Assembly: GCA_009760885.1 (NCBI GenBank)
Contig: CM019692.1
Coordinates: 57,092,964-57,156,963, forward strand
Length of the DNA: 64,000 nt
Source: Achatina immaculata
Taxonomy: Eukaryota; Mollusca; Gastropoda; Stylommatophora; Achatinidae
Direction: 5' to 3'
The position numbers and the translations under genes are program-made. The stretch's first letter is position 1. The number at the start of each line of letters is the position of its first letter. Shown one piece after another: positions 1-64,000 of the stretch. The notes beneath the pieces were generated by a model, which did not search any database, had not been told where the DNA came from, and saw only the letters and a program-made list of their open reading frames with translations.

Positions 1-1460
1 CTGGTATCCCACAGTGGGAGGGAATCCATTGCAAAGTGACTCCATGTTGTAAGCCAATTTTTGACAAGGCATCCTTAAGGTCTGGTAGTTTGTTGCACTG
101 AAGAGCCTCCAGTACTGATCTTGCATCTGTGAGAATTACTACAGGACATGTATCAATTCTGGAGTCTGATAGTTTTTCAACTGCAGCAATAATTGCCCTA
201 ACTTCTGCATCAAAGTTGTTGCAGTATTTACCAGTGGGTATGGAAATCTTGTCAATGGTGTTGTTTGGATATTCAATATATGCTCCTGCCCCTCCATTCT
301 TTATGGCATTATGTGCAGATCCATCTGTATACACACGTATCCAGGTGTCACATGGATATTTGTCATCTAGAGCACTAAGTGTGGCTGTTGATCTTACAAG
401 ACTGCTCTGCATCTCACCATTCTGCACACCTTTCACTTCAGTCTGAATAGTTATTTGTGTATAATCTGCTTCTTTCCATGGTGTATGCTCTGGTACAGAT
501 GATAATGGAGTGACTACAGTTGGAAGGTCAGGTATCAGCTTACGCATACGCTTGGCCTGATGAATGAAGCTGCTTCTTTTAAGCCGTCCTAATGCCAAGT
601 TATTGAATCTCTCCTTCAGGGGATGGCTTACAGAGCTAAGGAATTTTTCTCCCATGGTCATGACCTTTGTGTCTCTACGTTCCTTTAGCGGTTGAACACC
701 AACTATTTTCTGCATTTCTACAATTGGTGTGGACCTCATGGCACCTGTGATAATCCGTAGTGACTGATTTTGAACCTTGTCTAGATTATGCAGCGTAGTG
801 TTTGATGCTGTGCACCAAGATGTTGAGCCATGTGGTAGAATACTTTGCTGATATACATTCTTGAGGATTCTTTCACTAGCTCCCCATGTAGTCCCACTCA
901 ATTTTCTTAATATGGCTAGTTTTCTTCTGGCTTTTGCTTCTGCACTGTTGATGTGTTGCTTCCAAGTCAGTTTTGAGTCAAGAGTCACTCCTAAGTAAGT
1001 GGGTTGGTTGTCCATCCTTAAGGGTATTTCATTTACAAAGATCTTACCTGCTTTCTGTTTAGATGAGAGGGTGAACAGAGTGGTGCTTGATTTCTCTGTG
1101 TTGATACTTACACACCATTTGTTTGTCCATGATGTCAAGATGTCTGCTGCTCTTTGGAGTCTCTGTGTAGCAACTGTCGCATATTCATCTGTACACCACA
1201 TGACCAGATCATCTGCATACAGTGCTGCTTTGATTCCATAGGGAAGTTCCTTGACCAGGTCATTAATGAATACAAGGAATAGTGTAGGCGAAAGGACTCC
1301 TCCTTGTGGTACACCGTGTCGCAGAAGTACTTTCTGGCTTTTGTGTCCATCCATTACTACTCTAGCTCTTCTATTGTGTAAATAGGACTTTATCCAGTTG
1401 TACAGTCTTCCATTCACATGGCTGACAGCTTGAAATGTTATTTGGTCATCTGAGTTTTCT
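1..1460 (-). mobile_element. 5'-truncated LINE: reverse transcriptase plus RNase H, open frame
   Basis: On the minus strand one uninterrupted frame runs from a TAA at about 1460 down to base 1. It shows reverse transcriptase motifs (WIKSYLHNRRARV, HGVPQGGVLSPTLF, ALYADDLVM near 1200, YLGVTLD) followed by an RNase H domain (VYTDGSA...GGAGAY near 330, then WIPSHCG at the window edge). This order, RT then RNase H, is typical of I/Nimb-type and some jockey-related non-LTR elements; the clade cannot be fixed here. The endonuclease half is missing, so the copy is 5'-truncated. It lies antisense in an upstream HELB intron. About 480 codons without a stop suggest a young insertion. Confidence 0.85.
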
Positions 1461-1590
1461 TAAGAGAATTCTATTAAGAATCTGAATTTTGTAGAATTCA
1501 GTTCATTGTTTCTTTTCTGATTTATGCACTTGTACTATATTCTATGTTTGATTAATGTGCAGGTGGTGAAATATGCTTTCTAGTGTATAG

Positions 1591-1711
1591 GTAAAGGTAA
1601 AGGTAATCATCTCATGCCTTAGAGGCACATAGGGATATGGTGTTAGTGCCCATATTTTCCTTGACCTGTCAGCACACTAGAGGGTGATATGGTCAGTATC
1701 ACGCCTGGCCA
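1591..1711 (-). mobile_element. 5'-truncated tRNA-derived SINE (family A) with target-site duplication
   Basis: The reverse complement of this segment matches the 3' part of the SINE at 19913-20155 (shared CACCCTCTAGTGTG and AAAATATGGGCACTAA). It is bounded by a perfect 14-bp repeat TTTCTAGTGTATAG at 1577-1590 and 1712-1725, the target-site duplication expected for LINE-driven insertion. The tRNA-like head is missing. Confidence 0.8.
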
Positions 1712-1725
1712 TTTCTAGTGTATAG

Positions 1726-2039
1726 TGATAGTTTAATTGTCCACAAAGATGATTTGACTTTCTTTAAGCGTGAATATAGTTTAACTGAATGCCTGCTATT
1801 CAACAAGTTGAGTACAAGGCATTCAGATGAAACATAACTAATTGATTATGTGTTGTTCTGTAATAATTAATTGATATGTAAGAATTCTGTGTTTAATCGC
1901 AAAGGAATCATTAGATTATCTGAGTTTTAATGCAAGTGATTAATAAATTGCTCAACATTAAATAAAAAAATTGTTACTTAATAATGTCTTTTTTTCACAT
2001 TTCACGAAAACTTTCCATTTTGTGTTTTCACTTTTGCAG
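1726..2039 (+). other. HELB intron remnant
   Basis: AT-rich intron DNA ending in the acceptor TTTTGCAG at 2039. I see no gene or repeat in it. Confidence 0.6.
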
Positions 2040-2212
2040 TTTGACGGGTAGAGAAGGCAGTTTAAAGTTTTCTCAGCTTGGGGAGTTTCTGCAGACGTAT
2101 ACTGAACAGGAAAGCTCGGAGGGTTGCTGCTTAGGAAAGGTACCGGGAACACTCGGACAACACCAACAAATGGATCATTCAGCATTCATCAGAAAGAATG
2201 TTCTTGAGTCAG
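2040..2212 (+). CDS. HELB: HELB exon (N-terminal region)
   Basis: Acceptor CTTTTGCAG ends at 2039 and donor AG|GTAAAT follows 2212; incoming phase 2, outgoing phase 1. The encoded [13 protein letters not shown] lines up with the 'LxFxxLxExLxxF' stretch of vertebrate HELB N-termini, and RKNVLES leads directly into the next exon (G|AT gives Asp). The middle of the exon is not conserved. Confidence 0.72.
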
Positions 2213-5200
2213 GTAAATTAATGCACTGGTGCTTTTTTTCTACAGATGTCAATTCTGATATTTTAGGTTGTTATTGTTGCTCAATCTTTGTGGAGCTGTG
2301 AGCACTGTGTTCTTTGTGACTGATGCAGTGAGTGTGTTGAGATGTAAAATCATGTTGAATTGAGAACGGGTTATGGCAGCTGTTTTTTTTTTTCAGCCTC
2401 TGAGTGAAACCCATGGAGAAGTGGGACAGGGTCTTAGTCAGCTGTGGTTCGGCACCCTTGATTCAAACATGTCAGCTACTGGTCACTGGCTGCTACATCA
2501 GACAGCATCTTAACCTTCTTTCTACATCAGACAGCATCATAACCTTCTTTCTACATCAGACAGCATCTTAACCTTCTTTCTACATCAGGCAGCATCATAA
2601 CCTTCTTTCTACATCAGACAGCATCTTAACCTTCTTTCTACATCAGGCAGCATCATAACCTTCTTTCTACATCAGGCAGCATCTTAACCTTCTTTCTACA
2701 TCAGACAGCATCTTAACCTTCTTTCTACATCAGGCAGCATCATAACCTTCTTTCTACATCAGACAGCATCTTAACCTTCTTTCTACGTCAGACAGCATCT
2801 TAACCTTCTTATCTTAACCTTCTTTCTACATCAGACAGCATCTTAACCTTCTTTCTACATCAGGCAGCATCATAACCTTCTTTCATTTTCTAAAATTACA
2901 ACAGGACAGAAAAATTTATGCTGCAGCAGATGGCGCCTTCATGAGATTGACAGAACTAAGTGATGAGAATTTTAGATGAAAAGAATAGAAGCTGCTTCTA
3001 AAATCAAAGAATGTTTGCCAGCAGATGAGCATGATAGAGAACATGTATGTGTCTGTCAGTGTAAAAAATAGGGGGCAGTAAAAGAGTCCCCAAGATACAA
3101 GGACTGTTCAATAAAAGACCAAAAACTAGTGAAAAAAATAGTGCACCAATCAGCACTGATAGCGCTGTGTGGCTGCTTAACATCTCTAATGGCAGGTTTT
3201 GACAACAACTGCCTTTTTATTTTCTGTGCTGATATCAGCATTAGACATGAAGTTACATGTGCTGAATGGAGCACACCCTCAAGCCATTCGTCAGATTTTT
3301 TACTTCAGACGCAAGTCACTGCAAGATTCATGCCAAGTTTGTTGACTGATGATCAGAAGGATAACCAGTTTGACGTGTGTCAGGAACTACTTGATAATGC
3401 AAATGGTAATGAAAATTTTCTTAAGAACACTTATAACAGGAGATGAGTCATGGATTTATGGTTGTGATGTTGAAACCAAGATGCAATCATTACAGTGAAT
3501 GGAGAAGGGGTCTTCACAAAAAAAAAAAAAAAATCATGGATGAGTTGGTCAGAGATCAAGGTGATGTTGATTGTGTTTTTTTTAATTGAAAAGGCATTGT
3601 GCATCATGAATCTGTACTGCGTGGTCAGATGATGAACAGACAGTTGTACCAAGAACTTTTAACGCATCTGAGGGATGCTGTGCACAGTACGAGGCCTGAA
3701 GTGTAGGGAAAACCAGGCTTATATGTTGCACCACAACAGTGCTCCGGCTCACACATTGCACCACAACAGTACTCTGGCTCACATGTTGCACCAGTGTTCC
3801 GGCTCACACATTGCACCACAACAGTGCTCTGGCTCACACATTGCACCACAGCAGTGCTCCGGCTCACACATTGCACCACAGCAGAGCTCCGGCTCACACA
3901 GTGCACCACAGCAGTGCTCCGGCTCACACATTGCACCACAGCAGAGCTCCGGCTCACACGTTGCACCACAGCAGTGCTCCGGCTCACACGTTGCACCTCA
4001 TCTGCAGTTATCTGGCCAAACACCAGACATCCATTGTGCCCCGCCCACCCTGACCTCAGTACTTAGCCCTGACAGACTTTTTCCTGTTTCCCAAACTCAC
4101 AACCACTTTGAAAGGACGTTCTTTTCAAATTGTTGAGGAGATTCAGGAAAATGCAATATGATGCCTGCAGGGTACCACAGAAAACGCATTCCAAGGAGCA
4201 TTCCAACAGTGGAAGAAACATTGGGAATTGTGTTTTGCCAGTAGAGGTGACTGCTTTGAAGGGGCCTGCTTAAATTTTGGTAAAATCAGCTTTATAGTAT
4301 ATAGCTTGATTTTATTGAACAGCCCTCGTAATCATGCAAAAATCATATCCATGTTTATGATATGACACCAGAGTTTAAAGCAGAAGACACAAAAAAGTTG
4401 TCACGTGTACTTCTTTATACAAGTAGTAATATGAACCAGCATCATAACATTTGAGAGACTACCATACTTCTTTATGTCCAGCAGCAGCAGAAGATTAATT
4501 CCACTAATTGTCCCATCATAATTTGGTTATAAGACTGTTGTGTCTTGCAAGTGAGCATGTCCTTTGATCCGTTTGATACCCTTTGATTTATGTGAAGTAT
4601 GTAAATATTATCCTAACGTTGGATATCATGCGCATTTAATTAGCTCTGTGACTACCATAAGTCATTTTAATAGCTTTTTAAAAAATTGAACAAAACGTGA
4701 CTGTTTTGCTTCATAGTTGGAAGTTTGAAATTTACTGCCATAAATCAAAAAATGGGAATCGTATCATTTCCCAGTAAAATATGGTGATGATAATAAAAAA
4801 TGTTTTATGTGTTGAAGGTATTGTTTGGTAGTCAGAGAATTAATAGACATAAAACTCTCATATTGTATCACCATCATCATCATGAGGTCGTGCCAACTGA
4901 CGTTGGGTGTTATGCTTCTCCAGAGTACACAATCCTCCATGCAGCTCAATTGGTGATCTCTCACACCATCTCGTCAGACTGTCCAGTATTATTTCTCTCA
5001 TTCTTCCTCTGGATCGTCTTCCCACTATTTTTCCTGTTGTTATAATATTTTCAGAGCCCCCTCTTCTCATTGCATGTTCTATGAAAGTACATTGTCTCTC
5101 TCTCTCTTATTTTTTTTACAAGATTTTTTGTCTCTCCAGCTCTTCTCAAACATTCTTCATTAGTTATTTTTACTGTCCAGGGAATTCGCAACATTCTTCT

Positions 5201-8200
5201 AATAAACCGCATTTCTGCTGCTTCCAGTGATTCACTGCAGACCTGCCTATTGTCCATGATTCACTTCCATATAATAAGATAGGTTCAATACAGCATTTTA
5301 GGACTCGTTTTCTAACATTCATTGATAAGGGTGTGTTGGATAATATGTTTCTCATTCTCTGAAATGCAGTCTTTGCTTGCCCTGTTCTGTTCCTAATTTT
5401 TGTTCTGCATTTCCCATCTGAAGTTATTATTGCTACAAGGTATTTAAATTTCTCCACTTTCTTTAGAATAGTTCTGATTAATTTTATATTGCATTTTGGT
5501 GGATTCTGTTTATTAGATGTAACCATTGTCTCTGTCTTTTTTGATGTTCAGAGTAAGGCCTTTCTGTTCACTTTTTTTGGTGACTTTATCCAAGAGATTT
5601 TGCAGGTCTTGTTGGCTCTCAGCTATTGATATAAAGATATTGTATATTAAATTTTTTTTTTTAAAAAAAGGTCACTTTTGTGCTATTGTCTGGCAGATCT
5701 TGGTGCAATGGTGCTGCATGCAGCTAGCCACCCAGCTCTGGTGAAGACCTTGTCAGAGCTTCTTCCTTACTCTTTTATGCAGTTTCTCCATAAGTTGGAG
5801 TTGAAGGAAAAAGAAAACAAAGAGAAGGGAGAAGAGTCAGTGCTTCAAAAAGCAGTTGAAATGGCAAACCATAGGCCTTGGGAGTTTGTTTTCAGAGATG
5901 TGAGTTTTGTATTTGTTACAAGTTTTTGAAAAACGTTATTGATATTTGACCCATGCTATAAGAGATGTGAGTTGTTAGAAGTTTTTTTGAAAAGCATTAC
6001 TGATATTTGACCTGTGTCATAAAAGATGTGAGCTGTGTATTGTTACACTTTATGGAAAATGTTACTCGTGCTGTAAGAGATGAGTTTTGCTGTGTCCGTT
6101 GTTAACAAAAATTAACTACATTAATGTGCACTGACACCAAGAACAAATTTCAGTCAGTTTTCGTATTTTCAGATCAGCAGAACAAATGAAGGTCTGGCTG
6201 TCAAAATTATAGATCCAGATAATTTTATTTTCCTTTGATCTAGCGAAATTAAAACTGGTTTTTAAATTTGCTTCGTTCTTGCAAGGGTGCCACCACAGTG
6301 GTGTAGCGGTTAGTGCACTTGCCTGCTGATCAGATTCAGTTTTGCACTGTGGCAGAATTTCTGCATTGGGTTCAACTCATTCATTCATTTGCATGTCCCT
6401 TGTGGAACTTTGCCTCCCTAACAGCACTCCTGTAGACCTCTTGGTTGTGAGCACGATGGCCTGCTGCTGATGCATCCATTTGCAGATCATTAACGATGTC
6501 CTGTAGCCATCTTCGGCTTGGTCTTCCTCTCTTTCTTTTCCCCATTATGTACCCTTCCAAACAGCAACATTGGGTTCAACTAAGCCTAAAAAAAAATGGA
6601 TACCTGGGACTTCTTTAAGAAAACAAAGGACAGGTGCTGGCATCCCTACCTCAAATGTTGTAGTGGCCTAGAAATGTGAAGGCACTAACACTTTCACACC
6701 ACTGCAGCAGACATATGCCATGAGACATAGAGATTTCCCCAAGATAAACAGAGAAAAGTACTCTCCTAGTAAATGCAGAGATAAATAACAAAGCTACTGA
6801 GTGTAATTATAGTTCTCTTAAGTAGACTAGCTAGCTCAGCACTTGCTGAAGGTGTGAATAGCTAGATTGTAGCATTGCTCACTTTTATAGAGAGGTGAGA
6901 TCATATTTGCAGAAGAGAAAAACAGAATTTTAGAGGGAACATTGCTTAAAATACACAGAAAGTAGTTGAGAAATTTGAAACCAGTTTATGAGTGTTGTGT
7001 CTTTATATGTTTATTTCTTGTGGTGATAGTTCATTACATATTTCTAGCCATGTTTAATATGGGCTTTTTCTGATAGTTTATTTCTAAATGTTTGATATGG
7101 GCTTTTTTTTATAGTGTCCTTCTAAATGTTTAATATGGGCTTTTTCTAATAGCTTAGTTCTAAATGTTTATTTTGGGATTTTATAAAAGTTTATTTGTAA
7201 ATGCTTATTTGTATTTGTTTAGATGTTTTGCTATGGGTTTTGGTGACAGCTTATTTCTTAGTGTTTTATTAAGGGCTTTCTCTTTGTAATATGAATTCTT
7301 GAATAATCAGGACAACCCTCCCATTTTACCTATAATGTGACTGAAAGACCATTGTATACAGATTTTTGTTTTGTTAGGAAAAATAAAATGTTTTTTTCAG
7401 TGCTCAGTAAGGTGATGCATAAACTTGGTTATATCCCCTGTTCACTATTAGTATAGGCAAGGCATAGGAAGATTTTTTTATTTTATTTTAATATGAAACA
7501 TTTGAGATGACTGCAGGGCTGAGTAAGTTCTCTTTTGTGTGGAGTTCACTGATTAGTTGTCTTTGTTTTTTTTTTTTAGATTTTACTTATCAGTGTCAAA
7601 ATACAATCAATTCGTGAAAAGCAGGAAGCAATGAAATTCAGAAGTTCTATTTATAGCAACAGAATGAACAGTTTTAAAACATCAAGCTCATAAAAGCCAT
7701 TCAAAACAAATGAAGTGACTTTTCTTAATTAAAAATATCTTTTTTTTTTTTTTAAATGTAATCATTTAAAAAAAATTTATGCTGCACATCTAAATCACGA
7801 GAAAAATATGAACTGAATACAGCATAAAAAATTTGTGAGAAAATGAATTGATTTTATTTCTGAAATATGTGAATATTTGTACAGATTATCTATACTCTGA
7901 AATATGTGAATATTTGTACAGATTATCTATGCAGAACTCAAGCTTCAAGGCACAGAGGCCACTTTGTCAGCATATGAAAATGCTGGTTATCTGTCTAGGA
8001 CACCACAACGAGAAAAGGATGCCATCTTTATCTACGAAGCATTAAAACTTGATGCCAGTAAAGATGGAAACGTTTATATGAGGTGTAAATGGCTAAAAAA
8101 TTACATCAAGAAACTGGACTATCAAATAGTTGGTGTAAGTAGCAAGAACTGAAGACCCCTTTTCTTACATGAGAGACAGACACAGACACACACACACACA

Positions 8201-11200
8201 CTCTCTCTCTCTCTCTCTCTCTGTCTCTGGCATGTGGCAGACATTTACATTTGTAAATAAGTCACCAACTGTACAGTGTATTCTAACCAGCTTATGCACT
8301 TTTGCAAGACTGCAACTAAAACAGAAATCTTGAATGATAAAGAAGACTGCTTGTTATAATTACTTTAAATTGGTTTAGTATGTTTCTTATCCAGTTTATC
8401 TACACTGTATTTGTCTATTTTCTTTCATTTGGACTCCAGAATAGTTATTTAGTTTATACTTTCTCTTTATTCTGGGTGATATGTGAAAATGAAAAAAAAA
8501 AAAAAACCGAACCAAAAAAAAAAAGTTAGAAGGAAATTTTTTTGTTCTGTATGATTTTAATAGCATTTATTTAATGAACCATTTTCAAATAAAATTATGA
8601 TGTGATGTGGGGAAAGCTTAAATTTGGCATATGTTATAACTTTGTACTTCAGAATATGTTAACAGAATTAAATTGATGGCATGCATAATCTTGCATTTCG
8701 GAGGGAGTTAATAAAAAAAAAAGAAGAAAAAAAATTGTCTTTTTTTTTTTTAATTACTTTTTTTTTTACATACTTTCACAAACAGGAAAAAAGATGGCAG
8801 GCGGCATTTCAATACCTGGAGAGCAGCAACATAATTAAGAGGGAATTATTCGACGGAGATGTCATCGTTTTCTTACGATATAACTGGCAGGCAGAAATGG
8901 ACACTGTGGAGGGGTTTGAACAAATTTTACAAAGTAGTGAGAGTGATCCGCTAGACTGGGCCATCGATTGTAGAAGGTTTGTTCGTCAGTCAGTCTTTAC
9001 CTGCATGCCTGAGTTCATTGAGGGTGTAAGTCGTAGCATTCATTAAAATAACAAGCTGCATGTGCCAGATCTGAACAGGAACGCAAGTTAAACGTCTATG
9101 ACATGAGGTGTCTAAGAAAAAAAACAAAGTAATAAAACTAGAAAAGAACTGCAGTGAAGTTAAATATCAAAGGCACAGAACAAGTTTAGGATCATTAATA
9201 AAATAGCATAAACTGATGCAAAGACTAGGGTTTTACAGGAGATACAAATATGAGAATAACAAAAATGAAAATAGACGAGTCAGAGATTGGCTGGGGCCTT
9301 ACAAAAGTACAGCAAGATAGCTTCATTTTTAACTCTTGGACTACCAGACCAAAATTCCCAAAATTAAGACCACAAGTAACTTTATAATGACACAAGTACT
9401 ATGTTTTAAAAACGAAATGACATGATGACATAGTAGTTAAAAATATGAATCTCCAGAAACCATATTGTTTATGTGTTAATATTTTAAAGTCATGTATGAC
9501 TGACTGTAGGATAAGTTAAAAAGATGAAAGGCTTGTTCTGTGTATTTCTCATAACGAATCAAATAATTGTTCACACGTTTGTTACCAGCCCTGACTTTGA
9601 AAGTCTGTGCAGTGATCCTGACCAGCTGAATGCCCTGCATCTGATCGCTTCTTCCCCTATCACAGTCATTTCAGGAAAAGGAGGATGTGGCAAAACAACA
9701 GTCATCACTAAGCTACTTCAATACTTGTGTGATCAGTAAGTATGATCAGAACATCATCAAACTACTTCAGCACTTGTGTGATCAGTAAGTATGATCAGAA
9801 CATCATTAAACTACTTCAGCACTTGTGTGATCAGTAAGTATGATCAGAACATCAACTCTTTCCCTGCCCGGCTCTATAGCGAATTCTTCCTGTTAGTCTA
9901 GTGCCTACCATCCACGTTATACCGATTTTGTTTCATTGCAGCGTAAAACTGTTGTAACTTTTTATTGTACACAATTTATCTGCACACTTCTGGTGATCTT
10001 TTATAGTTCAATCCAAAGCGTGGCTAACAACCGAGCGAAATTGATGTTTTTAACTGAGAAATTTCAATATTTATTGTGATTTTGGAGGCATAAGGACATA
10101 TCCTATGACCTGACCACTGTTCCTGAATGGACCCCAAGCACATTTAGACCTATTAAATGGACTGGAGAAGTAGTTAGAAGGTTATTTCAAACATTATTTT
10201 AGTGAGAATGCCACCACATGACGAGATTGGATGAAAATTTATGTAGATCTGGAAATCGCCGATGGTAAACATTGTACATCTAGACATTGCCGATGGTAAG
10301 CACTACACAATTATCAGCTAAAATCATCACACTACTTCTTTTTTCCTAAAAAACTCTTCATTTATGAAGTCTTCTTACATTTACAACTATTTTCATGCAT
10401 AACATGTATACTTTTAAAGTGGAAATACTTTGTACATTCACTTTTACAACTATACCCCCTATATATATCAAGACCCGCGCTTTTTGTGTGGCACGGATGA
10501 GAACATCCGCGGTTTTTTTTTTTCTGTGGCACGGGAAGAGTTAAACCACTTCAGCACTTGTGTGATCAGTAAGTATGATCAGAACATCATTAAACTACTT
10601 CAGCACTTGTGTGATCAGTAAGTATGATCACAACATCATTAAGCTACATCAATACTTGTATGATCAATAAGTATGATCAATTAATCACTAAACTACTACA
10701 GCACTTGTTAAGACTGTTTAAAACAAAAGTAGGAACAGTTTTATTAATTAATGAACACACAGTTGTAACAATTTGGTTTCTAACTTAGTCATATAGAAAC
10801 ACACAAGATATATAAACATTAAGGTATAAACCAAAATATTACAAATGTGTGCTTATTACTTAATAAATCTGTGCCTACTTTTGTTTTAAATAGTCTTCTT
10901 CTTCTTCTTCATTCGCTTCTACCACCAAGACCGCCCTGTGATCCTACTGAATTTATGCCTGTGGTCCTCATTAAGTCCCGTGGTCTCTGTGTGGTCCCCA
11001 AAAGAACCACACGAGATCCCCGAGAGGACCACAAGAGGCTCAGAGTATCGCAGGGCTTGAGCCTGTATTCTTGGTGGGTCTCAGAAGCGGGATTGCATGA
11101 CATTGTGGTTTTTGTTGCACCAGTTCAGTCTAGAGTTGGACTTTCTCACCGGAAGACCTCAACGTGTTTTGGATATCATTATATCCCCGCTGGGTGAGAG

Positions 11201-14200
11201 GTGGTAGCCCACCCAGGCCAGAGTTGGACTTTCTCACCGGAAAACCTCAACGTTGTTTTGAGATACCTGTGTATCACTGCCGGGTGAGAGGTGGTTGCCC
11301 ATCCAGTCCAGTGTTGGACTTTCTCACTGGAAAACCTCAGCGTGATTAGGATACGCAAACACCCTCACCGGGTGAGAGGTGGTTGCCTATCTAGACCACC
11401 CTGGTCCAGTGTCTCCGACTTCAGCATTTTTTTGGTCATGGCCGCTACCCTTCCTAGTTGTGACCAGGATGGAGCTTTTGTCCAGGAAGACGAATCCTCA
11501 CCACTAGTGACTTCCACCCCTGGGTTGAGCCGGTTTAGACATATTAACCCAGTATGGGTGTGTTTGGGATGTGACTGACCCCGAGAGCAGAGGTACCGTG
11601 ACATGCATAGCCATCAAGTTTCACCCCTGGTGTATGCTGGTTTAGGCATAATTCACTAGTATGGGTGTATATTGGGCGTGACCGACCTCTAGAGCGGAGG
11701 TGGCATGACATGTCTAGCCATCAAGTTCCACCCCTGGTGTATGCTGGTTTAGGCATTTTTCACCAGTGTAGGTGTATTTCGGACATGACTAGCCTCTAGA
11801 GCAGAGGCGCCGTCGTATGTGTAGCTCTCGCAGTGATACTACTGGACGTACCGATTAAATTTCACGTTATCCTTTCCTTCACCTTTTCATTTCGGCGCCA
11901 CACAGCAACCCTTACTTCTTTTCCGCAGTTTCTTCCTTGACCGGGAAGAGCTTCTCTCCACGCGTGGCATCCGAAGAGTCTCAGCAGCAGTGTCTTAACC
12001 TCTGGGACAAGCCGGTTTAGGCATTTCACCTGATATGAGTGCACTTAGGACGTGGCCAACCTCCAGACCAGAGGTGCCGTGATTTGACTGTTTGCTTTGC
12101 TTTATCCTTTCTACCACCTTTTCCACAGTGGTGCCGCGCGGCAACCCCATTTGCACCTTTTTCATTGGCCGGGAGGAGCACCGCTTCACGCACGGCAGCT
12201 GAAGAATCTCGCCAGCAGTGGTTAAATAGTCTTAGTATTTGTTATCACAGCTTTAATGTAGCAACTTTTGTGTGTATTTGTATATCTAGTTATGTATATA
12301 TACTCAAAAACTATTCATGAACTACTATAGCACTTGTGTGATCAGTTAGTGTGGTCAGTTGTTATGTTTTGAACCTGTTAATATTGTTTTGTTTGACCTT
12401 GGACATCACAGTAACCCAGATGATCTGCCCTTTATGGTCTTTCTCATGAAACTGGATGTATAATGTCTGGTATAATGTGGAATAGTATATTTAAAAAATT
12501 TCTCAAATGCACAAAGGGTGAAATACACTGGTACATGTGCGTTTTGTAAGTCTTCTTCTCTCTTATTCAGCATTCGAGAAAGGTTGGACATGCTAAATCT
12601 GCAGCCCTGTCACTCTGACAAAGTCCGCCTTCTTCTCCAGGTTTTTCTTTCGGTTCCTCTCCCCGTAGGTTTGTCAGGTTTGCAGGATGTGTTTGGTATC
12701 TATTTTTGTAAGTTACACTCTCATATGTTTTTGTCACCTGTAATAATTTTATCAATTGTTCTGACTCTCTCATCTAAATTCTTTCTATAATTTCATAATA
12801 CATGATTTTCTTTTAACCTACCAAAGGTTTATTTGTGTGTATTTTGACTTTCAGTGTAGTTTGTAAATAAGTAGTTAGATAGAGGCATATGGTGCAGTTC
12901 TATGAAAACGGGTATAAAGAGAAAGGAACAAAAGTTAGCAATAAAAAGTAGAAACAGTGAAATGGTTATGAAAGACAGCAGTAACAACAGAATATTTTTG
13001 GCAACTGCACTATACACATATGTCTAACTCTGTTCTAATAGTACCAGTTTTACAACAGTTAATCATTACAGTTTGTAAGGAAGAACATTTTAACTTCAAA
13101 TTCTTTTTTGTCATTTTTATAAATTGTGTGATGAGATCTTTGAAAAGGAATCATTTTTGTGTTCTGAAAGTTTTAAAATGCTTCTATGTGTTTTCCCTTC
13201 TTCCTTCAGTTCAGACACTGTGGCATTGATAGGCTTGATGTTCACATGAACACATTTTTATATCCTTCATGCTGTGGCAGAAGTCTGTGCAGTGTTTCCT
13301 GGTTTTTCTCACAGACATTCTTTTATGTCGAATTCCATTTTTTCCCAGTGACACACAGTGTACCAGATACTCATTTTTACAGTTGGATCAACTGGAGGAC
13401 CAATTTTTGCAGTTGGGTCAACTGGAGGACCAATTTTTATAGTTGGGTCAACAGGAGGATCAATTTTTACAGTTAAGTCAACTGAAGGGCCAATTTTTAC
13501 AGTTGGGTCAACAGGAGGATCAATTTTTACAGTTGGGTTAACTGGAGGGCCAATTTTTACAGTTGGGTCAACTGGAGGATGATGATAGCAGGCTCTTGTT
13601 ACTGATTAAGTCACACTTATGCTCCTCATGTGATTACATAAAAGGAGATGGTCAGTTACAAAATAAGGATTGATCAATCTGATGGATAAAAATCAAGTTA
13701 GAAGTATTTTAGTATTTTAATTAGACCATTGTAGTTCATCCATGTTTCATGATTCAAAATATTTTGGATAAACTTAAGCAGGGATTTTTTAAAAAAATCT
13801 AAATATACTGCAGTTAAAGCTTACAAAACTTAAATGTTTTACATAATTGCATGTTTTCTGTGCATAAAAGTAAATGATAACATAAGAGAAAAGATGTAAC
13901 CATCAGTGGCGAAAGCTGTGAATAGTATCACCAAGATAAAAGTTTGCTGTTAATCAACACAATGAGAGAATGTATGTGATTTTACAGCACATATTATAAA
14001 AATATTTAACAGAGTATATTATATTTTTTATGAAGCATGTATATATAAAGTAAATTTTGCTTATATTTTCAACAGAATGGAGAGAAAGATTCAAGCAGAC
14101 AGACAAGATGAGCTAGAGATGCTTAACGCAACTGAAGATACCCAGAACTTGACAAATTTGGACAATAACTTTAGAGATAGCTGCAAAAATCTTTCCCAAT

Positions 14201-17200
14201 GCCAGAGCATTAATGATGTTTCCCATAGACAAAGCTCATCTGGATCACACAGTGAATGCTCTTCATGCCAGCATCCTACAAATATTACTGTAACAGCCAG
14301 CGTCCCAGGCGATGCATCAGAACAACCCAAACCTGAGGATTCTAAGGAGTTAAAGCTGAGGAAGGAAGTGATCATGGACCTCATCAGATTTTTTAACCAG
14401 AAAAAAGATGTTGATGATCCACTTTTGCAGGAATATAAGAAGACAATTTTATTAACCGCTCCTACAGGTAAAAACTAGTTTCCTGAACTGAGGACCTAAT
14501 ATTTTTGGTGTGGGATAGGCTCGCGTGGTAGTTCACCAAGTTTTCCCATTTTTTATGAACTTTTCAACCTCATTGAGAGATTTTATGGCTACTAATTTGG
14601 CCTCTCTTAACAGCGTAATGCCTGTTTCAATGCGGGATTTAATGCCTGTTACAAAAAAAAATTTCATCAGTTAACTCGTTCACAAGACATGGTGGTAGTA
14701 GTGACAGATATGCTGCTCACTGACATAGTTTTGTATTATCTTCTACATCTCACCAAGCATCATCTGCCTGCTTGTCTCATATCTGCAGAGTTCATCATCT
14801 GGCATCCTGATTATTATACTTCATCTCCTGGCCATGTCTCTTGTTTTTTAAACCATTTCTTACTAGAGTATCCTGCGACTTGTATTCAAATGCAGTATTG
14901 TCACTTGACTCCCGACTGGGAATGAATTGTTGATATCTAGAGCATGTGCTACTTTCCTGTAGGACCTGGATTTCTGGGACCCCACTTTGATCTGAGATCC
15001 CTGCCAGTTCTTCACAGAATGTGTAGAGGACCATGTTTCCTCTGGTTATTGTCATTGGTGTTCGGGAAGATCCTTGCATAAGATTCTTTAAAACCAGCAG
15101 AGTAGAGCTTGCACATGTTTCCACCTTCTTTTGTGTTGACTTTCATCTGCTCTGTCAGACAAAGCTAAACCTCGGAGCCCTACAGCTGGATTCTTACGTC
15201 TATGTCAGTGGGAATTTCATGTTTTGATGAGTAAGCACTTCATACTTCTTAAATCTACAGACCACAAAATGCTACCTGGAAAAGCAGTCATGGCCTTATC
15301 CATTTTGCTTTATAATAGACATGACCTCAATACATGTGATTTTTTGTTGTTGTTTGTTTTGCTAATTATATTTGATTTTCTTTATAATGTTGTATCTTGT
15401 ACTTCACTTGACTATACTTTTCTTTCAGGATTCTTTTGAGAATATTTTGTTTTTTAATCTGATAAAGTACAACATTATGAACAGGGAAGGTTGTGATGTA
15501 AATATCTGAGCGAGCAAATACCTAAAGCAGCTTCCTTGTGGAAACAGCCTATCGCATACTTGTATAGTTGATGATCTTGACTATATGCAATCTCTCATCC
15601 ATTTCAGTGTTGAATTGTTGCAAATTTATTTTTCAATGTTCGTATGCTATTATTTGTTGTTTTCCTGTACAAATATTGTTCCATATCTTAAGTTAATTAT
15701 TATTTATGTTTTCAATAGCATTCTCAGTATCCTGTTCTCATCTTTTAACAGGGAAAGCTGCTAGATTATTAGGCCATAAAGCAAAGCTTCATTCTGCTAC
15801 ACTGCACAGCGTGATTATGAGCTGGAGGATGCACGCCAAGGTGATCTATGAGTCTGAAAAGAAGGAAATAAAACCATGGACCTATTCAACAGTTGAGGTA
15901 CATCTTTGTCTGTTTACCTTACGCACATGAAAGAGCGCAGTGGCTCTTTCTTTCCTCATGACCTGAACTTGGGTCATTTACTAAAATGAAAACTTTTAAA
16001 TACTTGCATTAATAATTTGTTATTAAATCACTGCTGAGGAACAGATTTATGCTTGACTCAGTGTTTAATCATATTAGTGGTAATTTAATAACAGAGAAGT
16101 TGATCATTCTTATTTTGCCTCAAATGAGCCAAACAAAAACGTTCATGAACAAAAACAATAAACTGAGTTAAGAAATCTAGTTCTGTGACAAAACAGAGCA
16201 TCTCATTTGGATCATAATCCTGTTTTTGCTTATAGATATCATCATCCTGTGACATCTCCCCAATGAGGATTGGCTGCAGTAGATCTTTAGTGGCACTGTC
16301 TCTTGTTTTCATGGTGCATCTGTCCAACTGCTTACAGTCCATCTTGTGATGTTGATCTCCCCTGGGAATAGCTGTTTTTAAGAACACTCTTATCTTAACA
16401 TAATCTTTGTGACAAAGGGAACATAGATCTGTTTGCTTAAAAACTCTGACCTAATTCTGTAGTCCAGAAGCCTATAGCAATCAACACTAATTGTAATAGT
16501 TATTTTTGTAAAATGTAATGTCAGGTTGGTGGACAGATGGGGGACATGGAGATCACTTGCAGGGATGAGGAAAATCTGATGTGAAACCAATGAATCCAGG
16601 ATGTGACAAGCCTATAGGTCTTTACAACAATGGCTGTCAGAGTGATGTAAACAAAACAGAGCTAGCAGACTATAGGTGGTGGGGTATGGATATTGTTGAG
16701 GCACTCATCGATTCCTCATCCCAAAGTCTGAGTGTCTCTGTGGAACTATCTCAGAGCCGTCTGGCCAGCCAGCATTGCATGCTGGATCTGATGTGGAGAA
16801 GGTGCTTAAGTACAGCCACCAGAGGCTGGAAAACAGTTTTGGCTAGGCAAGCCTACGCCACTGTCTTCATGGCAGTCTGAGCAAGACCACAGTTTGCCCT
16901 AGGAAGGAAAGGTGCTAAGTCGGAGGTACCCGGCCAAAAGGCACATCACAAAAATCAGGGTACCACGCATCATCGCCAGAGTGTGCATACGAAGAAGAAG
17001 TGATGTTGATCAACCATCACTGTTGTTCTCATGCTCTTTTTCATCATGCAGTTTTCATTTGTGCATGAACATACAGCCTGATGTTTAGAGATCAATGAAA
17101 CCTCAAAAACTTAAAGACTTGGCAGTCGTGGAGAGCTGTTGTCCAGCTAAACATGAGACATTCATCACAAATGACATGTGGCTCATGACTACCTATCATT

Positions 17201-20200
17201 ACCAGTAACTGAGTCATTTCTATGGCTGATGATGAGGTATTCAGAAAATGGGCACTTTAGCGCAGCCTTTTCATCTGAATCATTAACGTCTGTAGATATC
17301 TACCACAGATAGTGTTTGTTTTGAAGAAAGTCTCCTTAAGTTATGTTTATAAATTATTTAATTCTGTTTTCAATAGCATTCTCAGTATCCTGTTCTCATC
17401 TTTTCACAGGGAAAGCTGCTAGATTATTAGGCCATAAAGCAAAGCTTCATTCTGCTACACTGCACAGCGTGATTATGAGCTGGAGGATGCACGCCAAGGT
17501 GATCTATGAGTCTGAAAAGAAGGAAATAAAACCATGGACCTATTCAACAGTTGAGGTACATCTTTGTCTGTTTACCTTACGCACATGAAAGAGCGCAGTG
17601 GCTCTTTCTTTCCTCATGACCTGAACTTGGGTCATTTACTAAAATGAAAACTTTTAAATACTTGCATTAATAATTTGTTATTAAATCACTGCTGAGGAAC
17701 AGATTTATGCTTGACTCAGTGTTTAATCATATTAGTGGTAATTTAATAACAGAGAAGTTGATCATTCTTATTTTGCCTCAAATGAGCCAAACAAAAACGT
17801 TCATGAACAAAAACAATAAACTGAGTTAAGAAATCTAGTTCTGTGACAAAACAGAGCATCTCATTTGGATCATAATCCTGTTTTTGCTTATAGATATCAT
17901 CATCCTGTGACATCTCCCCAATGAGGATTGGCTGCAGTAGATCTTTAGTGGCACTGTCTCTTGTTTTCATGGTGCATCTGTCCAACTGCTTACAGTCCAT
18001 CTTGTGATGTTGATCTCCCCTGGGAATAGCTGTTTTTAAGAACACTCTTATCTTAACATAATCTTTGTGACAAAGGGAACATAGATCTGTTTGCTTAAAA
18101 ACTCTGACCTAATTCTGTAGTCCAGAAGCCTATAGCAATCAACACTAATTGTAATAGTTATTTTTGTAAAATGTAATGTCAGGTTGGTGGACAGATGGGG
18201 GACATGGAGATCACTTGCAGGGATGAGGAAAATCTGATGTGAAACCAATGAATCCAGGATGTGACAAGCCTATAGGTCTTTACAACAATGGCTGTCAGAG
18301 TGATGTAAACAAAACAGAGCTAGCAGACTATAGGTGGTGGGGTATGGATATTGTTGAGGCACTCATCGATTCCTCATCCCAAAGTCTGAGTGTCTCTGTG
18401 GAACTATCTCAGAGCCGTCTGGCCAGCCAGCATTGCATGCTGGATCTGATGTGGAGAAGGTGCTTAAGTACAGCCACCAGAGGCTGGAAAACAGTTTTGG
18501 CTAGGCAAGCCTACGCCACTGTCTTCATGGCAGTCTGAGCAAGACCACAGTTTGCCCTAGGAAGGAAAGGTGCTAAGTCGGAGGTACCCGGCCAAAAGGC
18601 ACATCACAAAAATCAGGGTACCACGCATCATCGCCAGAGTGTGCATACGAAGAAGAAGTGATGTTGATCAACCATCACTGTTGTTCTCATGCTCTTTTTC
18701 ATCATGCAGTTTTCATTTGTGCATGAACATACAGCCTGATGTTTAGAGATCAATGAAACCTCAAAAACTTAAAGACTTGGCAGTCGTGGAGAGCTGTTGT
18801 CCAGCTAAACATGAGACATTCATCACAAATGACATGTGGCTCATGACTACCTATCATTACCAGTAACTGAGTCATTTCTATGGCTGATGATGAGGTATTC
18901 AGAAAATGGGCACTTTAGCTCAGCCTTTTCATCTGAATCATTGACTTCTGTAGATATCTACCACAGATAGTGTTTGTTTTGAAGAAAGTCTCCTTAAGTT
19001 ATGTTTATAAATTATTTAGTTCTCTTTTCGATACATCTGTATTGTGTACTAAAGGGAGGGAAAGAAAGGGCAGGAGAGAGCATCTCGAGGTGTGTGCATG
19101 TTTTTAAACTCTCCCTGCTTATATCAGTTTGAGAAACCATTTCTGTTTTCAGATTTTGGTTGTAGACGAGTGCAGCCTTGTGTCAGTTCGTCTGTTCGCT
19201 TGTGTGATGAACATTCTCCTCAGACATGCTAATTTACGTAAAATTGTTCTGCTTGGGGATGTGAGACAGCTACCTTCAATAGAAGCTGGAAATTTCTTAA
19301 CAGTAAGTTTTCTTCTTATGCTTTTATCTCTCTGAAACTGTGAGCATGATGTTCTTTGTATCCAGTGTAGTAAAGCTCTTGAATCACTGCATCATGTCAG
19401 GTTGGGACTGGGTGATGGAGCTGTTGAAGCATTGCATCATGTCAGGTTGGGACTGGGTGATGGAGCTGTTGAAGCACTGCATCATATCAGGTTAGGACTG
19501 GGCGATGGAGCTGTTGAAGCACTGCATCATGTCAGGTTAGGACTGGGCGATGGAGCTGTTGAAGCACTGCATCATGTCAGGTTAGGACTGGGCGATGGAG
19601 CTGTTGAAGCACTGCATCATGTCAGGTTAGGACTGGGTGATGGAGCAGTTGAAGCACTGCATCATGTCAGGTTAGGACTGGGCGATGGAGCTGTTGAAGC
19701 ACTGCATCATGTCAAGTTAGGACTGGGTGATGGAGCTGTTGAAGCACTGCATCATGTCAGGTTAGGACTGGGTGATGGAGCTGTTGAAGCACTGCATCAT
19801 GTCAGGTTGGGACTGAGTGATGGAGCTGTTGAAGTACTGCATCATGTCAGGCTGGGACTGGGTGATGGAGTCCCTAAGGGGAGCTAAAACATAAAGGGTG
19901 TGCAGAACTTCTTGGGGCATCTGAGTGGCCAGTTGGTTAGTGCACTGGTCTCTCATGGCGAAGGTCGGGGATTCAAATCTGGCCAGAGGCACCCCAGCTG
20001 CTCAATTGTAGAAGTGGGTACCTGACTTATTCTGGAGTTGGGGAAAGAAAGGCGGCCATATCACCCTCTAGTGTGGTGACAGGTCAAGGAAAATATGGGC
20101 ACTAAGACCATATCCCTATATGCCCCCAAGGCATGACAGGGTTACCTTTAGTACTTCTTTAGCAAGTTCCAATGCCGTGGGGACTGTACCAGTCGCTGAC

Positions 20201-21783
20201 TATAATCCAGGCTAGGCCTGTTACTGGAGCTAACAACAGAGAGGCGGGACAAGGTCTTAGCTGGCCGTGTTCACCAGCCCTGGCACTAACAGGATCACTA
20301 GCTGCCAGATCATACAGTGTCTTCAATCCCTTCTACAAGATCACTAGCTGCCAGATCAGACAGCGTCTTCAATCCCTTCTACAAGATCACTAGCTGCCAG
20401 ATCAGACAGTGTCTTCAACCCCTTCTACAAGATCACTAGCTGCCAGATCAGACAGTGTCTTCAATCTCTTCTACAAGATCACTAGCTGCCAGATCAGTGT
20501 CTTCAACCCCTTCTACAAGATCACTAGCTGCCAGATCAGACAGCGTCTTCAACCTCTTCTACAAGATCACTAGCTGCCAGATCAGTGTCTTCAACCTCTT
20601 CTAAAGATCACTAGCTGCCAGATCAAACAGTGTCTTCAACCCCTTCTACAAGATCACTAGCTGCCAGATCAGACAGCATCTTCAACCTCTTCTACAAGAT
20701 CACTAGCTACCAGATCAGACAGCGTCTTCAACCCCTTCTACAAGATCACTAGCTGCCAGATCAGACAGTGTCTTCAACCTCTTCTACAAGATCACTAGCT
20801 GCCAGATCATACAGTGTCTTCAACCTCTTCTACAAGATCACTAGCTGCCAGATCATACAGTGTCTTCAACCCCTTCTACAAGATCACTAGCTGCCAGATC
20901 ATACAGTGTCTTCAACCCCTTCTACAAGATCACTAGCTACCAGATCAGACAGTGTCTTCAACCCCTTCTACAAGATCACTAGCTGCCAGATCAGTGTCTT
21001 CAACCTCTTCTACAAGATCACTAGCTGCCAGATCAGACAGTGTCTTCAACCCCTTCTACAAGATCACTAGCTGCCAGATCATACAGTGTCTTCAACCCCT
21101 TCTACAAGATCACTAGCTGCCAGATCAGACAGTGTCTTCAAACCCTTCTGCAAGATCACTAGCTGCCAGATCAGTGTCTTCAACCCCTTCTACAGGATCA
21201 CTAGCTGCCAGATCAGACATTCCGTAACAAACAGATGTATGTTTCATAGATCTTGGACTTAACAACGGAGATATGTCCCAAGAAAGCATTGACTTGACTG
21301 TAAATTGAAAGTCATAAATGTGTAATATATTACTGTATACAATAATGCACACACATTTGTTCTTTTCATTTTGATGTTAAAGGGGCTGTTTATTTATGCA
21401 AAGGTGTGAAAAAAATGATCCACAGAATGCCAAGTAGTGACATGCAAACCACATGCAGAAAATGTTATCAGACAAATCAGACCTCACTACCCAGGAGCAA
21501 TTGACATCTGTCATGCAGTGACTTCTTTTTGTATCTGACAATAAAATTAATATTGAATATTAAATTAATATTGAATATTATAACAGTAATGTACAAATAT
21601 TTTTTTTTAACAACAGATGCCATATTTAAAGTAGAAATTCAGTGATCTTTGCAAAGCAACAATTTTATTTATTTCTATGTACAATAATAATTTTGTTTTT
21701 TAAATTGAAATGAAAACATAGTTATGAGAAAAGTAGATAAAAACCTCTGTTTCACATTATGTGGTTGCATAATCAAGTTATAG

Positions 21784-21814
<31 letters not shown>

Positions 21815-24800
21815 AAACAAAATATTTCCATTCCATATACAAGTATACTAAATTGAACTCCATATATAAGTATACTAAATTGAGCTCCATATATAAGTAT
21901 ACTAAACTGAACTCAGTGTAGAGTATACTAAATTAAACTCCATATACAAGTATACTAAATTGAACTCCATATATAAGTATATTAAACTGAACTCCATATA
22001 CAATTATACTAAACTGAATTCCATATACAAGTAAAGACGGACCTGTACTTATGCTTCACAGACTACCGTAAAGCATTCGATAAAATGAGACACACAGAAA
22101 TGGAAGACGTCAATATAGATGGGAAAGATCTGAAATTCATCAAAAACATATACTGGCATGAATCAGCAGCAATAAATGTTGAGAACTAAATAGGAGCATT
22201 TCAAGACAAGGATGTGTTCTATATCCTGACCTCTTCTCTTTGTACAGCGAAAACATAATGAGAAATATAGAGAGTTTGCCAGGAATATCAATTGGTGGGT
22301 ACAACCTTAACAACTTAAGATATGCAGACGACACAGTTTTGATTATTAAAAGTGAAGGAGAGCTACAGGCCCTTCTGGGCATCGTGGTTCGTAAAAGTAA
22401 AGGTCTCAGCCTGAATAAAAAGAGGACTGAAGTGATGGTCATCTCAAAGAAAAGAATGCCACCAGGATGTAGCATTACCATCGATGGCACAGAGCTGAAA
22501 CAAGTTGATAGATTCAAGTACTTAGGAACAATTATAACAGCTGATCAGAAATGTCACAATGAAATAAAAAGCAGACATGCTCAGGCCAAGTCAGCATTCG
22601 AGAAAATGAGAAACATCTTGTGCAACAGATCCATATCAGTGGAAACAAGATTCCAAGTACTTAAATGTTGCATCGAGCCAATTTTGTTTTATGGACGTGA
22701 AGCATGGTCCATGAGTAAGAGAGTACAGCGAGAAATGGAGGCCATGGAAATGTGGTTCATAAGAAGGATGTTGAAGGTACCATGGACAGGTAAGAAAACC
22801 AGCGAAGAAGTCTTAAGAGAGGCTGGAGTTAAAATGCAAATTACAGCAAAGATCAGAGGCAGACAAACAAGATTTGTAGGACATTTTCTGAGAAGAGGAA
22901 AATTGGAACACATTGTGGCAACTGGAAAAATTGAGGGAAGAAGAGACAACAGAGGAAGACAGAGAGAGAAGTTACTGAATGGACTGTCAGTGTGGCTAGG
23001 AAGAAAGTCATCAGCAGATCTCATAATCAAGTCTAAAGACAGGGAATTGTGGAGAGAAATAATTGCCTACGCCACATGGCACTGTACTTGATTGATTGAT
23101 ACAAGTATACTAAATTGAACTCCATATACAAGTATACTAAATTGAACTCCATATACAAGTATACTAAATGGAACTCCATATACGAGTATACTAAATTGAA
23201 CTCCATATACGAGTATACTAAATGGAACTCCATATACAAGTATATTAAATTGAACTCCATATACAAGTATATTAAATTGAACTCCATATACAAGTATACT
23301 AAACTGAACTCCATATACAAGTATACTAAACTGAACTCCATACACGAGTATACTAAATTGAACTCCATATACAAGTATACTAAATTGAACTCCATGTACA
23401 GGTATATTGCATGATCTTCCTTTCCTAAATCCTGCCTGCTCTTTCCGAAGTTTTCCCTCAAGTGCTGGTACAATTCTGTTGATGATTATTCTGCAGAATA
23501 CTTTACTGGTGAGTGGCAGGAGGGTAATGCCTCTCCAGTTCCCACAATCTCTGAGGTCACCCTTCTTCAGTTGTTTTGGTGTTTCTGTTTCATCTGCTTT
23601 CAACATCTCAGCAGTCACTTCATCTTCACCTGGTGCCCTGTCTAATTTTAGTTTCTTTATTGCCTCCTTTACTTCACTTATTGTTATTGGTCCTGTATTG
23701 ATGTTTAGTTCCGTTTTTGATTCAGGTATGTCTATTGTTTGTACTGCTTGCGTTCTGTTTAGTAGGGTGTTAAAGTGTTCCCTCCATCTTTCAATTTTTT
23801 TTCTTTCTCCACTGTCGAGTTGTCCTAAATGTTTACGAAGAATTAGAAAAATATTTTGGCCAAACACCATAAGAAATAACATCTTGTTGGCAGAGATGCA
23901 GTTGAAGCCACTGACAGCAATTATTGAGGAAAGACGCTGGTGATGGTTGGGACATGTGCTCCAAATGACTATTAACTCACTACCAAAAACAGCACTAAGA
24001 TGGACACCACAGGGGAACAGAAGTAAGGGTAGACCAAAAGAGACATGGAGAAGAACAACAGAGAGGATGTTGAGCAAAAGAAGGCTTACCTGGGCAAGAG
24101 CAGAAAAAAAGGCAAAGGACAGGCATTTGTGGAAAACCCTTGCGGAAGCCCCGTGTGCCCTGGGCACTTAAGGTTCACAGAGAGAGAGAGAGAGAGAGAG
24201 AGATACAGGTATATTAAATTGAACTCCATATACAAGTATATTAAATTGAACTCCATATACAGGTATATTAAATTGAACTCCATATACAGGTATATTAAAT
24301 TGAACTCCATATACAGCTATATTAAATTGAACTCCATATACAGCTATATTAAATTGAACTCCATATACAAGTATATTAAATTGAACTCCATATACAGGTA
24401 TATTAAATTGAACTCCATATACAAGTATATTAAATTGAACTCCATATACAAGTATATTAAATTGAACTCCGTATACAAGTATACTAAATTGAACTCCATA
24501 TACAAGTATACTAAATTGAACTCCATGTACAGGTATATTGCATGATCTTCCTTTCCTAAATCCTGCCTGCTCTTTCCGAAGTTTTCCCTCAAGTGCTGGT
24601 ACAATTCTGTTGATGATTATTCTGCAGAATACTTTACTGGTGAGTGGCAGGAGGGTAATGCCTCTCCAGTTCCCACAATCTCTGAGGTCACCCTTCTTCA
24701 GTTGTTTTGGTGTTTCTGTTTCATCTGCTTTCAACATCTCAGCAGTCACTTCATCTTCACCTAGTGCCCTGTCTAATTTTAGTTTCTTTATTGCCTCCTT

Positions 24801-27800
24801 TACTTCACTTATTGTTATTGGTCCTGTAATTATGTTTAGTTCCGTTTTTGATTCAGGTATGTCTATTGTTTGTACTGCTTGTGTTCTGTTTAGTAGGGTG
24901 TTAAAGTGTTCCCTCCATCTTTCAATTTTTTCTCTTTCTCCACTATCGAGTTGTCCTAAATGTTTACAAAGAATTAGAAAAATATTTTGGCCAAACACCA
25001 TAAGAAATAACATCTTGTTGGCAGAGATGCAGATGAAGCCACTGACAGCAATTATTGAGGAAAGACGCTGGTGATGGTTGGGACATGTGCTCCAAATGAC
25101 TATTAACTCACTACCAAAAACAGCACTAAGATGGACACCACAGGGGAACAGAAGTAAGGGTAGACCAAAAGAGACATGGAGAAGAACAACAGAGAGGATG
25201 TTGAGCAATAGAGGGCTCACCTGGGCAAGAGCAGAAAAAAAGGCACAGGACAGGCATTTGTGGAAAACCCTTGCGGAAGCCCCATGTGCCCTGGGCACTT
25301 AAGGTTCAGAGAGAGAGAGATACAGGTATATTAAATTGAACTCCATATACAAGTATATTAAATTGAACTCCATATACAAGTATATTAAATTGAACTCCAT
25401 ATACAAGTATATTAAATTGAACTCCATATACAAGTATATTAAATTGAACTCCATATACAAGTATATTAAATTGAACTCCATATACAAGTATATTAAATTG
25501 AACTCCATATACAGTTATATTAAATTGAACTCCATTTACAAGTATATTAAATTGAACTCCATATACAAGTATATTAAGTTGAATTCCATATACAGGTATA
25601 TTAAATTGAAAATAGGAAACGATCCAACCTGTCCCTGCAGTGCATCAGATGTGACAGTAGGACATGTGCTACAAAGCTTCAGGCTGTACAAAGAGTTGAG
25701 GAAGTAAGCATTTGGCTCTTGTTAGTCCCAAAAAGAGAACAATTGTTTGGAGACTGGAGATGTCCTGTCCTTCCTTGGACACAGCAATATACCTTATATC
25801 TGAGGTAAAATCTGACTTCTTAAAAAGAATAGAGAAGATGATCAGTTGCAGTAAATATGAATATGATTGTCTTATTTTTTTAATGTGTCAAGTCCTTCAT
25901 TGTCTGTTTTTTTTTTTTTCTCAGGATGTTTTCAAGGCTTTTAAAACAGCAGGCAGTGAAGAGTTCAGTCTGAGCTTAGAGCTGACCAAGAACCATCGCT
26001 CAGAATCGGAGCTGATAGTGGAAAATGCTGGAAACATTGCAAATAAAATCATGCCTACATTCAGCGAAGAGAAAAGATTCCATTTGAAAGAGATTTCGGA
26101 GTTTGCAGACAGTAATGGTATGTCTGATATCTTTTCACGAAGTGTAGAGTGAAAATTAAGACCCCTGAACTGTTTGTTTACAGAAGAATAGGGCATATTC
26201 TGGGGAAAACAGAAGTAGTACTACAAGTGAAATTTAAAAAAAAAGAATTAAAAACATAAGAACCAGCTAGTTCAAATAATTGGTTATGTCATGAGGTATA
26301 ATACAATAATGAAAGCCATACTAGAGAGAACAGTAGAATGAAAAAGAGCAAGAGGACAGCAATGATGATATGTTGGTGGACAACATAAAAAAATAGACTG
26401 TAAGCTTGACCAGGTGCACTGTGGAAACAGAAGAGTAATCTTGAGGACCATTGCAGGCAACCTTCCATGGGAAGAGGGCATAAGATAAGGTTTAAAAGTA
26501 GATTTCATTTTATTTTTAACTTTTTAAAAATGTAGTTTCATTTTAATACATCTCTCACAATCTTTCTGTTATTCACAATTTGACTGCACAAGTTTGTGTA
26601 CTAGCCAGTCAGAATAAAGTGCTAAAAAAAAAAAAACGTTCACGCTAGGATTTGCAGATAGCAGAGGAAGGGGCTGCCTACACAAGAGACGGAGGGAGGA
26701 AATTACACAGAAACATTAAATATCCTATTATATGAAGCAGATTGCTGAGCCCTGTCAAGATGCCTGTTTGCCCCCTCAACTCTGAAAGGTATATGAGGAT
26801 GGAGGACAAGTTTCAGTGCTCTGAATTAGCAGAATAAAGATTTGAGTTTCTCGTCTTTTATTTCCTGTGTCCTCCATTAACTCATCTAACACAGTTACCC
26901 CTCTTGTATTCTCTTTGTTTAACTAGGCAGTCTGTTTCTCTGCAGGAGTTCTTCTTGCAGTATATTTGGTTATTAAAGCACCAACCGGGTGTCTGCTTCT
27001 CATTTCAGAGTGTGATGAAGCCGTTAGAGATCTTCTTAAACATGTCAGAGATGTTCAGTCTCATGAGGATTCGCAGTTTATCTCCTTTAGAAAGTTGGTA
27101 TTGTTTATTAGTGCAATAAATGATTATCGTGTGTAGGAATAGAGGCTTGAGTGAATGGTGAAGCGGTCAGTGCAGTAGTCTCTCATGGATCTGTGGTTCA
27201 AGTCAGGCCATATGCATCCCAGTCACCCCCAGGCTGTGGAAATGGATACCCGTTTTTAGAGGCTGGGTGGGACCCCAGGCATTTTTGGTGTATACCAGAA
27301 GAAAAAAATCCCCGTTGCTTGGACTTGAACCAGGTACCACTGGATTAGAAAACCAAGCATCTAACCGCTTAACAAACCAGGCTGCCTTGCTCTAAATGTC
27401 AGTAGTAAGGTAGCGATTTGTGCTTGAAGTTAAGAAAATGTCAAGCTGTGTTTCAGGGTGTTATATACCCTGCTATGAGATTAACTTTCTACTTCAATAT
27501 CAACTTTTTACCTTAATGATTTCACATTTCTATCTTAATGAGATCAGCTTTTTGCCTTTTTCTGCCTTAATAAGATCAACTTTTGCCTTATGAAATTAAC
27601 TTTCTACCTTAGTGAGATTTTGGATTTCTACATTAGTGAGATTAACTTTCTGCCTTGGTGAGGTTTCAGCTTTCTACCTTAGTGAGATTAACTTTCTACC
27701 ATGGTGAGATTTCAGCTTTCTACCTTGGTGAGATTAACTTTCTACCATGGTGAGATTTCAGCTTTCTACCTTAGTGAGATTAACTTTCTGCCTTGGTATC

Positions 27801-30800
27801 TTTGGTCAGCTTCTTTCTGTGTAAAAGCATTCTTCTTGAAAATACAGTCATCTTCTTCCTTTCCTTATTCCTTGTGTTAAAGTTAAAAAACGACATAAAT
27901 GAACTTTACAGTAGTAACAAGACTAGGAAGTGATATTTCATCAAGAAGTCTCACCATCATGTGTTCATCATTATGTTTCTTGTCTTTGATGTTGTCATAT
28001 AAAGACTCCTTGCTGAAATATTGTTTTCTTACAATAGTAAAACTTGTTATTCTCATTTTTTTTAAACTTTGAAATCACTCCCTTTAGCAATGACTATGTT
28101 TATCTGCACACTTGTTAAATGTATGCTTCATATATGCTAGGTTTTGTTTGTGTTATCAGTCTATTATTTTGTGTGACAAAAACAGAACTCTTGATAATGA
28201 TTCTTTCCTATTTTCACCATTAACTTTAGGTTCCACAGCTTATTTTCCTATCTGTATTCCCAATTATAAATATATACAATCCATTTATCTTTTTTCTGTA
28301 TTCCAATCAGCTCACACTGTAAGGCTGTGAATGAGGTTTGTTGCTTGCACTACAACAAACATCCAACTACTGCAGCTTCCACTGGTGGGAAAAAGGGGCG
28401 CACAGATTTCCGTATTGGGGACAAAATTTGTTTCGGCAAAAATAACCTGGTTCCAAATTTTCGCAACCTTATGCTAGACAGATACATTGAGGATAGCACT
28501 GCACTTCAAGAAGCTGTCAACGTGCACAGACATCAGAAACAACATCCACAGCAGGCTACAACACATACAGTTTGTTCTTACTCACATGGAAGTCAAAGCA
28601 GGGCCAAACTAGATACCGCACAAGCTCTGAAGCTGTTAGAAATTGATGATGCCACATTTGACTGCACAGTCAGCAAAATGAGAGAGAAGGAATGCAAGAC
28701 AGAGGAGGCAGTGATGGAGAGAGCAAAACAAGAACGGCTCAGACTTGCTAGAGAGCAGCAGGCAGCATGGAAAGCTTCACAGGTTTGTAAACAGGTGACA
28801 GTTATTATTAGCATAATTTAGTTAAGACAGAGAAAGGATGCTGCTCAGGTACAAAGTACAAAGGAAGTTCACTTAACTCAAGGAAAAGGTGAAGGAGATT
28901 CAATAAAAATTCGTGTCTGATTTTAACAAATTTTCTTGTAAAAAAAAAAAATTGCCATGTGGGAAGCTCATAAGAATAGAGTTGTCGAAGTAAAATCTGA
29001 CAGAAAATCCTAAAGTGAAAGCAGTTGGCGGGTTTACTTTTTTACCTATCTTTCACCATCACCTGCAGCTCTTCTAGATTTCCATTTAATACAAGCCTCA
29101 ACTTTCTTTCAGAGCTGAGTGTCAGAATCAAGAGGAGTTTATTGCAACAAGGGCTTGGCATATTCTATTTCTTAACTGCTACAGTAAAGCAGGAAACCCT
29201 TTCTTATGTTGGTAAAGTCAGCCATAAGAGTTGCCATGTAAAGTTTTGCTTGACAGTTTCTGTGCATAGTTGATATCTTTCTGCAGTTCTACAACTGTCT
29301 TCTAATGGAAAAAAAAAGTCAATTGTTAATTAGAATTTTATTAAAATAATGAAAAGGGCATATAATAAATTGTTTTTATAAAGTCTTGGCTTCCCAGACA
29401 GATTTACATAACATCATTACTTTCTTTTAACTCTTTCCATGCCAGGCGTCAATTTTTTGACGCTTCCTGTACCCCCATTGCTTACCAAGCGTCAATTTTT
29501 TTACGCTTGGTTTGTTTCAATAAAACAACTGGTGTAACATTTAGATTGTACACATTTCATCCGTGTTTCCGGTGACACTTTTCAAAATGATGAAAGAGTC
29601 CTTAGATACGAGCGATGCCGAGCGAGAAAAAGGAAGAGAAACATCGAAATTTTTCAATTTTTGGCGACATAGATAGGGGTATGGACATGGCCTGTGACCA
29701 CCCCGCTGCTCTTGAATGTATACCAAGTAGATCTAGACATATTTAGACAACTGGAGAAGTAGTTAGGAGGTTATTTCAGATATTAATTTAGCGAGAATGC
29801 AACACAGAATCACAATATGAGATCGACAAGTAGATCTAGACATCTCAGATGGTAAGTAGTGCATATCTAGACCTAGCCAATGGTGAGCTGGGCATAGTCA
29901 TTGTCTAAAAACATCACATTACTTCTTTTTTTCCTGAAAAACTCTGCATTTATGAAATTTTCATTCATTTAGTTATACTTTGAAACATAATGAGTATACG
30001 GAAGTACATGGAAATACTGTTTTCCATTCCATTTTATAACTATACCCACTTACAGGCCAAGACTCGCGCTTTTATTCTGGCACTCCACTACACATCCGTG
30101 TTTCTTCCTCTGGCACAGAAAGAGTTAAGTTCATCATCATCACCTTTCATTCCCATGGGAGCATAGGCCACAAATAAAGGCTCTCTAGTTGTCCCCATTC
30201 TTGGATTTGTTCTCTGCTTCCTTCCATGTGTATCCCTTGTCTCTGAGCACTGTCATGATTTCCCTTCTCCAAGAAGTAGTTCTAGGTCTTCCTCGATGTC
30301 TGTTTATGAGACTTCCATGTCATTGCCTGTTTTGTTGTGCTGGTGTTTCCTCAATGTTTGGCCAATCCACCTCTTATTTCCTAGACATGATTTGTTGGTT
30401 CATAGCCCCTTTTTTCAGACCTCCTCATTCTTGAACTTGTCCTGCCATTAAATGTTTTAAATCCACCTCAAGCAGTAGTTTGTGAATTGTTTGTATTCTC
30501 TATTGCCTTAGTCATCACTCATTCTTTTAAATTGGTATCATCATAATCTTTTGAATGTAGCCATTTTTGAAAAGACTATAAATTTATCACACGAGCACAT
30601 GAACCTGGATACCTTAAAGTGGACATTAATTTTATGCACAGGTTACTGGAGCACCTTCTCTTGGAAAAGAATCAGAAAAACTCTGTAATGGAGAGGTCTT
30701 TTTCATCATGGATGTAAGCTGTGGTTTTATTGTATGTATTTCAGTTGTCACTTTGGTCTCATGGATATAAACTGTAGCATTTGTCACTTCATGGATATAT

Positions 30801-33800
30801 GGTAGTTGTTGCTTCTACATTTCTGGCTAAAACACTTTTCACATTAAATGCTAAAATATATGGATTGTTACAGTTTTTACCAACTAGAAATGTTTACCAG
30901 TTATTTTTATGTTTGGGAAATTTTTCTGCTGCAGTATCTTAGGATAATGACATTTACAACAGTGGTTATATTCCCAGTGACCTGATTAAATCCACGTTTA
31001 TAGCACTACCAAAGAAACCAGGTGCAAAGGAATGTGACGACCACTGGACTGTCAGCCTCTCATGTCACATAACGAAGCTACTTCTGAGAATGATTATGAG
31101 AAGAACAAGGAAAAAGATAAAAATGGAAATAGCAGATGAACAGTTTGGATTTGTTGAAGGAAAGGGAACACACAATGCCATTTATGCTTTACAAACACTA
31201 ACAGAAAGAGCCTTAGAAGTACAGAAAGATCTCTACTTATGCTTCATTGATTACACCAAGGCATTTGACAAGGTGAAACATAATGAAGTTATTAAAATGC
31301 TTGAAGACATCAGTATAGATGCCAGAGACCTGAGGATTGTAAAACATCTATACTGGCAGCAAGAAGCAGCAGTTCGAGTTGAAAATAGGATTGGAAAATA
31401 TCAACCTATAAAACAAGAGGTGCGACAAGGATGTGTCTCCAGACTTTTTTTCTCTGTATAGCGAGAATATTCTAAGAACAATCATCACAGAACCAGGCAT
31501 AAAAATTGGAGGATAACAATATTAACAACCTTCGGTATGCTGATAACACAGTACTGATAGCTGAGAACCAACAAGACCTGCAAAATCTCTTGGATAAAGT
31601 CGCCAAAGAAAGTGAACAGAAAGGCCTTACTTTGAACATCAAAAAGACAGAGACTATGGTTATATCTAAGAAACAGAATCCACCAGCATGCAGTATTAAA
31701 TTAAACGGAACTATTCTAAAATAGGTGCAGAAATTCAAATACCTTGGAGCGGTAATAACTTCGGATGGGAAGTGCAGAACAGAAATTAGGAACAGAATAG
31801 GCCAAGCAAAGACTGCATTTCAGAGAATGAGAAACATATTGACCAACACATCCTTATCAATGAATGTTAGAAAACGAGTCCTAAAATGCTATATTGAACC
31901 TATCTTGTTATATGGAAGTGAATCATGGACAATAGGCAAGTCTGCACAAAAATCATTGGAAGCAGCAGAAATGTGGTTTATCAGAAGAATGTTGCGAATC
32001 CTCTGGACAGCAAAAATAACTAATGAAGAATGTATGAGAAGAGCTGGAGAGACAAAAAAACCTTGTCAAAAAGATAAGAGAGAGACAATGTACTTTCATA
32101 GGACATGCAATGAGAAAAGGGGGCATTGAAAATATTATAACAACAGGAAAAATAGAAGGAAGAAGATCAAGAGGAAGACCGAGAGAAATGATACTGGACA
32201 GTCTGACAGGATGGTGTGAGAGGAGATCACCAACTGAACTGGTGGCCTGCATGAAGGATCGTGTACTCCGGAGAAGCATAATAGCCAACGCCAGTTGGCA
32301 CGGCGCATGATTATGATGAGTATCTTAGGAAGCATTTTTCTTGAAAATCTTCATATATTTAGGCAGATCTTAGACTAGTTGGCCAAATTGTCATTTGTAG
32401 CATTGCTTATAATATAAGAGGTTTACATGAAGAAAAACTGTCCGAACCACATCATTTAAGAAAATTCTGGCTCCAGCTCACTTTGTATGAACCAGCTGAT
32501 TTGACAAATGGCTCACTAGGCAGAAACCTGCTTAAATTGTTTGCTGAATTCAGGGAGGCAAGCCAAAAGATAAGAGATAACACAGCAAAACTACGGATAA
32601 CAACATATCTCATGGTCAGTTTGAATTATTGAAAAATCTTTTTTTTGCAAGTCTTCTCCGCTTCAGGGACCCACCAGGAACATAGGCCCCAGCCCCTGAT
32701 GCGCTGAGCCTCCATTCTAAATGAAATCTGTCTCGAGGATCACACGAGTAAACTCAGTAGCAGCACGGGGCGATGTTGGTGATAGAAGTGTACGAAGTGA
32801 AGTGCAAGTCTTCAATCAGAAATTTTTGTTTAATGTGATTTCCTGTGAATTTTATATATATATATATATATATGAGGTGCTGGGCAAGAGCAGAAAAAAA
32901 GGCGAAGGACAGGCATTTGTGGAAAACCCTTGCGGAAGCCCCATGTGCCCTGGGCACTTAAGGTTCAGAGAGAGAGAGAGAGATATATGAGGTGCATGTT
33001 AACACGCAGTATGTGCTTTTCAATTTTTTTTAACTGTGCATTATTTTGGTTCTCTTCATTTGTTTGAATACCTTACCCACTTATCATTTTCTTCCTTAAG
33101 CATCATTTTCCTCATTAACATTTTCCATCTTTTTCTGTATTCTTGCCATACAACAAGTACAGTAAATGAAAAACAGTTTTTAAAATTTCATGATTAATGT
33201 TTACATTATTTTATAAAATATCCCTTTCATATGCACATAATGTATATATAAATATGATCAGGAAATCGAGCAGCCTATGCGATATCTGATTTTGTCAGAC
33301 CGAGATCCAGATTGTCCTCGTGTTGTCTGTGCTCCCTTCAAGTTACTGAGAAAGCAAGGCAGGATGAGACATTCCTGGGCCAGGACTATACACACATTCC
33401 AGGTAAAGATGGCCAACTTTTGCTCTATAAGAAAAGCTTTGAATGGTTAAAGATTTCATGTTGCGTGTGTAGTTTTTTTTTTTCCCTCTTATTTCTTTTG
33501 ATGTAAATTATACTTCTGGAAATTGGCAACCTTCGCTTGTGTAGCAACCACCACATGAAAGAAGAGAGGAAACTGGCAACCTCCGCTTGTGTAGCAACCA
33601 CCACATGAAAGAAGAGAGGAAACTAGCAACCTTTGCTTGTGTAGCAACCACCACATGAAAGAAGAGAGGAAACTGGCAACCTTCGCTTGTGTAGCAACCA
33701 CCACATGAAAGAAGAGAGGAAACTGGCAACCTTCGCTTGTGTAGCAACCACCACATGAAAGAAGAGAGAAAACTGGCAACCTTCGCTTGGGTAGCAAACA

Positions 33801-36800
33801 CCACATGAAAGAAAGAGAGGAAACAGGCAACCTCCGCTTGTGTAGCAACCACCACATGAAAGAAGAGAGGAAACTGTCAACCTTTGCTTGTGTAGCAACC
33901 ACCACATGAAAGAAGAGAGGAAACTGGCAACCTTCGCTTGTCTAGCAACCATCACATGAAAGAAGAGAGGAAACTGGCAACCTTCGCTTGTGTAGCAACT
34001 ACCACATGAAAGAAAAGAGGAAACTGGCAACCTTCGCTTGTGTAGCAACCACCACATGAAAGAAGAGAAAGTGCCAGAAAAGAAAGTATCACACTTTTGC
34101 AGAAATTTTAAAGAAAAAACAGTAGCTTTGTCAGCTGCTCTTGGCCAATGCCATTTTTTACCTGCACATAGTTCTCCTATAAACAATCTGTTGTACTGCT
34201 TTAGCCTGGCCCATGGTGATGAAGTTTGTTGAAAAACTGCACTTCAAGTTTGCCTTGGGATTTAGTACAGCTACCATCCATTTCCAGTCCACCTTATTAC
34301 TGTTATATTTTCTAATCCAGTTTTTTTGTTGCTGGTGTTACAGCATCATCTAATCCAGCTTACCGCTGCTAATGTTGACATCCTGCAGTCCAACTTGTTT
34401 TTCTGTAGAACAAACCAAGAAAGAGAGCTGCAGGCAGAAAAACCCTAACTTGATACTTATTTTTTGTGTTTTTACTCCTGGAGATCTTCATAATAAGCTG
34501 CCAGTAATTCACACCCATTCATTCATTCATTTATTTGCATGTCCCTTGCGGAACTTTGCCTCCCAAACAGCACTCCTGTAGGCCTCTCGGTTGAGAGCAA
34601 GATGGCCTGCTGCTGCTGCATCCATTTGCAGATCATCAACGATGTCTTGCAGCCATCTTCGCCTTGGTCTTCCTCTCTTTCTTTTTCCCACTATGTATCC
34701 TTCCAAGACGGTCTTTTCTAAATTATCATGACGTTTAATGTGTCCAAAATATTTTTCTCTGTTTAATCCTTTTCACTAGCCAGCCTTCTTCAAAATTAAG
34801 CTCTTGTAGTATAGATATATTTGTTCTTTTTAATTCACACCCATAGAGTTGAATAAGTTCCTCTAAAATGTGTGAAGATTTTGTGTCCTTTATCTTCTTT
34901 TGTCTTTCTGTGTGCAAATAACAGGGCTCAGAATCTGACACTGTGGTGTATGTTCTCGGCAAGGCAGCACCTCAAAACTGGCAGCATGTCTATACAGCCA
35001 TAACTAGAGGGAAGAAGTCTGTGTACATCATTGGCAGCAGGGCAGAACTATACAAGGCTATTAATAGAAGTGATCCTCCAAGACGTTCACGTCTGGGAAA
35101 CAGGCTGCAAGCAATGATAAAAAGAAATTTATCTTTAGTTGAGGTGAGTTATCCGAAGACTTTTTTAACATATTTAACCAGAGTATCAATGTATCAATGA
35201 GGAAAAACTGGAAGAAGTGGAGAGTTTTGAATATCTTGGATCGCTACTAACTAATAATGGAGATACAATAAGGGAAATTAAAAGGAGGACATCTATCGCT
35301 CTTCAGAAAGTAAAACAAATAAAGAATCTGTGGAGAGGAGCAGACAGAACCACAAAAATAAGATTTTTAAGGGCATGCATCTTTCCCATAGCAACATATG
35401 CCTGTGAGACCTGGACACATAAATGCCTTTGAATGTAAATGCTACAGAAGAGTTCTCCAAATATGGTGGACACAAAAAAGAACAAATATATCTATACTAC
35501 AAGAGCTTAATATTGAAGAAGGCTGGCTAGTGAAGAGGATTAAAGAGAGAAAACTTAAATATTTTGGACACATTAAACGTCATGATAATTTAGAGAAGAC
35601 CGTATTGGAAGGATACATAATGGGAAAAAGAAAAAGAGGAAGACCAAGACAAGATGGCTGCAAGACATCGTTGACGATCTGGAAATGGATGCAACAGCAG
35701 CAGGCCATCTTGCTCACAACCGAGAGGCCTACAGGAGTGCTGTTTGGGAGGCAAAGTTCCGCAAGGGACATGCAAATGAATGAATGAAAACCAGAGTCAT
35801 CTTAACCATAGCATTCCCTATTCTCCAGCCTTCTGCACAGAAGTATGAGGAAAGTTTAAAAAAGAGAGCAGCATTTAGCACAAGCTTCTGGCGTTTATTT
35901 GTATGAAAATTTATCATCATACAAAATTTGGAATTATTTCCCTTGCTAATTGTTTCCTGTGGCCATCAGCATCATGTGCTGTGTCTCATATTGCAAAGCA
36001 AGCTTGCCCTTTGGAAAACGAGTCCAGGTGAAATTCACAAATAAGTCTAGCAGCTGGATTTTTAACATTTTTTTTTTAACAAAAAAGTGACTTTAGACAC
36101 GCATAGAAGTTCCAAAATTGATGAAGGAAATTTGTTGCCGTTGCTGTGTAGAATTCATGCTTGTAGAATCTATTTATTTGCTTCTGTCTAACAGCTGCAA
36201 TTGTTTTGCTTTCTTCAGTATTAAATGTAGAGTTTATCCCCTGTCATGTAATGGCAAGTTGTAGCCAGTTATCCAAGAATAAATTTGCTTATGTGTCTGT
36301 GTGTTTTTATTAGGCATGCAAGGTGAAGTTTCTGGAGAGCTTTCACATGGATGATAGAAAAGTTACCGCAGCGTCAAGTGCGGATGAAATCCTGGACAGC
36401 AGTGACAGCTGGATGTTTGATTCCAGTCTTGAGCAAACTCTAAAAGGTAGGCAGTATTTTATTGTGTAATCACTTTCACACTGTCTCAGCTCTGTATATT
36501 TCTGAGTTGACACACAATATCTCCTTTCTTCTCTCCAATGATCTGTATACAATTTCTCTTTCCTTTCTTTAGCTGTTTTGTCATTTTTTTTTTTTATCAT
36601 CATCACTACTGTCATACCATGGAAAAATAATTTTTTTTTTTTTCTATCAGATTTGTGTCATCTGTCGTGATATTATTCTAGCACTTTTATCATTTCATTC
36701 CTGTCACGAGATGTTTTTTTGACATACTTTTTCCTGGTGGGGTCCAAGCGCTGGCTGGATCTTGAGTAGTCTTTGTTTTCTGTTAACAGTATAACTATGT

Positions 36801-37556
36801 ATTGGTGCATGTTTTGTGAAAATACAAACCATTTTTGTATCCTTTCTGCCTCTCATAGATGCTGCAAGAGATGAAAAGGATAACACGAACAGTCAATTCA
36901 ATCTCAGTAATGATCCGAATGCTTCAGAATTCACCTCAGCTTTCAGTGACATCTGCTCGGACAACAGCAAAAATGATCTGAACCGAGACACACTTCAGCA
37001 CAAGATTGTGCAGGATAATTTCAATGTATTTGACAGTGACAGCTTTGATGACAATGAAGCGATGGATCTCATCAAAGAAGTTTCTGTTAATGAAAATGAC
37101 GAGGACTTTCTGCCACGGCCTGAAGTTGTCATTGGATACGGCAGTCCCTCAGCAGTGAATCAGAACACCGAAGATCAAAGCCTTAAATCTTGCTTCATAG
37201 AAAAGCTCAACAGGATATCTTCTGTCAAGTCATCATCGGGAGACAAATTCATTGGTCAGAGCAATTTAGAGGTTCAAGTTTTAAACTCTCCCCCACAGCA
37301 TCCTGTAGAAATGCTAAGCTGTCAACAACAGCTCACTCCCAGCAAGCCAGCATGCAGTACTAGTAAGGGGTCACCGCCAGATTCAAGTCTTCACAGCCCG
37401 AGAAAAAGGCATACGGACAGCCCCTTAAACACACCCTTCAGAAACAACTTCACACACTTGACTCTCGGTGAGAAAGTTAATGGCACAAATGAGGAAGAAC
37501 CATCCTCCAGCCACAAAAGAAAGAATGCAAGAAGAAGTCTTAACATTGTCAGTTAA
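2040..37556 (+). CDS. HELB: DNA helicase B gene (HELB), multi-exon, N-terminus outside window
   Basis: HELB is a nuclear superfamily 1B (RecD/Dda-like) 5'-3' DNA helicase. In vertebrates it binds RPA, acts in replication-stress recovery and restrains DNA end resection. Seventeen exons with GT-AG borders were placed by eye; together they read about 1,248 codons. The order of motifs is that of the family: conserved N-terminal block, Walker A (GKGGCGKTT), TAPTGKAA, DECS box, [48 protein letters not shown], then an acidic and Ser/Thr-Pro-rich tail. Vertebrate HELB is about 1,090 residues, so this protein is longer even without its start, mainly between Walker A and TAPTG and at the C-terminus. 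Intron phases agree at most junctions but not at 9025/9589 and 12640/14076, so one or two small exons or alternative borders are probably missing. The first exons lie left of the window. Confidence 0.93.
2390..2885 (+). repeat. 29-bp minisatellite grown from a dispersed repeat
   Basis: About 13 copies of a 29-bp unit (core ACATCAGACAGCATCTTAAC) occupy about 2489-2884. The single-copy lead-in (2400-2488, GTGGGACAGGGTCTTAGTCAG) matches the lead-in of the array at 20230-21215 and an isolated copy near 52670-52830, so the array seems to be an expansion of the end of one dispersed repeat family. Confidence 0.85.
3098..4328 (+). mobile_element. Mariner-family DNA transposon, defective, with internal minisatellite
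   Basis: Near-matching terminal inverted repeats (CAAGGACTGTTCAATAAAA at the left; the right end reads CGAGGGCTGTTCAATAAAA in reverse complement) are flanked by TA at 3096-3097 and 4329-4330, the mariner target. The 1231-bp length is normal for the family. Broken transposase frames read [26 protein letters not shown] and LAKHQTS, all mariner landmarks. Several stops and frameshifts make it inactive. The segment coding for the second catalytic-Asp region is expanded into a 30-bp tandem repeat at 3724-3995. It lies sense-oriented in a HELB intron. Confidence 0.92.
3724..3998 (+). repeat. 30-bp minisatellite inside mariner transposase
   Basis: About nine copies of a 30-bp unit (GCACCACAACAGTGCTCCGG plus CTCACACATT). 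In the transposase frame each unit reads [10 protein letters not shown], the degenerate form of the family's HDNAPAH motif. Because 30 is a multiple of three, several frames stay open; these are not genes. Confidence 0.93.
4331..4859 (+). other. HELB intron, AT-rich
   Basis: No open frame or recognisable repeat apart from short A/T runs. Confidence 0.6.
4869..5636 (-). mobile_element. 5'-truncated LINE (family L1w), C-terminal reverse transcriptase part
   Basis: The minus strand reads a degenerate LINE C-terminus ([58 protein letters not shown]), the same family as 30945-32318. The 3' end on the minus strand is a short (ATG)n run. A 9-bp repeat ATATTGTAT at 4860-4868 and 5637-5645 is the likely target-site duplication. 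It ends only about 50 bp upstream of the acceptor of the next HELB exon. Confidence 0.85.
5697..5899 (+). CDS. HELB: HELB exon (N-terminal conserved block)
   Basis: Acceptor TGTCTGGCAG ends at 5696; donor GAT|GTGAGT follows 5899; phase 1 in, 0 out. It encodes [18 protein letters not shown] and a Lys/Glu-rich helix, then [10 protein letters not shown], matching the vertebrate block that precedes the conserved 'KITYREW' segment. The start joins perfectly with the previous exon. Confidence 0.88.
5890..6085 (+). repeat. Tandem copies of a HELB splice-donor segment
   Basis: The exon end AGAGAT|GTGAGT (5894-5905) recurs as AGAGATGTGAGT at 5961, AAAGATGTGAGC at 6022 and AGAGATGAGTTT at 6076, each followed by a GTTA..TTTTGAAAA..GATATTTGAC segment. 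Units are about 54-67 bp. Two intronic copies keep a usable GT. Confidence 0.8.
6287..6731 (+). mobile_element. tRNA-derived SINE (family B) carrying a LINE insertion
   Basis: The head (GTGGTGTAGCGGTTAGTGC) has a tRNA A-box-like motif; the tail (CTACCTCAAATGTTGTAGTG, GAAGGCACTAACACTTT) matches the SINE at 49060-49305. It is split by a LINE fragment at 6378-6567. Confidence 0.78.
6378..6567 (-). mobile_element. LINE 3'-end fragment (family R) nested in SINE
   Basis: This 190-bp fragment matches the 3' ends at 34519-34830 and 35185-35788, in minus orientation with the (AATG)n tail at its left. It is bounded by a perfect 14-bp repeat CATTGGGTTCAACT at 6364-6377 and 6568-6581 that belongs to the host SINE. 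Confidence 0.9.
7010..7280 (+). repeat. Diverged ~57-bp tandem repeat in HELB intron
   Basis: Four to five imperfect copies of a T-rich unit containing TTTCTAAATGTTTAATATGGGC. Nothing coding. Confidence 0.7.
7281..7847 (+). other. HELB intron, AT-rich
   Basis: No gene or clear repeat; several homopolymer A/T runs. Confidence 0.6.
7859..7932 (+). repeat. 37-bp duplication covering a HELB splice acceptor
   Basis: A 37-bp segment (TCTGAAATATGTGAATATTT through GATTATCTATAC) is present twice head to tail, so the acceptor TTTGTACAG occurs at 7884 and again at 7921. The copies are almost identical. Confidence 0.9.
7922..8134 (+). CDS. HELB: HELB exon
   Basis: Only the second acceptor (TTTGTACAG ending at 7921) keeps phase 0 with the preceding exon, giving [18 protein letters not shown], which aligns without gap to the vertebrate ITYREWKL stretch. 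Donor GGT|GTAAGT follows 8134; 71 codons, phase 0. It continues through [20 protein letters not shown], a charged helical part of the N-terminal domain. A later CAG at 7934 is in the wrong phase. Confidence 0.9.
8135..8785 (+). other. HELB intron with (CA)n/(CT)n microsatellite
   Basis: A (CA)n-(CT)n microsatellite at 8174-8228 and A-rich tracts near 8490-8525; otherwise no feature. Confidence 0.65.
8786..9025 (+). CDS. HELB: HELB exon
   Basis: Acceptor TTCACAAACAG ends at 8785; donor GGT|GTAAGT follows 9025; exactly 80 codons, phase 0 both sides. It encodes [20 protein letters not shown] and a following hydrophobic/Trp-containing segment; vertebrate HELB has the equivalent 'SLKFLKDIGVVTYE' block at this place. 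Confidence 0.85.
9026..9588 (+). other. HELB intron; a small exon may be hidden here
   Basis: No convincing exon seen. The flanking exons end in phase 0 and begin in phase 2, and the family has a poorly conserved acidic linker just before Walker A, so an unrecognised exon is likely. Confidence 0.5.
9589..9735 (+). CDS. HELB: HELB exon with Walker A (P-loop)
   Basis: Encodes [19 protein letters not shown] followed by [29 protein letters not shown] is the Walker A motif that binds ATP phosphates, and the preceding DPDQ corresponds to the Q-motif side of SF1B helicases. Acceptor TGTTACCAG ends at 9588; donor GATCA|GTAAGT follows 9735 (phase 2). The last 32 nt of the exon together with the donor have been copied into the intron as a 49-bp minisatellite. 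Confidence 0.93.
9704..10715 (+). repeat. 49-bp minisatellite containing the exon end and 5' splice site
   Basis: The unit is the end of the Walker A exon (CTACTTCAGCACTTGTGTGA TCA) plus the first intron bases (GTAAGTATGATCAGAACATC). Intact GTAAGT donors follow positions 9735, 9784, 9833, 10568 and 10617, spaced 49 bp where contiguous. Later copies (10620-10715 and about 12314-12350) are decayed. The array is interrupted by a TTAA element at 9856-10540. Confidence 0.92.
9856..10540 (+). mobile_element. ~690-bp TTAA element, piggyBac-like MITE, copy 1
   Basis: Ends CTCTTTCC... and ...GGGAAGAG are inverted; the right flank is TTAA (10541-10544), the left TTAA is eroded to TCAA. Internal sequence matches copies at 29431, ~39601 and 41156 (GAGAAGTAGTTAGAAGGTTA). 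It sits inside the 49-bp splice-donor repeat. No transposase frame is open. Confidence 0.85.
10705..10897 (+). mobile_element. Short MITE of family T (TIR ...ACAAAAGTAGGAAC)
   Basis: Inverted ends GACTGTTTAAAACAAAAGTA and GTGCCTACTTTTGTTTTAAA; interior resembles the element at 50560-50823 (TTTATTA..TTAA, ACACAAGAT). Target-site duplication not resolved. Confidence 0.65.
10900..12235 (+). repeat. GC-richer composite tandem repeat block
   Basis: Contains about three ~90-bp units at 11120-11370 (GAGTTGGACTTTCTCACCGG, GGTGAGAGGTGGT) and about four ~110-bp units at 11510-12090 (CCACCCCTGG, GCCGGTTTAGGCAT, TAGAGC.GAGGTG..GTGACATG). A third segment (11866-12000) recurs at 12110-12225. Base composition is clearly richer in G+C than the surroundings. 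I recognise no transposon protein; probably an inserted complex repeat. Confidence 0.75.
12571..12640 (+). CDS. HELB: HELB exon after Walker A
   Basis: Acceptor TCTCTTATTCAG ends at 12570 and the first base completes CA|C in phase with the Walker A exon, giving [14 protein letters not shown]. Donor CTCCAG|GTTTTT follows 12640. The segment lies where vertebrate HELB has an acidic, RPA-contacting insertion. The outgoing phase (0) does not match the next exon, so the 3' border is uncertain; a GTAAGT donor follows 12707 as an alternative. Confidence 0.6.
12641..13375 (+). other. HELB intron
   Basis: AT-rich; an acceptor-like TTCCTTCAG ends at 13209 but no conserved exon follows. Confidence 0.55.
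13376..13580 (+). repeat. 30-bp minisatellite
   Basis: About seven copies of CAGTTGGGTCAACTGGAGGA plus CCAATTTTTA. The open frame through it (repeated [10 protein letters not shown]) is a consequence of the 30-bp period, not a gene. Confidence 0.92.
13581..14075 (+). other. HELB intron, AT-rich
   Basis: Nothing recognisable. Confidence 0.6.
14076..14467 (+). CDS. HELB: HELB exon ending in TAPTG motif
   Basis: Acceptor TATTTTCAACAG ends at 14075; donor ACAG|GTAAAA follows 14467. About 110 residues of polar, Ser/Gln/Asn-rich, unconserved sequence lead into [10 protein letters not shown], the start of helicase motif Ia, completed by the next exon (G|GG AAA gives GK). The long polar insertion between Walker A and TAPTG is larger than in vertebrates, where this region binds RPA; acidic stretches ([12 protein letters not shown]) could serve that role, which is inference. 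Confidence 0.9.
14468..15690 (+). other. HELB intron
   Basis: No gene or clear repeat recognised. Confidence 0.55.
15690..17347 (+). repeat. 1658-bp tandem duplication, first unit
   Basis: Every landmark in this segment recurs 1658 bp downstream (15752 to 17410, 15897 to 17555). The units differ at only a handful of bases, for example TTTTAACAG versus TTTTCACAG before the exon and ATTAACGTCTG versus ATTGACTTCTG near the end. Each unit holds one HELB exon and about 1.5 kb of intron without recognisable genes. Confidence 0.95.
15752..15897 (+). CDS. HELB: HELB exon (KAARLL), copy 1
   Basis: Acceptor TCTTTTAACAG ends at 15751; donor GAG|GTACAT follows 15897. Encodes [20 protein letters not shown] and ends KPWTYSTVE, completing motif Ia (TAPTG-KAA) and leading directly into the DExx exon. 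Length 146 nt: it enters in phase 1 and leaves in phase 0, so it can join the flanking exons only once. An identical coding copy lies at 17410-17555. Confidence 0.92.
17348..19010 (+). repeat. 1658-bp tandem duplication, second unit
   Basis: Second copy of 15690-17347. The junctions fall in similar AT-rich sequence (TATTTA..GTTTTCAATAG), suggesting unequal exchange or replication slippage between short homologies. Confidence 0.95.
17410..17555 (+). CDS. HELB: HELB exon (KAARLL), copy 2
   Basis: Same coding sequence as 15752-15897 with a better acceptor (TCTTTTCACAG). Splicing both copies together would read GAG GGA AAG CTG and reach a TAG within eight codons, so the copies must be mutually exclusive, or double inclusion would act as a poison exon. 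Confidence 0.88.
19153..19302 (+). CDS. HELB: HELB exon with DExx box (motif II) and motif III
   Basis: Encodes [15 protein letters not shown], where DE is the Walker B pair for ATP hydrolysis, and [18 protein letters not shown], motif III. Acceptor TCTGTTTTCAG ends at 19152; donor ACA|GTAAGT follows 19302; 50 codons, phase 0 on both sides. Confidence 0.96.
19381..19872 (+). repeat. 45-bp minisatellite, 11 copies
   Basis: Unit GTTGAAGCACTGCATCATGT CAGGTTAGGACTGGGCGATG GAGCT. As 45 is a multiple of three, a 161-codon open frame (repeated [15 protein letters not shown]) results. It begins only ~80 bp after the DExx exon. Conservation between copies is at DNA level; I do not call a gene. Confidence 0.94.
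19913..20155 (+). mobile_element. tRNA-derived SINE (family A), near full length
   Basis: The head has a tRNA-like A box (TGGCCAGTTGGTTAG) and B box (GGGGATTCAAATCT), the internal promoter of RNA polymerase III. The tail matches 1591-1711. A relative starts at 27140. Confidence 0.82.
20225..21215 (+). repeat. 46-bp minisatellite, about 20 copies
   Basis: Unit TCTACAAGATCACTAGCTGC CAGATCAGACAGTGTCTTCA ACCCCT, with 41-bp variants lacking AGACA. The single-copy start (20239 GAGGCGGGACAAGGTCTTAG) is the same dispersed repeat that seeded the array at 2489-2884. Confidence 0.93.
21216..21834 (+). other. HELB intron with (AC)n microsatellite
   Basis: (AC)n at 21787-21815; otherwise AT-rich and featureless. 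Confidence 0.65.
21835..22033 (+). repeat. 27-bp satellite array, block 1
   Basis: Imperfect copies of a 27-bp unit (TATATTAAATTGAACTCCAT plus ATACAAG). The array is interrupted by LINE insertions into four blocks (21835-22033, 23099-23408, 24204-24539, 25321-25612). Confidence 0.9.
22034..23098 (+). mobile_element. LINE insertion (reverse transcriptase C-terminal half) in 27-bp satellite
   Basis: Reads RT motif A ([11 protein letters not shown]) in a broken frame, then a 283-codon open frame from 22240 with [35 protein letters not shown] and [11 protein letters not shown]. The 3' end is a short (TTGA)n tail. The satellite stops at ATACAAGTA (22025-22033) and resumes with ATACAAGTA (23099-23107), consistent with a 9-bp target duplication. 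The long open frame suggests recent insertion; an in-frame break lies upstream of 22240. Confidence 0.88.
23099..23408 (+). repeat. 27-bp satellite array, block 2
   Basis: About 11 copies; ends with the variant TACAGGTATATT at 23397-23408, the target site of the next LINE. Confidence 0.9.
23409..24203. mobile_element. LINE with inverted 5' segment (twin priming), copy 1
   Basis: 23409-~23830 reads RT N-terminal sequence on the minus strand ([41 protein letters not shown]). From ~23830 to 24203 the plus strand reads the element's C-terminus ([26 protein letters not shown]) and ends at GGGCACTTAAGGTTCA plus (GA)n. Such a head-inverted structure is the classic product of twin-primed reverse transcription. 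A 12-bp repeat TACAGGTATATT flanks it (23397-23408, 24204-24215). Confidence 0.88.
24204..24539 (+). repeat. 27-bp satellite array, block 3
   Basis: About 12 copies; same ending variant (TACAGGTATATT at 24528-24539) as block 2. Confidence 0.9.
24540..25320. mobile_element. LINE with inverted 5' segment, tandem-duplicated copy 2
   Basis: Nearly identical to 23409-24203 at an offset of 1131 bp, including the inversion breakpoint, so it arose by duplication of satellite plus LINE rather than by a second insertion. Small differences (for example CTAGTGCC versus CTGGTGCC) show some divergence. Confidence 0.9.
25321..25612 (+). repeat. 27-bp satellite array, block 4
   Basis: About 11 copies of the same 27-bp unit, more homogeneous than block 1. 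Confidence 0.9.
25612..25800 (+). mobile_element. Degenerate LINE C-terminal tail
   Basis: Plus strand reads [20 protein letters not shown] and, after a frameshift, [13 protein letters not shown], resembling the CPCG..EHLLQ..C and LWG..EDL.RT tail of RNase H-bearing LINEs. No termini seen. Confidence 0.6.
25925..26117 (+). CDS. HELB: HELB exon with motif IV region
   Basis: Acceptor TTTTTTTCTCAG ends at 25924; donor AATG|GTATGT follows 26117; phase 0 in, 1 out. Encodes [29 protein letters not shown] (motif IV-type Arg) and ISEFADSN, aligning with the family's 'LKTNHRAESQLIVDNA'. Confidence 0.95.
26118..27008 (+). other. HELB intron
   Basis: No gene seen; A-rich run at 26622-26636. Confidence 0.55.
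27009..27093 (+). CDS. HELB: HELB exon
   Basis: Acceptor CTCATTTCAG ends at 27008. Encodes [16 protein letters not shown] and [10 protein letters not shown]. The end at 27093 (AGAAA|GTTGGT) is a weak donor but is chosen because it joins the next exon in phase 2 as [12 protein letters not shown], colinear with vertebrate RRQDCDLINDCC. A GTATTG donor at 27097 would break the phase. Confidence 0.85.
27135..27395. mobile_element. SINE family A relative plus inverted tRNA-like head
   Basis: 27140-27300 (+) shows A box TGGTGAAGCGG and B box GTGGTTCAAGTC with the family A body (GTCTCTCATGG, GGAAATGGATACCCG). 27309-27392 on the minus strand shows a second tRNA-like head (AAGCGGTTAGATGC, GGTTCAAGTCC). 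Neither folds with a paired acceptor stem, so neither is a tRNA gene. Confidence 0.7.
27540..27800 (+). repeat. Diverged ~46-bp tandem repeat
   Basis: Alternating TTAGTGAGATTAACTTTCTA and ATGGTGAGATTTCAGCTTTC units, about five to six copies. Non-coding. Confidence 0.85.
27801..28310 (+). other. HELB intron
   Basis: AT-rich, ending in the acceptor ATTCCAATCAG; nothing else seen. Confidence 0.6.
28311..28782 (+). CDS. HELB: HELB exon with RIGDKI motif and charged helix
   Basis: First base completes the previous codon, then [18 protein letters not shown] and [14 protein letters not shown], matching the family's 'GIGDKICCTRN' segment of the second RecA-like domain. The rest (His/Gln-rich, then [18 protein letters not shown] and [16 protein letters not shown]) is a strongly charged probable coiled helix not obvious in vertebrates. 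Donor TCACAG|GTTTGT follows 28782; phase 2 in, 0 out. Confidence 0.93.
28783..29430 (+). other. HELB intron
   Basis: No gene seen; ends at the TTAA target (29427-29430) of the next element. Confidence 0.6.
29431..30124 (+). mobile_element. TTAA element, piggyBac-like MITE, copy 2 (best preserved)
   Basis: 694 bp bounded by intact TTAA on both sides (29427-29430, 30125-30128) with inverted ends CTCTTTCC...GAAAGAG. Subterminal GCGTCAATTTTTTGACGC is palindromic. TTAA target choice is the hallmark of piggyBac. An interior stretch (AGCGATGCCGAGCGAGAAAA) could be relic transposase N-terminus, but no frame is open. Confidence 0.9.
30129..30641 (+). other. HELB intron, possible old repeat
   Basis: 30130-30470 has the T/C-rich look of a reverse-oriented LINE 3' end (TCATCATCATCACC, CTTCCTCG.TGTCT) but I cannot assign it. 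Confidence 0.45.
30642..30713 (+). CDS. HELB: HELB exon (LCNGEVFF)
   Basis: Acceptor TTTATGCACAG ends at 30641; donor GAT|GTAAGC follows 30713; 24 codons, phase 0. Encodes [32 protein letters not shown] is conserved in HELB. Confidence 0.93.
30945..32318 (+). mobile_element. LINE (family L1w), reverse transcriptase half, 5'-truncated
   Basis: Reads [53 protein letters not shown] (motif A), a frame break near 31450, YADNTVLI (active-site second Asp changed to Asn), [18 protein letters not shown] and [10 protein letters not shown] 12-bp duplication AGTATCTTAGGA (30933-30944, 32319-32330) marks the insertion. The minus-strand copy at 4869-5636 is the same family. Stops and the YADN change make it dead. 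Confidence 0.92.
32363..32614 (+). CDS. Possible cassette exon of unknown origin in HELB intron
   Basis: Between acceptor-like CATATATTTAG and donor-like CATG|GTCAGT lies an 84-codon open frame, phase 0 on both sides ([53 protein letters not shown]). It is not HELB: the flanking HELB exons join colinearly with vertebrates without it. It may be an alternative exon or a fragment of another gene or element. I recognise no family. Confidence 0.35.
32881..32982 (+). mobile_element. 102-bp LINE 3'-end fragment with target duplication
   Basis: Contains only the last ~80 bp of the element seen at 23830-24203 and 61800-62145 (GGCATTTGTGGAAAACCCTT, GGGCACTTAAGGTTCA) plus (GA)n. Flanked by a 13-bp perfect duplication ATATATGAGGTGC (32868-32880, 32983-32995). 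Confidence 0.93.
33262..33402 (+). CDS. HELB: HELB exon with ARTIHTFQ motif (motif V)
   Basis: Starts after AATATGATCAG (33261), ends CATTCCAG|GTAAAG at 33402; 47 codons, phase 0. Encodes [46 protein letters not shown](G) is the strongly conserved motif V that couples ATP and DNA binding. The acceptor has a poor pyrimidine tract. Confidence 0.95.
33515..34068 (+). repeat. 50-bp minisatellite, 11 copies
   Basis: Unit AACTGGCAACCTTCGCTTGT GTAGCAACCACCACATGAAA GAAGAGAGGA, from 33515 to 34068. Long minus-strand open frames (repeated [11 protein letters not shown]) come from the repeat and are not genes. Confidence 0.95.
34069..34504 (+). other. HELB intron
   Basis: Nothing recognised. Confidence 0.55.
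34519..34830 (-). mobile_element. LINE 3'-end fragment (family R), minus orientation
   Basis: Matches the reverse complement of about 35480-35788; (AATG)n tail on the left. Flanked by a perfect 14-bp duplication TAATTCACACCCAT (34505-34518, 34831-34844). Confidence 0.93.
34925..35143 (+). CDS. HELB: HELB exon with motif VI (TRGKK)
   Basis: Acceptor GCAAATAACAG ends at 34924; donor GAG|GTGAGT follows 35143; 73 codons, phase 0. Encodes [33 protein letters not shown] and a basic tail ([16 protein letters not shown]). TAITRGK carries the motif VI arginine of SF1 helicases (UvrD_C_2 type). The exon is bracketed by inverted LINE fragments. Confidence 0.96.
35185..35788 (+). mobile_element. LINE (family R) 3' part, plus orientation
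   Basis: Reads [44 protein letters not shown], then [13 protein letters not shown] and [12 protein letters not shown] (small frame breaks), ending in (AATG)n. Flanked by AACCAGAGT (35176-35184, 35789-35797). It is inverted relative to 34519-34830. Confidence 0.9.
35798..36313 (+). other. HELB intron
   Basis: AT-rich, nothing recognised. Confidence 0.6.
36314..36446 (+). CDS. HELB: HELB exon (post-helicase tail)
   Basis: Acceptor TTTTTATTAG ends at 36313; donor AAAAG|GTAGGC follows 36446; phase 0 in, 1 out. Encodes [19 protein letters not shown], Ser/Asp-rich [14 protein letters not shown]. No strong match in the family; accepted because phase and splice sites link it to the last exon. Confidence 0.8.
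36859..37556 (+). CDS. HELB: HELB terminal exon
   Basis: Acceptor CTCTCATAG ends at 36858; G|AT completes Asp; TAA at 37554-37556. About 232 codons: an acidic part ([28 protein letters not shown]) and a Ser/Thr-Pro-rich part ([15 protein letters not shown]) followed by [12 protein letters not shown]. Vertebrate HELB tails also contain CDK sites and a localisation segment ending in a short Leu-rich block, so cell-cycle control of nuclear export is plausible here by inference. Confidence 0.92.
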
Positions 37557-38500
37557 GCAGTGATATAGAGTCCCATTACATACAGTGATGTTAGTGCATC
37601 GAGTGCTTGCTCATCAGCATTATTTCCTGTCAAGTATTTTTTTTTTACTTTGTTTTCACCTGATTGATAAGGTAAAGAAAAGTAACTCTGATGTCCTTGA
37701 GGACAACCAGGTTGTGATTGTTTTTGATGATGTGTTGCCATTAGGGACAGTGTTTGACTATGCTGTGTAAGAGGTGCCTTATTTGTGGAGACACTATGGT
37801 AGTGGATGTTGTGGCACATGAAAAGATCAATTCTTTTAGGAAATCAAGCACTGGAACTATTTGAAGGACATGAGAACACATTGCATGTTGTTTGAAATAA
37901 TATCCTGAGATGGGCAGACTTTATTGGTTACAATTTCACAGCTAAAGTAATTAAGCTTAGTTCATTTTACAATTAAAATTTTTAAGCTTAATTGGTTGAA
38001 CTATGTGGCAGAAAATGCATTGTAAAGAACTAACATTTGATAGGAACTATTAGCAAACATACTCTTGGATGGATGCTGTGGCAAACAGTGGAGCATATAT
38101 GGGGCTGTCCTGAATACAGTGATGCTGATTTTGAACCTTTGGTTTTACAGGTTATCATTTGCTCATCATTTTTGGGGGGGTGGGGGGGGGGGGGGGGTTG
38201 GGTATTGTTTACATGTCTCTAGGACAGATGAGAATAATAAATACTGATCAGTGAGCCCTTCACTTATGGTGGAAGGGATGAAGACAAAATGTAAGAAAAA
38301 GGGCTGTGAGGATTCTGCCAGTAAATAGGGATCTCTGTGATAATGAAGTAGGGCCATAACTGCACTATGGGAGTTGAGAACTGAATGTGTGGGGAGAACA
38401 CAAATCTAACTGGATTATAATTTCATCTTCTTTTTAAATTGTAGCATTTTTATAACCTGCCATATTCAAGACAGATTCTGTATTCAGTTTTACTTGAAAA
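37557..38500 (+). other. HELB 3' UTR and downstream flank
   Basis: AT-rich. A canonical AATAAA lies at 38236-38241 and an ATTAAA variant near 37971; either could direct polyadenylation. A nearly pure G tract (about 32 bases, 38169-38201) precedes the AATAAA by 35 bp. Confidence 0.55.
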
Positions 38501-39600
38501 CAACTGCAGATTACTAATGACAACTGAGTGGAGTAATGTTATGTTATGTTACGATTGAATCATCATCATTGCACGTATGACACATCCATATGTGGTCCAG
38601 TTTCCTCAGAATATCATACAGCAACTAAGTGTGTCAGTTTGGTGTTGACATGCCATTCTTCACTCTCAACTCGTACATCTGAGACAGATTTCAAGTCACC
38701 TCTCTCAAAGTCCTCTGCTCTCCCAAGCCCTCCAAGGGCATTAACAGTGTCAGCATGATCCATCGGTAGAATTAGTGGCGGCCAGACCTGCCAATCTATC
38801 AGCTCTCTTACTGCCCTGAACACTAGCATGACCTGGCACTAAAATGAAGGTGACACTGAATCAGTGACCCTCTCCAAGGACTCCAGCCACTGCCTGTGCA
38901 CTGGTCCCATCTGAACCGTTCAGATCATGCTCAGAGTTGCTCAGCACATTGACATGAGTGTAATCCTGTGATTTCAGTCTGATAAATGCCTTCATCACTG
39001 CCATGATCTCCATCGTTACGCTGCTTCTTGTCATTGTACAGATGGTCCCCTGGTTTCCTTGGCTGTTCTGCCACCAGAGCATGCGATAAATGCCCAGGTG
39101 CTCCTCCTAGTGTAATCTGTCCATCTGTGTCACTGGAGTTTTCGCTTATGAGAGCATTACTTCTGTGTGAGAACTGGGTTCTGCTTCTTGCAGCTTGGTG
39201 AGTGTGATGATGACAGAAAAGATGTCTCTGAAACCTGAAGGCACTATGTCTATTTTTCACCAGGATTGATTTGAGGCTAGTCAGCCCGCAGGCCTGTTGG
39301 ACAATGTTTTCTGCTTGATCTATGACCTATCCAATATTTGCCTCTCTTCAGCCTGCCTCCCATTTTTTTTCCTCCCAATAAGCTCTGGTATGTAATGAGT
39401 GCTCCTTATCTGCACTTATCCTGAGGTATGTGCATGGCCTCCAAATCTTGATTCTACACCATGGTGGAAAAATTGAGGAAGAATCTTATCGCCACACTGT
39501 CTCTAGTGCAAGGCTTCATTTTGCACCCAAGTTTTTCATCCTGTGTCAGGCGGCAGTGAGGATGGCAAAGACATGCTTGACCTGTGAAAGGACCAGACCA

Positions 39601-40286
39601 TTACTTTGCCATAGTCGCTATAGTGAGAATTTCCGGTTACCGAGTTGCGTGCCAGTCATTATAGTGACAATTCATTTGTTTCAATAAAACCAACCGGTGT
39701 AACATTTAGATTGTACATATTTCGTTCACGTTTCTGGTGACACTTTTCAAAATGGTGGAAGAGTCCTTAGTTACAAGCGATGCCGAGTGAGAAAAAGGAA
39801 GAGAAACATCGAAATTTTTCGATTTTTGACGATATAGATAGGGGTATGGACATGGCCTGTGACCATCCCACTGCTCTTGAATGTATCCTAAGTAGATTTA
39901 GACATATTAGATGACTGGAGAAATAGTATGTTATTTCAGACATCAATTTAGCGAGAATGCAACATAGAATCACAATACGAGATCGACAAGTAGATCTAGA
40001 TATCTCAGACGGTAAGTAGTGCATATCTAGACCTAGCCGATGATGAGCTGGGCACAATCATTGTCTAAAAACACCACACTACTACTTTTTTTCCTAAAAC
40101 AACTCTGCATTTATGAAATTTTCATACATTTAGTTATACTTTGAAACATAATAAGTACACGGAAGCACATGTAAATACTGTTTTCCATTCCATTTTACAA
40201 CTGTACCCACTATACAGATCAGGACCCATGCTTTTTGTGTGGCACGAACGGGAACGTCCGCGTTTTTTTCTTGGGCACGGGAAGAG
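39601..40286 (+). mobile_element. TTAA element, piggyBac-like MITE, copy 3
   Basis: Right end GGGAAGAG followed by TTAA (40287-40290); left end eroded (TTACTTTGCCAT). Interior matches copies 2 and 4. It interrupts the old LINE between its RT and RNase H parts. Confidence 0.85.
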
Positions 40287-41155
40287 TTAATACTGGGAGC
40301 TGCCATGACCCTAGCTTTTGTTATCACATGGTCAACATGTGCTTTAAAGCACAAGCTACAATCAAACTTCACTCCCGAGCATGTCTTGGTTCTGGTCACC
40401 TCAGCACCAGTCTCAGAAATGGCATATCTGTGTTGACACCGACTGTTCAGGGAGAACCATGTAACTGTTGCCTGTGTGAAATTGACTAGGGCTTTTGAGA
40501 CATTACAACAGGAAATGATGTGATCAGTTTCACTTTGCATGTAATGGGCGATTTGTTTTTTTCCTTGTCAGAAAATCATCGGCAAACGACAATGTTTGTC
40601 TCTTTCCATCAAGTTGTTAATTGCCAGTGTGCACAAAATAAGGCTGGTGACAGTAGAGAACCTTGTAGCAGTCCAGGACAAACTGTTATCACTTTGAAGA
40701 CTGAGCGCCGCCTTTCTCTGCAACAAAACCTGCAGCCAACCTCTATTGAATAGTGTAGTCTCAGCAATGTGCAAATGAGATAAAGATGTGTACAACAGGG
40801 TCCCATCTGACTAAGTCTACTGCAGCTGCATTGAGCCATGTCTCTTTGTTACACCAATACCCTCCTAGCGTGGGTGAGAATATGTGACGTGATATGAGGT
40901 CACGAGCAAAAATCATCTCAAGAAGTTTGTTGGATGTGTCTTCACTGTTATGATCCTGCAGGCATTGATCTTGGAATGGTCTTTGGTTTTGGCAGCAGCA
41001 GAAGGTAACTGGGTACCCATTCTTCTCAGATCTGGTCATCTGGATGCTTGGTTTGAACTCATTTGCTAGGTCCTTCATGTTATTTTCCAGTATGTTGCCT
41101 GTATCCTCATACTGTATGCTATCAGAACTTGAGGCGGTGTAGTGAGATCTCTCAA

Positions 41156-41844
41156 CTCTTCCCGTGCGGGAGGAAGAAACACGGACGTGTTCTGGAGTGC
41201 GGGAGTAAAAACGCGGATCTTGGTCTGTAAGGGGGTCTAGTTGTAAAATGGAATGGAAAACAGTATTTACATGTACTTCCGTATACTTAATATGTTTCAA
41301 AGTATAGCTAAATGAATGAAAATTTCATAAATGCAGACTTTTTTTAGGAAAAAAGAAGTAATGTGATGTTTTTAGACACTGACTGTGGCCAGCTCACCAT
41401 CGGCGAGGTCTAGATCTGCACTACTTACCATCTGAGATGTGTAGATTTACTTGTCGATCTCGCATTGTGATTCTGTATTGCATTCCCACTGAATGAATGT
41501 CTGAACTAACCTCCTAACTACTACTCCAGTCGTCTAAATATGTCTAGATCTACTTAGAAAACATTCAAGAGCAGCGGGGTGACCATAGGCTATGTCCATA
41601 CTTATCTACATCGTCAAAAATTGAAAAATGTCCATGCTTCTCGTCCTTTTTCTCGCTCTGCATCGCTCATAACTAGGCACTCTTTTGCCATTTTGAAAGT
41701 GTCACTGGAATCGCGGACGAAATATGTACAATCTAAATGTTACACCGCTTGTTTTAATGAAACAAACAATTGTCACTATAATGACCATATGGTAGCTTTG
41801 GGACACCGGAAGTGTCACTATATCGACCAAACGCATGGAAAGAG
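41156..41844 (-). mobile_element. TTAA element, piggyBac-like MITE, copy 4 (inverted)
   Basis: Inverted relative to copies 1-3. Right flank TTAA (41845-41848); left flank TCAA. Its body (for example TCTAGATCTGCACTACTTAC) is the reverse complement of copies 2 and 3. It interrupts the LINE between endonuclease and RT. Confidence 0.88.
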
Positions 41845-42799
41845 TTAAGCACTGCACGAATGGGCTCTGTCATGATGCAACATTCATCACTCATAACTTG
41901 GGAGATTTTTGTTTTCATCCTGTCGTGCAGCCTCATCTTTATAATCAGTTTGCTCTACATAGTGTGCAAGAAGGCCCTTTCTGTTGCTCTTGTCAGATTT
42001 CTGCCATGTCTTGTCTTTTATCCTGAAAATCAGGAATCATTCTACGTCATTCAGTTCCATTCAAGTTCTGATGAAGATGCCAAAGTGTTGGCAGGAAATC
42101 TTCAGAGCACGCTCTTTTGCAGAATTCCCCCCACTTAGCAGTCTTAGCCAGGTCTGCACACATCCCGAGAGCAGTCCACCTGCATTTCAATGCAAAGGTA
42201 GTTGACATGAGGGCCAAGTCGATGACACTGTCTGAGTTGGCAGTTTGGTCGCACTTCCATTGTTGATGCATGCAAGGTTTGTTGCGACTAATGCATCCTC
42301 CAGGTCTTCTCCCTGCCTGTTGGTGATGTCATTACCCCACTGTCTACCACAAGCAATGAAGTCACCACAGATGATGATACCCTCTCATAAACCTTCATCA
42401 GCTTTGCCACACCCACCATTCCAATGTAAGCATGGACATTGACTGACATCATGCATCTGCAGTGTCACAGTCCCACCCAGACTGCCAGCCCCCAACACTA
42501 TCACGTTATCTCATATGACATGTCCAAAGTGATGCCTGTTAACAGAAGCTATGAAACCCTGCAGATGCAACTGCTCTATCTAAAAATGTCCTGCAGGATG
42601 ACTATGTCTCTGCTGTACAATTGTGGAAGATCATCACCAATGTCTGTCGGCACGGGCTGGATATAAGTAAATGTTTTCATTATAATTCTACATACTACCC
42701 ACTGTGGAGCAGAGTAAATGAAAAAAATTACAGACACAAGCATACAACTCAATCCAATAAAAAAAATGTTACACAATGTGGTGCTAAATATCAGTTAAA

Positions 42800-45700
42800 T
42801 GCAACCCCCATTATTTAGAATCACAAAGTTTATTCAATAAAAGTGGACATGACTGATACATGTACTGACAATTCTCTTCAAATATTTACACATATAAAAT
42901 TGATATCATAGCAGTAATAAAACACTAGGACAGCTCATTAATATCCCATAATTAGTTTTTTTTTAAAAATGTCAAGAGAGAGAGAGAGAGAGAAAGAAGA
43001 AGAAGAAAACTGAAATCATGGTGAGGTGTCAATTCTGGGTAAAGAATTGTAACCAGCTGTGGGCCTGGTATTTTCCTGCACTGTTGTGACTGAGATCTCC
43101 ACTTCTGTATCAAGTTTGTGCAAACATACAAGCACATACTATGCACCACCCTACTGTCACCTGGCAGGGCATCATAATGAAACTGATGCACATCCTAAAT
43201 AGGACAAAAAAAGCTGCAGCAAGAAATCTGTTGGCTTGCACACAAATATGAACTTTTGAAGAAAAAAAAAAGTTATATATAAATGAGACGGATGCACACT
43301 TCACGCTGCCAACATGATAATGACTTATTTCACACGCCAAAAAAAAAAAAAAAACACTTAAAAAAGGCTTATTTACAGATAACAAAATGAACCATGTACT
43401 GAACACTGTAATACTGTACTGTGAAATGTGAAAGTCCCGTCCATTCCCTCCCTCTTGATGATCTCACAGCACACTACTAGTAGTGCAGCAATGACATACA
43501 TTTTCAAATAATCATTACAACTCTCAACTCATCCATACAGTCAGTTCTGATCTAACATGACTCATTCTCACAGCCGTACCTTAGACTTCCATATTAACTT
43601 TAAAAAAAAAAAATACAGCACAACAACTACAACTTCAAAGTTATCTGTGCACTATTTTTAAATACAATATTAACATATATCATCAATGTACATACATGTG
43701 AACAAAAGTCTGCATTATGCTTGAATACATACAAATCCCAAATATTTTTGTACATATTTTAAATAAATTCACTCAACTCATCTGCATGGCATCAAAGACA
43801 GTGAGAGGAAAGAAAACATCAAAGTTAACCTTGAGTATAAAAAAAAGATGTGCCAAATGACAAAGAAAGAGAAAACCAACATACTATACATGGCAGTAAA
43901 GATAACTTTTTAAGTTTTTCATATCTCTTCTCTATGTATTTTACATACAATTCAAACTGTGAAGAAAAGACCAAGTTGGAAAAACACAAAAAAAAACAAA
44001 AAACTCAAAATACTAAAAGTACCTTCAATATTTCGAAAATATTTCATGATACAAAATTAAGTTACACAACAAAATGTTTTATCAAGTTTCAGATCATTGT
44101 GAAGGCAATGACTTGAGTACAGCACTACACCCATCAAGCAATGTGACTGCATTATGTAAAATATTACATGCAAGAAGAAATTTAGCAGAAATACAAGATG
44201 GCCTCATACTTTACTCCAGTTAACAGGAATAAGCAGTTTTATGGGATGAGATCTGCATATTAGAACACATGCCTCAGTTAGGAAAATCCTTCCAAACAAA
44301 TGATTACAATCAACTGGAAAGAATATCAATAACATGGTCTCAAAATGTTTTATGAAATGATAATTGACAATCAAAAGGTCTGTTTCTGCTTGAAGAAGGA
44401 AAATGCAGCATTTGCTGACAGAAGAGAATACAACATGTGTTTTTCTTTTTTTTTTTTTCTTTTTCTTTCTAAACCTAGACATGCTTATAAATATCAAAAT
44501 CTTGAACTTCAAATCCTATTCTGCAGATTAAAAATTATGCATCCATCAACGTGTATTTGTATGCTAGCAGTCCTACAGTTCCCAGACATGTGCTTCACCT
44601 AGAATTTGTTGCAAGACTGTGTAACAGACCTAGGAGTCCTGGTGCACTGTAAAATCATGTCATACTTTAACTTGGAAATGGGCTGTGCTAACTGCATTAT
44701 GAAAGTAGACATTACTGCCATCACTTTCTACATTAACAAGCTAATACAAATCAATGCAAAAGCTAGAAGCTTTGAAAATCACGAATTTAACTTATGGTTT
44801 AACAGATGTGCCCTTAAAAGGACAATACACATCAAAATAACCCCTCTTGTACTGATGATTTTTTTTTTCTTTTCAATCGTAATTAATGCTCATTGCTAAA
44901 CAAATCTCTGTAGTCACCAGGTATGCAGTAGTATTTTATGTGCATAAAATGTTCAAACAAGAGTTCGCTTTGATGGATAAGTTACTTTTATGCTGTATAC
45001 ATTTTACTTCAATGGACAAGACATTGTATTTAATAAATCCACAGAACAATAGAAACAATTTCACATAAAGAAAACCAACAATGCAATGTGTTCATTAATC
45101 AAAAATAAAATACAAAAAAAGTGACCAAATGTGACTGCTAGTCTTTGCTCCTTCACGATTCTCTTTTATAAGCACAAGATTTGAGCAAATTAGTGTTCAT
45201 AGGTAATCAAAGGAGAGAGAAAGAAATGGGATTTATTAAATGAACTGGAACGATAAGACTGTTTGAAATGGTAATTTACACTGGGGAATAGTGAAGTCTC
45301 AGCCATACACAATGTTATGAAGTAGCTGAGGGAGAATTTTTAAAAACGTTCAAAATGAGCTATCAAAACAAAGAATAGACACAACATCTATACAGCACAT
45401 GCATGCTCATGATATTTGGCAACTCTGTCCACACACAACTCTCCACAGAAATATGAACAGTAGCTACAGTACTTCAAAAAATCCACAAACTGTACTCATT
45501 AAGCTTCAGTTCTTAGGCATTCGAACAAAAATGCATCTTCATGCTGGATACGCTGTACCCAGAAGTCTTGAACGTGTCACAAATTAGGGCTTTGTATTTT
45601 CAAGGTGGTCACTCCGTGCGCTTTCAATGTTTGGTTCAAAGCAGAACTAACACACTTCACAAGAGAAATCTGAAATATGTTTCCATGTTCATTCACGGAT

Positions 45701-45934
45701 ATGCTTGATAATAAAAATCATAAAAAATGATTCATAAGCTTATGAAAATGCGGTGTCGATAAAGTTTTTTATTTTCAAGATTGGATGAGAATATTCAGAG
45801 TCAAAAGCTCAGGCCATGTGAAAATGTAAATATATGCGACAGATGGTTTTTAATTTATTAACAAACAGCAAATCTTGGCAAAACTCTCGGGTCAGGTCAG
45901 CAGATTGACAACATGTGCTATTTGTATGCTAGCA
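42800..45934 (-). other. Probable ARID1 3' UTR
   Basis: About 3.1 kb of AT-rich DNA downstream (minus strand) of the ARID1 stop. A minus-strand AATAAA lies at about 42830-42835, just before the intergenic LINE. No coding frame of note. (GA)n at 42973-42993. Confidence 0.5.
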
Positions 45935-48636
45935 TCATGAGAACTGGGAACACTCAAACAAGACCTCAGACAGGATATTTGACACACTTTGATCCAAGAT
46001 CTGGGACATGACTAGGTTCAAAAGCCGGCTCTGCTGGCGCATGAACATTTTTCGATTGTCTGGAACATGTGCCATGTGTAGTAAAATTGTGGCCGCTCGC
46101 CTAAGCATGTCCAGTGATGTGCCCATGATCTCAGGATTGCTCTGCAAAACTTCCAGTCCCTGCTGATTGGCAATTGCCAATGCATTATGTTCTGCAGTCT
46201 CCAGAAAGTCAACAAGCAGAGACACAGATGGATGTTGGAGGGCGATAGCCCTGGCTGCGCTTGATTCACCTGCTACCAGCAAGGATAAGAGGACAATGGC
46301 AAACTCCCGAGTGATCTGGTGATTACGATCTGCCAGAAGACGGACTAGCACACTGTAGAGTTCCAGCAATCTTCTGACTGGCCTTGTGGCCAGTAAAAGG
46401 TCAACATTGATTTCATGAATACACAGTTTGCACAGAGCTTCTAGAACAAGTCTCTGTGGGGAGAGGACAGATCCTGGTGGCAATGTAGGAAGTGGATCTC
46501 TTGCCACTGATGCTGGGCAGATGACCCAATGAAGAAGACCCTCCAAAAGAGGAAAGCAGACCTGCTCCGAGAAATTGCCCAGTCTGAGGTGGCCACATAT
46601 ATTGGCTAGGATAACTAATGTATTCTCACGGAGTTGGTCCAGATAGTCCCACCACCAATGTTCGTCGTCATACACTCTGGGAGGTTCTTCTCTCTCCTCC
46701 TCCTCGTCTCCACATGGCAGCTTTCTGGGAGCTGGCTTTTCTGGGTGGCTGTGATGAAGCAATAAGAGCTGACCTAAAACTCTCATTATGCCCAAGTGTC
46801 TACATATACGAGCTTCATTGCCTGGAACACATGACAAGGAGCGGATAATATTGGATATGCACACACATCTACGACCCAACTCATCCCTGCTCTCTGGAGT
46901 TACACATAAAGGAGGATCATCCCTCTGAAATGCTTCCTCCTCTGTATTCTCATCCTCCTTAAGCATCTCTGTCACTATGCTAGCAGATAACTCTTCAGTT
47001 TCAGACACATAACTTTCATTCACTACTGCCATTCCCTCATCTAAACCATTAATCTTGATTAGCCTTGTGCTGCTTTCATCAAAAACGTGATCTGCATCTA
47101 CTACCTTGTCCTCAGCACCAGTCTCTCCAGCCCGACTGCTGGCAACTTCTACTTCCTTAGTTTCATCATTCACAGAAGTCTCCATAACAGCTGTGGTGTC
47201 CACTTCCATATTGGCTCCAACAGAGCTATTATTTGCAGTGCTGTTCATTGGCTCACTAATTCCTCCAGTCACCATTTCTTCATCACTGTCCAAGCATTCA
47301 GCTTTCAACACTGGAGGAGAACTATTACTGCAGTTATCATTCTCAGCATCATCTGTCTTCTGGGAGTTTGCTTCGCTTGCAGTTTTCAGCCCATTAACAT
47401 CAGTGGGTGAGTTATCTGAATCCATATGGTTCACCATTGGTGAAAGTTTTGGCTCTTCAATATCTCCATTTTCTAATGGTTTTGGATTGTCACCACTTTC
47501 AACCCCACTTGCCACAGGCTCTCCTCCATCAGCTACAATTCTGACATGTGTTTCATTAGACTTTACTACCACACTGACATCAACAGCACCCTCTGTTTTA
47601 AATTCCTCTTTATCTGCTTCAGCTTTTTTGTCCCTTGTGCCTGGTTTTGATTGTTCTTCCACATCATTAGGAATATTTTTCACGTGTGACTCAGTTACAT
47701 CCGTAACTTCACTTTTAATGTAAGCAGGATCACTTATAGGAGACTTCTCCTTACACTTTCTATCACCAATGTACACACTGGAATGATCAACCCCAGAGAT
47801 GGAAATTTCACCAACCGGTTTATGTGTTTCTAAATCAACTTTTGATTCACTTTCTTTAACCTCATTAACCAGCAACACAGATTCCTTCTCCAGCAGTTGT
47901 GTGTCTTTTGTATCATTCTGACAACTTTCCACACATTTTTCTTTGTGCTGTGCCTCTTTTATGGTAATATTTTCAACTGTACACTTTTTCTTCTGTTTTG
48001 AATGATCATCACACATTTTCTCTACAAAATCATCATCTAACTGACTAGTCCGTTTTCTTCTGAATTTTTCCGAAAGAAATCTGTTGGAATTGCCACTTTC
48101 TAGATGTGTTAATATATGATCTGTTATGTTCCCATGACCTGCTGACCAGTGGTCTGATTTGATGTCAAAGTGTGAAAATACATCCCACTCTTTCAAATCC
48201 AGAACAGAGCTGTCTGGAGGGTTCTGATCAATTCTCACAGGTAATCCTTTTCGAGATATCACCGTATAATTTGGACCTGAGAGTTGAAACACAGCTAGTT
48301 TGTCATTCTTTGACTCCTGACATTCCTCCCCTGAATCAATATTCTCTTTCATTGAGTCTCTGATTGATGGTACCAAACTATCTTTGAAACCCTTCTGATT
48401 TTGGTGTTTGTGTGAAAAACCTTCCTCCAGATCTCTGAATTCTTCAAACATCTGCATGAGACAGTGTCTGAAATGCTCTGTGAGTACCTCCAGCAAACCA
48501 GGAAGTGTGTTCAACCCGAAGTAGCCATAAGTGCTGTCATCATATAAAAGAATGTTAAGAGTGTCCAAGGCCCATGTGCTCTCAGCCAAGAGGCCACTTT
48601 TCAGAGATAACATCAGGCGCCACGGCTCAAAGGGAG
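45935..48636 (-). CDS. ARID1: ARID1 terminal exon with BAF250_C domain
   Basis: Acceptor TTTCTTTCTACAG precedes 48636; TGA stop at 45935-45937. 900 codons. The start [20 protein letters not shown] continues [13 protein letters not shown] and [16 protein letters not shown], all typical ARID1. Next come [20 protein letters not shown] and a basic NLS-like RRKRTSQ. After a ~420-residue acidic, Ser/Glu-rich linker, the C-terminal domain runs from [19 protein letters not shown] through [40 protein letters not shown] and [14 protein letters not shown] to the end ([13 protein letters not shown]). One unbroken frame; antisense open frames are shadows. Confidence 0.97.
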
Positions 48637-49424
48637 CTGTAGAAAGAAATATATACATTTCAAGATGTATAAAAACAAAAAGTGAAAAAACTTTAGCATA
48701 CTTATCACAGATGTATGTTATTAAATCACATCACTACAACTTCAGCAAAAACAGATCTCCCTCTTTATATGGTATTTGCAGGAATATGCAGACATACACT
48801 GATAAAGAAATATATGTATAAATGAATCTGCATATTTACCTAAATCCTTGCTGGTCAGTTTCTTTCTCTTGATGGTGGATATGCTTATGCTCTCCACACT
48901 GTCAGGGGGGAAAGTCATCTCTTTTTTGCTGAAGGATGCAACTGCCAGTCCTCCATATGTAGGCTTCAAAACAAAAGAGACATGTCAAGGTCATGGTAGC
49001 ACAGACTGGTCATGTAATATATACATAATTAAATGAATTCTTTCAATCACAACAAATCTAGGTGCCACACTGGTTAGTGTGCTCACTTATCAATCAGAAA
49101 GTCCTTTGTTCAATTTTGTGTTCTGGCAAATTTTTTTTCTGACCGACCGATGCCAGGTTCAAAACCTAAGGTTTCCCTAGGAAGACAAAGGCAGCGAGGC
49201 AAGGTGATGGCAGTCCTGCCTCAAATGCTGCAGTGGCCTAGAAATGTGAAGGCACTAACACTTCACATTCCTACAGCACACGAATGCTATGGGACAAATA
49301 AGATTCTGTACAAACCCAAAATGGCAGATAAAAAAAACGGAGCAAAATTCAAAGAAAAGTTACAGAGGCATCTAATGAAATTTCAGCCATCTTGGAACTG
49401 ATATACAATAAATATTGTAGCCAG

Positions 49425-49458
<34 letters not shown>

Positions 49459-52400
49459 GCGAATGCTTAGTGCACAGATATGGATATTTAACTAAGTAAA
49501 AAAATGACAGCTTTAGAGATCTTTATGTTTTACATGCAAATGTTACTAGGACTTTAATCAGTAAGCTTGTCAAAACTCATTAAATGTAATTATTATCAGA
49601 TGTACGACAATTTACACATTTTTGTCAAGGAGTTGTGTTTTTTTTTAGTTAATGTATCATATCAACACAGATAGCTATATTTTGCCAAAGAATTTATTAG
49701 TGGCTTGGAGAATGTCAAGTGTTTATGAGCATACAGCATTTGTTTAACTTTCAATTCCCCCCTCCCTCTTTTCCACTAAGTTTCGAGATAACAAACAAAT
49801 GTAATGCAAAGGTGTGGATTCATATTTTAATACGCTACTCTAATTCATTCATCTGCATAAAGTCTTGGGATTTAAAAATATTTGTGGCCAAAAAAAGCAA
49901 TTTGTTGTTTACAAACAGCCTAGTACTAGCTGTACACCCACTCAAGAGCTCAGCATGTTTACAGATTTAATGTGAAATCATTTCTCAACAACAGGCTTGG
50001 GCCTAGGATAAGGGAACTACATAATTAAAGTCTTACAGGCATTTTCTGTCCTGCATACCGTCCTGGCTCTCTGGTCTGAGGGGAGCTTCTATGACTTATC
50101 TGTCGATACGGACCCATGGGTGGAGTCGTAGGCGGAGCTGGTGACATATAACCTGGTCCGCCCTGTGACATGCGAGATCTTTGCATGGGGGACCACTGAC
50201 CTCCATCTCGCATTCGATCTGCAAATGAAGAAAGCCGCCACCTCATGTTTTCAAGCCACTAACATCGCTGCAATGAAACTTATATTAACTACTGGAAGAA
50301 ATTTAAGTTCAAATTTTTTATGCTCCTGGCACTGGCTCTTTTAAAGACATGTTTTAAAAGTAAACATAACTGCACAGTTATGTACAATAAGTTCCATCAA
50401 CTACATACATTAAACTATAAAGTAAGAACAAAAAAAAAAAAAAAAATCAAGTTCTGTCCACAAAATCTGTTCATCATATTCTGATACCATTAAATTAACC
50501 CCTTCTACCTGCAGAAGAGCTTATCTCCCCCCTCCCTTCCCGTCCTATGTTTAACATGATGTATAAACTAGGAATAAAGTAGGAACATCTTTATTACTTA
50601 ACAACCACAAAGTTGTGACATTTCAGCATGAGCCTTAATCATACAAACACATACAAAACGAAGAATTAGAGGAGATAAAGTATAGATTCACATGAATCCT
50701 ATGTTAAAAAAAATAAATAAATAAATAAAATGAATGGAGCACTTAGCTTGAAAGAAGATGTAGATTTTCCAACACTTGTTCAGAAATAATAAAGTTGTTC
50801 CTACTTTTGTCCTAGTTTATACATTTTGGTATCACAGCTTTACTGCAGTGCATCATGTAGAGTTGTATACTTATACACTATTATATGTTTAACAGGAGCT
50901 GAAATACAAAGGCTAAACATGAACTGTATAAGTGAAAGCAATGGTTACATTTCTTAAGTTGCCAGATAAGCTACATACTAAAAGGAGGAGAAATTCTAAA
51001 TTTTTGCAGTGAAAACTACTAAACTTATTTATTAAAAAAAAAAACATGAAATCAGTGATTAAAAAAAAAAAAAAGAATATATAAGAAAGTTCCTTCCTCA
51101 TATTATATATCAATCATCTTCCTAGAATATATCTCAAAATAAAAATGTCATGTAGCACAAATGAATGAAGCCTGGATACAGGATATTAACTGGCAACTCC
51201 CTGGAGATGATACTCAGTTAATCTACTTGTAAATTGTTGGAGGGGAAATTTGTACAGTCACCACATTCACAGCTTCAGACTTCTATTCAAAGATGAAAGG
51301 AAATGATATGAATTTTGGGTCAAAGTCTCCATTCCTATTTAAACTCATTTATGGGGCAAAACATGTTCCAAGATGGTGTATAAAAACCTGCCATAAAATG
51401 ACATGAAGTCAGTGATAACATATTCTTTCTTCCCAGACTTAATCATGCTTGATGTGAAGCTCACCCATGGATGGTCATATTGTACATAGAATAGAAAACA
51501 TGGTAAAATAGGTAAAAACAAAACCTACCATCTGGAGATGGAACTTGCCCTTCAGATTGTGCTGGTGGATAGTTCATATGACTGCCCATACTAGAACCTG
51601 ACCACTCAGAATATTGATTAGGAGCTGTCAAATTTAAATTTTTTTTTTAAAGTTTTAATTTTTAAGCAATCCAACAAAACAATAAAAGAAAAAAAAACAA
51701 AAAGAAAGAAAATCGAATTTAATACTGATCATGAGCATAATGACCAAGCTCAATTAGGACAAGAATGTGCAAGATTACAAAATACAAACAGTTGGACAGA
51801 TCAAACAAATTTTTAACTATTACTCTTTCTCCTTCACTATACACAGATTAGCTTTCTGTATGATCTGTTCAAACAATAAAACAACTATTTGATGGAAAAG
51901 TGCCAATTTAAGACAATACCCTGAATGCACTGGACTGTTAAGGTTGCTAAAAAAAAAAAAAAACCAAACTTTATAAGCAGTTTAATTAACAGATTTTTCA
52001 ATGGCCATACTTCATTATGCTGTACTGAGGTTCAAAAATGGCTTTTAGTTTAAGGCAAAAAATTTTTAAATGTGCTAAAAACACACATGATTGTACTTAT
52101 ACCTGTATGCTCATCTGGAAATCTTTTATTTGGAGTTCCGTACATTCCACTGGGACCTGGTGGTCGTGGGCCAGGGTAACCTCCACTTGAAGTCTGAGAG
52201 AAGTTTGGGTACTGGGTTGCTGAATAGCCACCTTGACCTTGATATAATGGTGCTTGCTGGGGATATTGTCCTTGGGCATCAGACCCCTGTGCAGATCTCA
52301 TTCCAACTGACTGATGGGGTCCTGGAAATCGTGGGCCTGAATACATTGGGGTGTTGCTTTCTCCAGGATGCTGAGGTGGTTGCTGAGATGGAGTCATGCT

Positions 52401-55400
52401 AGGAGCAGGACCAGGTGGCCTTATAACCATGTTGGGGCTGGATTGGTCAAACCTGGTGATTATTTCAAATACAAGCTAACAAAATGTAAAACAAATCAGA
52501 GACAACCAAACTGCAATCTTCTAATACACTCAACTTTTGTGTGAGAACTACTGCTTGCTTATACTAACATGAATCAATCTGAGCACTTTTATAACATAGT
52601 ATGTCCATACACATTTTCCAAAAAAAAAAAAAAAAAAAGACATGCTCAACTTCAAGGAGATTTTGCTACCAATTCATCATCATCAAGAGTGAAGGCGCCG
52701 TATGATCTGGAAGTCAGCAACCCTGACTGACATGCCTGCACCAAGGCTGACAAATCACAGCTAACAAAAACCCTGTCCCACATCTCCAATGCTGCTCAGA
52801 GTAAGATGCCCGACCTGGCTAACAGGGAAGGGATCACTACAATTTCTCTATGGCAATGAAGTCAAGTACTGCACTCCCTGCTTTTCTAATCTACTTAGGA
52901 ACTGAAAAAAAAAATAGCTGCATAACTCTCTCTCCATCTAACATAATGCTGTGCCTCAATACTTTCACAGCATTAGTTGCAAAACTTCATACTCACAATT
53001 CCAGGAAGACAACAATTCATCATCATCATCAAGTGAATAATAGTATTCCTCTCTTCCCTGCATTTTATGTCTTCAATATCTCTGTGACTAATTCTCTGAC
53101 CATCTTTTTCTCATGACATGGCCAGGCCAGAAGATCATTCTTTCTTTCCTGTGATGATTTGTTTGGAATCTTCTGAAAAATCTGTTACAAAATGTTCCTC
53201 CATCTGAAACAAGCTTCACTTAAAACATATATGACCTCTTATTCACACTCAAGTTTTTGCAGTTTCTATTTTTTTTGGTTCCTTTGCTCATTACTCTATC
53301 TCATACATGAAAAACAATATATTCTATATACTGTTATATGCCGCAATTTCTTTTTTTTTTTTTTTTACATGTACACGTTTTCTTCAAGTAAAAATCCACT
53401 TCTACTTTTGCTGCTCCAAAAATAACAGTGCCTTTGCTATATGCCTTTTCTATTTGTTCCAAGACTATGTAATTTACTTGCCTGTATTGACACTTTCCGT
53501 CCCCATAGTGCTTATATTTTCTCTGTGCACATCATACTGTTTCTGACACCGATACTGGTCTCAATGATTGCAGAGACATCTGTAGGTTGCTTTCACTGCA
53601 GCTACAAAGTTAGGTTAACAACCTGCCTAAGGTAACATTCACATTTCTGTAGCTCACGTTTTACATTTTTCATATTTGTGTTTATAGTTTTAAACAAAAC
53701 ATTTTAAAACAGAAGATGCTGATCACTGACCTGTCAGGCCGTTCAAACTGCTGGCCAAAAGGAAAATGATCCCCACTAGCAGATGATGGATCATTTAGCC
53801 TATTTGAGTTTGATGGGAATCCACCCATCTGCTGATCCGGACCTCCATATCCTGCAGTTGATGAAGTAGGTCGACTTGATGTGCTCGTCATTGTTGTGCT
53901 TCCCATGCTGCTCTGCTGCATGCCAGGAAAACCAGATGCCATAGGAGTTGATGTGGCCACTGGTACAGACTGTGGGGAAAGTGCAGGTTGAAGAGAACCG
54001 CCTCGCTGCTGGAGGTAACCAGATTCATCAGCAAATGGGTCCTGAACACTGATGCTATCCGAGGTAACAGGCATCTGTCCTGTTGTTGATACACTAGTGT
54101 GAGAAGGATGGGAACTGGTCGAACTGCTGGAAGGTGGTTGGGGCATTGGACCTCCTGGATGCTGCATCATAGGGCCTCCATAGCCTGGGGGTCCAGACAT
54201 TATATGAGGACCTGGGCCCATCATGTTCCCTGCTCCTCCATTTGGAAGCATCATCCCTTGCTGGCTATGCATCATGCTGGGTCCCGGACCTCCCATAATG
54301 TTGGAAGGACCCATGCCTGGAGGGCCACCCATCATGCTGCCCATTCCACCATTGGGACCTGGACCTCCCATCATGTTGTTTGGTCCCATCATCATATTAC
54401 CACTCATAATCATGTTTGGCATGTTACCATCTGGATTCTGCATGTAAGGAGGAGGCATATTTGATGGCGGATAAGAAGGTTCCATTTGACTATTGGGGAC
54501 ACTCGGTGGTCGGAATGATTCATTTGAGTTTGAGCCTGCTGGGAGGGAAAAAAGAAATTTAGCAACAGAGTAATACCCCAGTGATGTTAGCAATCTAACT
54601 AATGAAGAACAAACAACACACGCACACATTACAAAATAAATGAAACAGCAGTATTCAAAACAAAACAACAAAAATGAAGTCTGTATCTTTTGCACAAGAC
54701 AATGTAATATAAAAAATAAAGTGAGAATTATTATGCCATACCCAAAGTCAGTAGATTATTCACTTCAACAAAAGCAGAGGAAAGTTACTTTTCTCAGAAC
54801 TGGGAAGAACTTATGAATGTGTGTTACAATAAACCATTAACAAAGCCTTTAATAGAATTCTTTGCTAAGAACGCAGCAAGTCAGATACAATATGACTAAG
54901 CGGAAGGAAACTCCAATCACAACAGACAATGACAGACTTGGCTGGAAAGGTGACAAACCTGGTGAAGGTGCTCGTTTGTTCTTCTGTTCTCTTTTATGAG
55001 CCAGTTGTGCCTCCATCTGAGCTAGGATAGGTGCAGGATTAATTCCCCCTCGATCAAATTTACACTCATAATTAAATAGGTATCGAATGTAGTTTTTCTT
55101 CAGTGTGAAGGCTGCACTTGCTGATGTGCCAATATTGACAACTGTACAAATATCTCTCCACTTTTTGCTTCTTGTAACCTGTTAATATAATGTAAAGATA
55201 CTTATGGTTTTAAAGGTATACTTTTTTTTTAACAGTAAATTTTTGCATATGAATCTGGAAACTGTTCTCAGTACCATATAAACATCTACAAATTCTTTTA
55301 AAATTTAGATTTTGACTGCAAGAAATACATAAGCTGACAGATTGACATCATATTTTTATAATCTCTTTAGATGTCATTTTTCCTTTAAAAAAAAAAAATA

Positions 55401-58400
55401 TGTGCTACTGAACTACACCTTACCATACTAACTCATCAATACCTCTTCAAATCCACCTTTCTCTCTAACACAGTAGTAGAGCTTGTAGAGATCCAAGGGA
55501 GTTTTGCTGATAACTGGCAGGGACGTGACTGGTTGACCACTCTCTTCCAAAAAGGCAAGTATGCGTTCCAAGAACTGTCTTCTGTCTGGTTCAGATCCCA
55601 TCTCAAATAATTTACTCAAGTCTGAAGTTGATTTCTGCAAGAGATCATTACTTTGATATATCAGAATGGTCACCTATAGGGACACAGCACAAAATACAAA
55701 TAATATGGCATAACTTTAATATAAACAAAAAACATACTGTATATACAAATAACTCAAATTTGAAGATGTAGGAATCTTAAACGAAAAAGATAAAATCTCA
55801 AATCTTTAAACAGATAAGGTCAGAAAGCTTTTTTTTAAATCATATATAAAAATACTGAGTTCACATGGGCTTATTTATTTATTACTTATTTCTATACTGT
55901 ATGAAGAAATAAGACATCATTTATACACTCTATGAAGAAATAAGACTAATCTGAATTGACCTAATACAAATGGCCAGTGAATGAAGAAAATAATTTGGGG
56001 TGATTTGCCATTTGCCTTCTCAATTTCTTTATATAAAATAAATTCATGATATTTCTGAATTCACTACTATAAGAAAACTGATGTAGCAGCTAATATAAGT
56101 AAATTAACAGAACACCTCTAGTAGAACAATACCATCCATGCAATGTCATAAAAGAAACAACAATCTCCAACAGATGCAGCCTCACACTGTTATTAACTAC
56201 TAAAATGCTGCCAACTTAAAGATGATGATTTCATTTGTGTGGGTGGAGATAACACTGTGCTGGGCAGACAATAAACAAGGATAACACTATAAACATGAGC
56301 ACACACTTCTCAAGGAAAGCATCACTGGTATCCTCTAGTACATATTATATGAGCACTATACACAGAATATTTACTTGCAATCTTTTAACCTATTTTAACA
56401 GAAGTTAAAGCACATTTATCTTCAGACAAACTAGTACACTAATCTTGGTGAGCTCATAGCAGTTGACATAAATGAGTTGTGTCAAATACAAAAAAAAAAT
56501 ATACATTTTTAAAAAAAAGCATGTAATCTTTTCTGGAGTAATTTACTATCTGAAAACTTTAACAGTTATGAAGCTCATTTATTTTGTTCACTCTTCACTC
56601 AAAGGCCACATATTAGGAGCTAGAATCTCACCAACTTGGTGCATCAATCATCAGAAGGCATACATTACCACTTTTTCATAAGACAAACACCAATGTGTCA
56701 TAAGTTTCTACTGCAAGCCAGAACAATGTATGTACTTTCTTTCTAAGACAAATATTCTTTATTTTGAATTTTTGAAAAGAAAAGGATTACATAAAATAAT
56801 CTCTCCCAAATGGCATTGAAAACAAACTAAAAAATTCAACCCTACACTTACAAATAAAATGAAAAAAAAAATGTAGCATAACAATTTAATAATATCATGC
56901 AAGAATTTCAAACAGGCAATCAACCTCTGCACAAATATAAACCAAAGCAATAACTTTAAAATAAAAGAAAACTTGATAGACGTAAGCTGTCAAGCAAACA
57001 CTGTTAGTGTCAATGTTTTTTGAGGGTTTTTTAAAAAACTTTAATCTTCCAATACTTTTTGTGAAAGACAAATGCTATCCTTGCTGGACATTCAACAAAG
57101 ATAGGGTGACAATACCTTCGTAGGGTCTAGTAGTCAGGTAAAGATGAGAAATATAAAAACAAATATAGGAACAACAACAAAAAAACTGCATCTAATCACA
57201 TTAAAAAAAAACAAAAAAAACTCAAGCACAGTCACGATTCTGATATTAGTTGCAGCTATTCTGAGGGGGCAAAAAACTGAACAAATGCACAAAATCCAAA
57301 ACAAAATTTAACAGGCAACCTCAAATTAAACATCACAAGTTTAAACTGTTTTCAAACTTGTGCACCAAGCATTTGTAAACAGTAATCTTACTGAGCTGGG
57401 GGTACAAATGCCCTTCTTGAAAACAAATTTATAAATAAGATGGCTTATAGTGGACTTTAAATAATACAAATGTTCACACCTAGTCATCTCATTAAACCAG
57501 TTTACAAATGTGCTAAATGTTAACTTGGCAGCATAATGGCACATCAGTAAAAGAAAATCAACACCTTGTAACACAAAATTTAAAAAGAAAAAGGGTACAG
57601 GGTGGAGACAACAAGTAATTGCTTCTGTTTATGAACCCCATGCTTTCTTCCATAAATTGCACCATTGTTGGAAAAAATGTATGCATGATTAGCTTATTCA
57701 AAGCAGGTTTCACTTTCTCTAAACCTTAAAGTTTACTCAAGTTTCATGTTCTATTCTTAAATAATGACTGCTTTCAGCACTCTGTTACACAGGACACTGA
57801 TATCCAAATACATGGTGTCTCCATGGGGAAACAAAATAAGACAAAGCAGGAGCAGCAGCAGCAGCAGCAGTTTGGCACAACATGACAACACTATGCTATG
57901 TTCTGCTGCAGTGATTCTTGCAGGTGGGGAAGGGGGGAGAAAGGAGATAACAGTAGTATTGAAGTGAGGGATTTCGAAATAAAAATTTTTAAATGATAAA
58001 TTAAAATGTTGCTACCACCAATGACAAGTTAAAACAGAAGACAATATGAAACTGTAAACACGAACGTTCCCAAATCAAAATTCTAGTATATTCATATTCT
58101 GAGCAATTTATTTGCTTTATTGCTTCCGTGCGCCCACTTACGAGGGCCCCAGGGCTGTTTGGTTCCTCTGAGTAGTGTGGCCCTGTAGAGCCGGCACGCG
58201 GCCCACCCTGGCCCTCCAACTCCTACAAAGTCAGCCATAGACAAAAAAAAGGGAAAAGAAAAGCAGGAAAGAAAGTTAAGATAGTGACTTGGTGTGTATG
58301 TGATACAACAAAGTGAAATAAAGTGAGCAACAGATATATCCACTTTCTGAACCAGTTTCATGAAATGGCAACAGAATACATGAATACAGAAAAAAAAAAA

Positions 58401-60938
58401 ATAATTTTCCAATGAGATGAGCAGTAACATCCCCATGAGCATACGTATATATGTATACTCATGCTTGCATGGGGGAAAAAAAAAATTTGATGAGCCAATG
58501 TTACTTATGAACCACACCTCTTAATAATTACTAATTATTTATTTCATTTCTTTTTGATAAGGTGTATAAATTTAACCTATAACATTTAAAGCAGTTGAAA
58601 GCACCAACTCACAGTAAGAAAATACACGACAGAGGCAGTGAAAGGTGTTTGCATCTGAAGCTAATCACTTTTATATGTATCGCTCATTATGACGTTTCAA
58701 TAAACACACACCCAACAGCATGTTTATGAGACTTAACTTTCTTTCTCAATCTGAAGCTAATCACTTTTATATGTATCGCTCATTATGACGTTTCAATAAA
58801 CACACACCCAACAGCATGTTTATGAGACTTAACTTTCTTTCTCAAACCCATCTGTTTCTCAAACATTTTCAGGAATGTGACTAACTGATCAAAATTCATT
58901 ATAAAAAAAAAGACATGATCATAATAATTACTAATACTCTCATCAAGTCAAAGATATCAAATGTTACACAAATAAAATCTGACATGAGAGCTCCTAGCAT
59001 AATCATGTTCTCACGTATTGACGAAAGGCATGGCTTCACTTTCTCCTCTTTCAAACAACATGAAGATGTGATTTTAAAATAAAACACTCATACAAACTCT
59101 AATTTCATATGTTTGTTATAAAATGCTGGGATGTGATGATTCTGAAACCACTTGTACCTCTTTTAATATTTTCTGCACATTTTTTTTAGTTCTGATATTT
59201 GTAAAGAAAAAAATTCTTGCACATTGTGACCTCTGCCCCTGCACTCTGTGCAGCCACACACTAAACAACTTGATCTCTGTTTGTAACAAATCTTCTGACA
59301 TCACTGCAGAAGTGACAATCTTGACAGTATTATGGTAGGATGTGGGACTGTCACACTTTTCCAGTCATCTTATTAATTTTATTTCATCAAAGAAGCCAGT
59401 TCTGCACAACTTCATTTACTATCCTTCACTTCTATCACATTTGGAGGATGATAGCTCAACTCTATTCCTGCTTTCCTTGCCTTAGTCTTACAAATGAAAT
59501 GGATGAGATTTTTCACACTTTAGGCTTGGCAGCCACCAGCCTGGATATCTCAATTCTGTTCCTTAGTGACCTTTTTCTCAGAAGGCAGATGATTGCAAGT
59601 CCACCATCTTAAACTACTTAACTGAAAAATCTCATACACCACTCTACACACATATATACACTCTCATTTAGAAGATCTATACACATGAAATCATACTCGC
59701 TTCAACAGTGATCTGTATCTGTCATATATGGCATATACTGTGTATCCTGCCTAAATTTACAGTGAGACTTTGCCTCAATTTCAGACCTAGTTCTCCTTTT
59801 CACGACATGCCAAGTATCAAATTTTACCTCTGGATCAACACAAGCAAAACAGTGGTGGCAACTGTGCCTACTTCTCTATCACAAGAAAGTGGTTTGTTAT
59901 CGATATACTTCCACTGCTGTCTTCTTTTTTTTTTCCCTCCTTCTGCTCTCTGTATTCTATCCATATTCAAGTTAAAATTCCTTGTCCTGTGATAAGTATA
60001 AAATCACATGGTGGTGATTCACATTTGGTTTTTAACCCTTATTTCCACCAAAAATACCAACTGCTTATGTGAAATTTATTATACTAAATATCCTCATAAA
60101 AAGGAGACAACTGTACAAGAGGAATATGTGTTAGTTATAGAAATAAAAAAAACAGGTACCTTGTCACACAACTGCTATTATTATGAGTTTAAACAAGGTT
60201 CAGAACCAAAATTGAGACTGGATGGACTGTGTTCAGTTTTTCACTTTATTTTTCACTAATAAAATCTGTGATAATTATAAGCATCTTTCTTTTCTCCATT
60301 CACGAAATCTACCGTGAATGGAGTCGACAGTTATGTGACAAGTTTATTTTTAATAAAATACTGGGACCAGAAAAATGATAATCATAAGGCAATAGAATGA
60401 ACATATACTACCTTTGTCTTCTTCTTCTTCTCAGGTGGGTCATCAGATGGCGCACTGTTGCTGCTACTGTTGCTCATCTGCGGCATACAGTTTATCTGTT
60501 GCTGCTGTTGTGGTGGCATATGGCTCATGGGACCCATGTTCACACTGTTGCCGCCGCTACTCATTCCTGGATGGCCTATCATCTGACCAGTGTGACCCAC
60601 TGCCTGTCTATTAGGGCCCATCATAGGGCCATTCTGACTCATGTTCATATTAGGTCCTCCCATATTTGGAGGCATCATGTTGTGTGGTGGTCCTCCCATA
60701 TTAGGTGGCATTTGATTGGGTACACCAATTTGACCAGTGTTCATCATACCACTAGGAGACATTCCATTAGGCATCATCCCATGGGGGCCTGGACCCAATG
60801 TATGACCCATCATATGTGGAGGTCCACCTACAGGTCCCATATGGTGAGGATGTGGGTGCGGATAATGTTGTGGAGCAGTTGTGGACACGCTGGTAACTGG
60901 TGATGCTATACTTTGTGTAACTGATGTTAACAAGGGCC
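45935..60938 (-). CDS. ARID1: ARID1 (BAF250/Osa) gene, C-terminal ~1,760 codons
   Basis: ARID1 proteins are the ARID-bearing subunits of the canonical BAF (SWI/SNF) chromatin remodeller; they bind DNA through ARID and hold the core module together through the C-terminal armadillo-like domain. Ten exons on the minus strand join with consistent phases: a Gly/Met/Pro-rich exon (60412-60938), a short exon (58142-58222), two ARID exons (55443-55634, 54959-55178), four low-complexity exons, a TFPPDSVES exon, and a 2.7-kb terminal exon with the BAF250_C domain. The final exon has a ~420-residue acidic linker much longer than in vertebrate ARID1A. Vertebrates have ARID1A and ARID1B; most invertebrates have one gene, so I use the neutral symbol. 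The N-terminal exons are right of the window. Confidence 0.95.
48840..48963 (-). CDS. ARID1: ARID1 exon ([20 protein letters not shown])
   Basis: Minus-strand acceptor TTTTGAAG precedes 48963; donor TTAG|GTAAAT after 48840; phase 0 in, 1 out. Encodes [20 protein letters not shown] and [20 protein letters not shown], matching the vertebrate DITFPPGSVE..RRRLTMKDIG segment just before the PEAWR region. Confidence 0.95.
48964..50036 (-). other. ARID1 intron with SINE B and (CTA)n
   Basis: Contains the SINE at 49060-49305 and a (CTA)n/(TAC)n microsatellite at 49423-49458; the rest is AT-rich. Confidence 0.65.
49060..49305 (+). mobile_element. tRNA-derived SINE (family B)
   Basis: Head GGTGCCACACTGGTTAGTGT, body and tail (GCAGTGGCCTAGAAATGTGA, AGGCACTAACACTTC) match 6287-6731, without the LINE insertion found there, so this copy shows the empty site. 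Confidence 0.8.
50037..50218 (-). CDS. ARID1: ARID1 exon (Pro/Arg/Gly-rich)
   Basis: Acceptor TTCATTTGCAG before 50218; donor CCT|GTAAGA after 50037; phase 1 in, 0 out. Encodes [40 protein letters not shown] and a [14 protein letters not shown] end. Low-complexity; assigned by phase continuity. Confidence 0.88.
50560..50823. mobile_element. MITE of family T, 264 bp
   Basis: 27-bp inverted ends (TGTATAAACTAGGAATAAAG... and ...CTTTTGTCCTAGTTTATACA) differing at two positions. A shorter, diverged relative lies at 10705-10897. No coding capacity; superfamily not assigned. Confidence 0.8.
51529..51624 (-). CDS. ARID1: ARID1 exon ([10 protein letters not shown])
   Basis: Acceptor AAATTTGACAG before 51624; donor GATG|GTAGGT after 51529; phase 1 in and out. 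Encodes [20 protein letters not shown] and [11 protein letters not shown] 32-codon low-complexity exon whose skipping would keep frame, so alternative use is possible. Confidence 0.85.
52103..52452 (-). CDS. ARID1: ARID1 exon (Pro/Gln/Gly/Tyr-rich)
   Basis: Acceptor TCACCAG before 52452; donor ACAG|GTATAA after 52103; phase 2 in, 1 out. Encodes [40 protein letters not shown] and [15 protein letters not shown]. Disordered condensate-prone composition typical of ARID1 linkers. Confidence 0.92.
52453..53730 (-). other. ARID1 intron with one dispersed repeat
   Basis: 52670-52830 (minus) matches the lead-in repeat found before the minisatellites at 2489 and 20230, here without expansion. Poly-A at 52620-52638. 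No exon seen. Confidence 0.6.
53731..54538 (-). CDS. ARID1: ARID1 exon (Gly/Met/Pro-rich)
   Basis: Donor GACAG|GTCAGT after 53731; phase 1 in, 2 out. The acceptor is CCCAGCAG, allowing starts at 54538 or 54535 (one Ala/Gly codon difference). Encodes Met-Gly repeats ([20 protein letters not shown]), a Ser/Thr stretch and [17 protein letters not shown], similar in place and spirit to the vertebrate 'IQDAFNDGSDSTFQKR' segment after ARID. Confidence 0.93.
54959..55178 (-). CDS. ARID1: ARID1 exon, second half of ARID domain
   Basis: Acceptor TATATTAACAG before 55178; donor CCAG|GTTTGT after 54959; phase 0 in, 1 out. Encodes [44 protein letters not shown] (helices 5-7 of ARID), then [28 protein letters not shown]. 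The SKKW..I...N.GTS.SAA..LKK.Y pattern is diagnostic. Confidence 0.97.
55443..55634 (-). CDS. ARID1: ARID1 exon, first half of ARID domain
   Basis: Acceptor GATCTCTTGCAG before 55634; donor GAAGAG|GTATTG after 55443; 64 codons, phase 0. Encodes [32 protein letters not shown] and [20 protein letters not shown], with the LP.I...PLDLY.LY..V...GG core. A second in-frame acceptor (CCTATAG at 55675) would add 13 residues. Confidence 0.96.
55635..58141 (-). other. ARID1 intron, 2.5 kb
   Basis: AT-rich; (CAG)n at 57849-57870; no exon or transposon protein recognised. Confidence 0.6.
58142..58222 (-). CDS. ARID1: ARID1 short exon (27 codons)
   Basis: Acceptor GACTTTGTAG before 58222; donor CCCTC|GTAAGT after 58142; phase 0 on both sides. 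Encodes [29 protein letters not shown]-richer than surroundings. Being 81 nt it could be skipped without frame change. Assigned by phase and composition, not by family match. Confidence 0.72.
58653..58844. repeat. Perfect 96-bp tandem duplication
   Basis: 58653-58748 and 58749-58844 are identical (start ATCTGAAGCTAATCACTTTT). Lies in an ARID1 intron; recent event or assembly artefact. Confidence 0.95.
58845..60411 (-). other. ARID1 intron
   Basis: AT/T-rich, no exon or transposon recognised; a 13-bp inverted pair TCACGAAATCTACCGTGAAT lies near 60300. Confidence 0.55.
60412..60938 (-). CDS. ARID1: ARID1 exon (Met/Pro/Gly-rich, poly-Gln, basic end)
   Basis: Acceptor TTATTTTAG before 60938; donor ACAAAG|GTAGTA after 60412; phase 1 in, 0 out. 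Encodes [20 protein letters not shown], a His-Pro stretch ([11 protein letters not shown]), repeated MPPNMGGP motifs, a QQQQQ run and the basic end [13 protein letters not shown]. The most upstream exon in the window; corresponds to the N-terminal disordered region before ARID. Confidence 0.93.
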
Positions 60939-61189
60939 CTAAAATAAAGAAAGTTGGAAGTGATATAGAAGATATTTATAATAAAAATAGATATACAAGT
61001 TACTTAGGACAAAAACAGACTTGAGAAAATTAATTCTCAGTTGTTCTTTCTACAACTGAACCCAACAACAGCTGATATGCTATTACTGTTAAAAAGATAA
61101 CTTTTCTTTTTGTGCCAACATCAGTTAGGTGCAAAACTAACACTGATCTCATGAACTGCATCTTCAAAATAATTTTTGTTTTTTGCACA

Positions 61190-61556
61190 GTTCATCATCA
61201 AGACGCCTGCTGACAGTCATGCTTGTCCACAACCTCATTTCTTGATATTTTCCATCAGCTAAGTTGGTTATTTTACATAATGCTGTTGTATAAACTGTCC
61301 ATGCCAACCTATCTTGGCCTCCTCCTGTCTCTCTTCCCATTTATCTTTCTCACACTGCTATCTTTTAAAGTTCTCCTACTCTCACATTCCCAATGAATGT
61401 TGACTGCTGTTTTATCATGGATTTAATCAGAATCCTTTCTTTGTTTTCTTGAACTTTTCTTGTTTGTAATCTTAAATGTCCATGGTAATCTAAAATCCTT
61501 CTAAGCAACCATATCTCATTTGCCTCTAGTGATCTGTTCACTGTCCATGATTGGCT
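61190..61556 (-). mobile_element. LINE C-terminal fragment, minus
   Basis: Minus strand reads SLEANEIWLLRRILDYHG, QSTFIGNV and LADGKYQEMRLW in broken frames, a degenerate LINE 3' end with a CATCATCAA-type tail at the left. Another family than the adjacent plus-strand fragment. Confidence 0.68.
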
Positions 61557-61557
61557 T

Positions 61558-62145
61558 CCACTGAGATAGGCTCAGACTCTTCTTTGATATTCTGTGACAG
61601 AATCATCAACAGCAGACTTACTAAAGCAAACCAGACATTTGCAATGCTGCAGACTTTATGGAAATCAAAAAAACTAAGCATGAATATGAAAATCAGGATA
61701 TTTAGGAGTAATGTTCTAAGTGTACTACTCTATGGAAGTGAATGCTGGAAAATCACCAAAACCATAGAAAACAAGTTGAATTCTTTCCAGACTAAATGTT
61801 TATGAAGAATTAGAAAAATATTTTGGCCAAACACCATAAGAAATATCTTGTTGGCAGAAATGCAGATAAAGCCACTGACACCAATTATTGAGGAAAGACG
61901 ATGGCGTCCGAATGACCGACAACGCACTACCAAAAATAGCACTAAGATGGACACAACAGGGGAACAGAAGTAAGGGTAGACCAAAAGAGACATGGAGAAG
62001 AACAAGAGAGAAGATGTTGAGCAATAGAGGGCTCACCTGGGCAAGAGCAGAAAAAAAAAAGGCAAAGGACAGGCATTTGTGGAAAACCCCTGCAGAAGCC
62101 CCATGTGCCCTGGGCACTTTAAGGTTCAGAGTGAGAGAGAGATGT
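61558..62145 (+). mobile_element. LINE 3' part, plus orientation
   Basis: Reads DRIINSRLTKANQTFAMLQ, VLLYGSECWKITKTIE, then [33 protein letters not shown] and the same terminal GGGCACTTTAAGGTTCA plus (GA)n as at 24170 and 32960. It retains sequence 5' of the inversion breakpoint of the satellite-embedded copies. Confidence 0.87.
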
Positions 62146-62479
62146 ATTATCTATCTTTGATTTCGGATGTGCATTTTTCCACCTGACAATATCAGTAACA
62201 CCAAAGTGTTTAACATGCTCTAACAATTCATTTACACAGGTTGTTCTTCTTCACTGATATAACCACTGTTTCATTTTTCTTGTTATTCTGGAAGTCTTTT
62301 CTTCAGGGGGTGGTCTGCATGTTCTTAGGGTTAGACATTAGCCTTGAATGTTGGATGTTTCAGTTCAAATCCACTGATGATGCCTTTTGTTTTCTCATGA
62401 ATCCTCCAGCAAAAAAATTCCCCTGGTCTGGTCACAAGGCAGTGGGACTGGACATCCATCAGCAATGTTATGTATGTTA

Positions 62480-63000
62480 AAAAGTCCCCTTTGCTGTTTG
62501 ATCTCACAATAAAGACTAGGCCAGATGATCACTGCGCAGGCAAAATTGTAAGAAATATCTACCACGGAGATTTTTGCTGGCACTTGGAGTGCTGTGCTAT
62601 CTATTACACCTGAGCTGGTAAACAGAATGGGCAGCCAAGTGGAAATGGGAATGTTCTGATTGCAGTGAAGCCATTTCCAAACAACGGAACAAAACTTTTT
62701 CACACTTTCGTTACGCTTCACTTTATCAAATGTTTTCATATAATCAACAAGGGATATAAATAAGTCTCTCTGTACTCCCTAAGTTCTCACTATCAGACTT
62801 CTTTGCATATATGTTCAACTTCCACCTGTAAATACAAATTTTTCATCTCCTTTTTCCATCTTTACTCTGTGCCTAGTTCTTACAATTCTTAACAGTAGTT
62901 TTACGATATGACCATAAAGTCTTCTTGTTCTGAAATCTTCACATTCTTTGGCACAGCAATTTATTTCCCACTCACATGAATGTGAATACAGTCAGCTATA
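62480..63000 (-). mobile_element. Degenerate LINE reverse transcriptase fragment
   Basis: Minus strand reads FISLVDYMKTFDKVKRNES, RT motif A, near 62710; flanks are diverged. No termini found. Confidence 0.6.
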
Positions 63001-64000
63001 TGAGTAAATTTCATAGTCAATAATCAGTAAAAGTGCAGATCTGGTCAAGAGCCTTAAAACTTCTAGTGTTGGATCACCCTTGAGATTTTCTAGACTTTCA
63101 TGTATTTTGCATTATCCAAATAAAATAAATTCTTTCAAAATTCATCAATTTTTTTTTTAAAAACGAAAACATCAGACAGAGAGAACAGAAGGACCAGATC
63201 TAATATTACTTTCATTTGGCCATTTGCCTCGTTATGCTTTAGGCAACTTACTATGTAGATATGAACTTTCCCAAGCCTGGACATACATACATAATAAACA
63301 TGTAAGCAGTGACGATGCTGGAACTTTTCAAAACTTATAATTTTATCTGTTTTTCCACACTGCATGAAGTACTTTTCAAGATACAGATTTTGTCAATACA
63401 ACATACTTTATATTTTTTTAATGTAAAACTAAGCACACTTTATACACATCAACAACAAATAAATGTTCATGTGAACAATTTTTTCTTACCTTATTTGAGG
63501 TGAGATTTAAATTTGTAAAAATTGCTCACATGCTGAACCAAAATCAAAACTTGCCAATTCTTCTCGATTGAAACTGAGCATCATCAGCCCTGCTGGGTTG
63601 ATTACTCTCTAAATGATTTGATGGGTTTTTTTTTTTTGGGGGGTAAGCTTTTGATAATATAAACCAGTTACATTATTGACAAACTTCAACAGTTTTAGCT
63701 TTTTTTTTTTTCTACCAGTAACTTCCAGTTAATGCAATCACTGAGCTCATGGTTTGACAGTATTGTATGAATACTTGTAAAAATTAATGTACTGGATAAA
63801 ATGTGCACTTTGAAGAGGAAAAAAAAAAACTGTTCAATAGATGTGCATGTCTCAAGTAACCTTAGTGGATGTTTAAAGTTAAATCTTTGTATAAAGTTAT
63901 ATATTAAAGTTTAATAATAATCAAAATACGGCAATGACTGAAGCAAATGTTACTTCAAGAGTATACTGATATGTAAGCATTATTTTGGGAGAATGGATCA
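63001..64000 (-). other. ARID1 intron, right end of window
   Basis: AT-rich with T runs near 63627 and 63700; no exon seen. Confidence 0.55.

Follow-up and report, generated by a model that had tools for sequence, protein, structure and literature searches.

A minisatellite spanning a 5' splice site in a probable HELB gene of the gastropod Achatina immaculata

Minisatellites whose units span splice junctions have been described in amphioxus under the name of mirages. Their host genes include Adh3, the globins BflGb6 and BflGb9, troponin C, and PGBD5, unit length ranges from about 10 bp up to 160 bp, and the authors report that regular splicing is undisturbed. In plants, a tandem duplication across an intron–exon boundary gave rise to a new spliced intron in a potato RdRp gene, for which RNA reads are given as support (PMC4974935), and a tandem duplication that crosses such a boundary is also described in PMC3443670. 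Intron 3 of an abalone TSSK1-like gene harbors a 27-bp minisatellite that varies between animals, and the passages describing it make no mention of a splice junction within the unit (PMC6905558). A junction-spanning minisatellite in a gastropod did not appear among the open-licence papers listed by our searches, which is weak evidence of absence.

The array described here looks like the amphioxus phenomenon in a new animal group. As in the mirages, the unit spans an exon–intron boundary, the units carry splice signals (GTAAGT in the native and four of the seven intronic units), and the inner units are homogenised while those at the edges have diverged. Unlike the mirages, the array is located in a gastropod, lies in HELB, is split by inserts, and presents five identical donors; in addition, allele-length variation and cDNA are known for some of the amphioxus genes, whereas this array is known from the DNA of one genome. 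Mirages were described in cephalochordates, to which the present host does not belong, but this is the place of their description rather than a defining trait. With the potato gene the array has in common a tandem duplication crossing an intron–exon boundary, although its copies, according to our gene model, lie wholly within the old intron, and with the abalone gene it shares being an intronic minisatellite in a gastropod gene. If cDNA confirms the structure, junction-spanning minisatellites extend from amphioxus to molluscs.

The stretch analysed (64,000 nucleotides, hereafter the window) carries HELB (DNA helicase B) on the + strand, with modelled exons extending from approximately 5.7 to 37.6 kb; ARID1/osa lies on the − strand between approximately 46 and 61 kb. 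By homology, HELB is probably the host gene of the array. Exon D (9589..9735, + strand), which encodes the Walker A motif, was placed by its open frame with the neighboring exons and by tblastn with Physella acuta HELB, which aligns at 63% over 51 amino acids up to 9736, the last residue being the native Gln. The exon ends in TGT GAT CA|GTAAGT in phase 2, a boundary fixed by protein homology and reading frame. The next modelled exon, E (14076..14467, + strand), joins in frame, and the join reads Q-MERKIQ where Physella HELB reads Q-EESKIQ. Eight joined HELB exons, from 8786 to 28782, form a single open frame. For exons A–F, Physella acuta was the best aligner among ten chosen named HELB homologues (tblastn). 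In the whole-query protein search (7996 candidates scored, best 120 of 315, proteins longer than ~878 aa excluded), Glandiceps, Pinctada, and Montipora were slightly above Physella among the HELB matches listed. The closest ARID1/osa relatives among the 15 matches listed are heterobranch snails (Physella, Candidula, Lymnaea, Biomphalaria, Bulinus, Elysia, and kin). These affinities point to a host among the heterobranch, and probably the panpulmonate, gastropods. Known RNA families were found nowhere in the window at the gathering threshold, and comparison with solved structures returned four weak RecD/AAA matches only. HELB also contains a tandem segmental duplication at 15695–17378, whose copy lies at an offset of 1658 with 1669 of 1683 bases equal, ten of the 14 differences being located at its two edges. 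This duplication holds one complete HELB exon twice, and the two 146-nt exon copies are identical; inclusion of both in one transcript would shift the frame. A very recent origin, a polymorphism, and an assembly error are the possible explanations.

A 49-bp unit crosses the exon D 5' splice site (9735|9736), and its copies run into the intron, all on the + strand. The native unit (9704..9752), which carries the modelled donor, matches the reference unit of our comparison, i3 (9802..9850, donor after 9833), at 45 of 49 positions. Units i2 (9753..9801, donor after 9784) and i5 (10586..10634, donor after 10617) each match i3 at 48/49, and i4 (10537..10585, donor after 10568) at 45/49; the first bases of i4 belong to an insert, whose end accounts for three of the four differences. 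The outer units are i6 (10635..10683, 39/49, donor changed to ATAAGT), i7 (10684..10708, 23/25, cut off before the donor site), and i8 (12313..12361, 37/49, donor GTTAGT; 87% over 39 bp by blastn). The native unit, i2, and i3 are spaced by 49 bp and are followed by the insert of ~687 bases and then by i4, i5, i6, and i7; between i7 and i8 lies ~1.6 kb of other sequence, beginning with a palindromic element. The array was also detected by Tandem Repeats Finder (TRF) and by a repeat finder. In an ungapped scan of both strands of the window with unit i2, the native unit, i2, i3, i4, and i5 gave 45–49 matches, i6 gave 37, i8, aligned at 12318, gave 35, and the cut-off i7 gave 26. No 49-mer outside the array exceeded 27/49 matches to i2 in the window, so the resemblance of exon end and intronic units, for which an earlier note on this DNA had allowed that it might be chance, stands apart from everything else in the window. 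That note had proposed a 49-bp minisatellite built from a 5' splice site together with the exon end before it, with decayed later copies, and our comparison agrees. The array reaches past the span that the note gave, 9704..10715, as a further decayed copy is located at 12313–12361. Its division of the unit into 32 exon and 17 intron nucleotides is a possible phase, and we retain it for the native unit; because CATCA occurs at both edges of the unit, it is one of several, and the exact exon/intron split cannot be fixed.

Units i2, i3, and i5 differ from one another at one or two of 49 bases while the outer units have diverged, a pattern of homogenised core and diverged edge that is read from few units and from pairwise matches to i3 only. 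At three places, the native unit and i6 have G, A, and T, and i2–i5 have A, G, and C. These shared bases argue against growth by one simple left-to-right front and would be explained by simultaneous exchange of several units. The direction of copying can be argued from exon D itself, as its end is ordinary HELB coding sequence, to which the Physella alignment extends up to the native Gln. This supports the intronic units being copies of the exon end and not the reverse, in line with the earlier note, which speaks of a copied exon end.

The larger of the inserts occupies 9855..10541 (strand not assigned) and was delimited from its relatives in the window and by comparison of its ends, CTCTTTCCCTGCC and GGCACGGGAAGAG. 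The left boundary is uncertain by a few bases, and TTAA is absent on the left side. Its right part (10091–10544, ~450 bases) has relatives of 70–74% identity elsewhere in the window (39845–40290, 29680–30128, and 41154–41600), which bears out that a dispersed repeat, called a transposon in the earlier note, splits the array. The right ends of the three relatives are GGGAAGAGTTAA, AAAGAGTTAA, and GGGAAGAGTTGA; two of them read GAGTTAA and the third GAGTTGA. Judging by the neighboring units, the original array bases at the insertion site were probably TTAA, and the two ends of the insert, compared by eye as inverted repeats, agree at 11 of 13 bases. A fair guess is that the insert is a DNA element that targets TTAA, as piggyBac does. 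A second, palindromic insert (10710..10897, strand not assigned; repeat finder) has 78-nt arms that are 86% complementary, and partial relatives are located near 50576–50810 at 73–86%.

Five intact donors in the array have the identical form TCA|GTAAGT, with cuts after 9735, 9784, 9833, 10568, and 10617, the positions also named in the earlier note. GTAAGT has been lost in i6 and i8, and i7 ends before the site. All five share one 9-mer, TCAGTAAGT, and hence nothing within the 9-mer favors the native copy. A crude matrix built from the remaining 19 modelled donors scores this 9-mer at 4.02, the third lowest of the 20 modelled donors. From any of the four copied donors, translation would meet an in-frame TAA directly behind the native Gln, as the earlier note had claimed. 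The locus would be a natural construct in which five identical 5' splice sites follow one another and only one choice yields protein, and choice of a splice site by position, not sequence, could be read from RNA. A candidate hairpin, TGATCA-GTAAGTA-TGATCA with GTAAGTA in the loop, was rejected, as the native unit folds like its shuffles (z −0.32; 66 of 200 as good).

We consider it likely that the array is a minisatellite of the mirage type, with a founder unit across the HELB exon D 5' splice site, and that it is near-neutral. A founder duplication between short CATCA matches, one exonic and one ~15 bases into the intron, would have placed the exon end and its donor into the intron, and slippage or unequal exchange may then have multiplied and homogenised the inner units. 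The outer units would have decayed, and at least two inserts would have landed in the array; decay and inserts are both visible in the sequence. The splicing machinery would most likely stay on the native donor, because all other products tested run into a premature stop. The copies would accordingly be near-neutral passengers that cause at most some unproductive transcripts. The surroundings are rich in such repeats, with 22 arrays whose period is at least 20 covering 9% of the bases in the window. Against the near-neutral mirage could be set that three junctions of one gene carry tandem copies, which is maybe not random placement. Equal duplicated donors have reportedly been studied by Reed and Maniatis, by Eperon et al. 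in 2000, and by Hodson et al. in 2012. In test genes of this kind, splicing often favors the donor closest to the 3' splice site, a preference that would predict use of a copy and not of the native donor. Passages of PMC8724738 and PMC4039745 contain nothing decisive on the choice among equal duplicated donors.

The identity of the five 9-mers and the immediate stop behind any of the four downstream donors could also suit a regulatory role, in which U1 binds several equal donors, some transcripts read CAG TAA and are degraded, and copy number tunes HELB output. We regard such decoys as unlikely. The older units show no sign of donor preservation, and the loss of GTAAGT in i6 and i8 argues against selection for the copied donors. 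Furthermore, 17 other GT sites between 9589 and 14070 score 6 or more with the crude matrix, compared with 4.02 for the copies, which are therefore not outstanding decoys, and the amphioxus mirages are reported not to disturb splicing. The array might instead supply micro-exons (TTCAG|CACTTGTGTGATCA|GTAAGT) or be a stage on the way to a new or shifted intron, as in the potato gene that gained one through a junction-crossing tandem duplication (PMC4974935). The earlier note had seen TTCAG before the copied exon end in every repeat; we found it in four units only, i2–i5, with TTCAA in the native unit, ATCAA in i6, TACAG in i7, and TATAG in i8. These pseudo-acceptors score 2.4–3.6 with the full matrix, within the span of −2.25 to 13.99 that leave-one-out scoring gives for the 22 modelled acceptors, and that of i2 ranks 692 of 4118 among + strand AG sites. 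Inclusion of one, two, three, or four micro-exons brings a premature stop in every case, and the introns between neighbors would measure 35 nt, which is unusually short for an animal; we give this reading very little credence. It is just as improbable that the array is an assembly artefact or a repeat wrongly collapsed or expanded. The near-perfect duplicate at 15695–17378 (offset 1658) in the same gene could be an assembly product, but the units of the array differ mutually, show decay towards the far end, and are interrupted by different inserts. The exact number of units could nevertheless be wrong. The near-neutral mirage remains the reading that we prefer.

Tandem copies were also present at two other HELB junctions. 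The donor AGAGAT|GTGAGT after 5899 (feature 5894..6090, + strand), with the sequence AGAGATGTGAG, has a copy starting at 5961 and altered ones starting at 6022 and 6076; the copies are decayed. Its gapped alignment score is 64; none of 1000 Markov-randomised targets scored above 45. Loose TRF reports the array as 61 bp × 2.2 from 5902, and the strict scan, ungapped in style, missed the donor (score 0). The acceptor TTTGTACAG|ATTATC, modelled at 7921 with the exon start given by Physella HELB, lies in an array of 37-bp units (7829..7930, + strand; TRF), reported as 1.9 copies at 7859–7930 by strict TRF and as 2.9 copies at 7829–7930 by loose TRF. Use of the copied acceptor after 7884 would shift the frame and lead to a stop. 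Donor 5899 and acceptor 7921 delimit a single HELB intron, and each has its own junction copied.

We asked whether junctions attract arrays using 42 modelled junctions (20 donors and 22 acceptors) set by homology and frame, those of HELB I, M, and N, the J donor, and the ARID1 junctions being set by reading frame and GT/AG alone; the ARID1 exon near 55181–54849 and the duplicate of HELB exon F were left out. In the strict scan, two of the 42 scored 24 or more, compared with 11% of 12,600 window positions, and the figure was two at every threshold used, against 7.5–11% of the positions. A gapped scan gave 82 for the D donor, 62 for the A donor, 54 for the B acceptor, and 33 or less for the other 39, with most acceptor rows at 28 owing to a built-in 14-base self-overlap; the D donor and B acceptor did not receive the flag for spanning, because of where query and target had been cut. 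Counted by founder units, the 22 arrays of strict TRF predict 0.80 junctions, and two were found; the 38 arrays of loose TRF predict 1.11, and three were found, one of them (27000–27065) weak. By our own arithmetic, the Poisson tails are ~0.19 for at least two (strict) and ~0.10 for at least three (loose). The 5902 array starts 2 bp inside the intron and is outside the three junctions of loose TRF; its addition gives ~0.03 for at least four. Both TRF lists count the 49-bp array twice, split by the insert. In first-order Markov sequences, loose TRF found 45 arrays in 5 × 64 kb, so that ~9 of the 38 loose arrays may be chance. A clear excess of arrays at junctions is absent in the window; a mild excess is possible. 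A bolder proposal holds that junctions in the snail lineage are recurrent birthplaces of minisatellites, that equal competing sites change gene output and feed intron shift or gain, and that the three junctions, which lie less than 4 kb apart in one gene and comprise the donor and acceptor of a single intron besides the exon D donor, are snapshots of this process. We consider it improbable. If a genome-wide excess at junctions were true, it would bear on the movement of intron ends and on intron gain.

Further arrays lie elsewhere in the window. About 70 bases past the donor of the Walker B exon is an 11-copy array of a 45-bp unit, a multiple of three (19374–19870), in which one frame is open throughout and CAGGTTAGG recurs in six of the 11 units by eye. 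Between 21832 and 25610, open frames that resemble reverse transcriptase by eye continue into arrays of 27-bp units at 21832, 23099, 24203, and 25320, as though a retroelement were carrying or had captured this minisatellite. Finally, an 11-copy array of a 50-bp unit (33518–34068) starts ~115 bases past the HELB donor at 33402, and the donor is not included in the unit.
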